From Romanomermis culicivorax (Eukaryota > Nematoda > Enoplea > Mermithida > Mermithidae), in NCBI GenBank assembly GCA_963922205.1, contig CAWUHX010000018.1, positions 868,001 to 932,000 on the forward strand: 64,000 nt of DNA, written 5' to 3'. The translations under genes and the position numbers were made by a program. Shown in pieces: positions 1 to 64,000 of the stretch. Every line of letters starts with the position of its first letter. Positions within the stretch are counted from its first letter, which is position 1. Below the pieces are notes generated by a model. It was given only the letters and a program-made list of their open reading frames with translations, did not search any database and was not told the DNA's origin.

Positions 1-856
1 AGGTTTGGTTAAACCTTTCAACCATTCCATTTCCTTGTGGATGGCAGGCAGTTGGGAAAATTTTTTGACATTCAAACAATTTACAGACTGACATCATCAA
101 ATCGACTGTAAAGCATGAACGATTATCACTCAACAATTTTACTGGGGTCCCATGCCTGAATACAATATTCTGCAAAAAATTATCCACAATGGTTGCAGCA
201 GATTAATTTGGGATCATCTCTGCTTCCACCCATTTCCTAAAATAATCCTGGAATACTATCACATACAGTCTCTTCTCACTCATGGGAGAGATTCCAACGA
301 TATCAACAGAGACTATGTCAAATGGTCCTTTAGGAATAATAGGGTTTAATGGTGGTATTGTAGCCTTTCCTGGAGTCACTATTTTACATATTGGACAAAA
401 ACTAATCCAGCTCTGAACATCCTTTTTGATGCTCCGCCACTAGAATCGCTTTTTAATAATGGCTAGGGTTCTCTTCAATCCTTGGTGTGTCATCATGACT
501 GCACCGTGATACTGATGTAGTACAACTTTTTTGAGAACAGAGGGCACAACAACTTGATCCTCTGCCTCACCAAAAGTCTCTCTATATAGTATCCCTCCTT
601 TGTTGTAAAAGTTACCTTCAGACTTGGTGCTACTGTTGATACCTAGTTTCTGGGAGGTGCCTTCCAAATCTTGATCTTTGGCTTGCAATTGAGCTATTAA
701 TGCATTTGAGACAAGCCCTTTTGGTCTGTAATCTTCAACTTGAGGGGCTTCGTCAAACTCCCTCTGGTTTTGTTCAAAAATACGTTTCACTTCCTCTTCT
801 TGTTTCCCTTGCTGTGGAGGGACTTTCTTTCCCTCCTGCTGCAAGTTCTTTGCCAT
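1..856 (-). pseudogene. Integrase (zinc-binding domain and catalytic core), broken and partial
   Basis: The right part (440-856) encodes the integrase N-terminal region with its HH motif (YHGAVMMTHQG). It stops near position 440. Reading on in the minus strand to position 1 gives the CPIC half of the HHCC zinc site, then a core with VDIVG (first Asp), LLSDNRS (second Asp) and NGMVERFNQ (catalytic Glu). An in-frame TAA interrupts the core between the first and second Asp, and another stop lies at the 440 boundary. The DDE residues survive but the reading frame does not. The C-terminal part lies outside the window. Family assignment is firm; activity is excluded by the stops. Confidence 0.8.
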
Positions 857-1126
857 CCGTCTTGTGACTACTGCCCCAATTTCATATTTCTAAGGCATTT
901 GATAATAATCTAATTCTGGAGAAAGATTAAGTTGAGGTTCATCACCTGAACAATATGTTGAAGTTTCTGTAGCTGTGGCCATCTTCACAAAAGTGAAGAC
1001 TCCTACAGCCCCATCGACTTTATTTCCTCTGAGTTTCTGAAGTTGAATCACCAAAACTTTGTGATTTTGGTTAATAATTTCATCTTCAGCTGGAGATTTC
1101 GATTCCTCTTTCTGGGATATGAGTTC

Positions 1127-1550
1127 CTATTTTGGTGGCGACTTTCCCTTGTGCTCATCAGGCTCTTCTTTCCTTGAAAGAAAGTCTGCCATGGCATTTT
1201 GCCTGCCAGGCACATATTCCAATTTGTGGTTGAACTGGCAAACAAATGCATACCACTTCTTGAGCTTGTGGTTAGTCTGTGTATTGACCCTCATTGATAA
1301 TAATGGTTTGTGGTTAGGTTGAATTATGACCTTCTGACTGAAAAGATAGTGTTTATAGATTTTATGGCCATAAACCACAGCTAAGCATTCCCTTTTGGTG
1401 GTGCACCATTTCCCTTCCTCTGCCTGCAATATCCAACTCTTGTAGGCTATAACCCAACATTCTGAGTCATTCTCTTGGCATAACACTGCTCCCACTGCAA
1501 TTCCACTGGCATGGGTTTGAAGGATGAATCAGACAGATCCATCAAAAATT
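1127..1550 (-). pseudogene. RNase H domain of the gypsy-like element, catalytically degraded
   Basis: Recognisable RNase H blocks are GAVLCQ, ECLAVVYG, NHKPLLS and AMADFLSRK. In the adjacent frame (about 1,500-1,550) the first catalytic block reads FILQTHAS where the family has a TDAS-type motif, so the first Asp is His. The later block usually written TDHKPL reads PNHKPL, so a second acidic residue is also lost. A frameshift separates the first block from the rest. This is a dead copy. Confidence 0.75.
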
Positions 1551-1555
1551 GGATG

Positions 1556-2400
1556 TCATAAGGAAGGAAGTGAGGTCGATGCTACTTTCAGTTTCTCAAA
1601 GGTTTCATAATGCAGATCCATAAGATTCGATGCTCCCTTCTTTCCTGCCAATTTGTACAAAGGTTCAGCTAGTGCTGCTAGGTCTGGTATAAATTTCTTA
1701 CACAATTGTAGCATACCTAGGAATCTCTGCATTTTCTTAACAGAACCAGGAAATGGAAATTCCATTATCACCTTGACCTTCTTAGGATCCCGAGAAATTC
1801 CATTTTCATCCAAGATTTGTCCTAAAAAATGGACTTTCTCAGGAAGAAATTTACATTTCTTTGGCTTAAGAGTCAATTTAGTTTTCCTCAAAGCTTGTAG
1901 CAGGAATGTCAAAAGTTTTCCTCGAACATATTCGAGAAGATGATTATATCATCTATATACACTAGGCAAATTTTCCACACTAAATCTCCACCGATTCTCT
2001 CCATCATCCTTTAAAGTTCAGCAGGTGCATTCTTCAATCCAAATGGCATCACTTTCAATTGAAATAATACTTCTTGACATATGAAAGCTGTTTTCTCTTT
2101 ACTCTCCTCCTCCATCTGAACTTGCCAATATCCTGATTTCAAATCCAATGTTGTATAAAATTTGGCTTTTCCAAGGCAATCTAAATAGTCATCCATTCTA
2201 GGAATGGGATATTTATCATCCTTCGTCATCTCATTTATACTTCTAAAATCAACTATGGGTCTCATAGTTCCATCTTTTTTTCCCACTAGGAACAAAGATG
2301 AACCCCATGGTGATTTAGAGGGCTCTATGACTCCTTGGTCCAATATTTCTTTAATATGTCACCTCACTCTAGGTCGACTATTAATAGCAGCTCTGTAATA
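1556..2400 (-). pseudogene. Reverse transcriptase domain of the gypsy-like element, frameshifted
   Basis: Minus-strand 2,011-2,343 carries the RT fingers and palm start (SPWGSSLFLVGKKDGT, VDFRSIN, TTLDLKSGYWQ, MPFGLKNAPA). The frame then shifts; the piece at about 1,915-1,990 contains LVYIDDIIIFS, the YIDD catalytic box; and 1,556-1,912 carries the thumb/connection part (KPKKCKF, VHFLGQI, MQRFLGML). Thus the active-site motif is intact but lies between frameshifts and stops. The downstream neighbour is the RNase H remnant. Confidence 0.85.
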
Positions 2401-3147
2401 TCACTTTGCTACATGTCTAGCATTTCCTGTATCTATCTTGCATGTTAGAGCTGGAGTTGTAGTTGCAGGATCACCAAGCAAGCTGAACACATCTTTATAC
2501 TAAAACAGAGATTCTATCAATTTCAATTTCTGCTCTTCTGCAATCTGCTTTGGATATATTTTTGCATAATGAATTATAAAATTCAAGAGAATTTGACTTT
2601 GATCCTGTATTCTTTTCTTCCTTCACCATACAAGTCTGATATTCTTCCTCCTCCTTTATTTTCTCCATATTCTTTATCATTTTGTACACATCATCATCTT
2701 CAACTAATATTGATTCTGTATAGCCAATGATTTCATCTCACTCAAATGGACAACCAGAACATGTATTATTTGATATCAATACCACAAATGAATCCTGTGA
2801 TCCGTCTACTACAGCTTTCTCAAATCTGAACTTGGTTTCAGAATCCCTTGATTCTACTATAATTCCATTAAATGTAGCATCTCTATGTTGATCTCAAAGT
2901 TTTGCCTTCATCAAAGCATCTGTACCATATGGAATGTAAGTTTTCCCACATGCCACAATGGAAACAGTTGATTTTAGAAGACACACCTTCAGCTAAACAT
3001 TTTGAATTCTGCTATCAGCCTACACTGCACTAACCTTGGGTGCTTCTTCCACTGCTGTTTGCACAGTAGTTACAGAAAGCAACTGAACTACATCAATGGA
3101 TTTCTCAATGCCTTATATGGTCATGGTATTTCATTTGAAATCAATGA
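2401..3147 (-). pseudogene. Protease-to-RT spacer of the gypsy-like element
   Basis: This stretch lies between the protease and RT remnants. It holds only short minus-strand frames, for example an acidic/lysine-rich one at 2,495-2,689, and no motif that I recognise. It is probably the decayed inter-domain region of pol. The left break of the 8.36-kb tandem duplication (2,564) falls here. Confidence 0.5.
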
Positions 3148-3780
3148 TTACACCAAGATCTGGTTGTGCCAAAAAATTGTGCCTAGAATTAGGTCTTCAC
3201 CTGCATCTGGCAACACAAAAGCATTAACTGGAAAATGACCAAATTCAGCTTTCATACAAAATGGTACATACGCAAAATCATGCACAATTTTTCCATTGGG
3301 AACAGTCACCTTAAGGATCTTCGGATACACTGTATAGTCTACGTCTAGTGCCTTCTTCAAAAGTTTGGCATACATAACTGTACACTGTGCTTCTGTATCA
3401 ATTAAGGCTCTTGTAGTTATCTCTACAATAATCACATTGATATAAAATGGAACCATCTTTGGATAATTCTCCAATAATCTATTCTCTAGGTCCATAACCT
3501 GCCTTCCATATTTGACATGAGCCAAATCTTTACTCTTGACCTTTTCTTGATGTGTCTGCTTATCCACGTGAATAATACTTCCTAGGATCAAATTTTTACA
3601 TTTAACCCTAATCAGTTTACTTTCGTCATTCACATCAGCTCGGCTTGTAGCCATAACATTATGTGAATTTGACTGTGATTGATTTTGAACAAATGATCCA
3701 GTCTGATCCCAGACAGTATTAGCCTGAATTGCTGGTTGAGGAGTTGATGCAGGTAGCATCAACTGAGGCTGCCTTTGCAA
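3148..3780 (-). pseudogene. Retropepsin-like aspartic protease region
   Basis: A 210-codon open frame contains ALIDTEAQCTVM, which has the layout of the retropepsin active site but with Glu where the family has Gly in Asp-Thr-Gly, and later DLILGTIFW, which matches the second conserved block (ILG-x-x-F-hydrophobic). The Gly to Glu change in the catalytic loop should inactivate the enzyme. The N-terminal 90 residues are Gln/Ser-rich and probably belong to the end of gag. An identical frame lies 8,357 bp downstream. Confidence 0.65.
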
Positions 3781-5768
3781 CTGAATACCTTGCTCTCTAA
3801 GTCTGTAAAATTCCTAACATATCTCTCAAACTCTGGGTTATACCCATAAGTTTGATCTTCTTCCTGAAATCCTACATAATAGGCACCTCTACTCCTTTCT
3901 CTAAATCCAAACTCTGGACTAGCTCTTCCTCCAAACTGCCCTCTGAATGAAGCACCTCTGTCTTCACCATGATACTGATTCATCATGCCATGGTTAAATC
4001 CACCTCATTGCTGTTGTCAACAATATCTAAAAGCTTTACAATCATCCATTGCATGACTATTATTCTTATGGTAAATACAGCAAGGTTTCTGGTGCTTAGC
4101 TTTCTTCTGCTTTTCAGCCGATGCAGGTTGCTTGGCAGTAGTCAAGTCCTTCAAAGCCTCATTCTGGGTAGTTTGAAATTTATCAACCTTTTCACTAACC
4201 GTAACCACTCCTTTGATAGAATAGCTAAAAATGACTCCTTGGCCTGCTCCTCATTAGTCTATTTGACATCACGAGTTGACGGGCCACATTGCATTTCTTT
4301 ACTATATCCATCACTCCTTTGATCCTCGACTGCCTTTGGCAACTGATTTTGTGGTTTTGCCTTAATTTGGTTATACTTTTTAGTACTTCCATACTGAGCA
4401 TTCCCTACAAAAGCAATTTATGAGCCTGTTCCTGAGTAGCTACTATTTGGTTGATCACTATAGGTTTATCCTTGGCTCCAAAAGTAGTAAAAACATTCTT
4501 ATATTTCTTATCAATCTGAGTTACATCATATGCAAGGTATTGCCATGTTTTCATTCATGACAATACATACTGCAACTCCATCTGATACAATGGACTACTC
4601 TTATAAATATAGGCATTAATAATATTCTCTTGCCTGACTTGATCTGTTTGATCTCTGTAGACCAGAGCTACATGATTACTCAATCTCTTTAAAAATTCTA
4701 GAGCTGATTCTTCTTCTTCCTGTTTCATATTGAATAGCACTCTTTTGAGAATCATCAAGTCCTAAGTCAGTGCTAGGTACTTTAAAATATTTCTCCGTGC
4801 TTCTGTATAACTTGCTGATGTTCTTGATATCCTCCTTGCTGTATTTTGAGACAATCTCCTCAAACATTCTTTCTTGATCTTATCAGTGGTATTTTCCAAA
4901 AACTCACTTTCCAGGTCAATGAAAAATTTGAGCACTTCAGTTGGCTTTATGCTGTCATGTAAAGATCTATGTTTCAGGGCCTTTACAACATCTCTTACAT
5001 CTACCTCTACACTTGAGCTAGAGTTTGTTGTTGAAGAACTACTGGAATCACTATCTGAATAGTGTCTACTCGTAGATCTAGATCTATGTGATCTACTTCT
5101 ACTCCTTGATTTCCTTCTTTTTCTTCTCCCTGGGCTAGGTTCAGCTCTATTCGTGGTATCTCTCCAAGGTGCAGGACAAGAAAACCTGTCCTCTACTTGT
5201 GATGATTTTTCACAAATAATCACTTTCCTTTCCCTAGATTTTCGCATTTCTGAACAACCATAATCATTCAATTGTGCTTGTTCAGCATTCCCTGAACTTT
5301 CTGGTTCTTGACTCAGCAGCTTATCTCAAGCAGGATATCTATCCCTATTCTCATGTGATCTATGATAAATTTCTGTCTCAACCACTTTCTTAAGTTGATT
5401 TAACCCATCTGATCTCAATTCTGTGTAAGAAGACTCACTTATGTTCTTTTGCCGCTCCTTTTCATTTCCCTTTTCCCGATCTTGGGTATTTTCCAATACC
5501 TTTATTAATAAATCGACTTTCTTTGCTAATGTGTTTATTTGTAAAACTTTTCATCATCCCATCATAAACAAATTGGCCATGTCCACTTCATATCATCACA
5601 AATATCGATCACTAATTTGGTGGGCATGTCCTCGTTATAATCGTCCATATTCATATCGGTCAAATTGGATTTACATGCCAGTCTCAATTTCCATCTAACC
5701 TCCTCCAGCATTTCCTCCATTGGATGGACGATCCTCTGTGGCATCCTCAGTCTTTGCCTTTTCATCAC
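3759..5768 (-). pseudogene. Gag region of the gypsy-like element, broken into several frames
   Basis: Successive minus-strand frames give: an N-terminal acidic piece (5,562-5,768); an Arg/Ser-rich then Ser-rich stretch followed by a helical segment (4,762-5,271); a capsid-like piece with LEFLKRLSNHVALVY (4,555-4,758), read on from an overlapping frame; a zinc-knuckle-like motif CIYHKNNSHAMDDC (4,017-4,208), the C-x2-H-type knuckle seen in many gypsy Gags; and an Arg/Gly-rich tail (3,759-3,986). Stops separate the pieces. The capsid call rests on order and the zinc motif rather than strong similarity. Confidence 0.6.
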
Positions 5769-6471
5769 TTACTGACCTTCGACATTTTCGGCCACAGTAG
5801 CTTCTCCTTCAGCTTGCTTGGCCATTTTGTAGCTAATCCTTGCTAATTCCTCTTGCAATTTTGACATTTTGCCAGTCTTACCTTCCTGCCTCTGTTCTGT
5901 CTCAGAGACCTGCGCTTGAATATGTCCTACAGCTGCGTGTTCTTTAGCTGAGTCAAAATTCGGAACGCTAGGTTCATTAGACCTAGGTGTCCACCACTTG
6001 GTAGGCTGCTGTGGCCTTTAGGTGATGTGACTGACCTTTGGGTTTATACAAAGGAAGTTGCAACAGTTCTAACCGCAGGCTAACAAAACACAAACACACC
6101 AAAAGTGTCTCACAGGGACTCATGGATACCATCACCAGTACTTCCCTAAGTCTCAGGCAGAACACCTTGACACATACCTCAGGAGATCGTACCCTGGTCT
6201 CCAATCATAATCTTAATAAACCTTCCACTAGGCTCACAAAACAAAACAAGTTACTGTGTTGAGCGTATATTGGCAAAATAAGACAGTGACATCAATTAAC
6301 ATAAAAATGTATAAATGAAAGACCTTGGGGTGATGCATCAACATTACCAAAAAACTAATAATGAAAAATACCAAAAATACATGAAACAGTGGCACAATAT
6401 TTCTATGTAAATTTTATCTTTTCTTTTCACCACTTTTTGCTATGTCCATCGCCTGTGCACCAATGCCAGAA
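5769..6471 (-). other. Probable 5' leader of the gypsy-like element
   Basis: No gene is recognisable here. By order this is the start of gag and the untranslated leader. Near 6,445-6,468 the minus strand reads TGGCATTGGTGCACAGG, which begins with the TGG expected of a primer-binding site, but I cannot assign a tRNA. If correct, the 5' LTR would begin just to the right, near 6,472. Confidence 0.3.
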
Positions 6472-6900
6472 GTTGAAGACTTGCACCTACAATAACCCTA
6501 ACATCATCACTTGTATAACAATTTCCTCTCGCCTTTATGTCTGATGCCTAACTGGATAATGGATTTCATAAAGAGCCCTGCCATTTTTAATCATCATCTG
6601 CTCAAGCAGCGCTACAAGTCTCCTATCTGGACGTCACCAATCCACAAAACATATTTCACTGATTCTCTGTCTTTTATACTCCATTGAAGTAATCGATGGA
6701 TGGGTGTTGTATTGCTTATTGAATTATTGACTCCATTCAATAAATTTTTTCTTTATGACTCAGAATCCTTAATGGTCATTATTTTAAACCATTCGAAGAG
6801 TACCCTAATTTACTCTATAGCCTATCTTTTCCAAATCTTTTCCCCGGTGCACAGAAACATGTTCATGCAAATAATAAGCAACCTGTGTATATGGACCATT
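6472..6900 (-). other. Candidate LTR of the gypsy-like element (unconfirmed)
   Basis: The segment follows the possible primer-binding site and starts with TG on the plus strand. It contains an AATAAA-like stretch near 6,740. The partner LTR would be outside the window, so the boundary on either side cannot be fixed. The short open frame at 6,700-6,978 has no support as a gene. Confidence 0.22.
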
Positions 6901-7061
6901 CTATACCTCTTTGGCGTCCATCCTAACATGGCATCCATCCTAACTAGGCATCTGTCTCAACTTGGCATCCAGTGTTGAAGGAAAAAGATTCTCACTTGGC
7001 ATCTGTCCTAACTTGGCGTCCATTCCCTACTTGGGGTCCAAGGCACTATAGTACCAAGATG

Positions 7062-8393
7062 TTAGAGTGTGGGACAATAGAGCATGGTCATTAGAGCGTG
7101 GACACTAGAGTGCAGGGACATTAGAGCATGACAACACTAAAGCCCAAGTCGATAGAGCACAGGGACATTAGAGTGCAGGACAATAGAGCATGGGACAACA
7201 GCTCACAGGGACAATAGAGTGCAAGGACTATAAAGTGCAGGACAATAGAGGGTGGGTGTTAGAGCACAGGACAATAGACTGCAGGGACAATAGAGCACAG
7301 GACATTGGAGCCCAGGGACATTAGGATGCAGACATTAGAGTGCAGGACAATACAGTGGCAGATGAAGGGAAGTAGAGGTGGCATTTATTTTTATTAAAAT
7401 TTATTTTCTATCATTTATTTTCTTGCCAGTTGCCCCATTTTTTTGCTCTTTTTCATTTCGTTTTTTAGGACTAATTTTGAGAAAAAAAGAAAAAAATCGT
7501 TTGTATGTCGATGCAAATAATTTAACAAAAATATAAAAAATGTAAAACAAAAAATTTCTGCCCTCCCCCATAAAACTATAGAGTGCAGGACAATATTGTA
7601 TAGGTGCAATACAGCACAAGGACATTTGATTACAGGACCATAGCGCATGGACAGTAGAGCAGAATGACATTAGAGCCCAGGACAATAGAGCACATAAAAA
7701 TTAGATGGGAGCAAAATAAAAAAGCCGAAAATAAAAAAATGTGAATAGCAGCCACATTTCAGCTCAAAAATGCTTTCTTCACATTTGCCGTTTCTCTGAA
7801 GATGTTCAGGTCAAAACATTTTTCCACCATGGAGTATTTTTTCCCATTCTTTGTTCTTTTTCTTCCCTTTTCCCTTTTTCTTATTTCATTTTTCTTACTT
7901 TTTTCTGTCCCCTATTTTTTATTTAGAATCATACAGGCAGATTTTTGTCAGCATTTGAGCACTTTGTCAGCTTTTGAAATAAAGCTGCTTGTTTAGTATC
8001 CTTTTTTTAATGTTCAAAAACAATTTGAAATTTGCGTTCATTGCAGATCATGGAACTTTAGTTAAAATTTTTTCAAACCAACAGATGCGTTCTAATGATG
8101 TCCCTGGGCTCTAATGTCCCTGTGCTCTATAATGTCCATGCTCTAATGTCCACACTCTATTGTCCTGCGCTCTATTGTCCTGTGCTCTATTGTCACTGCG
8201 GTCTATTGCCCTGTGCTCTAATGTCCACGCTCTAATGTCCACGCTCTAATGTCCATGCTCCATTGTCCTGCACTTTATAGTCCCTGCACTTTATTGTCCT
8301 GTGCTCTAACATCCCTTCACTCTATTGTTCTGCACTCTAATGTCCCTGTGCTCTAATGTCCGCGCTCTATTGTCCCGGGCTCTAATGTCCGGT
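7062..8393. mobile_element. Foldback family B with 7-bp target-site duplication (copy 1)
   Basis: The left arm (7,062 to about 7,690) is made of 14-16-bp units such as gacaatagagcacag and gacattagagtgcag; the right arm (about 8,090-8,393) is made of their reverse complements. Immediately outside the arms stands CAAGATG at 7,055-7,061 and again at 8,394-8,400, a 7-bp duplication expected of a transposon insertion. The centre (about 7,700-8,090) is AT-rich, and no credible gene was seen. The open frames inside are translations of repeat or AT-rich DNA. Confidence 0.75.
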
Positions 8394-8402
8394 CAAGATG
8401 CA

Positions 8403-9520
8403 TTACAGGGTCCATTCCCAAGTGAGCGATTCATAAGTGAGTGATTTCTAAGTGAGTTATTCTGAAGTGAGAGAATTCCCAACTGCGCGAATTCACAATT
8501 GGGCTATTCCAAACAAGCGATCAAGAACGTAATAACACTTTCTTCATATTTTCTTTCTTTACCTAACATTTTTCTTTGTATGTATTTTTTTCTTTCATTT
8601 TCTGTGTGTATTGTTCATGTTTTCACTTATGTATGTTTTAACGTTTTCATCTTTTGTCTCTGCTTTCTTTCCTTTTCGTTTTTCTTGTCATCTGCTTTTT
8701 TCTTTTTTGCTCATGAAACAACACATTACAAGTAATTCTAGTACAGTCGGACATGCTTGAGGAAACATCAACAAAAATGAAAACATTAAGAATGAGTGAA
8801 AATATGTGAAAAATCATTAAAAAAAGAAGGAAAACATGAAGACAATGACAAGACAGAAGAAGCAACATAGAGCAAGATGCAACAAAGAAAGAAAAAAATG
8901 TAAAAAAAGAACAAAAAAGAAAAAATCAGGAGAGATTGAAAGCAAAAAACTAAGATGAAAAATAAAGAATAAAAATCATGAAGAATAAAATTATGTAGAA
9001 AATAGAGCGTGCCGAATTGTATAAAAACTATACTTGAGACTATGCTTATTAAAAATCATGGGCAAAAAAGAAAAAAGTAGATGAAAAGAAAAACGAAAAT
9101 AAAAGAAAGCGAAGACAGACGATGAAATCGTAAAAACATAAATAAACAAAAACATTAAAAATACATAAAAAACAAAGAAAAAAATACATACAAACAAACA
9201 TATAAAGTAAAGAAGGAAAATATGAAAAAAGTGTTACTACATTCTTGATCGCTCGTTTGGAATCGTCCAGTTGGAAATTCGCTCACTTGGAAATTCACTA
9301 AATTGGGAATCACTCACATGGGAATCATTCACTTGGGAATATGCTCACTTGGGAATTCACTCAATTGGGAATTGCTCACATGAGAATCGCTCAATTTGGA
9401 ATTCACTCATTTGGGAATTCGCTCACTTGGGAATTCGCTCACTTGGGAATCACTTGCTTGCAAATTGCTCACATAGGAATACCCCATTTCACACACAAGT
9501 AGCAGCATTGGACCCTGTAA
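8403..9520. mobile_element. Foldback family D, near-complete hairpin (copy 1)
   Basis: The ends are TTACAGGGTCC (8,403) and GGACCCTGTAA (9,520). Inside are 16-bp units aagtgagcgattccc on the left and gctcacttgggaattc on the right. The inversion continues into the AT-rich centre: the left strand near 8,508-8,620 (attccaaacaagcgatcaag) matches the right strand near 9,150-9,270. The element is thus a 1.1-kb imperfect hairpin with a small loop near 8,750-8,850. No coding capacity was recognised. Confidence 0.75.
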
Positions 9521-9902
9521 GGACAACGTAAATTTTGCTTCTGCAAAATCACCGATATATTGCAGAGCAGCACAAAGTACAAACTTTTTTTAAAAACTCG
9601 AATTCAAATGAAATTTCTACGTGAAGCCCTTAGCTTTTGAGAATGTAGATAATTCACTCAGTTTTTGAAAATTTTTTGCATGGAAAAATGCAATGTTTCT
9701 TTGTGAAATTATGCGCTTTCTTCATTGGGAAACGGCTTCTGTATATAGAAAAATATGAGTAAAATGTACATACACATATTGAGTAACTCTTACAACTGTA
9801 ACCATATATGTGTATTACTCGAAAATACATACTTTTCAGTGGTAAAATAAAATTGAATTTGTTCATGCACGACTGAATTTAGATCCGAATCATACAATTA
9901 GC
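9521..9902. other. No recognisable gene
   Basis: AT-rich sequence between foldback D and the right arm of family A. The one short minus-strand frame here shows no family motif. Confidence 0.5.
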
Positions 9903-10462
9903 CAAGTTAAGATGGACGCCAAGTTAGACGCCAAGTTGAGATGGATGCCAAGTTAAGACATATAATTGACGCCAATATGGGACTAATATGCCAAGTTAGA
10001 CGCCGAGTTAAGACGGGTGCCAAGTTAGGACGGACGTCAAGTTTGGGATGGACGCCAAGTTCGGACACAAATCATACAGACATTCTTTTTCCTTGAAATG
10101 ATAGCAACTAGGCGAGCAAATTCAGAAAATAGGCCACAGGTTTATTTTCATTTGAAAATGAATTGACAATAGTAAGGTTGCGTTTGTTGAAACTTCGATT
10201 CCATCAAGTAAATGGGGTATAGTAGATTTGCAACAAATAAGAGTTAATTCAACTTCATACAGAAATACAGAAAAAGGAAAAGAAACGGAGTGGAGTTCCG
10301 TGTATAATCAGGAAATCAGCAAAATAAGCTTACAAATAAGTAAAAAACAGTAACTGATAGCATGCAAAAACTTCTGACTAACAAATGGGAATAGCATGGT
10401 GAAAGTCTCTTTTCAATATAGCTGCTATCAGAAATTTCATAGTTTTTATTTACCAACATGGT

Positions 10463-10695
10463 TACATTATATCGATTGTATCCCGTTACCTCGACTGCTC
10501 TATTACATCGACTTTCCTGTTACTTCCACCGTCCCGTTACCTTGACTATCCCGTTATCTCGACTAATGTAATACAAAAAAATCCTCTTACTTTCATCGTC
10601 CCGTTACCTTGACTGTCCTGTTACCTCGACTAATGTATATAAAAACCTTAAAAATATTATCACTGTGACTGTTCCATTACTTCGACTATGTTGTG
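10463..10695. repeat. Family E minisatellite, CCCGTTACCTCGACTG units (copy 1)
   Basis: Around ten degenerate 16-18-bp units with the core cccgttacctcgactg. The reverse complement of the same word (cagtcaaggtaacggtac) appears at about 21,432-21,460, so this may be one arm of a larger inverted-repeat element whose span includes the duplicated segment. Confidence 0.6.
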
Positions 10696-11504
10696 TTGTC
10701 ACAAAAAGTTACAAAGTGAAATTTACAAAATGTATCATTTTTCCACGGGCTTCCCTCAAATAATTACAGGATCAACATTCAGTAAGAAATGATTTCTGAT
10801 TGTTCATACTTCTTGTGAACTGACCAAAAGGTTTTGCTAGAATTTTTACCCAAATGGAAGATTATGGTCAGACAACATTTAATCATACAAAATACAGAAG
10901 AACTGATTTATTTAAATGAGGCATAATGAATTATAAAATTCAAGAGAATTTGACTTTGATCCTGTATTCTTTTCTTCCTCCACCATACAAGTCTGATATT
11001 CTTCCTCCTCCTTTATTTTCTCCATATTCTTTATCATTTTGTACACATCATCATCTTCAACTAATATTGATTCTGTATAGCCAATGATTTCATCTCACTC
11101 AAATGGACAACCAGAACATGTATTATTTGATATCAATACCACAAATGAATCCTGTGATCCGTCTACTACAGCTTTCTCAAATCTGAACTTGGTTTCAGAA
11201 TCCCTTGATTCTACTATAATTCCATTAAATGTAGCATCTCTATGTTGATCTCAAAGTTTTGCCTTCATCAAAGCATCTGTACCATATGGAATGTAAGTTT
11301 TCCCACATGCCACAATGGAAACAGTTGATTTTAGAAGACACACCTTCAGCTAAACATTTTGAATTCTGCTATCAGCCTACACTGCACTAACCTTGGGTGC
11401 TTCTTCCACTGCTGTTTGCACAGTAGTTACAGAAAGCAACTGAACTACATCAATGGATTTCTCAATGCCTTATATGGTCATGGTATTTCATTTGAAATCA
11501 ATGA

Positions 11505-12137
11505 TTACACCAAGATCTGGTTGTGCCAAAAAATTGTGCCTAGAATTAGGTCTTCACCTGCATCTGGCAACACAAAAGCATTAACTGGAAAATGACCAAA
11601 TTCAGCTTTCATACAAAATGGTACATACGCAAAATCATGCACAATTTTTCCATTGGGAACAGTCACCTTAAGGATCTTCGGATACACTGTATAGTCTACG
11701 TCTAGTGCCTTCTTCAAAAGTTTGGCATACATAACTGTACACTGTGCTTCTGTATCAATTAAGGCTCTTGTAGTTATCTCTACAATAATCACATTGATAT
11801 AAAATGGAACCATCTTTGGATAATTCTCCAATAATCTATTCTCTAGGTCCATAACCTGCCTTCCATATTTGACATGAGCCAAATCTTTACTCTTGACCTT
11901 TTCTTGATGTGTCTGCTTATCCACGTGAATAATACTTCCTAGGATCAAATTTTTACATTTAACCCTAATCAGTTTACTTTCGTCATTCACATCAGCTCGG
12001 CTTGTAGCCATAACATTATGTGAATTTGACTGTGATTGATTTTGAACAAATGATCCAGTCTGATCCCAGACAGTATTAGCCTGAATTGCTGGTTGAGGAG
12101 TTGATGCAGGTAGCATCAACTGAGGCTGCCTTTGCAA
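11505..12137 (-). pseudogene. Retropepsin-like protease region, duplicate copy
   Basis: Same 210-residue frame as at 3,148-3,780, including the Asp-Thr-Glu version of the active site. Its presence with the identical damage shows that decay preceded the duplication. Here pol is cut off at 10,921 by the duplication junction. Confidence 0.65.
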
Positions 12138-14125
12138 CTGAATACCTTGCTCTCTAAGTCTGTAAAATTCCTAACATATCTCTCAAACTCTGGGTTATAC
12201 CCATAAGTTTGATCTTCTTCCTGAAATCCTACATAATAGGCACCTCTACTCCTTTCTCTAAATCCAAACTCTGGACTAGCTCTTCCTCCAAACTGCCCTC
12301 TGAATGAAGCACCTCTGTCTTCACCATGATACTGATTCATCATGCTATGGTTAAATCCACCTCATTGCTGTTGTCAACAATATCTAAAAGCTTTACAATC
12401 ATCCATTGCATGACTATTATTCTTATGGTAAATACAGCAAGGTTTCTGGTGCTTAGCTTTCTTCTGCTTTTCAGCCGATGCAGGTTGCTTGGCAGTAGTC
12501 AAGTCCTTCAAAGCCTCATTCTGGGTAGTTTGAAATTTATCAACCTTTTCACTAACCGTAACCACTCCTTTGATAGAATAGCTAAAAATGACTCCTTGGC
12601 CTGCTCCTCATTAGTCTATTTGACATCACGAGTTGACGGGCCACATTGCATTTCTTTACTATATCCATCACTCCTTTGATCCTCGACTGCCTTTGGCAAC
12701 TGATTTTGTGGTTTTGCCTTAATTTGGTTATACTTTTTAGTACTTCCATACTGAGCATTCCCTACAAAAGCAATTTATGAGCCTGTTCCTGAGTAGCTAC
12801 TATTTGGTTGATCACTATAGGTTTATCCTTGGCTCCAAAAGTAGTAAAAACATTCTTATATTTCTTATCAATCTGAGTTACATCATATGCAAGGTATTGC
12901 CATGTTTTCATTCATGACAATACATACTGCAACTCCATCTGATACAATGGACTACTCTTATAAATATAGGCATTAATAATATTCTCTTGCCTGACTTGAT
13001 CTGTTTGATCTCTGTAGACCAGAGCTACATGATTACTCAATCTCTTTAAAAATTCTAGAGCTGATTCTTCTTCTTCCTGTTTCATATTGAATAGCACTCT
13101 TTTGAGAATCATCAAGTCCTAAGTCAGTGCTAGGTACTTTAAAATATTTCTCCGTGCTTCTGTATAACTTGCTGATGTTCTTGATATCCTCCTTGCTGTA
13201 TTTTGAGACAATCTCCTCAAACATTCTTTCTTGATCTTATCAGTGGTATTTTCCAAAAACTCACTTTCCAGGTCAATGAAAAATTTGAGCACTTCAGTTG
13301 GCTTTATGCTGTCATGTAAAGATCTATGTTTCAGGGCCTTTACAACATCTCTTACATCTACCTCTACACTTGAGCTAGAGTTTGTTGTTGAAGAACTACT
13401 GGAATCACTATCTGAATAGTGTCTACTCGTAGATCTAGATCTATGTGATCTACTTCTACTCCTTGATTTCCTTCTTTTTCTTCTCCCTGGGCTAGGTTCA
13501 GCTCTATTCGTGGTATCTCTCCAAGGTGCAGGACAAGAAAACCTGTCCTCTACTTGTGATGATTTTTCACAAATAATCACTTTCCTTTCCCTAGATTTTC
13601 GCATTTCTGAACAACCATAATCATTCAATTGTGCTTGTTCAGCATTCCCTGAACTTTCTGGTTCTTGACTCAGCAGCTTATCTCAAGCAGGATATCTATC
13701 CCTATTCTCATGTGATCTATGATAAATTTCTGTCTCAACCACTTTCTTAAGTTGATTTAACCCATCTGATCTCAATTCTGTGTAAGAAGACTCACTTATG
13801 TTCTTTTGCCGCTCCTTTTCATTTCCCTTTTCCCGATCTTGGGTATTTTCCAATACCTTTATTAATAAATCGACTTTCTTTGCTAATGTGTTTATTTGTA
13901 AAACTTTTCATCATCCCATCATAAACAAATTGGCCATGTCCACTTCATATCATCACAAATATCGATCACTAATTTGGTGGGCATGTCCTCGTTATAATCG
14001 TCCATATTCATATCGGTCAAATTGGATTTACATGCCAGTCTCAATTTCCATCTAACCTCCTCCAGCATTTCCTCCATTGGATGGACGATCCTCTGTGGCA
14101 TCCTCAGTCTTTGCCTTTTCATCAC
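12116..14125 (-). pseudogene. Gag region, duplicate copy
   Basis: Same broken set of frames as at 3,759-5,768, with the zinc-knuckle-like CIYHKNNSHAMDDC motif in the 12,374-12,565 frame and the Arg/Ser-rich segment at 13,119-13,628. All stops and frameshifts that I checked are shared with copy 1. Confidence 0.6.
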
Positions 14126-15264
14126 TTACTGACCTTCGACATTTTCGGCCACAGTAGCTTCTCCTTCAGCTTGCTTGGCCATTTTGTAGCTAATCCTTGC
14201 TAATTCCTCTTGCAATTTTGACATTTTGCCAGTCTTACCTTCCTGCCTCTGTTCTGTCTCAGAGACCTGCGCTTGAATATGTCCTACAGCTGCGTGTTCT
14301 TTAGCTGAGTCAAAATTCGGAACGCTAGGTTCATTAGACCTAGGTGTCCACCACTTGGTAGGCTGCTGTGGCCTTTAGGTGATGTGACTGACCTTTGGGT
14401 TTATACAAAGGAAGTTGCAACAGTTCTAACCGCAGGCTAACAAAACACAAACACACCAAAAGTGTCTCACAGGGACTCATGGATACCATCACCAGTACTT
14501 CCCTAAGTCTCAGGCAGAACACCTTGACACATACCTCAGGAGATCGTACCCTGGTCTCCAATCATAATCTTAATAAACCTTCCACTAGGCTCACAAAACA
14601 AAACAAGTTACTGTGTTGAGCGTATATTGGCAAAATAAGACAGTGACATCAATTAACATAAAAATGTATAAATGAAAGACCTTGGGGTGATGCATCAACA
14701 TTACCAAAAAACTAATAATGAAAAATACCAAAAATACATGAAACAGTGGCACAATATTTCTATGTAAATTTTATCTTTTCTTTTCACCACTTTTTGCTAT
14801 GTCCATCGCCTGTGCACCAATGCCAGAAGTTGAAGACTTGCACCTACAATAACCCTAACATCATCACTTGTATAACAATTTCCTCTCGCCTTTATGTCTG
14901 ATGCCTAACTGGATAATGGATTTCATAAAGAGCCCTGCCATTTTTAATCATCATCTGCTCAAGCAGCGCTACAAGTCTCCTATCTGGACGTCACCAATCC
15001 ACAAAACATATTTCACTGATTCTCTGTCTTTTATACTCCATTGAAGTAATCGATGGATGGGTGTTGTATTGCTTATTGAATTATTGACTCCATTCAATAA
15101 ATTTTTTCTTTATGACTCAGAATCCTTAATGGTCATTATTTTAAACCATTCGAAGAGTACCCTAATTTACTCTATAGCCTATCTTTTCCAAATCTTTTCC
15201 CCGGTGCACAGAAACATGTTCATGCAAATAATAAGCAACCTGTGTATATGGACCATTCTATACC

Positions 15265-18200
15265 TCTTTGGCGTCCATCCTAACATGGCATCCATCCTAA
15301 CTAGGCATCTGTCTCAACTTGGCATCCAGTGTTGAAGGAAAAAGATTCTCACTTGGCATCTGTCCTAACTTGGCGTCCATTCCCTACTTGGGGTCCAAGG
15401 CACTATAGTACCAAGATGTTAGAGTGTGGGACAATAGAGCATGGTCATTAGAGCGTGGACACTAGAGTGCAGGGACATTAGAGCATGACAACACTAAAGC
15501 CCAAGTCGATAGAGCACAGGGACATTAGAGTGCAGGACAATAGAGCATGGGACAACAGCTCACAGGGACAATAGAGTGCAAGGACTATAAAGTGCAGGAC
15601 AATAGAGGGTGGGTGTTAGAGCACAGGACAATAGACTGCAGGGACAATAGAGCACAGGACATTGGAGCCCAGGGACATTAGGATGCAGACATTAGAGTGC
15701 AGGACAATACAGTGGCAGATGAAGGGAAGTAGAGGTGGCATTTATTTTTATTAAAATTTATTTTCTATCATTTATTTTCTTGCCAGTTGCCCCATTTTTT
15801 TGCTCTTTTTCATTTCGTTTTTTAGGACTAATTTTGAGAAAAAAAGAAAAAAATCGTTTGTATGTCGATGCAAATAATTTAACAAAAATATAAAAAATGT
15901 AAAACAAAAAATTTCTGCCCTCCCCCATAAAACTATAGAGTGCAGGACAATATTGTATAGGTGCAATACAGCACAAGGACATTTGATTACAGGACCATAG
16001 CGCATGGACAGTAGAGCAGAATGACATTAGAGCCCAGGACAATAGAGCACATAAAAATTAGATGGGAGCAAAATAAAAAAGCCGAAAATAAAAAAATGTG
16101 AATAGCAGCCACATTTCAGCTCAAAAATGCTTTCTTCACATTTGCCGTTTCTCTGAAGATGTTCAGGTCAAAACATTTTTCCACCATGGAGTATTTTTTC
16201 CCATTCTTTGTTCTTTTTCTTCCCTTTTCCCTTTTTCTTATTTCATTTTTCTTACTTTTTTCTGTCCCCTATTTTTTATTTAGAATCATACAGGCAGATT
16301 TTTGTCAGCATTTGAGCACTTTGTCAGCTTTTGAAATAAAGCTGCTTGTTTAGTATCCTTTTTTTAATGTTCAAAAACAATTTGAAATTTGCGTTCATTG
16401 CAGATCATGGAACTTTAGTTAAAATTTTTTCAAACCAACAGATGCGTTCTAATGATGTCCCTGGGCTCTAATGTCCCTGTGCTCTATAATGTCCATGCTC
16501 TAATGTCCACACTCTATTGTCCTGCGCTCTATTGTCCTGTGCTCTATTGTCACTGCGGTCTATTGCCCTGTGCTCTAATGTCCACGCTCTAATGTCCACG
16601 CTCTAATGTCCATGCTCCATTGTCCTGCACTTTATAGTCCCTGCACTTTATTGTCCTGTGCTCTAACATCCCTTCACTCTATTGTTCTGCACTCTAATGT
16701 CCCTGTGCTCTAATGTCCGCGCTCTATTGTCCCGGGCTCTAATGTCCGGTCAAGATGCATTACAGGGTCCATTCCCAAGTGAGCGATTCATAAGTGAGTG
16801 ATTTCTAAGTGAGTTATTCTGAAGTGAGAGAATTCCCAACTGCGCGAATTCACAATTGGGCTATTCCAAACAAGCGATCAAGAACGTAATAACACTTTCT
16901 TCATATTTTCTTTCTTTACCTAACATTTTTCTTTGTATGTATTTTTTTCTTTCATTTTCTGTGTGTATTGTTCATGTTTTCACTTATGTATGTTTTAACG
17001 TTTTCATCTTTTGTCTCTGCTTTCTTTCCTTTTCGTTTTTCTTGTCATCTGCTTTTTTCTTTTTTGCTCATGAAACAACACATTACAAGTAATTCTAGTA
17101 CAGTCGGACATGCTTGAGGAAACATCAACAAAAATGAAAACATTAAGAATGAGTGAAAATATGTGAAAAATCATTAAAAAAAGAAGGAAAACATGAAGAC
17201 AATGACAAGACAGAAGAAGCAACATAGAGCAAGATGCAACAAAGAAAGAAAAAAATGTAAAAAAAGAACAAAAAAGAAAAAATCAGGAGAGATTGAAAGC
17301 AAAAAACTAAGATGAAAAATAAAGAATAAAAATCATGAAGAATAAAATTATGTAGAAAATAGAGCGTGCCGAATTGTATAAAAACTATACTTGAGACTAT
17401 GCTTATTAAAAATCATGGGCAAAAAAGAAAAAAGTAGATGAAAAGAAAAACGAAAATAAAAGAAAGCGAAGACAGACGATGAAATCGTAAAAACATAAAT
17501 AAACAAAAACATTAAAAATACATAAAAAACAAAGAAAAAAATACATACAAACAAACATATAAAGTAAAGAAGGAAAATATGAAAAAAGTGTTACTACATT
17601 CTTGATCGCTCGTTTGGAATCGTCCAGTTGGAAATTCGCTCACTTGGAAATTCACTAAATTGGGAATCACTCACATGGGAATCATTCACTTGGGAATATG
17701 CTCACTTGGGAATTCACTCAATTGGGAATTGCTCACATGAGAATCGCTCAATTTGGAATTCACTCATTTGGGAATTCGCTCACTTGGGAATTCGCTCACT
17801 TGGGAATCACTTGCTTGCAAATTGCTCACATAGGAATACCCCATTTCACACACAAGTAGCAGCATTGGACCCTGTAAGGACAACGTAAATTTTGCTTCTG
17901 CAAAATCACCGATATATTGCAGAGCAGCACAAAGTACAAACTTTTTTTAAAAACTCGAATTCAAATGAAATTTCTACGTGAAGCCCTTAGCTTTTGAGAA
18001 TGTAGATAATTCACTCAGTTTTTGAAAATTTTTTGCATGGAAAAATGCAATGTTTCTTTGTGAAATTATGCGCTTTCTTCATTGGGAAACGGCTTCTGTA
18101 TATAGAAAAATATGAGTAAAATGTACATACACATATTGAGTAACTCTTACAACTGTAACCATATATGTGTATTACTCGAAAATACATACTTTTCAGTGGT

Positions 18201-18442
18201 AAAATAAAATTGAATTTGTTCATGCACGACTGAATTTAGATCCGAATCATACAATTAGCCAAGTTAAGATGGACGCCAAGTTAGACGCCAAGTTGAGATG
18301 GATGCCAAGTTAAGACATATAATTGACGCCAATATGGGACTAATATGCCAAGTTAGACGCCGAGTTAAGACGGGTGCCAAGTTAGGACGGACGTCAAGTT
18401 TGGGATGGACGCCAAGTTCGGACACAAATCATACAGACATTC
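15265..18442. mobile_element. Foldback family A with nested B and D (copy 2)
   Basis: Exact offset copy of 6,908-10,085. It holds family B at about 15,419-16,750, with its CAAGATG duplication, and family D at about 16,760-17,877. It came with the 8.36-kb duplication, not from separate insertions. Confidence 0.7.
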
Positions 18443-18819
18443 TTTTTCCTTGAAATGATAGCAACTAGGCGAGCAAATTCAGAAAATAGGCCACAGGTTT
18501 ATTTTCATTTGAAAATGAATTGACAATAGTAAGGTTGCGTTTGTTGAAACTTCGATTCCATCAAGTAAATGGGGTATAGTAGATTTGCAACAAATAAGAG
18601 TTAATTCAACTTCATACAGAAATACAGAAAAAGGAAAAGAAACGGAGTGGAGTTCCGTGTATAATCAGGAAATCAGCAAAATAAGCTTACAAATAAGTAA
18701 AAAACAGTAACTGATAGCATGCAAAAACTTCTGACTAACAAATGGGAATAGCATGGTGAAAGTCTCTTTTCAATATAGCTGCTATCAGAAATTTCATAGT
18801 TTTTATTTACCAACATGGT

Positions 18820-19052
18820 TACATTATATCGATTGTATCCCGTTACCTCGACTGCTCTATTACATCGACTTTCCTGTTACTTCCACCGTCCCGTTACCTT
18901 GACTATCCCGTTATCTCGACTAATGTAATACAAAAAAATCCTCTTACTTTCATCGTCCCGTTACCTTGACTGTCCTGTTACCTCGACTAATGTATATAAA
19001 AACCTTAAAAATATTATCACTGTGACTGTTCCATTACTTCGACTATGTTGTG
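18820..19052. repeat. Family E minisatellite (copy 2)
   Basis: Offset copy of the array at 10,463-10,695, with the same cccgttacctcgactg core units. Confidence 0.6.
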
Positions 19053-19275
19053 TTGTCACAAAAAGTTACAAAGTGAAATTTACAAAATGTATCATTTTTC
19101 CACGGGCTTCCCTCAAATAATTACAGGATCAACATTCAGTAAGAAATGATTTCTGATTGTTCATACTTCTTGTGAACTGACCAAAAGGTTTTGCTAGAAT
19201 TTTTACCCAAATGGAAGATTATGGTCAGACAACATTTAATCATACAAAATACAGAAGAACTGATTTATTTAAATG

Positions 19276-21640
19276 CGAAAGTAAGGCTCAGCCAAATCAT
19301 TCCTTCCTTTTCCAGGAAAATAAATCTGTTAGATTGGCTGATCACTGAAAAAATATGTAGGATTAATATAACTTTGTCAGGTGTAAAAAGTTGCCGTAAC
19401 TTTTGTATGCTCAATTGACAACTTTTGTTATGTCAAACCTAGGAACTTTGACAAATCAGGAGCACAACTTAGTTGTGTTTTATCATGCTTCGAGTCATTC
19501 AAATGTTGTGTTCTTTTTATTCAATAAATGCATCTACAAAAGTTGTGTAGGATTTACTCAAATTTATTTTTAACAAAAAATCGATGAACGAATCAGGTGA
19601 TAAAAGAGGTAATATTTTCACAAACATGGATTTTTTAACAAGGAAACGACCCGTCTTGACACTTTTGAGCAGTGGTTATTGAATCAACCAGCCTGGACAA
19701 TGGCTCTTTGGTAGAATTCTAAACCAAAGGGCGATGTAAAGTGCAAATTGAGGACGTAATGGTAAATATGTATACACAAAGCTGCTTACTTTGAATGTAG
19801 CGTAAATCCAAGATAATCCAACTAAAATAATCGACATAAATCAATACTGTGCAAAAAAGATTTAATAATTTTGATCTTATAGGTTTACAAGTTTGGATTC
19901 TTTAACAGAAGTTGATCGAGAGAATTTCGTCACTCAGGTGTTCCCAATGTCACATTACATACACACACGAATATATAGACTTTTTTATTCAACTTTTACC
20001 ACAGAATTTCGCCACAGAAGATATATCATTATTTTTGTTATCACGACAGCAAACAGAAACTTTTCAATAAAGTAAACGTGGTACTTTACTTTGACCTCAA
20101 TTGAAAAGATCAGAACTTTTTATATGTTCTGAGCAAAAATGCACTGGGCATAAATATGCATGCAAGGCTACCTGATGCTAAGTCAAAAGCCTAATTTTAG
20201 GTACAGGTTACAAAAGGACAAATTTTGGCCTCAAAAATTGCAGGGAATGTCTCAATAATACTTGTTCAAGACCCAAAAAGTCACAAAAAGGTTCTTTATG
20301 GCACTGAGCAACAAAAAAGCTTTTTTTCACAATTTGTTTGGTTAAAATTTGACCTTTTCCAGTCTAAAATCGACATTTCTCCCCCCTCCCCCCATTATGC
20401 TCTAATATGGACAAAGTTTGAACAACTGTGCTGACTTCAGAAGTGCCCTGACTCCCATTCTATTGTGGAGTTACGGATAAAATAGTATGTGATGACTCTT
20501 GGCTATGGGGGTTCTCATTGCATTTCATACTCCCATAATTGCATTTACATGTTTGGCCCGACTTATCATATTTCAAAGATCAATTTCGAAGTAACTTCAG
20601 ATAAAATTGTACAGGCTCAAATTCTACCAAAATTCTACGGAGTAAAGTTGATCAACTACGCAAAACAGACGCAGTATTTGAAATCAGTTCAAAACTAACA
20701 CACAAAATTTGAAATGTAGATGTATCATAGGACAGAAATCCAACACAGAATCGAAAAAAGTCGGTCTGAAATAACCTGCCATTAGAAAGGTTTTCAATAC
20801 CCCTTGCTTGACATTTGTGTATTTTGCTGATTTTAGGCTGGGTGTGTGGTGTGTGTGTACGTGTGTGCCGGATGTGCATATATTGTAACTGCAAAGTGTC
20901 AATATGCTTCTATTATTGCTTCATTTCTTTGTGCAAAAACATTATTGTGCATTGAAAAAGTTGTGCTAATCCTACTCAACATTTCTTGATCCAACTTCAT
21001 CATTTATGCACATAACTTATTTACGTTCGTACAACAATAAGGAACAAAACTGTTCAAATAACGCAACAAAGTTGAGTTGACCCATGAAGAACATAAAGAA
21101 GTTGTGTAAATCCTACAACTTTTTAACAGTGATATGGATCAACTACTAGTGTAGAAGTTGTGATAAACTTGGAGACGAAAAAAGAAGAACAAAGATCAAA
21201 AATAATCGAATAATTATCATTAAGTTGGTCAGAACCATCTGTGTGTCTCAATAGATGCTGCGGCTATTGAAACATGAACAACATGAACATTGATCAGAAA
21301 GATGATGAAAGTTGCCGACAATGGAAGGAAACCAATTAGAGCTTATTCACAATATACAAAGCGCGGTATAAGGGGATAGAGCAAAAAAAGTGTTATTTAG
21401 CATAAAAAATTCACCGGTCGTTTTACACATCAGTCAAAGTAGCGGTACAGTCAAGGTAACGGTACACAACACACTATTCATATAGTCCATTCATTTTCCA
21501 ATGAGTCTCGGAAGCCCAAAGAAATCCATAGATAGACAATGACGATGCATTTTCTTTTTTCAAGTTGTAGTTCTAACTGCTGCAGTCGATCTCAGAATGA
21601 GAAAGAGGCGCCCATGTACACATGTTACTTATTATCTGCA
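19276..21640. other. No recognisable gene; scattered inverted words
   Basis: AT-rich DNA. An inverted pair built on aaagttgtgtaggattta (about 19,540-19,560) and gtaaatcctacaacttt (about 21,105-21,122), and family E words at about 21,432-21,460 opposite those at 18,820-19,052, suggest remnants of another inverted-repeat element. A short GT-rich tract lies near 20,840-20,870. The short open frames show no known domain. Confidence 0.45.
21632..21640. repeat. Target-site duplication TTATCTGCA, left copy
   Basis: Nine bases directly before the left terminus of the giant element; identical to 46,392-46,400. Confidence 0.9.
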
Positions 21641-22760
21641 GGGTAGCACTAAAACCCGGATCGAGTCCACGGATCCGGATCCGGATCGGGTGCCTAAAAC
21701 CCGGATCACCACGGATCGGCGGATCCGCGGATCGGGGGTTTTGCTCGTTAAACCATCGTTTTAGGTGCCTAAAACCCGGATCACCACGGATCACGGCGGA
21801 TCAGTCCGGTGATCCGGATCCGTGGAAAATACGTCTAAAACCCGGATTTTCATCACGGATCACCCCCACAGATCGGGGTCCAATATATTAATTTTTGATC
21901 CGGAACCCAAATTTTTGATCCGATCAGATTTTTTTGATCTAGATCAAATTTTTTCGAATTTTTTCGTCGTGATGAGTATTTTAACGTCACATGTTCAGAT
22001 TTTGATCCAGATCAATATTTTTGATCCGGATCAATTTTTTTTTCTAATTTTCATCTAGATTAAATTTTTTCGAATTTTTTCGTCGTGATGAGTATTTTCA
22101 CGCTACATAATCAGATTTTGATATCAATATTTTTGATCCGGATCAAATTTTTTTTCAAATTTTCATCTAGATTAAATTTTTTCGAATTTTTCCGTCGTGA
22201 TGAGTAAATTGACGCCACATATTCAGATTTTGATCCAGATCAATATTTTTGACCCCGATCAAATTTTTTTTTCAATTTTTCACCTAGATTGGATTTTTTC
22301 GAAATTTTCCGTCGTGATAAGTATATTCATGCCACATATTCAGATTTTGATCCAGATCAATATTTTTGATCCGGATCATTTTTTTTCTTCAAATTTTCAC
22401 CTAGATTAAATTTTCCGAATTTTTTCGTCAAGATGAGTATTTTCGTGCCACGTATTAAATCTATGATCCAGATCTTATTTTTTGATCCGGATCAACTTTT
22501 TTTGACTCACACATAAATTTTTCGAATTTTTTCGTCAAGATAAGTATTTTTGCATCACGTATTCAGTTTTCGATCCAGATCACATTTTACGATCCAGATC
22601 AAATTTTTTTGATCTAGATCAAATTTTTTTGATCTAGATCAAAATTTTTGGAGATTTTTCGTCATGATGAGTATTTTCGCCTCACGCATTCAATTTTTGA
22701 TCTACATGACATTTGTTGATCCAATCCCAGACTATAATTTTTCGAATTTTTTTGTCACTC
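21641..22760 (+). repeat. Left arm of giant transposon: GATCCGG-rich end plus 7-8 tandem units of about 110-117 bp
   Basis: The outer 260 bp is rich in aaaacccggatc, ggatccgg and cacggatc words. Then a unit containing gtcgtgatgagtatttt, cagattttgatccagatc and tttgatccggatc recurs with starts near 21,966, 22,082, 22,194, 22,311, 22,427, 22,533 and 22,661. The short frames here are translations of the repeat, not genes. Confidence 0.9.
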
Positions 22761-24729
22761 ACAGAATAATAAATGTGCCCACTAATAAATGTTGGGGCCA
22801 TTTTGGATTAAGTTTTAGATTCAGATTTAGATGAATCAGAGTTACGAGTCAAGGCAGAAGAAAGAAGTGAATTTTCGTTTCTAGCTCTGGACTACTTATA
22901 GATGAAACGGATCCAAGATTTTCAATCTCCCGGTTTCTGATCCGCATCTGGGTAATTGGAAATGAGTTTCACGGATCCAGATCTGGGTAATCGGGCCCAC
23001 TACATACGTATCCAGATTCAGGTAGTAATAATCTATTATACAGGTATCGTGATTATGTAGACCTTCTAATTCATGCGTCTTTAAATGATTCTGTTGAAGT
23101 GTTTATCAGATGTATTAAATCTGCTGTGTAAAGCTGCACAAGTTCAGCAACTTAGATTACTACAGCAATCTACATAATGAAATCTTCAATGGTGAAAAGA
23201 ACAAAAACTTCATCCTCCTTCAAGTCTAATCAATACTGCGAGAAAAAAATCTGAATTTTTATAACATAAATTCATGTGATGCAGCATCACTGTTACTGAG
23301 ATTTGAATGAGAGTCTATGAGACTGGAAACTGTTCTAACGTCAGCTTTAAAATAACAGATTTTGCTGGAACCAAAAACCGAGGCAAAAAATCCTAAATTG
23401 TCTAGAAATTACACTGGTGACATCTTAGTGATTAATCAAAGTTAAAAACTATGAACTACATTTAAATTATCTTTCATTCTGGCGTGAAACGCCCGGAAAT
23501 TTTTTGGAGTATTATACTCTAGGACGCTGGTAAATAAATGTCTTCAAGACTTATTTCATGGCTAAGGTTTAATTTTCAAGTCTAGAATGATGTTCTGACT
23601 TGAGCAACGAGATGATACTTTCATCAGCTAACCAGCTAGAAAATCGGCTTGAAGCAAATGATGTTTAATAAATTGCATACTAGAACAGAATGTAGAAATC
23701 ATATTGAATGGCAAGCGCGACTCAAAAATCAAACTAGCGACCAAAAATTTAGATTCTTCAAATTTTGAATTTGGTTAAATACCAAGATGAAGATCATAGA
23801 TTAAAATGGCAAAAATCATAGACTAAACATAAAGTGAAACATTTCAAGTTACAAAAGAATCGGCTAAAACAACAGCATATGAACCGCACTGAAAGCCCAT
23901 ATGATATGAAAATTGACTTCTGCCCTGTGCACAAAACTTCCTAAAAATTTGCGCACAAACTCCAAAACTGTGCTCAGTGCACAAAAAAACCCTAGTTGAA
24001 ATTGCTGAAAAACTTTTGTTTTTGAAATACAATTTAAAATCAATTTTAAATATTGACTGTTATTATTAAATCAATCAAAGAAATGTTTGTTACCTTACCT
24101 TGTAACGTTACCTTAGTGTCAAAATATATTTATAGTCAGACAGTACACTTCCACTTAATTAGTATCAGTTATGTCCAAACTGCATTTGGAATTATCCGGT
24201 TCTGGATCTGTGTAGTTGAAATGCATTTTTCTGGATCCGGATCCGGGTAGTTGAAAATGCTTCTTCCAGATCTGGATCCTGAAAAGTTCCGGGTAATGCG
24301 GATCTGGGTACCCCATTTAATCTCTAGGACTATTGCAGGCTGAAAAAATGAGGAAACCGACCCATTGTCAGATGCCTCAAAAGTAGTTCTATTCTGTTTT
24401 CTTTTCTTTTCAGTTCATCATTTGAATACCTTTAGGCAACAAGGTGTTATGTAACAAAAAGTGCATTTTGAGTAAATAGCAAATGAAGTCACAAATGTGT
24501 CATTTTTTGCCTGTTTGATGTATCTTCACATTGTCTCCTGTTACAGTAGAAGTATAAGATAGACAATGTACCGCCAGAATTTCATCACGGACAGATGAAG
24601 TACGTTCCTCTCATTTGCGTAATTAGAACACAAAGCACTTTGTTGCATTATAAAAATTTAACTCAAAGTCACATAACACATGCAAAATAATCACACATTT
24701 CAGATACATTTCATAACTAAGAGAACAAG
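22761..24729. other. Interior of giant transposon, no recognisable gene
   Basis: It contains patches of ggatccgg/gatctgggtaat words at about 22,910-23,030 and 24,190-24,320 and one diverged copy of the short hairpin module near 23,484. No convincing coding region was seen. Confidence 0.45.
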
Positions 24730-24903
24730 TTAAAATTGTTCTTCACTGAAGCTATCACTATCAGCATGGCCAACCATTAGACTTTCATAGAGGCTTTGGT
24801 AGACTCTTTGAGTATGTTTCAATTGCTTCAAAATTTCCTTTTCATTGATAGGATGTCTGGATGCCTTCTGCATCAACTTCAAATCAACGTGAATGATTAT
24901 GTG
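24730..24903 (-). CDS. Exon-like coding fragment, unidentified (3' terminal exon)
   Basis: The minus strand gives 57 codons ending in TAA, preceded by a plausible splice acceptor (ACTAG, then CAC). The translation is coding-like: a basic amphipathic stretch (KLMQKASRHPINEKEILKQL) then HTQRVYQSLYESLMVGHADS and an acidic tail DSDSFSEEQF. No family is recognised. It lies inside the giant transposon, on the same strand as the exon-like block at 25,454-25,656, but a direct joining of the two does not keep the frame. It may be part of a transposon-borne gene or a captured host gene. Confidence is limited because there is no known homologue and no second boundary. Confidence 0.35.
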   Translation of the reverse strand, partial: HIIIHVDLKLMQKASRHPINEKEILKQLKHTQRVYQSLYESLMVGHADSDSFSEEQF

Positions 24904-25156
24904 CTAGTAGGTTGACTGTCCCAATATGCCGATCTTTCCAATAAGTTGATTATCTCAGTAGGGTCCCTGTTCCAGAAGGTCACCTGCACATCTCTTTTAC
25001 ACAAGCCCGACCCTAAGCCTACGCCTGGGCCCTGAAAGCAATCTGATATTTCAAATTTGGATCATAAACCTGTCACAGACTTTAGGTTTATCAGTATAGT
25101 CGACTTTGTGGGACAGTCATCTTATTAAGATGGTCAACTTACTGGGACAGCCGATC

Positions 25157-25405
25157 TATAGCCTGTTTTCTATAAAATGCTTCCAAATAGAAAAGTGATA
25201 CAAATCAGTACTTTCGTCAAAATCGCTTACATAGGGCTCTTGTTATGAAATTTTTCTTTCTAAAAATTGTTAAACGTTTGATAAGTATGCCCACAAATCT
25301 CCAGTCCTACATAATATATTGTTCACCATAAAATCGTGGAAAACTGAAATAATACTTGCTCTCCACTTTCATTATTTAGAAGCTTTTCATAAAAAACAGA
25401 CTATA
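25157..25405 (-). mobile_element. MITE, about 245 bp (copy 1 of 3 in window)
   Basis: The terminal inverted repeats are tatagcctgttttctataa on the left and aaaaaacagactata on the right, with TA at the edges. Two further copies lie at 59,728-59,978 and 60,908-61,154; this one is in the opposite orientation. Non-coding. Confidence 0.7.
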
Positions 25406-25453
25406 CTTAGAGTTTCTATGTCTAAGAATATGATGCTTGTATCACTGGTCAAC

Positions 25454-25656
25454 CTGTTGGGATGATAGAAATTAAATAGAGGACATGGAACAATGATCCT
25501 GTATGTTCACTTGCTTCCAGTCTTTGAGTAGGGATATTCAAACAATTCAAACTCGATAACATGTAGCCAATATAAATATGATCAAATGGAATTTTCTCAC
25601 CATTGGCATATTTAACCTTTTTGTCTGAACACTTTGCAACAGACAATATTTCTTGG
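25454..25656 (-). CDS. Exon-like coding fragment, unidentified
   Basis: The minus-strand frame is flanked by a possible acceptor (TTTAATCTCAG) and donor (CAG, then GTTGAC). The translation includes VAKCSDKKVKYANGEKIPFD and then HIYIGYMLSSLNCL. The ANGEKIPFDHI segment faintly recalls the NGE-x-x-x-YD-x-hydrophobic block of pyridine-nucleotide/FAD oxidoreductases, but the expected glycines after it are absent, so I do not assign that family. It is inside the giant transposon. Confidence 0.3.
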
Positions 25657-26290
25657 CTGAGATTAAACCATCAGAAATATTACTTTGAAGCAAAAAACCG
25701 ATTTTGATTTCTCAATAATAAACCGATATTCATTCCCACTCTGAACAACCGCCAGTCTTGTGATTTTGCGACTTTGTTATGTTCAGCAAAAAGGCTGGTT
25801 TTTTTAGCAGAGACAATCATTCATCATCAGATGATGAGTTGTACTAATTTCTAACCATTAAATCATAAGCTTGATTCTGAGGCATTGGTTTCGTTTTCAA
25901 CAAGAACGCCCAACTTTCCACAGAGAATTGCAGAAGAGTAGTGTGAAATGAGCGGAAACTAAATGTAATATAGTGTTTTGTCAAAATGGAAAATATCCAA
26001 CACAAACTCCAAAGTGTAAAAAAGATGTTATATATATATGAGTTTTGTGCACATAACACATTGTTGTCCAAAAAGTGTACATAACACCTTGTTGCATTAT
26101 ATTGTCACATGCCGCTCAATTTCTCCGACGTCACGTGATTCAAATCATGTCAACAATTTATTTTTTCATGTTTCGTTTATTACTTATTCATTGTTTTCAT
26201 TTATTTTATTCCTACACTTGCATTCTGTGTTCGTTTTTATGTTTTTCATGCATTTCTATGTTTCGTTTTGTTGTATTTTTATTTCTTTAT
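25657..26290. other. No recognisable gene
   Basis: AT-rich interior of the giant transposon. Related words about acataacacattgttg occur at 26,050-26,100 and, in other arrangements, near 24,430 and 24,640. The overlapping plus-strand frames here are hydrophobic translations of T-rich DNA. Confidence 0.45.
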
Positions 26291-26296
26291 GAACGC

Positions 26297-26631
26297 GGGC
26301 TACAGTAGGCCCTTTAGCTAAAAACTTCCGCCAGTCGTGCTCCACGAGCACATGGCTATTTTTGGTGCATTCCATGCACCTCTTATCACCAAAAATTAGC
26401 GTCGTTTTTGTTACGCAAAAACGACTAGCTAAGAAGTTTAGCTAAAGACGTTCATATGCTTAGCATAGGCACTGCAGTCGGCCTCAGTGCTAAACGCATG
26501 TGAACGAAAAAATGTCTATGTGCTCATAGGCATCTTCTGCATCGCGTCTAGCTGCAGAAGTTAGCTTGGACGCCGAGAAACTCCGCCCAAGCTGTAGCTG
26601 TAGCCAAACATGTCCTTAAAAGGACATGTTT
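26297..26631. other. Array of consecutive stem-loops (eight or more in about 335 bp)
   Basis: Perfect or near-perfect hairpins follow each other: GTGCTC/GAGCAC (26,337-26,351); GGTGCAT/ATGCACC (26,364-26,380); GTCGTTTTTG/CAAAAACGAC (26,401-26,425); TAGCTAA/TTAGCTA (about 26,426-26,444); a long imperfect stem starting CGTTCA and ending TGAACG (about 26,449-26,506) with inner GCACTG/CAGTGC; TTCTGCA/TGCAGAA (about 26,540-26,565); AGCTTGG/CCAAGCT (about 26,573-26,603); and the 12-bp stem AAACATGTCCTT/AAGGACATGTTT (26,606-26,631). Base composition is richer in GC than the surroundings. A structured RNA or replication-type structure are possibilities; function is unknown. Confidence 0.7.
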
Positions 26632-26686
26632 CTTTAGTTTTTCGCTCATTCTTGGGTTCACCAAGCTTCCGTCCGGTTGTAACTCC

Positions 26687-27010
26687 GCGTCCGCCGCCTT
26701 CTTTTAAATTTGCATAATTTTATATACACCTGTGCGTCCGCCGCCTTATTTTCAAATAAATTTGCATAAATTTATATCCCTTTACTGCGTCCGCTGCTTA
26801 CCCGTCTACAGTACCCGCTGCCCATCAGTGCCAGGTGTCCGACCGCCCCGGTTCGCAGAGAAACGTTGGAGAATCGCCTCCCGATAGCTGAAACTCGTCG
26901 CTAGGACTCGTGTGGATCGCATCCCCCCGCTCCAGTGCCAGAAGACCGAAAGTATCCAGGGACTTGCCGCCCGATTCGTCGAATCGCTTGAGAAGCAGGA
27001 CTAGGTGAGT
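26687..27010 (+). promoter_or_regulatory. GC-rich block with repeated TATA-containing units and a strong splice donor
   Basis: Two units of about 48 bp start with gcgtccgccgcctt and end in an AT-rich stretch (aaatttgcataa, ttatata); a third partial unit follows at about 26,787. Downstream, GC-rich DNA leads to AG|GTGAGT at 27,003-27,010, a consensus splice donor. This looks like a promoter with a non-coding first exon, or like the end of an unrelated LTR. No start codon with a long frame follows. Confidence 0.35.
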
Positions 27011-27671
27011 CTTCTCAGGGGATTATTGTTATTTGTGGGTTATTTGTTGGGGAACCCTTATTAAGTCGGTTTCCCAGGTCATCCACAGATAAGTAGGGCC
27101 TCCACCTCTCAGGTTCGGGCTAAAAAGGGGCTGTCTGGTTCATAAGCGGGTCCCACAAATTAGGTCATTTTACGGGTGACCCTGTCCCCACTCTCACTGA
27201 GTAGGACTCGGGGATTGTCGCACCTAGCCTGGCAGCGTTGTCCATTACCCTACAGCAAGACCCCAGGACAACACCAGAGAACCAACTATAGACCTCTCTA
27301 TAGCCACCATTCGCCAGGTTAGGCCCCAACGCCAACCAGGGAAGCCTGGGGAAAATGCCAGTATCCATCAGGAGTCACAGCCTATTACTCACTGTAATAG
27401 GATCAATCTGATATGGTTCACCATCAATGTGAGGTCTAAAACACGGTATTACCTGATGTGATACCCAAACCTCCCCAACTCTCCCAATTAAACATGTCAT
27501 ACACGTGACATGGCGTAAAATGTGACAATATCTTATGGCGTATGACACCTTTATACTCTGGCTAACTTTATCAATATTGCGTTTTATTGTATGACAATCT
27601 TTTACCATGTTATGAGGTCAAAAATGTACATAACTCCATTTCGGTCAGAAGGGCACATGTTGTTGCTCCAA
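27011..27671. other. No recognisable gene
   Basis: Moderately GC-rich DNA directly before the LTR retroelement. It contains a small hairpin CATGTCA/TGACATG near 27,494-27,513. The short minus-strand frames at 27,165-27,608 have no family motif. Confidence 0.4.
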
Positions 27672-27675
27672 GGTG

Positions 27676-28130
27676 TGTCACGGCCCAAGTGCAGAATGTG
27701 ACTCGGGTTCTTGTTCGAAGGTGAAACTAAGGCTAGCAAGTTTACTAACTTACTTTACTGGTGGCAAATACAATATGGACTAAACACTGACTTCTCACAT
27801 AAGAAGATACACAGCTTATATACATATCAAAAGTGGGTTAAACTTCACGGATGAATAATATGAATCAAACTAAGCATAAAAAATGTACGTAGATACTGTA
27901 GTTCTAAACTGGATACGAGAATACAAAATACGGTAGGAAAAGGCGTTACAGAAATGTACAATTCAGGGCGTAAAACTGATTAAAGGAAGCGTAGTAGAAA
28001 GATACGATTCAAAATGATTCATCAATGTCAAATAATAATATCAATAGTGTTTACTGTAATGTATACAGGGTTTCTGTCAAATAATAATATCAATAGTGTT
28101 TACTGTAATGTATACAGGGTTTCCCTGACA
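27676..28130 (-). repeat. 3' LTR (455 bp)
   Basis: Plus-strand ends are TGTCACGG and CCCTGACA, giving 5-bp inverted termini. Differences from the other LTR: one A fewer in the A-run near 27,880, and T instead of C near 28,015. It contains a 49-bp unit in tandem (28,026-28,074 and 28,075-28,123). Confidence 0.97.
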
Positions 28131-28145
28131 CGCCGCTCCTTATTT
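28131..28145 (-). other. Purine-rich tract before the 3' LTR
   Basis: The minus strand reads AATAAGGAGCGGCG just before the LTR and just after the TGA stop of the ORF. It is purine-rich but interrupted, so a weak version of a polypurine tract. Confidence 0.45.
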
Positions 28146-31100
28146 TCAAACGTCCTCGTTTGACAAGTCCTCGTTATCAGATTGTTCGATGTTCGGATCA
28201 ATAGGATGCATATTCGTTATTTCATTTCGATTTTCCGGACCATCCAATTGTCTTTTACGGTACGGTTTCGTACGATTGGCATGAATAACCTCGCGAACTG
28301 ATGGATCGTCGACCAATTCCATGATGATGTTTGGAAGAAGGATGCCTGTCACCCTGTATGGACCTTGATACATTGGCATCAGCTTCTTAATCAACCCTCT
28401 TCTGACCACCTGTGACTCCTTGAGAACCCAATCTCCAATTTTGTAGGTAACATGACATGTTTTTTTATCATACTGAAACTTGTACTTTTCTTGCGCATTC
28501 TCTACCTGCCTTTGGATGACTGTCAATGCATTCGTAAAATGTTTCTTGATTTCTTGCTCGTATCCCAACAAATCCATCATATACAATGGTGGTTGGTAGT
28601 TCAAAGCAGCATCTATTGGTAAAGCTGGATGTCTGCCAAAAATCAATTCAAATGGCGTGAAGCCAGTTGACTCGTTCACATGTGTGTTTGCTGCAAATTT
28701 AGCAAAGGGTACATGCAAATCCCAATCTGATTGATCATGGTTCACGTACATTCTCATTCGCACAACCAATGTTTGATTCATTCTTTCTATTTCACCATTT
28801 GCCATTGGATGATAAGCTGTAGTGTGTACTTTCTGTGTATCACAAATTTCTGTTATTTTGGTCATCAATAATGACACAAAGTCTGACCCTCTGTCTGATT
28901 GTAAGATCTTCGGACAACCATGCCGACAAACAATTTCATTGATAAACAGTTCTGCTATCGTATGCGCTGTTATGTTTTCTGTAGCAAAAGCTTCGACATA
29001 TTTTGTGAAATAATCAATGAATACCACAATGAATCGATTACCTCTTTCCGTCAATGGAAAAGGTCCCATACAATCTACGCCTAGTCTTTCAAATGGTCCT
29101 GTTACTTTTATAGGCTTTAATTCGGCAACTATCTTCTTTCTAGCCGATTTATTGATCTGGCACAACTTACATTCATCACAGAATCTGAAAATAGTCTTCC
29201 TCATTCCTGCCCAGAAATATCTCTTACTTATTTCCACATAAGTTTTCCTTGCACTGTAATGACCTGCTAATGGATCATCATGATATGACTGTAAAATCAA
29301 CGTTATCAACTTTTGTGGCACAACAATTTTCTTGCTGTCTTCATGAATCTTGTACAGTATCTCATTTTCAATCACAAATTCATCAGTATCCATTACATCA
29401 TGTTCATTCAATTTCTTTATGATTTCTTGTAATTCATGGTCCATTTTCTGCATCTGGCCCAAATCTACGCCATTACTCTTGCCTTCTGTAATTGTAGCAA
29501 TGGTTTTGTCTACCACATCGTTTTCCTCGATGTCAAAATGTACTTTACCCAAAGGATTTGGCAATCTTGACAAGCAATCAGCATTCTGATTCTTGGTACC
29601 TTTCCTTGGTTTAATTATCAGCTTGTATCCTGACAAAGCTAATCCCCATCTAGCAATTCTTGAAGACGGATTTTCCTTTTCTAACACCGCCTTGACTGCT
29701 GTGTGATCAGTTTCCACTGTCACTTCGTGTTCATACAAATACGGTCGGAAGTATTTTGCAAATTCTACAACTGCTAACGTCTCTAGCTCTGTGATAGGGT
29801 AATTCTTTTCGGATTTCTGAAGTACTCTACTAGCATAGGCTACTGGATGCTCATTACCTTCACTGTCCAACTGACATAAGATAGCTCCTATACCTTCCAA
29901 TGAAGCGTCGGTTTGTAAAATGAACGGCTTATTGAAATCTGGATGCTTCAGCAACGGAGGAGACAAAAGTTTATGCTTCAATTCCTCAAATGCTTTCTGA
30001 CAATCTTCCGTCCACTCAAAATTCACGTTTTTCCTCAACAATTTTGTTAAAGGTTCCATGATTTTTGCACAATTCCAAATGAATCTTCTGTAATAGGAAA
30101 TCAATCCAAGAAACAATTTCACTTCTTTTACTGTTCGTGGTGCTTTCATTGTTTCAATTGCCTCTAGCTTTTTCTTATCTGGTAAAATTCCTTCTTCTGA
30201 GACTCTGTAACCCAGATACTCCGTCTCTAAGTAACTGAACTTACATTTGCTCAACTTCAGCTTCATGTTTCCCTCACTAAGCCTATCTAGCATTTGTGTT
30301 AACCTTTCTACCATTTGCTTATGGTCTTTAGCAAATATTAAAATGTCATCTAAATACACTAGACATGTCTGCCATTGTAGACCTGACAACAAAACATCCA
30401 TCAGTCTCTGAAAAGATGCTGGTGCATTACACAAACCGAAAGGCAAGTAGTTGAATTCGTACAAGCCTATGGGTGTTGAGAATGCTGTCTTCTCTTTATC
30501 TACTTCTGCAATCGGAATTGACCAATATGCATTTGCTTGATCTAACGTTGTAAAATATTTCATACCATTCAGTGTATCAAGAATGTCATCAATTCTTGGA
30601 AGAGGATAAACATCTTTCTTAGTTACCTCGTTCAATCCACGAAAATCGATACACATTCTATGTTTACCATCTTTCTTCCTGACAAGCACAACATTTGTTG
30701 ACCATGGAGAAGTACTTGGTCTTATTACTCCATTTCCTATCAACTTTTTCACTTCTTCAATTACAATTTCCTTTTCCTTGGGTGATGTTCGATAAGGAAA
30801 TTTTCGGACTGGCTTACTGTCTCCCGTCTTTATGTTGTGTTTTACTAACTTTGTTCTACCTGTATCTTTATCCTCAACCGCATATAATGTCGGATATTTG
30901 CATAAGAGATCAACGATCTCCTTCCTCTCCTCAAGAGATAGCTCACTAGCTATTTTTGCATTTTCCTCTATCCATTGTCTCTTGTTATTATGGTTACTCA
31001 AACATTCCATGTTCACAATTTTTTGTTCATAATCAGCAAAAACTTTTACGTCACCAATTATCTGACCTTTGTAGAGTGTCACTCCACAATTTCGAGTATT

Positions 31101-31922
31101 CATTACTTGTAATGGAATTAGTCGGCTTTGGATTGCACTAATTGATCTGGCGAAAATCACATCTCCTACGTTCTTGGGTTCAAATATGATCTTAGCAGCC
31201 TTTCTATAGATTTCTGACACTAACCCATAAACCATTCTTACAGATCTTTCCGGAATATAGACATCGTGCGCCATCACCACTGCTCCTCTTTGTACTGGTG
31301 GATTATATACCATTCCATAACAATCAATTCTTTCTTTCTTGAAGGTTACTGTTGAGTCTGCCCAATTAAATTGAACATTTTTGAATCTATTCAGAAAATT
31401 TGTGCCCAGGATGACATCAGCTGAACAGTTCTTCTGAATGTACATGTTTACAGTTTCCAATACATCTCCGCATCTCACAGTTACGAATACACAACCTTCA
31501 ACTGGTATGTGTGTTCCGTTAGCTGCAATGGGTCTCAAAGTTGTTTCACAAATTTTCACTCCTGGCAACCTGCTCATGATATCATCATCGATCAAAGAGA
31601 AAACTGCTCCTGTGTCGATCAATGCACTAGCTTTCAAGTTATCATTGAGGATTATTGTCATATGAGGAGTTCTCAGACATCTTGTTGAACCAACTAGCAT
31701 TACAGTACCACTATTTTTTATGTTTTGACTGGTGGAAGCAAGTTCTGTCAACTCTACTTCCTTTTGATCGTCATTCACATTGGATGTAGTTCTCCTATTT
31801 CTTCTTTCCTGTCTAGCCCTAATTTGGCTTAATCTTAACAATGCATTTCCAAAGCTTTCCCGTAAGCTTTGTGTACGATTAAAATTTATTGCTGGTAAAT
31901 ATGAACCTCTACTCTGGCATCT
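28146..31922 (-). CDS. Pol portion: retropepsin, RT, RNase H, integrase
   Basis: These are the enzymes for polyprotein cleavage, cDNA synthesis and integration. The order PR-RT-RH-IN with a GPY/F-type C-terminal module (YQGPY) places it in the Ty3/gypsy group. The protease ALIDTGA is followed by VILGTNFL; RT contains all palm motifs with YLDD at genomic 30,345-30,356; RNase H keeps three Asp residues; integrase keeps HHCC and D-D-35-E. It is in frame with the upstream envelope-like part, so in an unspliced product the protease would follow the cytoplasmic tail of the glycoprotein. The tail of about 65 residues after GPY/F is acidic and ends at a TGA at 28,146-28,148. Confidence 0.95.
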   Translation of the reverse strand, partial: RCQSRGSYLPAINFNRTQSLRESFGNALLRLSQIRARQERRNRRTTSNVNDDQKEVELTELASTSQNIKNSGTVMLVGSTRCLRTPHMTIILNDNLKASALIDTGAVFSLIDDDIMSRLPGVKICETTLRPIAANGTHIPVEGCVFVTVRCGDVLETVNMYIQKNCSADVILGTNFLNRFKNVQFNWADSTVTFKKERIDCYGMVYNPPVQRGAVVMAHDVYIPERSVRMVYGLVSEIYRKAAKIIFEPKNVGDVIFARSISAIQSRLIPLQVMNTRNCGVTLYKGQIIGDVKVFADYEQKIVNMECLSNHNNKRQWIEENAKIASELSLEERKEIVDLLCKYPTLYAVEDKDTGRTKLVKHNIKTGDSKPVRKFPYRTSPKEKEIVIEEVKKLIGNGVIRPSTSPWSTNVVLVRKKDGKHRMCIDFRGLNEVTKKDVYPLPRIDDILDTLNGMKYFTTLDQANAYWSIPIAEVDKEKTAFSTPIGLYEFNYLPFGLCNAPASFQRLMDVLLSGLQWQTCLVYLDDILIFAKDHKQMVERLTQMLDRLSEGNMKLKLSKCKFSYLETEYLGYRVSEEGILPDKKKLEAIETMKAPRTVKEVKLFLGLISYYRRFIWNCAKIMEPLTKLLRKNVNFEWTEDCQKAFEELKHKLLSPPLLKHPDFNKPFILQTDASLEGIGAILCQLDSEGNEHPVAYASRVLQKSEKNYPITELETLAVVEFAKYFRPYLYEHEVTVETDHTAVKAVLEKENPSSRIARWGLALSGYKLIIKPRKGTKNQNADCLSRLPNPLGKVHFDIEENDVVDKTIATITEGKSNGVDLGQMQKMDHELQEIIKKLNEHDVMDTDEFVIENEILYKIHEDSKKIVVPQKLITLILQSYHDDPLAGHYSARKTYVEISKRYFWAGMRKTIFRFCDECKLCQINKSARKKIVAELKPIKVTGPFERLGVDCMGPFPLTERGNRFIVVFIDYFTKYVEAFATENITAHTIAELFINEIVCRHGCPKILQSDRGSDFVSLLMTKITEICDTQKVHTTAYHPMANGEIERMNQTLVVRMRMYVNHDQSDWDLHVPFAKFAANTHVNESTGFTPFELIFGRHPALPIDAALNYQPPLYMMDLLGYEQEIKKHFTNALTVIQRQVENAQEKYKFQYDKKTCHVTYKIGDWVLKESQVVRRGLIKKLMPMYQGPYRVTGILLPNIIMELVDDPSVREVIHANRTKPYRKRQLDGPENRNEITNMHPIDPNIEQSDNEDLSNEDV

Positions 31923-34900
31923 ATTAATGATTACCGAGTAGAATATGAATCCAATGATTAACAGAACCAGTGCAACAACAAGTGCATTGAAAATCAACTG
32001 AATTGGTCCCTTCAGTAAAGTATTCAGTCCTTCTTTCATATTTCGTCTCTCTGCATCAATTACGTGTTCTAGCGCTGATCCTGCGCCTATGGCACTTTTC
32101 TCTATGCCGGCTCCTATTCCAGAGAGCGTTTCATACAAAGTACCTGGCTGTAGTGACATATCTGCCTGATAATTCACTACATTTTTAACTATTCCTTCCA
32201 TTTCTTGCATTTTGTGTACATAATGCTTTAATGATGAAAATGCCATGGGCAAATTTCCTAGTTGATCATGGAAAATTGCTGGGCTGTTGAACTGAAAAAG
32301 TTTCGTTTGTCCTTTCCAAATTAGTTCTATTGGAATTGTACTAACGTGTACAGTACCAGATTTTGTTTTGAAACCTGCCCCATTTCGAAAAATTCCTGCA
32401 GTCTGATGATGACAGTCTATCACAGGACTATCTTTTATCAAGTCTACTGTACCAGGTACAACAAACAAAAGTTTATCATCAAAATGCACAGGCAAATATT
32501 TATAACACACATTACCGACTTTATAGGTGTCATAAATTTTACTTATGTTTACTTGCCGACAGGGCCATACTGTCAAAACTTCTCCTGTGAACTCTGCCGT
32601 TATATCATTGCGCTGCAATAGTGCTCTGACACCTAACGTTGCATCTACATGTACAAACTGCCATATCAAATCTAGATACCTTTGTACGTGATGGCACAGT
32701 TCCATCCATGTTTGTCGGAAATTATCATTTTCCAACCCAACTATTTTGTATTCCAAATAGTTTAGTTTCACATTTGTTGCATCATAATCACTAACATTTT
32801 CTGACTGTCCCATCAAATAGGGTTTCGGGGTTACTTTGTATTTCTTCCCATGTATTTTCACAACTATTCCCTGGCTTGTCCACAGAGCATTTGTGAATTG
32901 ATTTTGGCAGTAGGGGTAGGGATCTTTCAACTCCAAAGCTGCCTGTAACTCATTAACTATCACATGCTTGTTGCTCAATATTGACGTGTATTTTCCTTTA
33001 TAGATCACTGGGCATATGGCCTGAAACTCGGCAGCATCCCAAAGGATTACACCCTCCCGTGCCTCACAGCTGCCATCAATGGCGCGGCAGCCGCCCAAAT
33101 CACCAAGGTCGGTACTAATGTTGTGTCCATTGAATGAGGCAACCTGTCCTTCCTCAATCATGAAATTGCTAACATTCTGGCATGCTTCCGCACAACACCA
33201 TTTGTATTTCACCTCAAGTGATTTGTTTGTACTCCAAAATCCTTCAGACATCTGAATGAGTTTTTCATTTCCGTAGCTTTTTGTTCGAAAAGCTGTTTGA
33301 CAAGCTTCTTTGCTGACTGACTCAACCAATGTTTCATCATTCAAAACCCCTTTTGAACCAAAGAATCCGTTGAAAGTACAAATTTTCCTATTTCTGACAA
33401 AACATTTGTATGCTTTGGCTTGCAGAGGGTCAGTTCTTGGAACGAAAATGCTCACATCCACCCTAAATGGTCTCCTTTCCTCTTTCATAGGGGGCTTGCA
33501 TTCGACTGTCTTAGGAATGTCCAAAGCATGACCACTCTTGGACACACCACAAATTTGATAAGCGAAGCAAGTTTTACTAAGAAGCAACAAAAACACAATT
33601 GCAACACTTGCAACACCAACTTCTGATCTAATCATCGCCCGCATCATCTTCACAATCTGCAAAAGTACTATCACTGTCCACCATCTTATGAATTCAACTG
33701 TGGCAAAAATACTTTTCACTTCATCATCCATGTGATGGCTACCATCGTCCGAAATGGATTCGTTTTCCGAAATCGTCGATTCTATTCTGACCCCTTTGGC
33801 AGTCCTACGCTTAATGTTGGTTTTTTCAGGCATTACCTTTCCTTTACTTGGCACAAATTTGGCCGGTTTCATTGCTTTGATCGATTGATCTCTTCTGCCT
33901 TCATGAGTTGGGCATTCGACATTGCAAATGCACAATTTGCGTTCTATATTTAAAGAACAACTTTCACTCTCGTAATCATCAAAATCACGTTTAAATTTTC
34001 TTTTCGACCTATTATTCTCACAATTTTTTAAAAACTTTTCATTGGCTTTACATTCGTTGTTGTAGCCATTGAAGAATTCTTCTAAGTTGAACTCAATCAA
34101 ATCACTATAACTATCCGTTCTATTGCTGTTTGCAAAACTGCTGAATCTTCCAAAACTACCAGTAACAAATCCTTCTAGTTTCAACAGTAACTCCTTCGAG
34201 TTTTTGTCTGCCAGTATTACTTCCTGTTCTCTAGCATAATTTTGATGAAACTGGTCCAAATCAAAGTCAATCACTTCCTTCTCTTGTTCAGATTTGGCTG
34301 CTAACTTTGATACAGTGCCTAGCCAAATGCCTTTTGTTTCACCTTGGTTGTACGGTTTGTACTCCAATAGTGGCTGATCCTCCTCGAAAAACCAAGTCAA
34401 TTCAAGTTCATTGAATCTTTCAATGAACTCATTCATGTTTTCGTAGGGGCCCAACGCCTCCTTGGGTGGCAATGGCAGATTTGGAGGCTCCTGCCATGGC
34501 TCTTCATCGTCTCCTACTAGCTGAAAGCTGAATAAGGGTTTGACGTTGCTGTTGTCCTCCATCTCTATAACAAGACATGTTTCGTGGCCATATCGTTTTT
34601 CCTCAGTTTCAGTAGACAACAATGGGTCATCATAATCTAACTCATTTATGTTGATTTGATTCGACCTCCTAGGGGATCCACCAGAAGGTTTCTCCCTTGT
34701 CTGAAAAAATGTCTGTCCTATCCTATGAGCCTGCATGGTAGGCCTACTTTGAAACTTCTTACTATCTCTTCTCTGACTGGCCCATTCATTCTGTCTTTTC
34801 GGGCAATGCCGGGCGATATGACCAAGGTTGCCACAAACGTAGCATTCTGGTGCTTTGCAATCAGCCGTCACATGACTGTCGCCTTTGCAACGTAAGCAAC

Positions 34901-35840
34901 GCGGCTGATCATTCTTTTTGCTATTTTTTTGTACAATTAGTTGACGCAAATCATGCAGCTCTTTGCGCAAATCGTCCATTTCCCTGTTATTGTCTGAAGA
35001 AACAATATTTTGCCGAGGTATCACTTGTAGATCCTCCCGAAAGATCTGAGATTCAGCGTACCTAGCTGCTTTAGCTGCCTCTGTCAATGATGGGAAATCC
35101 CTGTATTTCAGTCCTTCATAGATGTTCGACTGAAGACCCCTTATAAAAATCGGTTTAAGGATTAGGTCCCTAGCATCTTCTCTCAATGTCGGGTATGCTG
35201 ACCTAGCCATCATTCTCAACTTATCTAGGTATTCCGTCACACTTTCTGTCCTTTTTTGCTTTCTGTCATAGATGAGCTGCTGGTGGACATCACTATCCCG
35301 ACCTTCTGGGTACATTTCCTTTAACCCTGCAACTAGCCCATCATATGTGTTTTGAATACCAGGATTCTTTCTTAACTCATGGAAAGATGCCAATGCACTT
35401 CCAATCAAATTAGATTCTAAAAATGCAACCTTGTATGCATCATCAAAATCGCTTATTCCTTGCAGAGTCATGAACTGCTGCAATCTATCTACCCAATCGC
35501 TCAATGATTCTCCAAATGAACCTGAGAAGGGTACTGGCGGCCTAAATGCCATCATTGAATTGAACCTCATTAGGGAATTTCTGACCCCTATATGAGTATC
35601 CTGACCCTGTTCAATTTTCAAACTCAACTGCTCTAGCCTATCTGCTAATGGAGCAGCAATATTTTCAAAAGCTTGCTTAACTGTCCGTTCCAAAGCCTTT
35701 GCTTCTTCCACCATATCTCTAACCTTACTTCTTGTCTGTCTGGGGGTGCTTAATTCAAGCTTTGCCTGGTCAATTATGTTCCGAAATTCGTCCGAAACTG
35801 AAGACTGTCTACCTTTGGATAATGAATCCAGATTACCCAA
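28146..35840 (-). CDS. Gag-Env-like-Pol polyprotein of LTR retroelement, 2,564 codons
   Basis: One uninterrupted frame. Residues about 95-265 are Retrotrans_gag-like capsid; CCHC knuckles are C315-C318-H323-C328 and C333-C336-H341-C346; residues about 350-715 are an acidic linker; 716-1,306 are envelope-like; protease has ALIDTGA (D1409); RT has LPFG (1,799-1,802) and YLDD (1,829-1,832); RNase H has TDAS (D1978), TDH (D2045) and NADCLSRLP (D2088); integrase has H2187, H2194, C2224, C2227, then D2256, D2316, E2352, and a YQGPY motif near 2,491-2,495. All catalytic residues are present. The frame begins without ATG: position 35,840 is TTG, an upstream stop is at 35,865-35,867, and the first in-frame ATG is codon 43 (35,712-35,714), which I take as the start. 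The unusual point is the envelope-like segment inside the frame. Confidence 0.95.
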   Translation of the reverse strand: MGNLDSLSKGRQSSVSDEFRNIIDQAKLELSTPRQTRSKVRDMVEEAKALERTVKQAFENIAAPLADRLEQLSLKIEQGQDTHIGVRNSLMRFNSMMAFRPPVPFSGSFGESLSDWVDRLQQFMTLQGISDFDDAYKVAFLESNLIGSALASFHELRKNPGIQNTYDGLVAGLKEMYPEGRDSDVHQQLIYDRKQKRTESVTEYLDKLRMMARSAYPTLREDARDLILKPIFIRGLQSNIYEGLKYRDFPSLTEAAKAARYAESQIFREDLQVIPRQNIVSSDNNREMDDLRKELHDLRQLIVQKNSKKNDQPRCLRCKGDSHVTADCKAPECYVCGNLGHIARHCPKRQNEWASQRRDSKKFQSRPTMQAHRIGQTFFQTREKPSGGSPRRSNQININELDYDDPLLSTETEEKRYGHETCLVIEMEDNSNVKPLFSFQLVGDDEEPWQEPPNLPLPPKEALGPYENMNEFIERFNELELTWFFEEDQPLLEYKPYNQGETKGIWLGTVSKLAAKSEQEKEVIDFDLDQFHQNYAREQEVILADKNSKELLLKLEGFVTGSFGRFSSFANSNRTDSYSDLIEFNLEEFFNGYNNECKANEKFLKNCENNRSKRKFKRDFDDYESESCSLNIERKLCICNVECPTHEGRRDQSIKAMKPAKFVPSKGKVMPEKTNIKRRTAKGVRIESTISENESISDDGSHHMDDEVKSIFATVEFIRWWTVIVLLQIVKMMRAMIRSEVGVASVAIVFLLLLSKTCFAYQICGVSKSGHALDIPKTVECKPPMKEERRPFRVDVSIFVPRTDPLQAKAYKCFVRNRKICTFNGFFGSKGVLNDETLVESVSKEACQTAFRTKSYGNEKLIQMSEGFWSTNKSLEVKYKWCCAEACQNVSNFMIEEGQVASFNGHNISTDLGDLGGCRAIDGSCEAREGVILWDAAEFQAICPVIYKGKYTSILSNKHVIVNELQAALELKDPYPYCQNQFTNALWTSQGIVVKIHGKKYKVTPKPYLMGQSENVSDYDATNVKLNYLEYKIVGLENDNFRQTWMELCHHVQRYLDLIWQFVHVDATLGVRALLQRNDITAEFTGEVLTVWPCRQVNISKIYDTYKVGNVCYKYLPVHFDDKLLFVVPGTVDLIKDSPVIDCHHQTAGIFRNGAGFKTKSGTVHVSTIPIELIWKGQTKLFQFNSPAIFHDQLGNLPMAFSSLKHYVHKMQEMEGIVKNVVNYQADMSLQPGTLYETLSGIGAGIEKSAIGAGSALEHVIDAERRNMKEGLNTLLKGPIQLIFNALVVALVLLIIGFIFYSVIINRCQSRGSYLPAINFNRTQSLRESFGNALLRLSQIRARQERRNRRTTSNVNDDQKEVELTELASTSQNIKNSGTVMLVGSTRCLRTPHMTIILNDNLKASALIDTGAVFSLIDDDIMSRLPGVKICETTLRPIAANGTHIPVEGCVFVTVRCGDVLETVNMYIQKNCSADVILGTNFLNRFKNVQFNWADSTVTFKKERIDCYGMVYNPPVQRGAVVMAHDVYIPERSVRMVYGLVSEIYRKAAKIIFEPKNVGDVIFARSISAIQSRLIPLQVMNTRNCGVTLYKGQIIGDVKVFADYEQKIVNMECLSNHNNKRQWIEENAKIASELSLEERKEIVDLLCKYPTLYAVEDKDTGRTKLVKHNIKTGDSKPVRKFPYRTSPKEKEIVIEEVKKLIGNGVIRPSTSPWSTNVVLVRKKDGKHRMCIDFRGLNEVTKKDVYPLPRIDDILDTLNGMKYFTTLDQANAYWSIPIAEVDKEKTAFSTPIGLYEFNYLPFGLCNAPASFQRLMDVLLSGLQWQTCLVYLDDILIFAKDHKQMVERLTQMLDRLSEGNMKLKLSKCKFSYLETEYLGYRVSEEGILPDKKKLEAIETMKAPRTVKEVKLFLGLISYYRRFIWNCAKIMEPLTKLLRKNVNFEWTEDCQKAFEELKHKLLSPPLLKHPDFNKPFILQTDASLEGIGAILCQLDSEGNEHPVAYASRVLQKSEKNYPITELETLAVVEFAKYFRPYLYEHEVTVETDHTAVKAVLEKENPSSRIARWGLALSGYKLIIKPRKGTKNQNADCLSRLPNPLGKVHFDIEENDVVDKTIATITEGKSNGVDLGQMQKMDHELQEIIKKLNEHDVMDTDEFVIENEILYKIHEDSKKIVVPQKLITLILQSYHDDPLAGHYSARKTYVEISKRYFWAGMRKTIFRFCDECKLCQINKSARKKIVAELKPIKVTGPFERLGVDCMGPFPLTERGNRFIVVFIDYFTKYVEAFATENITAHTIAELFINEIVCRHGCPKILQSDRGSDFVSLLMTKITEICDTQKVHTTAYHPMANGEIERMNQTLVVRMRMYVNHDQSDWDLHVPFAKFAANTHVNESTGFTPFELIFGRHPALPIDAALNYQPPLYMMDLLGYEQEIKKHFTNALTVIQRQVENAQEKYKFQYDKKTCHVTYKIGDWVLKESQVVRRGLIKKLMPMYQGPYRVTGILLPNIIMELVDDPSVREVIHANRTKPYRKRQLDGPENRNEITNMHPIDPNIEQSDNEDLSNEDV
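31923..33695 (-). CDS. Envelope-glycoprotein-like domain located between Gag and protease
   Basis: Two hydrophobic runs (residues about 720-731 and 741-756) precede a signal-peptidase-like site after KTCFA (A760). Then about 520 residues form an ectodomain with many cysteines and five N-glycosylation sequons (N872, N889, N907, N1015, N1098), followed by one strong transmembrane helix (about 1,283-1,305) and a basic cytoplasmic tail. The region from 905 to 995 (C-x5-G-x-C, EGVILWD, AICPV, TSQGIV) recalls mononegavirus/chuvirus-type class III glycoproteins captured by arthropod retroelements; no furin-site-plus-fusion-peptide layout of the errantivirus/baculovirus F type is seen. The viral class is tentative. 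The minus strand has a good splice acceptor (TACTTTTGCAG) at 33,657-33,658, ten bases before ATGATG (codons 732-733), so a spliced Env mRNA is possible. Confidence 0.7.
33656..33673 (-). other. Candidate splice acceptor for Env mRNA
   Basis: The minus strand reads GTACTTTTGCAG then ATTGTGAAGATGATG. The acceptor AG is at 33,657-33,658 and the first ATG of the Env-like region at 33,645-33,647. A possible donor (GAA, then GTAAGC) lies in the leader at about 35,888-35,889, upstream of the ORF. RNA evidence is not available. Confidence 0.4.
33696..35714 (-). CDS. Gag portion of the polyprotein, with long acidic linker
   Basis: Structural protein that would form the particle and bind RNA. The capsid-like domain starts FRPPVPFSGSFGESLSDWV and contains the typical gypsy-type helices up to about residue 265; a charged helix (about 286-305) precedes two CCHC zinc knuckles of the C-x2-C-x4-H-x4-C form. 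After the knuckles comes a basic stretch and then about 365 residues rich in Glu/Asp/Asn, with a basic cluster (KRKFKR near 614-619). The linker has no recognised domain and is unusually long for a gypsy Gag. It may include a protease-processed peptide or a nuclear-localisation signal; this is inference. Confidence 0.85.
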
Positions 35841-36316
35841 AACTTGAAAAGACTTATTAACAACTCAGAAGTGCTTAACTCAAGCTTACTTCGACCAACG
35901 TATCTGTTTTCCAACAAATCTGACGACTACCTTCTAATCAAATGAGCATACACTTGCTCAAATCTGTCTACTGAGTACTGTCCGTAAGTGAGACTTATCA
36001 CTTGACTTTGACTCAAGAGCACACAAAGGCTCAAATCTATCTGATGAGTACAGTGTTGAGTGACTAACTTAACCCACCAGGTAACTAACCCTTTTCGTTG
36101 TGAGAAGTTCCCTAAAGCCACTTAATTTAACTTCTGACTAACTGTCCTTTTTTCTTGAACACCTGCAATCAGACTTTTGTCTCAGACCCTTTGGTCAATG
36201 ATCAACGCCAAGCTTCGTCAACCTTCGAACTTAATCTACCCTTTCAGACACTCTGGTCCGAAAAACAATCTGACTTTCCGACTTCGGAATTCCTTCCTTT
36301 CCTTTCTTCCTTTCCT
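35841..36316 (-). other. Leader between primer-binding site and Gag ORF
   Basis: About 480 bases without a long frame. It contains the possible splice donor GTAAGC near 35,885-35,889. The packaging signal would be expected here. Confidence 0.6.
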
Positions 36317-36334
36317 TTCCCAGATGACCCCCCA
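36317..36334 (-). other. Primer-binding site, tRNA-Pro-like
   Basis: Four bases inside the 5' LTR the minus strand reads TGGGGGGTCATCTGGG. It has the TGG start required by a tRNA CCA end. It resembles the tRNA-Pro primer site of gammaretroviruses, with three mismatches over 16 bases. The primer identity is an inference. Confidence 0.6.
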
Positions 36335-36338
36335 AATT

Positions 36339-36794
36339 TGTCACGGCCCAAGTGCAGAATGTGACTCGGGTTCTTGTTCGAAGGTGAAACTAAGGCTAGC
36401 AAGTTTACTAACTTACTTTACTGGTGGCAAATACAATATGGACTAAACACTGACTTCTCACATAAGAAGATACACAGCTTATATACATATCAAAAGTGGG
36501 TTAAACTTCACGGATGAATAATATGAATCAAACTAAGCATAAAAAAATGTACGTAGATACTGTAGTTCTAAACTGGATACGAGAATACAAAATACGGTAG
36601 GAAAAGGCGTTACAGAAATGTACAATTCAGGGCGTAAAACTGATTAAAGGAAGCGTAGTAGAAAGATACGATTCAAAACGATTCATCAATGTCAAATAAT
36701 AATATCAATAGTGTTTACTGTAATGTATACAGGGTTTCTGTCAAATAATAATATCAATAGTGTTTACTGTAATGTATACAGGGTTTCCCTGACA
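36339..36794 (-). repeat. 5' LTR (456 bp)
   Basis: Partner of 27,676-28,130. On the minus strand a TATATAAG box lies at 36,478-36,485, suitable as the core promoter. The same 49-bp tandem unit occurs at 36,690-36,738 and 36,739-36,787, inside what should be U3. Confidence 0.97.
36478..36485 (-). promoter_or_regulatory. TATA box of the 5' LTR
   Basis: The minus strand reads TATATAAG, about 310 bp into the LTR from its U3 end. The 3' LTR has the same sequence at 27,815-27,822. Position is suitable for a U3 promoter; no experimental support. Confidence 0.5.
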
Positions 36795-36798
36795 GGTG

Positions 36799-38018
36799 TT
36801 CATTTGTTTTTTCTCTTGTTTTCCCTTGGTTACATTTATTTGTTCTTTCTTTGTTTTCTTTTCTTTCCTTGGTGTAAGAAAGGTATGTTATTTCATGAGA
36901 AAATTACACAGATAAGAAAATGGCGGTAAAAAGGTCAAAGCTGAGAAATGCTACGAGTGCAGTACTCATGAGGGAATGGAAAACATAATGGAATTAAGAC
37001 ATGAAGTGCAAAATTTCAATAAGCGGTGCCCCCGAAATGACGGCGCCCCTAATAAATGGTGCATCAATGAACCTATAGCACAGCTGCATTTATACAAATT
37101 TTTACGGTATTTCATTATTATTGTGAGTGGATTCAAATCATCAGAAAATTACAGGTCAGTAATCAAGTTTTTCCCGTTAGATACACAGCAACTGCTTTTC
37201 TTACTGTAGTATCGATCATCTAAATTTTTTTTGAGCGCGCGCGGCGGCGGCGGGCGAGTCAGGGTTTTTTCTGCACAGGCCAGGTTGCAATGTGCACTTG
37301 GAGAAAAATTTTGGTTGCACAGATAAATTTTTGGTTTCTCACTCTAAAATCGATAAATTTGCGTGAAATTATCGGAAAAACCATCGCAAATCAGTTTTCC
37401 TGTATTTCATTCGATCCGCGTCGGTTAGACATTCAAAATCCAATTTTTAGAGTTATATGGAGAGAAAATGAACAGATTAACATGACTGCATTAGAGTGAT
37501 TTTTTCGGCGCCTAGCGCCGAAAATTTTTTCTGAGTTCCACTATTCCAGAACGCTGGAAAATGAATCTTTCGACCTTTTATTTCCCAGACAGACAGAAGG
37601 TTCGATTTTTCAGTGAATTAAATGAATTTTCAGTCAGACAAACTTAAATTCAAAAACTAGGCAAGCGACTAAGAATTTGGATATTTCAACCGGGAAGAAT
37701 TTCTAGCATAGTCTTACTCTCAAAATGCTTTAATCACATGAAAATTAAAATTTGTATGGAGATTGCAAAAAAATTTTAGGAAAATGACCAAAAAATGTTA
37801 GTTTTCAATAAAATTCGTATAAAAACAAAATAGGATCTAACATTTATCAATAATAATTTCATAACTAGAACCTATAAGCACTAACTGGAGTGACATTATT
37901 CTAAGCGCACACTAGAATAATATATAAAATACCCGGCGCGAAGCGCCGAAAAATTTTTACTTTTTTCCATTTTAAAACGCATAAAAATGCATCTCCGGAC
38001 AGAAAACCCGATAAGGTA
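36799..38018. other. Interior of giant transposon, no recognisable gene
   Basis: Resumes the host sequence interrupted by the LTR element. It includes a GC-rich run (gcgcgcgcggcggcggcgg) near 37,236-37,254 and two copies of the short hairpin module (about 37,506 and 37,932). Confidence 0.5.
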
Positions 38019-38565
38019 AAGTGGGGTAACTTTGGCCACGGGGTAACTTTGGTCAATCTCGCTTGAAACATCGCCGAATTTTTTCTCTGTAAGATATGCA
38101 GATACAATTTGGCACACTAATGTCTAAGTGATCAGTGCATGTTACTGTGAAAGGAAATTGAAATCCAAATAAAATTGAGAAATTTGTGGGTCGAAAAAGT
38201 TGCCATTTTTTCAATGAAAATTTTCAAATTGAAAAAAATTTGGGTTTCACTCATCCGCTGCACTCAAAACTTTCACTGACTATTAAGTGTCTTTAGAGAG
38301 TTTCTCTTTTCTATTTTGTATGAAAAAATAATTACCCATTTTCGAGCAGAAAAATCGGTCCAAAAGCGGGAAACTTTGGCCAGTTGGCGGGAAACTTTGG
38401 TCAGGGCGGGTAACTTTGGTCACATTATATTTTGGCGGGCAACTTTGGTCAAATTAAAATTTTTGTGCCACACATTTTTCTACTTATAATAATTTGATCT
38501 TACTTCTTTTTCAGACGAATTATTTTATCCTGTATATAATTTTCATCGATTATGTACATCACAAT

Positions 38566-38735
38566 ATGGTCAGGCATTACAAAAGAAAGCCTGATGCGCG
38601 CAAATACCTGACTAATTACTTAACCGAAGATCTCGAAAAGGCCATCGAGGCCGTTTGAAACGGGTTAAAAATTCGAACAGCAGCTCGTGTTTACAATATT
38701 CCACATGAAACATTACAAAACAAAGTAATCTGACA
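38566..38735 (+). pseudogene. pogo-like N-terminal helix-turn-helix exon, with stop codons
   Basis: The frame starting at ATG 38,566 reads MVRHYKRKPDARKYL, then an acidic helix (LTEDLEKAIEAV), a TGA stop at 38,656, then IRTAARVYNIPHETLQNKV, the Psq-type HTH signature of pogo/Tigger transposases. A second TGA follows and then a donor-like site (CA, GTAAGT). DNA-binding exon, inactive by stops. Confidence 0.65.
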
Positions 38736-38901
38736 GTAAGTATATTTTCTAAAACCACACTAAATTACTCAATGATAATTTGATTTTAGAGAAACTGAAC
38801 ATGTCCAAAAATACATCGGCTTCTTTGTTATTTAGTCCACTATCAAGCGGTACCTTGTAGACACTTTTGAACATTTATATGCGATTAAATACTAAATTAT
38901 T

Positions 38902-39397
38902 GCAGATAATAGTACAACAAAATTTATCGGCGTTGTCTTTTCCGTCATCGACTTCAACGTTTGAAAGTATGTACTTTTGTTACGAAATTTACAGAGGAAT
39001 GATATCTAAAATTTTCAGAAATGCCCACATCGTTGGCATCAGCCATCAACAAGGTTACACCATCGAGACATATGGCGGCCAGTGTCAACTAGTATCTTCA
39101 GATGGTACATGCGAAAAAAACGAGTCGAAAAAGTCCAGAAAAGGTCTTTGTCATGCGCTTAGTCAATCTTTGATGGAACCAGAAGTCAATGCTCAACTGA
39201 AAGAATTGAAAGAAGCGAAAGAAGCTAGAAACACTAATGTGTGTCCCATTTGCCGTATTCAATGGACAATTTACAAGAAAAAGTACAAAAAAGACTGGGC
39301 GTGCTGTGATGGGTGGATATGTGGTAACTGTTTAGCTGATGATTTTGATCCCACTGGTAATTTTATTTGTCAAGTTTGTGTTACTCATAACAATTAA
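38902..39397 (+). pseudogene. C-terminal zinc-finger (PHD-like) part of pogo-like transposase
   Basis: An acceptor (TTATTGCAG) precedes a coding-like frame. A small intron (GTATGTAC to TTTTCAG, about 38,967-39,017) probably interrupts it, since the translation between is not conserved-looking. The tail reads VCPICRIQWTIYKKKYKKDW, then ACCDGWICGNCLADDF and FICQVC, a cysteine-rich PHD-like finger like those at the C-terminus of some pogo/Tigger transposases. The DDE domain expected before it is absent, with only about 160 bp between this and the HTH exon. The open frame from 38,867 includes non-exonic sequence. Confidence 0.55.
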
Positions 39398-40113
39398 TCT
39401 TCCTTTAAATTTGGTTAATATCATGTATTTTGATCATGAAAATGCACATTTATCATTGTTTTAGTGTACCTCATATTTTTGTGTGTCGACCAATATTACC
39501 CACCCATTGGTGGGTAACATTGGTCGACACGTTAATTTTTTTTCGTTAATAAATTTTGAACGATTGATATTTTTCTTTTCATTCATATTGATATTTTCAT
39601 GTACCTCTTAACTTGCTGTATCTGAATAACACAATATTTTTCACGTCAGGCACTTTTTTAGGTCAATTGACCAAAGTTACCCACCATAGGGACAGCTGGG
39701 AGTAGATTTACGAAAACTTTTTTGCTGTTGATGATATTCATCATTTTCAGCTGAAATTTAGTGACAATAAAGATCGATAGCTATGTTACCTCATATCCAA
39801 AATTTGTTTTGTTACGTTCTATCTGTGGTTAGATATAACGATTTTACTTGTCGAAAAAGTAACCTGAACAGAAATTATAATGGCGACCAAAGTTGACCAC
39901 CATGGTGGGTAACATTGGTCAAAAAGTGAGCTCTTTTCAACGATCAATTATAGGTTAAATCTGCATGCTACTTATGAAATGATGTGTTTAATCGATTTGT
40001 CTGACATTTTTGACATATGAGTTCCATGAAACATTTTTACGAATTCCCCATGTATAACAAGTTATATGTTGGAGAAGTCGAATTGACTCGATTTTGACCA
40101 AAGTTACCCCATG

Positions 40114-42385
40114 TAATCAAAAGAGCAGTCAGGCCTAGTTGCACTATGCAACCTGCCAGAACAAATTTGGTTGCACAGCCCGAAATTTGGTTGCTTTGTG
40201 CCAAAAAAAACCCTGGGGCAAACACCACCGTTTTTTCCTCAAATGGGGTCTTTTGAGGAAAGTGCCGCTAATGCCAGTTTGACTCCGGTAGCACAAAAAA
40301 ATTTTATTAGCGCGCAGTAACTTATTTCTTTTTACAATAGTGATCAAGTTATTAGTGATTGTATTAAGCATTATTGAGAAATGTGTTATTGTAAACATAT
40401 ATTTCGACAGCGTTCTTTAAAACGTACCTACCTATATTTACAGGATCGTAACCGAGGCGCCAGGCGCCGGAAAATTTTCAGGTTTTTACATTCTAAAAGG
40501 CTGGAAAATGAATCTTCATAACAATGAAAATAAATCGGAATGAAACTAATGCACCGTAATACCTTTCTTATCCCGGCGCTGTGCAATTTTCGAATTTTTG
40601 TGTTGCAAAATGCTGGAAAATGTATGTTCCCAACAATTATTCCTGGATAGAAGGTCTAAATTTACAGTCTTATAATGATGTTTTTATCGTCTTTCAATGG
40701 CAGATTGGGAAGGTTCACGTTTCAAAACCTTGGAAAACTCCAAACGAAGCGAGAGAATAAAATTCTGAGATGTGATGAAAAATCTCAATTACCAGCAAAT
40801 TATTGACTCTTGACTAAATTAGTAAAAAAGAGATGAAGTAATTCAATTGATAGGAACTGATCATACCTGTAAGACCTCCGACCAGTTGGGGGGGGGGTAG
40901 AAAAAGGTCGACATTTTTCCCAAAAAAGGCCAAAAAACATTCACTTTTTTGCAAATTTTTTTAATTTTTTCCAAACTGGGGGAGGTTGAGGGGGTTGATA
41001 TTAACATGCTGAAAACCTCTGAAAAAATTTGAAAGAATAGTCTGTTCAAATCAAACACCAATAATAAAAAGTTCGATTCTGAATTCCTCTGAATGAAAAG
41101 AAGAAGTTAACAATTTTCATCCTCTCACCAGTCATTGACAATTTCAATCTGTTGCGGTAATACAAATATACTATACGAATGGAATATCGCTCGCCTTCGA
41201 TACAAATAAAAGTAGTTAACATTATACTCACTGACTCGGCACGTAGTGCCGAGAAAAATTTGCGTTTTCAGCCTCTAAAATTACCAAAATCAAGAAAATT
41301 CAGTCTAAGATCAGTCAAAAATTTTTGGCACAAACGCTCAAAATTTTTTGTGCCATTCCAATTTTTTTGTGTGTCAAAAACCATGTTTTGGCACAAAAAA
41401 ACTCTGATTTTTCATTTATTCTCTCAATTTTTTCTGTCGATGCTTGGAATTTTGCAACATTTTTAACACGAACTTTTGGGCTTATTGAAAATGGATATTG
41501 AAGACATCATTCTAGACTGTGATTTTAGAACTTCTGTTCGCGAATATCCATTGAAGAGATTCATTTTCCAGCGTTTTAGAATATAAAATTCCAAAAAATT
41601 TTCGGCGCTACGCGCCGGACCAAGAACTAACTAAAATTGGATGATTCTAATCGGAACCACAGAAATGGTAATAGCAATTAATTATTCTTTTGCTTGGCTC
41701 ATGTAAACTCACTTGAATATTTATTTACAAACAAACAGGTCATAGGTCGAACCTCTTTGCAAAAAACTTTCGGGTTTTTTCGCGGATGAAGAGGCAAGTT
41801 AATCGGAAACGTTCAAAAAACAAATCAGAAATGATTTTGAGCGATTATTAAGCACAGAAACTAAAAAAATAGATTTTTCCTCAAATTGGGCAAAAAGTTT
41901 TCAGAATAAAAAACACTGGATTCTATGTATTAATCATGCAAGCACACATTTAGTAAACAGGATGAATTTCTATAGTTTGTTCACAAACAATAAAATTAGG
42001 CGCTGAATCTCTTGTAGAGTGTGTTCTGATCCAAATCATCAACGAAACTTAATGAAATAATGATAAAGTTTAATATTCTAAATATATACACTAAGCTACA
42101 CTAAGATTTTTAATTTTGTTAGCTCTGCTTTTAACAGTAAAACAGAAACCGAAAAAACCCAAATTACTAATATAACCTGCTTCAGCCACCGAAAACTCTG
42201 TCAAAACTGTTGTTACATAATTTCGAATCCTGTCTTTGAATAGATCTCAACGATATCTATAGATTGGTATTCAATTTATCGCGTTTTTTCAAAAAATTTT
42301 GTTCAGGAACTATATAAAATTTTTTTAAGTTCGCAAAAACTTTAATCGTAATTCTGGAACCTGTCACTACAGCCTTGGAAAAGCC
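40114..42385. other. Interior of giant transposon with several hairpin modules, no recognisable gene
   Basis: AT-rich. Copies of the short module CGGCGC-n-GCGCCG followed by an AAAATTTT stretch and gctggaaaatgaatct lie near 40,452, 40,575 (degraded), 41,230 (variant CGGCAC/GTGCCG) and 41,604 (inverted). Short open frames are without support. Confidence 0.5.
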
Positions 42386-42484
42386 ATGGCCGCCAAACGT
42401 TTAGCCCGTGGAACGATCGATATCGTCAAAATTGCCAACATGGCGTCGCGTCTCAGAGCCGCCAAAGGAGCTTACATTAAATAA
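42386..42484 (+). CDS. Exon-like coding fragment, unidentified
   Basis: From ATG 42,386 the frame runs 32 codons to TAA, with MAAKRLARGTIDIVKIANMA then SRLRAAKGAYIK; it is open upstream as well (SLEKA). Local GC content is much higher than the AT-rich flanks and third positions look coding-like. The family is not recognised. Inside the giant transposon, it may be a captured host gene piece with the next two fragments, but the stop before any donor argues against simple splicing to them. Confidence 0.3.
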   Translation: MAAKRLARGTIDIVKIANMASRLRAAKGAYIK

Positions 42485-42675
42485 GTGCCAATGATCGATG
42501 CGCCGCCAAGTATACTTGAAGAATTTGTGCTTTTAGCCGTAGATTTTTGACATTTGGTTAGAAAATAGTAATTTTAAAACAAAAAGAGTCAAAAATATAT
42601 TGTTTTTACTCTTCGCACCTTGAACATAATTTTCCATTCAAGTGTAAAGTGTAAAATTCATTTTTTACCTTTCAG

Positions 42676-42750
42676 TTTAAAGCGTTGAATGTACCCTACG
42701 CCAAAGAACCGACTGAAGTTACGGATAAAATTACGAAGGGCGAAAACTAA
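42676..42750 (+). CDS. Exon-like coding fragment, unidentified
   Basis: After a good acceptor (TTACCTTTCAG) the frame reads FKALNVPYAKEPTEVTDKIT and KGEN to TAA. A donor-like TAG|GTAAGG follows at 42,753-42,754. Composition is coding-like. The other two frames hit stops within four codons. No family recognised. Confidence 0.3.
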   Translation, partial: FKALNVPYAKEPTEVTDKITKGEN

Positions 42751-42789
42751 TAGGTAAGGTTGAACTGGTGACTAAAACATTCTGATGGA

Positions 42790-44460
42790 CCTGGAAATTT
42801 TTAGACCCAAATTGCATGTAAAAAGTTTAGAAAACATGTTTTCCTACGTTTTCAAGCATGCCCGACATTTCTAAACTAGTTTCGGAAAAATTAGAAAATT
42901 TTTGAAAATAATTTAAATTTTTAAAAAATTTCAAAACCTTAAACTTCCGGTTTGTAGCTTTTCCTCTCAGATCCCAGTTCCGGAAAAATTAGGAAATTTA
43001 AAAAAAAAATTTTTTTTTAAATTTTAGAAAAAAATTTGAATTTTAAAAAAATTTTAGAAAAAAATTTAAATTTTAAGAAAATTTTAAAAGATTTCAAAAC
43101 CTTAAACTTCCGGTTTGTAGCTATTCCAGTGATCATAGGAAGTGCTGCTAGCAAGTTTCCAAAGTATTTTTAAGGTTTTTGAGTTTGAAAATTGGGTGAT
43201 CCGTGGAGGGCCGATCCGGGTTTTAGTCGTGCACGACTAAAACCCGGATCACTTTTCCACAGATCGGGCATATTTTCTTCCCGAAAAGTGTGTTCAAAGG
43301 TTAGGAAACTTGTTTCCCCACATTTTCAAGCATGCCCGACATTTCTAAACTAGTTTCGGAAAAATTCGAAAATTAAAAAAAAAATTGAATTTAAAAAAAA
43401 ATTTAAATTTTAAAAAAATTTAAAAATAAATTTCAAAAAATTTCAAAACCCTAAACTTCCGGTTTGTAGCTTTTCCTGTTAGATACACAGTTTCGGAAAA
43501 ATTAGGAAATTAAAAAAAATTTAAATTTTAAAAAATTCAAAAAAAAATTTAAATTTTAAAAGATTTCAAAACCTTAAACTTCCGGTTTGTAGCTATTCCA
43601 GTGATCATAGGAAGTGCTGCTAGCAAGTTTCCAAAGTATTTTTAAGGTTTTTGAGTTTGAAAATTGGGTGATCTGTGGGGGGCCGATCCGGGTTTTAGTC
43701 TCCGGGTTTTAGTCGTGGACGACTAAAACCCGGATCACTTTTCCACAGATCGGGCATATTTTTTTCCCGAAAAGTGTGTTCAAAGGTTAGGAAACTTGTT
43801 TTCCCACATTTTCAAGCATGCCCGACATTTCTAAACTACTTTCGGAAAAATTCGAAAATTTAAAAAAAATTTAAATTTTAAAAAAATTTAAAAAAAAATT
43901 TCAAAGTCTTAAACTTCCGGTTTGTAGCTTTTTCTCTTAGATCACAGTTTCGGAAAAATTAGAAAATTAAAAAAAAATTAAATTTAAAAAAAAATTTTAA
44001 ATTTTAAAAAAATTTTAAAAGATTTCAAAACCTTAAACTTCCGGTTTGTAGCTATTCCAGTGATTATAGAAAGTGCTTCTAGCAAGTTTCCAAAGTATTT
44101 TCAAGGTTTTTGAGTTTGAAAATTGGGTGATCCGTGGAGGGCCGATCCAGGTTTTAGGTTTAGGAAACTAGTTTTCCTACGTTTTCAAGCATGTCCGACA
44201 TCTCTAACTTAGTTTTGAAAAATGTAAAAAAAATTTGAAAATTATAAAAAAATTTGAAAAATTCTGAACATCAAAAAATACTCAAATTTTTTAAATTTTG
44301 GTTTGTAAATGTTTTGCTGATGATAGGAAGTGATGCAAACAAGTTTCCGAAGCTTTTTTAAGGTTTTTGACTTTGAAAATTTTAGGGAAAAACACAGATT
44401 CACTTCGACGGATCTGAAAATTTTGGATTCAAAATGCATGTACAAAATTTAGGATACTTG
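42790..44460 (+). repeat. Tandem repeat, about 480-bp unit, three full units and a partial fourth
   Basis: The word ttcaagcatgcccgacattt recurs near 42,852, 43,332, 43,812 and (diverged) 44,187. Each unit has AT-rich aaaattttaaaa stretches, acttccggtttgtagct, and caagtttccaaagtatttt. The first two junctions contain a GATCCGGGTTTTAG palindrome; the third has only half of it. Confidence 0.8.
43213..43250. repeat. Perfect 38-bp palindrome made of the giant element's terminal word
   Basis: Two 19-base halves starting GATCCGGGTTTTAG meet head to head at CGTG/CACG. The same word (aaaacccggatc) forms the ends of the giant transposon. A close copy with a small insertion lies at about 43,683-43,740. 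Confidence 0.85.
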
Positions 44461-44738
44461 TTTTCCTACGTTTTTAAATATCACTGACAATACTAAAGTG
44501 GTTTTAAAAAAAATAAAAGAAAATCTTAAGGTACTTAAAAGTATCCAAAATATCACATTTTTCATTTGTAAATGTTCTGGTGATAGGAAGTAATACAAAC
44601 AAGTTTTCAAATTTTTTAAGGTTCCAAGCTTTAATACTGGATTGATCTATTGAGGTTCAGTGTCGGATCACTTGAAATATAGAACAATTTATAGGAAAAT
44701 TGCATGAATATTGTGTTTAAACTTCTTTATTATTTTAG

Positions 44739-44877
44739 TAAAAATAAAGATGCGAGGAAGCGGGACGATGAATTGGTGGTCAAAGCAGGTCGTTGGGGTC
44801 TTTGTGTACCCCCTGATATATTTTTTTGTTTTATTTATGTTACTGGTTTGCTAGTGTTCCGCATGCCGTTTTGAATT
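44739..44877 (+). CDS. Exon-like fragment, unidentified
   Basis: Follows a good acceptor (TTATTATTTTAG). One frame gives a charged stretch (KDARKRDDELVVKAGRWGLC) and ends at 44,877; another gives MRGSGTMNWWSKQVVG followed by a hydrophobic membrane-like segment and TAG. I cannot choose between them. A 12-bp stem (ACTTATTTTACT and AGTAAAATAAGT, 44,898-44,936) lies just downstream. Confidence 0.25.
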
Positions 44878-44897
44878 GTATTTTGTTACTTGTACAT

Positions 44898-44936
44898 ACT
44901 TATTTTACTGTAATTTTTCTTTCAAGTAAAATAAGT
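44898..44936. other. 12-bp stem hairpin
   Basis: ACTTATTTTACT at 44,898-44,909 and AGTAAAATAAGT at 44,925-44,936, loop of 15 bases, directly after the exon-like fragment. Confidence 0.5.
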
Positions 44937-45109
44937 AAGTTTCAAATTCCATATGGATCCACTGATAACTGAGTATGACTAGAATTCTAAGACCAAAAGT
45001 GAGTGGACATTTTCGGCCATACAAATTGATACAAGCATGTATTGTAACCGTTTTCGAGTGATCCGGGTCCGATCACTCAAACTTTGAACCAGAAATGCAT
45101 TAAAGAAAA

Positions 45110-46391
45110 TTCGGATCTGAATACGTGACGCCAACATGTGCCATGATGACGAAAATTGCAGTCTGGTCAAAAAATACAAAAAACCATTGATTCGGATCAA
45201 AAAATGTGATGTGGATCACAAATTGAACACGTGAAGCAATACTTTGCATCCCGATGAAATAATTCGAAAAATTTCAGTCTGGGTGAAAAAAAGTTGATCC
45301 AGATCAAAAAAAAAGATCTGGATCAAAAACTGAATGTGTGGCGCGGAAATACTCATCACGACAGAAAAATTCGAAAAAATTTAATCTAAATGAAAAATTG
45401 AAAAAAATTTGATCGGGATCAAAAATATTGATCCAGATCAAAATCTGAATATGTGACGTCAATTAGCTCATCACGACGGAAAAATTCGAAAAAATTTAAT
45501 GTAGGTGAAAATTTGAAAAAAAAATTTCTGGATCAAATACTGAAAACGTGGCACGAAAATACTCATCATGACGGAAAAATTCGAAAAATTTTGATCTAGG
45601 TCAAAAAATTTGATCTGGATTAAAAAATGTGATCTGGATCAAAAACTGAATACGTGATGCAAAAATACTCATCTTGACGAAAAAATTCGAAAAATTTAAT
45701 CTAGGTGAAAATGTGAAGAAAACAAAATGATCCGGATCAAAAATATTGATCGGGATCAAAATCTGAATACATGGCGTCAATTTACTCATCACGACGGAAA
45801 AATTCGAAAAAATTTAATCTAGATGAAAAATTGAAAAAAATTTTTCCGGATCAAAAATATTGATCTGGATCAAAATCTGATTATGTAGCGTGAAAATATT
45901 CATCACGACGAAAAAATTCGAAAAAATTTAATCTAAATGAAAATTTAAAAAAAAATTTGATCCGGATCAAAAATATTGATCTGGATCAAAATCTGAACAT
46001 GTGGCGTGAAAATACTCACCACGACGAAAAAATTCGAAAAAATTTGATCTAGATCAAAAAAATTTGATCCGGATCAAAAAAAGTTGATCCGGATCAAAAA
46101 AAGTTGGTCCGGATCAAAAATTTGGGTTCCGGATCAAAAATTTATATATTGGACCCCGATCCGTGGGGGTGATCCGTGATGAAAATCCGGGTTTTAGACG
46201 TATTTTCCACGGATCCGGATCACCGGACTGATCCGCCGTGATCCGTGGTGATCCGGGTTTTAGGCACCTAAAACCATGGTTTAGCGAGCCAAACCCCCGA
46301 TCCGCCGATCCGCGGATCCGTGGTAATCCGGGTTTTAGGCACCCGATCCGGATCCGGATCCGTGGACCCGATCCGGGTTTTAGTGCTACCC
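45110..46391 (-). repeat. Right arm of giant transposon, inverted relative to left arm
   Basis: Reverse complement of the left arm: about nine units with actcatcacgacg and gatcaaaatctgaat, near 45,140, 45,250, 45,350, 45,466, 45,560, 45,668, 45,783, 45,897 and 46,012, followed by the GATCCGG-rich end. Arm copy number differs from the left (about nine versus seven or eight). Confidence 0.9.
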
Positions 46392-46400
46392 TTATCTGCA
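46392..46400. repeat. Target-site duplication TTATCTGCA, right copy
   Basis: Nine bases directly after the right terminus of the giant element; identical to 21,632-21,640. Confidence 0.9.
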
Positions 46401-46744
46401 CGCTTCATTTAGAAAAAACGGACGAAGCGTCTTTACTTTGTTTGTCTTTGTAATCGTTACCATTAATTGCTGCAGTGTAATATACTTTCATGTACTAACA
46501 TCGGTAGTAACTATAATCTATTTTTCTTGGAATGCTCATAAATAATGACAGTGAAAAAAAGACAAGTTCTTCTGAACCATATGTCACATAGGACTGACAA
46601 TCTACTCTACTAACCTTTCAATTTTTTTAGAAAAGAATTGTAAAAGCTTTACGTAAACGCTTTCGAGGACCTAACTTTTTTGTTATTTTTCGAGCGTTTT
46701 ATAAAAAAACAGACCCTACGAACTTATACCTTCTACAGTAAGTT
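46401..46744. other. No recognisable gene
   Basis: AT-rich DNA just outside the giant transposon; nothing found. Confidence 0.5.
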
Positions 46745-47155
46745 TTAGGCCCAATTCAGAAGTGCGAAAATCCCATGATTTTTGTCACTGGCAGTCGCCG
46801 ATTTTATACGATTGTCGCCGATCGTCGCTGATTCCTTGGGAATTTGGTTCCTGATTTTATCAATTCAAAAGTGAAAAAATTCTAAGATTTTTAGCGCCGG
46901 CAGTCGCCGATTGAATAGGGTTGTCGTCGACTGCCGCCGATTCTTAAGATTTTATCGACGGTTTTCCCGATTTTGCCCTAATTCATAAGTTAAAAAATCC
47001 TAGGACTTTTTCGGCGACAGTCAGCGACGATCGCCGGCAGTGGCCTATTTTTATCCTACGAATCGGTAATGTGATCCGAGAAATAAAACAGTATTCTATT
47101 TTTTAGGACTGTCGCCGATTTTTTATATGCTAAGTATAGGAAGCTAAAGGCCCTG

Positions 47156-47202
47156 TCATACTTCACCGCGCGGTACCGCGCGGTACCACCTTTGAAGTAT
47201 GA
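47156..47202. other. Hairpin with GC-rich loop (two CCGCGCGGTA copies)
   Basis: TCATACTTCA pairs with TGAAGTATGA around a loop that contains ccgcgcggta twice. It is preceded by GGCCCTG, so it looks like one end of a DNA transposon; the other end was not found. Confidence 0.5.
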
Positions 47203-47536
47203 ATAGGTTTTTGTAATTTTTGCGGCGCCGCGCGACGCCGCCATCAAGTTTCAACTGAACCGAAATTTTCGAACAAGTTATGTGTTCTGAAGTTGCAGCA
47301 CACTGTTGTTGTAACATATTGTTGCATACGGTGACATCTATACATGAAGTTGAATCATATATTTCACTTGAATGGTGCATTCTGACACGTCAAATTATTT
47401 TACCAAATTGATTACTTAATTTTCAATGAAGATTTACTAAGAAGTTGATCACTCAATTTGCAATGAAGACATTATAATGTGTAAAAATTATGAATATGCA
47501 AAGTAGGTGTAAACATATTCCTACAGCAAGTGTACT

Positions 47537-48640
47537 CCATTTCGATTGTGTCTTTATTCCCCCAACGTCCCTTTTCCGCAAATATCCCAATTGTCCGAAA
47601 GTTCATACTCACCGTAAGTCCCGATTCCCCGAATAATGAATAAATTTTTTATTTCCCCGAAAAATGCATTAGGCTCTATGATTGTGTCCTTATTCCCCGA
47701 ACGTCCTCTTTCCCCGAACGTCCCGATTCCCCGAATAGGACGGATCCACTTTTTTTGACTAAATCGAATCCGCTTCTTAAAAAATTGTTCCGTCAAATCA
47801 TGATCCAGATCTAGATTGCTGCAGTCGTCGGATCTGTATCAAGATCCTGAACAGCAGATCCGACCAGATCCCGATCATGTACAGGGAGCCAAAAAAAGGC
47901 GACCGGTGCTGACTTTCATAACTTTTGAACGGATGGAGCTTTTATAACGCGGATTACTGCATTAGAATGCCCCGCTTGTCTTCGTTACAAGGGCCAAATT
48001 TTATGCCCCTAGCATTTATGATTACTGTACAAACAGAAATTCAGTAAAAGTGGTCATTTTTCAAAAAGTAAAAATTGTGGAATAAAGTAGAAGTTGTGAA
48101 ATCAAGGTAAAAGTTGTGAAATCAAAATAATAGTTGCGAAATCAAAGTAAAAGTTGTCTTATTGTGAAAAAAGTTTGTAAAGCTGTTTACACACAATAAG
48201 ACTTTCAAAATTACACAAATTTGTAAGTTGCGCGTAATCTAAAGTCAGCAACTTTTAATTTTAATTTTTTATACCTACAATTTACAATGTTTTCTATGGA
48301 AAAGTTTTCAATTTACAAAGTACAATCTAAAAATAGCCTTCTTCTGTTTTCGGGGAAACGGGATTCGACACTTCCAGGGAATAGGGACGTTCGGGGAAAA
48401 GGGAAAATCAGTGTTTGATATATAGCGTTCTACGGGGAAAAGGGACTTTCGGGGAATCGGGACATTGGGGGAAAAGGGACATTCGGGGAATGGGGATACA
48501 CCCGTTTCTATTTCCTGAACGTCCCGATTTCCCGAATACTAGGGAAAGGAGATGGATCCACTTTGAATCTGGGTCCTACAGCAGGTCCGACCGGACCCAG
48601 ATCAGATCTGGATCATGTAAGCACATATGTGAATGAATAA
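47537..48640. mobile_element. Foldback family F remnants (TTCCCCGAACGTCCC words)
   Basis: Forward tracts at about 47,555-47,745 and 48,500-48,545, inverted tract at about 48,350-48,490 ending GGGGATACACCC. Each forward tract is followed by an agatccggaccagatc-type segment. Between them, about 48,060-48,170, is a 20-bp tandem repeat (aaaagttgtgaaatcaaggt). Probably at least two nested or adjacent family members. Confidence 0.55.
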
Positions 48641-48919
48641 TCGTGTACATATATACTCAATTTTTCAAAGTCAATTTATATAAATTGATATTTCACAGTA
48701 GCGATTTTTATTTTGATTGATTTTTATTTTTCTTTTGCGCTTTTATTTTTCGATTTTTTTCGTATTTTTCATCTTTTTCGCATTTTTCGTATTTTGCATT
48801 TATCGAGACGAGCAATACACATTTTTTGAGAAGACTCATAAATCGGCGACAGTCCGCGATTCTAAGAAATGAATCGACAGAATCGCCGACTGTCGCCATT
48901 TTGCCGATTCATTACTTGA

Positions 48920-49325
48920 GCCCAAATTACAGAAATTTGGTTAAACGTGGGTAAGAGTAGAAGTAAAATGGTGGGTAAAATCGTAGGTAAATAAAACTCG
49001 AGTAAAACCTCGGGTTAAAGAAATCTCGGGTTAAAGCCGAGTAAAGTTCGGGTAAAATCGTGGGTAAAATGGCGGGTTAAAGGCAGGTAAAATCGGGAGT
49101 AAATTTTTTTACCGTCGATTTTATCCAACTCGAGATTACTGAAAGTGAGTAAAGTAAAATTCGGGTTAAAAGTTGGTGAAAAAGGCGTGAAAATAACCTG
49201 GGATTTTACCCTAACTTTACTCGGCTTTAACACGAGATTTTACTCGAGTTTAATTTACCTACGATTTTAACCGCCATTTTACTTTTACTCTTACCCACGT
49301 TTAGCCCACTTTCTGTAATTTGGGC
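48920..49325. mobile_element. Foldback MITE family H, 406 bp
   Basis: The ends are GCCCAAATTACAG and CTGTAATTTGGGC. The arms consist of gggtaaaatcgtgggtaaa-type units on the left and their reverse complement on the right. Flanks are cttga and cttaa, a possible imperfect 5-bp duplication. Non-coding. Confidence 0.65.
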
Positions 49326-49462
49326 CTTAAAGCCGCTGACAGTCGTCGACTGAATCTTAGGAATCGGCGACAGTCAGTGATTTCACTCCTAAAAAAGGCT
49401 TTACCATTTCTGCTTAGGAATATTGATATAGCTACCAAATCAAATAGTTATAATCACGTTAC

Positions 49463-49875
49463 CTTATCCCAATGACCAATGAGGATCGAATAGTTGTGGA
49501 AGCTTATAGAATTTTTCAGATAATGCAACCTTTGCTTTGCGATGCCGGCCTGCATGGCTACTTTCACAATGTCGAACAATTTCTTCCAAACAGTTTCCAT
49601 TTCTTGATCGAAAGCATTGCCGTTCGTTCGATTGATATTCCACAGAGCCCACACCAAAGCATTGCCGAACAGGTCTACATGCGATTCTGTGACTCCATAG
49701 TAGAAATGCCGTGATCCCAAATCACCGGCCATATATTTGAGAGTGTGTTCGTTATTTACGAACTTGATTAGAGTGTTGAATGATTTTTCCAAATTGGCGA
49801 CATAATTTTCGAAACCGGGCGAATTTTCGGCGGCTTTATTAGTATTGTTGATACGGCCGAAAGGCCACAAGGGCC
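49463..49875 (-). CDS. Globin-like internal exon
   Basis: The minus-strand exon is bounded by an acceptor (CTATATTTTTAG, AG at 49,876-49,877) and a donor (GATAAG|GTAACG). The translation starts ALWPFGRIN, then a helix with FENYVANLEKS, then YMAGDLGSRHFYYGV, whose His fits the proximal F8 haem ligand, then VDLFGNALVWAL and FDQEMETVWKKLFDIVKVAM, matching globin helices G and H. The distal E7 position appears to be Tyr rather than His (FENY), a tentative reading. The exon covers about helices C to H and continues 25 residues past the fold. I did not find the upstream exon (helices A-B), which should be to the right, where repeats have inserted. No stop inside, so this may be a live gene or a recent fragment. 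Confidence 0.6.
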
Positions 49876-49974
49876 TAAAAATATAGGTAAAGTTGAATAG
49901 ACGCCAAGGGAAAAAATTAATGAGTTAATTTCGAAATAAGAAAGCGAACCGTGAAAAGTAATAAGGTTACTTCA

Positions 49975-50826
49975 TTCTCAGGCTGATATATCTTAAGTCT
50001 CGCGTATAGACTTAAAACGTCAAAAAATGCGAAAATTATCAAATTTGTATAGCCATGCGATTTTTTTCTGCAAGATAATTGTTACCCTGATAATTAGCAC
50101 ATATAACTGGTCCAAAAGACTCATTTTTGAAACTTGACATTAGTAATTTTTTCAGGTTGCAACTTTCAGAAAACTTAATGATATAATTGTGTTCAGACTC
50201 CCGAGTTCTTCCACCTCCTAGCAGTATATGAATTTATGTAGTTTTTTGTCAGCAGCTAGAAGACATCACAAACTATCTATTTATGGAGAAATTTTGTATT
50301 ATTCTGAGTTTTAGCAGTAGATAAGTTGAATTTCGTGAAAAAAACGTTGCGAGCACTGCTGTGCTTTAATACGCACTTTACACCGTACATGTAAAGGGGC
50401 TCTGAGGAATGAAGGGGATCAAGTGAATTTTTTGGGGCGGAGGATCATCGATTGCTCAAAATTTTATGTGGAGTTTCTTGAAGAAAAAAAATTCGTTTTT
50501 TCGCTAAAAAGCGCAAAAAATAGTTCAAAAAATAGTAAATTTTGGATAAAAAAAAGTAAAAGATGTATTTAAGGCGAAAGGCGTTGACCAAACTGACATT
50601 TTTGGTCGTTTGTTGTTCAAAAATAATCAAAAAATCTGAAAATGTCAAAAAATTGAAATTTTTTAGTTTTTTTCTAACTAAAACTATGAGGTCCAAATGG
50701 CGACTATATGGGTAGCCATATGGTAGGCAGATGGTCGACAATGGGAAGTTTGTGAGGCACATCCCCCAATTACATGTATAATGATATCAATATCATTTCC
50801 GTTCCTAACGCATCAAATTATCTCTT
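49975..50826. repeat. Family P repeat, interrupted copy (left piece)
   Basis: Resembles the right arm of the palindrome at 54,800-55,545 in the same orientation (tatatcttaa, cctagcagtatatgaattt, agaagacat, cgcatcaa). It is interrupted by unrelated sequence at about 50,385-50,770, and by the family F element at 50,827; it appears to resume at 55,841 (gattttcagatgaggtt). Confidence 0.55.
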
Positions 50827-51599
50827 AAATTGTATCCTTATTCCCCGAACGTCCCTTTTCCCCGAATGTCCCGATTCTCCGAAAGTCCCTATTCCCCGAA
50901 GGTACCGATTCCCTGAATGATGAATAAAATTCTCGTTTCCCCGAACAATGCATTAGCCCTTATTCCCCGAACGTTCCGATTCTCCGAATATTAGGGATGG
51001 GCGGATTCACTTCAGATCCGGGTCTGGGTCTAGAAAACTGCAATCGTCGGGTCGGATCCTAAACATCAGACGCGACCGGATCCAGACCGGTCTATATAGG
51101 ATATTTATATAAATAAATAATCGTGTATATATGTTTAATTTTTCAAAACCAAGTATATGAATGCATATTTCTTAGCAGATCAAAAGTTATTAATCATTGA
51201 AATGAAAAGCAGTTTGAAGCAAGAGCTGAAAATCTTTAGACTAGGTTTTTTTGAAAGCTTCTGTCTACATCGTGCAGGAACGACTGAAAAAATTCTGCAC
51301 TGAACAAGTTCTTCATGTTTCAAATAAATATAAGTTTTTAATGCTTTCGGTTCGGATCATTAGTCGGAAAATGATTGTATTAATTAAGTGAAGGAAGAGT
51401 GTGAAAAAAATCAATGACTCCATAGTCTTCCATCGAGTAACAAAGTTAACAACAAGATCTTAGTATCACAATAATTTAAACTTCAACGACATTTACACTA
51501 AACTCTGTTACAGTGCGAATTTTGTGCGCAGCTTGGGGGGAAAAATTTGTTTGAACCCGAGAAACTTTTTTACAAAATGCAATCTAAAAATAGTCTTTG

Positions 51600-51920
51600 T
51601 CCATTTTCGGGGAAACATTTAAGGCAATTTCGGGGAATAGGGATTTTCGGGTAAGGGAAAATCGATGTTTGATTTAAAGCATTCTCTGGGAAGCGGAACT
51701 TTTGGGGAAACGGGACTCTCGGGAAATCGGGACATTCGGAGAAAGGGACGTTCGGGGAATGGGCATACACCCATCTTTTATGTGCGATTCTCCGGGTGTA
51801 TCCCCATTCAAATAATATTCCTTTTCCCCGAAAGTCCCGTTTCCCCAAGAATGCTTTAAATAAAACATTGATTTTCCCTTTTCCTCGAAAGTCCATATTC
51901 CCGAAGGCAATTTTGACTGC
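51600..51920. repeat. Family F hairpin around two facing ends
   Basis: The left tract (cattcggggaat words, ending GGGCATACACCC at about 51,770) faces the right tract starting GGGTGTATCCCC at about 51,796. The centre is only about 21 bases, so this may be a head-to-head join of two elements or one element with a tiny loop. Confidence 0.6.
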
Positions 51921-52539
51921 ATTTTGTAAATTGCGAATTTTTCATTGTAAATTATAAATTTTCCGGTTGAAAAAAAAAATTATCCCGAAAGCGCATAAAA
52001 TTGCACCATAATAGAAATTAGTGTAAAAATGTCGTCAAGTTTGAATTGTTGTCAACAAATAAATTACTGAGATCTTATTGTTAACTCTGCTACTCAAAGG
52101 ATGACTGTTTCAAGCAACATTTATTCTCAAGAAGCTTCGGAAATCGCAATAACTGAAATGTGAAAGTGTGGCAAATCCTAATAAAATAAATCAAAATACT
52201 TTATTTATCTTAATGGAATTTTCCTATTGCGATGAACATAGAATTATTGATTTTGCTCACACCCTTCCTTCACTTATTTAATACAATCATTTTCCGACTG
52301 CAAATCCGAACCGAAAGTACCAAAAATTTATATTGAATTGTAGCAGGAAAAACTTCACCAGTGAAGAATTTCTTCAGTCTTTCCTGGACGGTGCAGATAG
52401 AAGCTTACAAGAAAAGTACATCAAGGATTTTGAGCTCTTGCTTTAATTTGTTTCCGATTTCAATGATAATAACTCTTGATCTGATAAGAAATACGAATTC
52501 GTACAACTTGATTTTGAAAAATTAAGACGCGATTTCTGA

Positions 52540-55500
52540 GAGGATTCAACTTAGTTGTGATAAGTAAAAAATTAGCCCTACCTGAAAATCACATATTTGG
52601 TGTAACTTGATGCGCCGGAAAGGAAAATTATGTTCATGACAAAATTTGACTTCAATTTTTTCGATTTTTGACATACACTTCTTTTAACTTTTGCAAGTTT
52701 AGGTATGTCAAACATCGCGTTCCGAAAATTCACCCAATATTAGGCCAATGAATAGGTCACAATTTACTGTAGGATTTATTAGTGTAAAATACGTATTAAG
52801 AATATAGTGGTGCTCGAAACATCAAATTTTGAGAGCAAAGATTCTCATTTTTTCACAAAAATCACCATATCTACCATGAAAGCTCAGAAGCACCAAAAAA
52901 TTCCCTGTACAATAGATAGTTTACAATGTCTTCTACCTGCTGACAAAAAATTATGGAAATTAATGTGCTGCTAGAGGGTCGCAGGACTTGGAGTATGAAT
53001 GCCATCTTATTATTGCATTTCCTGATAATTGCGATCTCAATTGTGGGAGAATCACAGCTTGATAAATTTCAAAAAAGGGACATTAGATCAAGTTTTGTAT
53101 TCTGAATGTCGAGGTAATTCTCGTCTTGCATAAAAAATTAAGATTCACATAGCTACAGTACCCCAAAGTTAGGAATTTTTTTATTTTTTTTTCAAGACGA
53201 CAACAATCTTCAAAAAGCATTTTTCTATAAAAATGACTATATCCACTGTTGAAGCTCAAAAGGACAGATAACCTAACATTACAGTGGATAGTTCATAATG
53301 TCACCTACATGCCTACAAAAAATGGCAAAAATTGACGTATTGCTAAGGGGTTAAATCTACGAAAAACTGCTAACTATCTGAGTCGATAAAGTTTAATTTG
53401 CAATTCTTCATCAATAAAAATTAGCTGATTTTGTAATTTTATGAATCCAGATTAAAGGATAGTAAGGCAATGGGAATAGACATAAATAGATGAGAAATGC
53501 ATTACAAGCTTTTGAAGCAAATAGGCTCCTAAGAAATTACTTCAGATCATATAGTGTTGGCCATTCATATCTTCTGTTTCATATTTCTCACATATATCGT
53601 CTGCTTCAGTCGGATAGTTCTATAATATAGGTTCTTCTGTGTGCAGCAAGGCGACTGAACTTTTTTCCGTGACCAGAAACTTGCAACCTGTTGCACTGTT
53701 AGAAACTCTTCCTTGGAAAACTCAATTTTGGCACATAAGTCTGATAATCATTTCAGCATCAAGCTTTTGTTTTAGATGATTTTTTTCATCATTTTTTTGT
53801 GCAGAAACTGCTCCTGCTTTGTTTGAACTTTTTACATGTTATTTGACTTTTGAGAGCCTATACCTCTTTCACGATGCAGGATATTCAAGTCAACTTTGGA
53901 TTAAGATTGCATCTTTAACCCCACCAGAAGCCATTGCATATTGAATAAGTTCTTTTGGGTTGGTGCATTTGTAATGAAGCAGTCCGTTTGATGCTATTAA
54001 TCCCATATCCTCAAGAAGCATTACAATAATTCTACACAACAGAGGGCACCAATATTGTAGGATGATGCACTCAAAAGTCAAAGAACGTGTAAAACGCTCA
54101 TGCCACAGCAAAAGAAGTTTCTGCCAAGAATGTTTGATGAGAACCTTTGTCTCAAAAGTTCGACCCTGAAATGATGTTCAGACTGATGCACAAAAAAAGG
54201 ACATTTTCCAAAGATGAACTAACAGTGCAACAGGTTGCAGGTTTCTGGTTGTTGGAAGCAAGTCATTTGTGAAGACCAATAAGCCTACTACCATCGTATT
54301 GAAGCAAACGATCCATGTGAGGAAGATGAAGCAGAAGCTATGAAGTATCCTAAGCTATGACCCGAATTTGAATATAGGAAGTGATTTATCCAAGTCGACT
54401 GCTTTAAGTCTGATGCTTTGTTTTTTCTTTATGTCCATTCCTAATGCTCTAAGATCATCTAATCTGAAACATAAAATTTCGAGAAAAGCCAACTTTTGTT
54501 GATCAAGAATTGAAAATCAAAATTTATCAATAAAATAGTTTGCTGTTTTTTGTAGATTTAATCCCATAGCAGAACATGAAATTTCATCATTTTTCGTCGG
54601 CAACTAGCAGGCATTGTGAACCATCCACTGCATAAGGAAGTTTTCGGTTCTTTTGAACTCAGCTTTTTAACCATTTTTATCTTCTTGTTTTCAACATCTC
54701 AAATCTTGTTGAAAACTTTAAACCGCAGAATAGGAAAAAAAATTTTATACCACATTATAGAGCATTGTATTTAGCATCGAATTAACGTTCAACCACAAAA
54801 CTAGGTCATGTCTAAGCCAGTATATCTTAAATCTCGTAAAAAGACTGAAAAATGCAAAAAAAGCGAAAATTCCCAACTTTGGGGTACTGTAGCTATGTGA
54901 ATCTTAATTTTTTATGCAAGGTGAGCATTACATCAATATTTAGCATGCGAAACTTGTTTTAATGTCTCATTTTTGAAATTTATGAAGTTTTGATATTCTC
55001 ACAATAGAGGTCACAATTATCAGAAAATTTAATTATCACATGGTATTCATACTCAAAGTCCTGCGACCTAGCAGTATATGAATTTCCGTAATTTTTTGTC
55101 AGTAGGTAGAAGACATTGTAAACTATCTATTGTATAGGGAATTTTTTGGTGCTTCTGGGCTTTAATGGTAGATAGGGTGATTTTTGTGAAAGAATGAGAA
55201 TCTTTGCTCTCAAAATTTGATGTTTCAATCACCACTGTATTCTTAATACATAATTTACACTAATAAATCCTACAGTAAATTGTCAGTCATTGGCCGAATA
55301 TTCGGTAAATTTTCAGAACACAATGTTTGACGTACTTAATTTGCAAAAGTTGAAAGAAATTTATGTCAAAAATCGAAAAAATCGAAAATTGTCAACTTTT
55401 GTCTTACTGTAGGTATGCGAATTTTGATTTTCAGACAAAATGAATATCATTTTCGTTCTTAGCGCATCAAGTTACACCGATTGTCTGATTTTCAGGTAGG

Positions 55501-55545
55501 GTTAATTTTTAACTTATCACAACACTATGTATGAGAAGCAGAATT
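52540..55545. repeat. Diverged 3-kb palindrome (family P), arms about 1.3 kb
   Basis: The arms pair over their length: gtgtaacttgatgcg (52,600) with cgcatcaagttacac (55,463); cattgtaaact words; tttgcactgttag words (53,690 and 54,220). Symmetry centre is near 54,000. Similarity is imperfect with indels. No protein recognised; the 73-codon minus-strand frame at 53,890-54,111 sits in the loop without family motifs. Confidence 0.75.
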
Positions 55546-55840
55546 TTCTCAGACATTGTCTCTTAAACATATATGCATGATTATTCATTCGCACATATAT
55601 GTGCTACATACAGGATCCGGATCCGATTGGATCAGGATCCGACGATTGCAGTTTTCCAGATCCACTCGAGGTTGATCCGTCTCATCCATAGTATTTGGGT
55701 AATCGAGACGTTCGGGGAATAGGGACTAATGCATTGTTGGGGGAAACGGGAATTTCATTCATTATTCGGGGAATCGAGACCTTCGGGGAATAGGGATTTT
55801 CGGAGAAACGGGACATTCGGGGAGGAATAAGGACACAATC

Positions 55841-58800
55841 GATTTTCAGATGAGGTTATTTTTTTAATTGTCACAAGTTACCAGAAGTAGTGTCTTAAGG
55901 TATGATTAATAAGATTAGTAAAATGTATCTGTATTAAAGCATAGAAAGATAAGTTGATAGGCGATTTGGTAAGTGGACATAAAAATATAAAATGGAAATG
56001 AAAGTTTTCAGATTTTCAGATATCAATAATACGTTTCATAAGCTTACTTCAAATGGGGATTATCGTCTAATAACTTTGTTAGTAGACTCCTCAAAAATTC
56101 GTCTAAAATTAACGGGTTCCTTTTCATCAACTTCCAATACTTAGTAATCGATTCAATTTCTGTGAAACTGATGTAACTTTGATCATCGATTTCGTCCATT
56201 CAATTCGAATTCGAAAAACTTTGTGCTCGAAAATTAGACAGGCATTATAGTAGAGCTATCTTCCATCCTCTTAGCACTCTCGGAAAATATCTAATTGATG
56301 GAAAGAAAAAAATCTACAAAAATGGTCCATTATCTCATCAGGGTGCTGAAAGCACTATACGAAAAATTGACTTTATATTGTCGACACGTCACAAGGGGGA
56401 ATCTGGGTAGCAGTGTTTTATCATACCAGAAACTTGAAGCTTATTACGTAGCAAGAAAGTCACTGAACTTCTAGAATTTCAATCATGATAGAAATTGTGA
56501 AACTGTCAAGGCCACCTTTCTTCATTTTGTTGGTCAAGAATAAAAGTAAAAAAGCTTCCTACAGACTTGGAAGTGCGATGCGATTCTTTGAGGATTTACC
56601 ACAATATTATTTTAGTCAAATTAATGACTTTACAAACCCCGTTTCAGGCAAATACGGTAAATCAGGTACCTGAATATCATAGAGCGATCAAACAACAATC
56701 ATTCGAAATGCAGTTTTTTCGTGGAATTTGAAATAATAATAAATAGAATTGGTTCAAGTTATGACCATTCAGGACACTACACAGACGCCCAAGTACTATT
56801 TTAAATTTGTAGTGAAACTGACAACAAAAAATACTTCCGTGCGAGCCATATTGAACTTCGTATTTCTCTAGTGAGACTGCAGTATGAACTCCGAAGAGCT
56901 AAGCTACATTTTTCCTTACACTCCAATCTTAAACGAATCTCGTTGTCAAGCTGTAAGCAGTCCATTAAAATGAGAAAAGTGAAACAAGTAAGAATGGTGA
57001 ACTAAGTTAAAACCTCCAAATAAGGTCAAGTTGAACCACAACATATGACACAAGGGAGTATGAGTAGTGATTGAAGGAATAATCTTTTCAGAACCTGCAT
57101 GATCGATTAAAACATCACAGAAAATTTTTCATTGTCGTCACATAAAATTCGACTATTTATGCTACTCGTGTTCAAAAATGGTGTCAAATCAAATACTTCA
57201 TCGCAACTCGTCAATCATTTGAATTTGCCGCTATGCAATGTTTTATTCGATGGATGGAGCGTGGAGAGCAGAGCTTTTAGACAAAGTCGAAGATCTCAAG
57301 TACCTTATCAAATTCCTTGAATATTCATCAATTGACATTAATCAATATTTGTGCCACTTTAGACGGATTTTTGGATGTGATATATGAAGAAAATATATCT
57401 AGAAATTTCTGACGTATCGATAAATGACCAAGTTATTCTTGGCTTACGGGATGTCAAACAAAGCTGTTCATGGAAGATATTATATTTCTTGATGGAACTT
57501 GTGGAAAAAAACCCGTTAAACACAATATTATTGAAACGACACGAAAACTTTATTGCAATGTCGAAAACGTATTGGTTGAAGAATTGATTTTCAGCAGTTT
57601 CAAAATTGTCGTAAAAGACAATGTACCTGCCGGTTAGTAAATTTTCGATCATATGAAATTCGATTTTCGTTGCTTTGCATCGGCCTTTGCTCCATAATTA
57701 TTTTTTAACATTGTTTATGGTTTTAAAGCACGATGCTGGGCGAGCAGATTGTTACCTGTGGTCTATATATTTGGAAATGACAGAGCTAATAAATTAATTA
57801 ATGTAAGTTCGATTCGGAATAGATAGTAAGCTTATCACTGTAGTCAATCGGAAAACCTTTCTCGTCCATCAGCGACAAACATAATGACTGATAATTTTCT
57901 CCAACAAACTGGTAGAATGTACTTACGTGTTGGTGAAAGTTGTATCTAAATCAGTAAGGGATTGCTAAGTTGTTTTTTTGATTGTGGCCTCTTTTTTTCC
58001 ACGAAGGAATTTTCCTTCAGTATATTCTATAAATACCTGCTCAAATGTTATACATATATTTTTTCTGCAAATTCTCATCCTAATATTAAAAAAACAGTTG
58101 GTTAAGTTAACCAATTGCACAATAGTGGAGAGGTGCTCGGCCTACATGATTTCATGTTTACTTTCTCTTAGTATTTATATTATGTTAGGTTAACAACACC
58201 ACACATGATGTACATCTTGAACCATCACAAGCGTGATCAAGTCCTAGGTTGTAGACTGTGTTATGTGTATTGTCAATATTTTCAGCCCTTCCAGTGCAAT
58301 TTTTGGTTTATGATGACCTTCTGGATATTTCTACTATTCCTTTTGTTTATTTTTCTTTGCACCGTCCTATCTTTTACATCCATTTACATCCTTTTATACC
58401 ACATCAAATAAGTTGTCTGCCAATCCTGATGCACCATAACATCAATGATTATTATGGATTGTCCTACACTAGGTGTTTAATTATTTGTGTTTCCCTCTCA
58501 ACTTATCCTCTTTACAGCCTAAACAGGAAGATCAGTGGTCAGCCACTATGATTTTCGCCCAAACCATTTAGCCATTGGCTAGCTCGTACAACTTCCAATG
58601 TCATGGTTGACTGCTCTCTTAACTGATGCTGCGCGCCTCCCTTTCAACATCTCGCTAGAGTGGGATGCTACAGAGATGGCCATCTGTGTCAATTTTGGGG
58701 AAGTTTGTGTCCAATGTTGCCACCAACAAGTGAATGCATCATTGCCTTTTATTTTTCACTTCTTTTTGGTCTTAAGTTTTCATTTCATTTTCAAGTCAAA

Positions 58801-59727
58801 ATCCAGATCATATTTTGTCTGTGTGTGAGGAATACTCCATATTTATCTTTTATGGTGTCACATAATCACTCAATTTTTTTAATGCACTCATTTCTTAGAT
58901 GCAAGTGCAAGCTGGCTCGAGCATCCCACATCAGATTTTCTGCAATCTGCTCCCACTGCGTTTCTATTACAACACAGTTTGAATTTGGACTTGAATGGTC
59001 AATTCGACCCACAACAGTTTTATATACCACCAAATGCAATCCTTTATGACTGACCGATGGTTTCATGACTAGCTTAGCCAATTTTTTATCAGTCATCGAC
59101 TACTACATCCAGCTTCATTGATTCAACTGGCCGTGCATATTTCCCACTCCTCAAATGTTCAAATGTTCCTCAGTAGCAATAGAACACCATTCGAAATTTC
59201 ACTTTAGTTCGAAACCCCGATGTGGAAAGAAAGTATCAACATGGAGCGGATTTCATTCTTGTTTTCTTTTCCGTGTACAATGTCTAATCCTCTCTCTTGG
59301 TTCACAATCTTTTCAATTATTTTTGGTTTCCAAATTACCGTTATATATTTATTTCACATTGTGAGCTTCCTTGTCACTTTCATGTTTCGTGTAAACTTAT
59401 TTCGCTTCTTTATGTGTAAATTACTATTGTTTCATAATATTGTGTTTTGTACTGTATCTTTTTCAATGAGGATCAACTGTTAATCTGAGTCGACAGGATC
59501 ATTAAAAACGGGTGTTCAATCCTTCTGTATGCCTGTGAGCTCATAAATGTGCATCGACCATGACCGGCCACGGAGGTCTCATTTCCCATTACCGCAAGCC
59601 GAGTCCAAGTTCACGTGTGCAGGTGTTTGTGGAGTCACTGGACAATGTCACAGATATATCATCCTTCATTCCCCGGGGACGGCGGCTTTTCTCATCCTCC
59701 CGTCCATATGACTTCCTATGCTAGTCT
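55841..59727. other. No recognisable gene
   Basis: AT-rich DNA with short open frames only. A coding-like patch at about 57,440-57,650 on the plus strand (frame containing EDIIFLDG and KPVKHNI, different from the longest frame there) is interrupted by stops and unassigned. Segments about 58,600-58,750 and 59,540-59,720 are richer in GC but give no known protein. Confidence 0.4.
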
Positions 59728-59978
59728 CTATAGCCTGTTTTTCTTGAAATGCTTCTAGATAATGAAAGTGGAAAGCAAGTAGTGTTTCAGATTTTCACGC
59801 TTTGCTGATAAACAATATATCATATTGGACTGAAAATTTGTGAGCATAATGACATAACCCTTAGGGATTTTTCGAGCAAAAAGTTTTACACTAAGAGCTC
59901 CACGTGAATGATTTTGACGATAGTACTGATTTGTGTCACTTTTCTGTTTGGAAGCATTCTATAAAAAACAGACTATAG
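59728..59978 (+). mobile_element. MITE, about 250 bp (copy 2 of 3)
   Basis: The ends are ctatagcctgtttttcttg and ataaaaaacagactatag, flanked by TA. Internal words (aatgaaagtggaaagcaagta, cagtactgatttgtgtcac) match copy 3 in order and the 25.2-kb copy in inverse. Confidence 0.75.
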
Positions 59979-60572
59979 TATCATGATATGGATGGAGTGA
60001 CCAGCCGTTCTGCAGCCTCACCATAGGGTAACCATCAGTTTCGCGAATTGTGGATTGTCTAGGTAAGATTAACAGGAGCATTTTCCATTGTCTCACCTCA
60101 TCATATTTCGATGACTTGAGACAAAAAATCTAGGGAGAGGGGTGAGAGTATTGTACTGTCAATTTCCATTTTTTGCGAAACTCAAGGAAGTTACATTTTT
60201 CAAACAGAGTGACGTGCACCCCTATCCATGGAACAACAAAACATACATATTTCCACGCGCTTGCAGTAGGCTGAAGATTCTTATGGTATATTTTAAATTG
60301 TATATCTCATCTTTAACTCCCTCTATCAGCTTATACGGATTTTCGAAATTGTAAGATGAGGAAACTCAGTAAATCCCTGTGTAAAATAAACTAATAAAAT
60401 TTTCATTAATTTCAATTTTGGTCAGTTGTCCAACTCAAATTGAGAAACCGAAGGTCTAACCATTTGGGTTAATTTTCAGCATCAAACTTGATATAAAACT
60501 GGTCAGCATTTTCGTATCGAAAATCGATATCAGTCTCGTTACAACAAAGCGAACTATGGATAAATGCCACGT
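59979..60572. other. No recognisable gene
   Basis: AT-rich; the 70-codon plus-strand frame at 60,142-60,354 has no family motif. Confidence 0.45.
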
Positions 60573-60780
60573 GTTAGGGCTGATTCCTGACTATTTCTCC
60601 CGCCTTTCTCCTACCGATTTTTGGCGAATTCCTCTGATCCCATAGATCAAGAGGTCACCTTTCGATTGGAGGCGAGTTCTCTTTAACACCACATATATAT
60701 TTCACTTGTACAACATCAGTGTAGACTGTGCGAATAAACGAACCATTTTATTTTAAAACGAGCTTCAATCTCAGAAAAAA
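60573..60780 (+). repeat. Possible solo LTR or LTR remnant
   Basis: Starts TGTTAGGGCTGATTCC, has a TATA-like acatatatattt at about 60,692, then gtgtagactgtgcgaataaacg with an AATAAA signal, the order seen in R/U5 of many invertebrate LTRs. The right end and a target-site duplication could not be fixed. Confidence 0.3.
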
Positions 60781-60907
60781 TGAGGTCTGATTATGCTGCG
60801 CGTCCATTATTCGCATAAACAATTTTCTTTTCCGAAGCTCATTTGAAACAATTTTTATATTAATGAATCTGAAAAATCTCTGAAAAATCCTCAATCCTTG
60901 GAAAGTG

Positions 60908-61154
60908 GAAGCTGTTTTTCTTGAAATGCTTCCAAATAATGAAAGTGGAAAGCAAGTAGTATTTCAGATTTTAACGATTTTCTGATAAAGAGTATTCCAT
61001 GTAGAACTGGAAATTTTTGAACATACTGACCTCACCTTAAGCAATTTTTCGAGTGAAAAATTTTTGAGGAAGAGCTCTATGTAAACGATTTGACAACAGT
61101 ACTGATTTGTGTCACTTTTTTATTTGGAAGCATTTTGTAAAAAACAGACAATAG
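60908..61154 (+). mobile_element. MITE, about 245 bp (copy 3 of 3)
   Basis: Ends agctgtttttcttgaaatgc and ggaagcattttgtaaaaaacag. Close relative of 59,728-59,978 in the same orientation. Confidence 0.75.
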
Positions 61155-63930
61155 TTTACTTATTTTGGAATGACGGATAGAGAACAAAGGAAAATACTGC
61201 AATTTCAAAGTAAACTGTGATTGAAATTTTGACTTTAAGTTGAGCAATTCATGCGCAGTCTTACATATGTAGCAACAAAGTTTTGGGGTGTTAACCCGAC
61301 TCTTACAATTTTTTTCAACAACTTCACCAAGAATGGCATGTTTGAAAATGGGTCTATCAAACCAAAAATTTTGCAGACGTCGCGGTATGACACAACGAAT
61401 ACACGAAGTCATATATTGGAAAACTTGCTTTGAGTAGAAATATTACAAGTTCAAAGCAGTATTTCTGTACTATTCTCATTTGTACCAGACAAACGATCGG
61501 GAACATTACATGCAAAGCATATAAATTCTGCTGGGGTCAGTCAGGACAGTGGAAGCAGCATATTCCTCGATCAATATTTAGTCAAACATGGGAAGCTATT
61601 TGCTTGGTCAGCACTTTTTTGAGTTTAATGCTACTTCTTTGAAATCAAGTATGCTTCATTTAGAAAAATCGTTAAACTACAGAATCATTTTCATTTTTAT
61701 GACGACTTTCTCTTCTCTCGTGCTCATTTCCTTTCATCATCTTCTCAATCAATGCTGGGGGAGTTAGATCTGCTGGTAGTCAGCAAGAATCCGCTAAGGG
61801 TCAATCAAAGTCTGTTGGGGGTTAATACCCCCAACCCCCCACGTGCATGTATGATCGAAAAGCATATTTTCTGTACCCGATTCACAAACTCCCGTGTGTA
61901 CGAGTGGAGTGCAAACGCGGTCAGAATTGCTCTTCATACTGGAAGTCGTATCATACGTGGAGTTCAAGAAACGAATCTGCAAAGCTTTTTGGCAAATTTT
62001 TTGTGAGTTCAAAAACAAGCTCGAACTCCCCAACATGGTCGTATGCTACGACTTATTCATATTAAATCAAACTATCATAAAAAAACAATATGAGCAATCG
62101 TCAACTGTAATATGTGTTTCACCCAGGAAAGCTTGCATGTTCACAGAAGAATATAAGAATTACCGTTTTTCGTTGGCCCTTCAGTCTGCTTCCAAGAATG
62201 TTTACTTTGCTTCTAAAACGAGCTTCGTTTCTAACACAGATTCTGGAACAAAATTTTGTCAATTCTTTTGTACATGAACCGAAATCAAAAGCATTGCCTG
62301 GAAATCCGGTCGGAAAAATGAAACCCTAGACCTATAGAAAGCACCATATCATTATTTGCCAAAAAACGTACAGATCTTCTTGATTTGAATCTCAAAATCG
62401 AAAATTTTCCAGACGAAAGTCCGGTGATATTCTACGTCAAGGACCATTCCAACCAAAGATTAAAGAGGCGGTTTTTCAGTTATTGAATCGGTCGATTTTA
62501 AAAACGACGTCGAACAGGTTTGTCAGAATATCAACCCTTGTGTGTCAAGAATAAACGGCTCCATACGTGAATTGATCAGACCACTGAACATGGCCCAAAC
62601 TACTCTTTTAGCCTTCATCAATACCCCGCTCTTCTAGAGAAACTGGCAAAAAGCTTTTAAAAAATGTGATGCAGCGGTTGATTATCCATTTGGATATACT
62701 CTGAATATTTTTGAACCCAAATACTGTTAGAGTTTGTAACACTCTTCCAAATCCCTCCAGGATTTTCTTTTTTCTGTTTCATTCTGGATAATTATCAAAC
62801 TGACAGTCGTGCTATTCATTGTATGTTGGGCAGTTGTGATGCTCGGATACAATAAATATATAGTCTTCCAAATCAACTTTCTTTATCCCTGGTGCTCTTT
62901 TCCTTCGAGAATAAGAAAATAAATTCTAAAATTAAACGGGCCAAGATTAAAAAAGTCGTTCTCTCTCGATCAAAAGTACGATTCTGTCTAACCCGTGACC
63001 ACACTATGCGCTGCTGTGATGCTAATGTTTTAGCCGTATTGACTCTAAAATAAGCAACTGGTACAAATGATAGATATTACGTTTTTGAACTCAAACGTTC
63101 TTCACTAAAGTGTATTTATTATTTTACTACATTACTTCAAACTGCTGTTGCTTATTATATTTAACTTCACATTGTGCTCACGTCATTGTCCTGTTGAGCC
63201 CTCTTTGAGAGTATTATCGTCAGCGTATGCAAACAGATCTCGCTAATAGGCAAACAAATTTCTCTGGTTTCAATACGATGTATTCTATTTTTTTCGAAAA
63301 GTGTTTTTATGAACGAGGTTTTTTTAACGCTAAATGGAAAAATGATGCTTCGAAATTCGCTCAGTGAAATAAGTTCTTGAAAGAGCCGTTTTATTGGAAA
63401 TGCACCTGACGCTTAGAGTATTACCCTCTCAAATAAACGTGTGGGATTGCGTGTCCGTGCTCGATGTCTTAAATTTTATGGAATGTTTTCTCAATAGGCG
63501 CGTGTAATTGCAGAATATTTTGAGAAAGCTGCAAGAGATATAAATCTTCAAAAATGTTCCAGTTGATTCGTCAGGAACGAAATTTTTTCAGGACATTATC
63601 CTGAGATTTTCCCATCTTCATCTGTTGCTCCATTGTTAAATTATTGAAATCCATCTTTGACACCTTATCTGAAAAATGTATCTTCTGTAATAATGAAATA
63701 TGCTTAGTAAAAACAAAAGTTTATCTAAAAAGAGACTATGGGATAGTTTTCGATGTTGGAAGTGTAAATTCCATGAGCAACAGTAGGTAGGGATTGAAAT
63801 TTTTTGATTCTTTTGTCATTTTTGGCGTGCTTCCTTTTATGAGATACTCATTAAAACACACTTTCTGAGAAGTTCAACCTTGTCTATAATAAGTCAAAAT
63901 GTAATAATCCCTAAAAATCAGTCATCCGAG
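61155..63930. other. No assignable gene; degraded coding-like patch at about 61,750-62,700
   Basis: Several overlapping plus-strand frames at 61,750-62,330, the longest 127 codons, and stop-broken frames to about 62,700 (for example NLKIENFPDESPVIFYVKDH) suggest an old, decayed protein-coding sequence, but I recognise no family and the frame changes repeatedly. The rest is AT-rich without signal. Confidence 0.35.
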
Positions 63931-64000
63931 GTAGTTTTGTACGCAGTGTATCACAACGACATTCACTCCGCATGAAAATCGAAGTTCGCATAGTTACAGT
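63931..64000. repeat. Start of another family P copy at the window edge
   Basis: The last bases (gaaaatcgaagttcgcatagttacagt) resemble arms of the family P palindrome, for example the inverse of actgtaggtatgcgaatttt near 55,415. Confidence 0.4.

What the first reader, a model, noticed from the sequence alone, without database searches (positions are those of the whole stretch)
31923..33695. Envelope-like glycoprotein placed between Gag and protease in one continuous retroelement ORF
Env genes captured by LTR retroelements normally sit after pol as a separate or spliced ORF. Here an apparent signal segment, a glycosylated cysteine-rich ectodomain and a transmembrane helix are in frame between the Gag zinc knuckles and the protease in a 2,564-codon ORF with intact catalytic motifs and near-identical LTRs. 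The topology is self-consistent: Gag and Pol would both face the cytosol with the ectodomain in the lumen. This suggests a membrane-tethered Gag-Env-Pol polyprotein or a splicing-resolved variant.
Basis: partly seen in the sequence, partly recalled or inferred. Interest (0 to 1): 0.92.

Follow-up and report, generated by a model that had tools for sequence, protein, structure and literature searches.

The report
Mid-polyprotein viral envelope in retroelement family
A family of virus-like jumping genes, probably in an animal genome, carries a membrane-fusion coat protein of the kind made by some RNA viruses inside its single long protein instead of at the end, an arrangement reported before in giant planarian elements and seen here in a compact, many-branched family where selection has preserved it.

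Summary
A young Ty3/Gypsy-type element on the minus strand (LTRs differing by one substitution and one indel) has one open frame of 2,564 codons: Gag capsid, zinc knuckles, linker, signal, Cys-rich ectodomain, TM, protease, RT, RNase H, integrase. The frame ends 15 nt from the 3' LTR, so env cannot follow pol. The ectodomain matches Pfam Monjiviricetes_fusion (4.9e-12; up to 1.1e-19 in siblings) and Borna G. It is not a rearrangement: the genome search scored 74 env matches; 23 of 74 (this copy included) lie in stop-free frames of at least 2,500 codons, and 16 of 20 mapped copies keep Gag upstream and protease downstream, down to 46% env identity. In the two most informative pairs env dN/dS is 0.08-0.09, like Pol. 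In several subfamilies no ATG lies near the signal, favouring an internal signal in a Gag-Env-Pol polyprotein; in others, this copy included, an acceptor-like site plus ATG allows spliced Env-Pol, and extra hydrophobic stretches complicate the topology. Structure prediction failed; no expression data. Prior art: planarian Burro elements already showed in-frame env between gag and pol. This is a compact new variant of that kind.

The parts
36339..36794 (-). 5' LTR of the element (456 bp), flanked outside by CACC (36795-36798)
27676..28130 (-). 3' LTR (455 bp), flanked outside by CACC (27672-27675)
36317..36334 (-). primer-binding-site-like stretch beginning TGG just inside the 5' LTR; its tRNA was not tested
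   Evidence: sequence; the tRNA-Pro likeness is recalled
28146..35840 (-). single open frame of 2,564 codons (first ATG at residue 43, 35714)
35061..35540 (-). Gag capsid, Ty3_capsid match (residues 101-260)
   Evidence: E 2.6e-7
34803..34898 (-). two CCHC zinc knuckles (about residues 315-346); the second is the zf-CCHC match
33696..34793 (-). linker, residues 350-715, no family match above cut-off; 361-715 rich in charged residues
33651..33707 (-). extra hydrophobic stretch (residues 712-730) overlapping a splice-acceptor-like site at 33656, shortly before in-frame ATG codons (residues 732, 733)
33564..33620 (-). signal-like segment (residues 741-759); mature start inferred at 761 (YQICG)
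31983..33560 (-). Cys-rich ectodomain (residues 761-1286), 16 Cys columns conserved in at least 14 of 15 copies
32364..33083 (-). match to PF24664 Monjiviricetes_fusion (residues 920-1159)
   Evidence: E 4.9e-12
31926..31982 (-). transmembrane segment (residues 1287-1305)
31395..31634 (-). aspartic protease (DTGA at residue 1409)
30201..30683 (-). reverse transcriptase (YLDD at residue 1829), closest solved relative Ty3 RT
29625..30014 (-). RNase H
28806..29321 (-). integrase: H2C2 zinc binding (29145-29321) and rve core (28806-29096, 31.7 bits against a cut-off of 32.6); GPY-type motif further on

Best explanation
This is one young copy of a diverse family of Ty3/Gypsy LTR elements that captured a fusion glycoprotein of the type made by Monjiviricetes (chuvirus- and bornavirus-like negative-strand RNA viruses) and has since kept it in frame between the Gag zinc knuckles and the protease. 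Shown: identity by profile, order, openness of the frame, conservation and, in two informative pairs, selection. Inferred: in the 3,018/3,100-codon subfamilies Env is made as part of one Gag-Env-Pol polyprotein. Gag is translated in the cytosol, an internal signal drives the ectodomain into the lumen, signal peptidase can free its N terminus, the TM anchors it, and protease-RT-integrase continue in the cytosol, where the element's protease would separate them. Gag and Pol would then meet on the membrane that carries Env, which would help enveloped assembly.
For: Pfam matches above cut-off for window env (PF24664 4.9e-12, BDV_G 3.3e-9) and for PF24664 in the three of 20 sibling copies scanned (3.4e-17, 3.4e-18, 1.1e-19). 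74 scored env matches in the genome, 23 of 74, window copy included, in stop-free open frames of 2,500 codons or more (my count of its table). Gag capsid upstream on the same strand in 18 of 20 copies, protease downstream in 18 of 20, both in 16 of 20. Env dN/dS 0.079 (dS 0.09) and 0.094 (dS 0.887) in two pairs, against 0.096 and 0.094 on the protease-RT side. Hydrophobic signal-like segment in 15 of 15 copies and TM in 14 of 15 (the match of the fifteenth, C73, stops before the TM; C126 has a stop inside it). No Met within 200 residues upstream of mature Env in C410 and C126, none nearer than 96 in C337 and C147b or 98 in C56 and C24. No conserved, frame-compatible env-removing intron in the four 3,018/3,100-codon copies within the stretches and thresholds used. 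RT best solved match Ty3 RT, 9.4e-85. Env and RT trees of 18 copies agree in subfamilies (Mantel r 0.822).
Against: No expression data. Extra hydrophobic stretches (KD above 1.5) lie before the signal in 6 of 15 copies (WIN, C473, C10, C114, C89, C58); if they span the membrane the topology changes. In the window copy an acceptor-like site and ATGs lie there too, which suits a spliced Env-Pol message better; C89, C58, C114 and C73 show a like arrangement. C124, a close sibling of C410, has a Met 9 residues before the mature start, inside the signal. C126 and C515 carry stops upstream, so their lack of a near Met weighs little. Strong donor-like sites lie upstream of the capsid and behind the zinc knuckles in several subfamilies. 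Five young pairs give env dN/dS 0.33-0.58. Deep branches of the env and RT trees differ, and the correlation is driven partly by close copies. Structure prediction failed (pLDDT 32 and 30).
Confidence: 0.6

Rival explanations
1. Env is expressed from a spliced subgenomic message: a leader or LTR donor joins an acceptor just before the signal, giving an Env-Pol protein (or Env, with a second splice), while unspliced RNA gives the long polyprotein as a by-product or a Gag source.
For: Window: acceptor-like site at 33656 shortly before in-frame ATGs, conserved in WIN, C240, C147a. C114, C89 and C58 have a 9.0-bit acceptor-like site whose first exon base begins a Met codon of the env frame; in C73 one lies 27 nt before a Met (positions worked out from its output). 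Donor-like sites of 8-12 bits lie upstream of the capsid in several copies. Cer1 makes CERV from a spliced message partly in the polyprotein frame (PMC10309623, passages).
Against: Acceptor-like sites are common: 18 of at least 7.6 bits in 9.1 kb, this one included, by my count, so one near the ATG is weak evidence. In the 3,018/3,100 set the only conserved acceptor near the signal scores 5.6 bits at its weakest, and C410, C56, C24 and C337 have no near ATG. The splice matrices were recalled, not trained on this host.
Confidence: 0.3
2. Env lies in an alternative intron that is spliced out in frame to give ordinary Gag-Pol.
For: Donor-like sites lie 33-110 nt after the start of the last zinc knuckle in C410, C124, C56, C24, C114, C89, C58, C473, C10 and C126. 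Frame-compatible conserved pairs of over 6 bits exist in the C337 pair (4) and the window group (7).
Against: No frame-compatible pair in the 3,018/3,100 set, the most diverged group tested, and none over 6 bits in the C89 group; in the young groups conserved pairs may be shared by descent alone. No such donor among the four best in WIN, C73, C337 and C147b.
Confidence: 0.08
3. A chance rearrangement or dead insertion of an endogenized viral gene in one copy.
For: None found beyond the unusual order.
Against: Same order in 16 of 20 mapped copies across subfamilies, low dN/dS in the informative pairs, 23 of 74 long open frames.
Confidence: 0.01
4. The domain is a membrane protein that only resembles viral fusion glycoproteins.
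For: No significant match among solved structures; unusable models.
Against: Two Pfam families of viral glycoproteins above cut-off for the window, PF24664 above cut-off in the three siblings scanned, where BDV_G falls below its cut-off; the only solved-structure hit to the nine-row profile is glycoprotein B, E 0.084, not significant.
Confidence: 0.03

Closest known systems
Burro giant gypsy-like elements of planarians (PMC6431247, section 7 read)
   Same: LTR element of gypsy type; env in frame between Gag and protease in one ORF; env similar to fusion glycoproteins of arthropod and fish mononegaviruses.
   Different: Burro exceeds 30 kb with an ORF1 of 4,873-5,140 aa and carries MATH, BCL2, SUMO-like, dUTPase and other domains; the element here spans 9.1 kb and no such domains were found in the pieces scanned. 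Common descent was not tested: no Burro sequence was available.
Anakin, BEL/Pao elements with chuvirus glycoprotein in mosquitoes (PMC7642597, passages)
   Same: Retroelement that captured a glycoprotein of the chuvirus kind.
   Different: BEL/Pao, not Ty3/Gypsy. The place of the glycoprotein in Anakin was not stated in the passages I saw. A later survey reported no clear capture by Gypsy or Copia (PMC10084718, passages).
Dingle, Ty3/Gypsy of the annelid Dimorphilus (PMC7854359, passages)
   Same: Ty3/Gypsy with an env similar to herpesvirus glycoprotein B.
   Different: Protein lies downstream of integrase.
Bdelloid TelKA (PMC5408684, passages) and errantiviruses (recalled for gene order)
   Same: Gypsy-type elements with captured env.
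   Different: Env is a third ORF after pol; TelKA env is paramyxovirus F-like.
Cer1 of C. elegans (PMC10309623, abstract and passages)
   Same: gag and pol not separated by a stop, with an extra protein from a spliced message sharing the polyprotein frame in part.
   Different: Extra ORF is after pol and acts in nuclear RNA export, not as an envelope.

Membership tests
Ty3/Gypsy (Metaviridae) | Domain order PR-RT-RH-IN with Ty3-type RT | tested here: met
   no RT tree against named clades
Ty3/Gypsy (Metaviridae) | Gag with capsid and CCHC knuckles | tested here: met
Ty3/Gypsy (Metaviridae) | Two LTRs with short target duplication | tested here: met
Viral fusion glycoprotein of Monjiviricetes type | Profile match above curated cut-off | tested here: met
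Viral fusion glycoprotein of Monjiviricetes type | Signal, Cys-rich ectodomain, C-terminal TM | tested here: met
   (hydropathy only)
Viral fusion glycoprotein of Monjiviricetes type | Class III fold | tested here: inconclusive
   models unusable; glycoprotein B hits at E 0.02 for P0003 and 0.084
Viral fusion glycoprotein of Monjiviricetes type | Membrane fusion activity | not testable with these tools
   needs experiment
Burro-type elements | Env in frame between Gag and PR | tested here: met
Burro-type elements | Over 30 kb with apoptosis, ubiquitin and dUTPase domains | tested here: not met
   element spans 9.1 kb; no such Pfam hit in the pieces scanned
Burro-type elements | Common descent of RT and Env with Burro | not tested
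   no Burro sequence at hand
Anakin | BEL/Pao backbone | tested here: not met
   RT best matches Ty3

The most novel reading that the evidence does not exclude
An expanded clade of compact enveloped retroelements makes Gag, Env and Pol only as one polyprotein, with an internal signal and no env start codon, so that capsid, glycoprotein and polymerase are delivered to the membrane in fixed 1:1:1 ratio as one threaded chain, in some subfamilies with two tandem proteases to cut it. That would be a mode of retroviral-type gene expression and assembly unlike gag-pol-env retroviruses and unlike foamy viruses, whose Pol comes from its own spliced message (PMC7828637, passages).
Probability: 0.4. Interest if true: 0.78.

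Novelty: new variant of a known kind. Interest (0 to 1): 0.55.

Why it matters
It shows that the Gag-Env-Pol order reported in giant planarian elements can be a stable, selected architecture of a compact, multi-subfamily Ty3/Gypsy family with long open copies. That gives a more tractable system for asking how a retroelement makes a luminal glycoprotein from the middle of a polyprotein, and how Gag:Env:Pol ratios are set. It also adds a Ty3/Gypsy carrier to captures of chuvirus/bornavirus-type glycoproteins, which a 2023 survey had not clearly found for Gypsy (PMC10084718, passages).

Tried and rejected
Structure: two AlphaFold jobs on three-row alignments failed (mean pLDDT 32.2 and 30.3).

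Relatives outside this genome: env found only two metagenome fragments (P0003; P0004), whose contigs could not be fetched. A longer piece searched for polyproteins found none; there only the 7,994 candidates sharing most words were scored. Viral contigs: five scans without a confirmed relative. Genome contigs: two scans, none. Phage records: none.

Solved structures: nothing significant for env or for the protease piece.

Not answered: sibling RT without env, other PF24664 members, and a host marker in the own genome. So whether env-less sister elements exist nearby in the RT tree, and the host's name, remain unknown; a globin exon suggests an animal.

Rejected: rearranged single copy, and env after pol in siblings.

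Literature: 10 searches. 'gag-env-pol' with 'LTR' gave 0 papers, yet PMC6431247, already listed, describes that order; I recognised it only. The library holds open-licence papers only.

Full report
What is there. The window holds an LTR element on the minus strand between 27,676 and 36,794. Its LTRs are 456 and 455 bp and differ by one substitution and one one-base gap; CACC flanks both ends. A single frame of 2,564 codons (28,146-35,840) ends 15 nt before the 3' LTR. The tool counts from TTG; the first ATG is residue 43. In order it reads Gag capsid (Ty3_capsid 2.6e-7), zinc knuckles, a linker without family match above cut-off, the env-like segment, aspartic protease, RT (7.4e-37), RNase H and integrase (zinc domain above cut-off, rve core 31.7 bits against 32.6). 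The best solved relative of the RT piece is Ty3 RT (9.4e-85). Integrase carries a GPY-type motif near its end, so env cannot lie after pol in this copy.

What the inserted domain is. Residues 920-1159 match Pfam PF24664 Monjiviricetes_fusion (4.9e-12, 45 bits against a cut-off of 27); the best stretch for Borna disease virus G is residues 1047-1242 (3.3e-9 for the whole piece). The three siblings scanned score better for PF24664 (3.4e-17, 3.4e-18, 1.1e-19), while BDV_G falls below its cut-off in them. The segment has a hydrophobic signal-like stretch, 5 sequons, 17 Cys and one TM. Sixteen Cys columns are kept in at least 14 of 15 copies. Similarity to class III glycoprotein B is only a lead (E 0.02 for P0003; E 0.084 for the nine-row profile). 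Two structure predictions failed.

Not a rearrangement. The window lies in a 359-Mb assembly of 595 contigs. By my count of that table, 23 of 74, the window copy included, lie in open frames of at least 2,500 codons without a stop in the match, many of 3,018 or 3,100 codons. I chose 20 copies to span env identity from 99% to 46% (not at random) and mapped window domains on separate upstream and downstream stretches. Gag capsid lies upstream on the same strand in 18 of 20 (not found in C104; opposite strand in C296). Protease lies downstream in 18 of 20 (not found in C2, where RT follows further on, nor in C73). Both hold in 16 of 20. Among the two best hits shown per domain, no RT or integrase match lay upstream of env. 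LTR pairs were seen in 12 of 21 copies, the window included, at 96-100% identity; in four more the stretch probably ended too early, and in five none was found.

Selection. Of 13 pairs compared, nine gave a ratio for env, one had no synonymous change and three were saturated. The two most informative pairs, C410/C124 (dS 0.09) and C410/C56 (dS 0.887), give env dN/dS 0.079 and 0.094, against 0.096 and 0.094 on the protease-RT side. They share C410, so they are not independent. The window against C240 gives 0.053 (few changes) and C56/C24 0.21. Five younger pairs give 0.33-0.58, with 0.27-0.66 on the protease-RT side; I read this as little time for selection plus decay of dead copies. Env and RT trees of 18 copies agree in subfamilies (Mantel r 0.822, 0 of 2,000 permutations as high, partly driven by close copies) but differ in deep branches, so some exchange of env is possible.

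How it is probably made. A separate env start codon is not conserved. C410 has no Met in the 200 residues before mature Env; C56 and C24 have none nearer than 98, and C337 and C147b none nearer than 96. C126 also has none, but it carries a stop upstream. C124 has one Met, inside the signal. The four 3,018/3,100 copies show no conserved frame-compatible intron around env (donors sought in 1,800 nt before, acceptors in 1,250 nt after) and only a conserved acceptor of 5.6 bits near the signal. I infer a polyprotein with an internal signal: Gag in the cytosol, ectodomain in the lumen, Pol in the cytosol again. The window copy is less clear. It has an extra hydrophobic stretch at 712-730 and, overlapping it, an acceptor-like site at 33,656 just before in-frame ATGs. 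C89, C58, C114 and C73 have a like arrangement of acceptor and Met, and extra hydrophobic stretches upstream of the signal occur in 6 of 15 copies. Acceptor-like sites are frequent, so this is only a lead, but spliced Env-Pol may serve in these subfamilies. Strong donor-like sites upstream of the capsid and behind the zinc knuckles suggest splicing may also yield Gag alone.

Comparison with what is known. In Dingle the env-like protein lies after integrase, in TelKA it is ORF3, and in errantiviruses it follows pol (recalled). Anakin is BEL/Pao with chuvirus glycoprotein. A 2023 survey found no clear capture of such glycoproteins by Gypsy or Copia. The decisive precedent is Burro in planarians: env in frame between gag and pol, with hits to mononegavirus glycoproteins, described in 2019 as the first such case. 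The present family shares that defining feature but is compact, lacks the extra Burro domains in the pieces scanned, and has diverse, long-open copies with evidence of selection. Descent from a common ancestor with Burro was not testable.

Further oddity. In C410 the stretch between TM and the main protease holds a second aspartic-protease-like domain with its own DTG and ILG motifs, weakly matching Pfam (0.00076, below cut-off) and aligning with the main protease at E 6e-4, 19% identity; C56 is alike (0.0025, below cut-off). C473 and C10 instead have a second protease-like domain between RNase H and integrase (Pfam 0.0002 for C10, below cut-off).

Verdict. Observation confirmed; interpretation supported in its main points; a new variant of a kind already reported.

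Noticed in passing
L049:3501-5000 (copy C410), L051 (copy C56): Tandem aspartic-protease-like domains, in C410 separated by an Arg/Ser-rich linker, the first directly after the Env TM tail.
   Followed up: partly
L042 and L043 (copies C473, C10), about 2.49 kb after env: A second protease-like domain between RNase H and integrase.
   Followed up: partly
L029, L030, L031, L032 (copies C410, C124, C56, C24), about 70 nt after the start of the last zinc knuckle: Strong conserved donor-like site just behind Gag; sites 33-110 nt behind it also in C114, C89, C58, C473, C10 and C126. May make a Gag-only message.
   Followed up: partly
window, about 2564 to 19000: A segment repeated in tandem at an offset of 8,357 bp, with an exact run of 1,365 bp from 2624; real duplication or assembly artefact.
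   Followed up: no
window 2-5325, minus: Decayed Ty3/Gypsy fragments (RT match 37% identical to the element's); no second env match in the window.
   Followed up: no
window 49454-49924, minus: Globin exon (Pfam 2.4e-8), so the host is probably an animal.
   Followed up: no
window 21640-22746 and 45178-46392: Arrays of a roughly 116-bp unit in inverted orientation to each other, about 24 kb apart, enclosing the element.
   Followed up: no
P0003, P0004: Env relatives (54-55% identity) in two JGI metagenome contigs of 4,216 and 9,699 bp, so env relatives exist elsewhere.
   Followed up: partly
window 28026-28123 and 36690-36787: A 49-bp perfect duplication inside each LTR.
   Followed up: no
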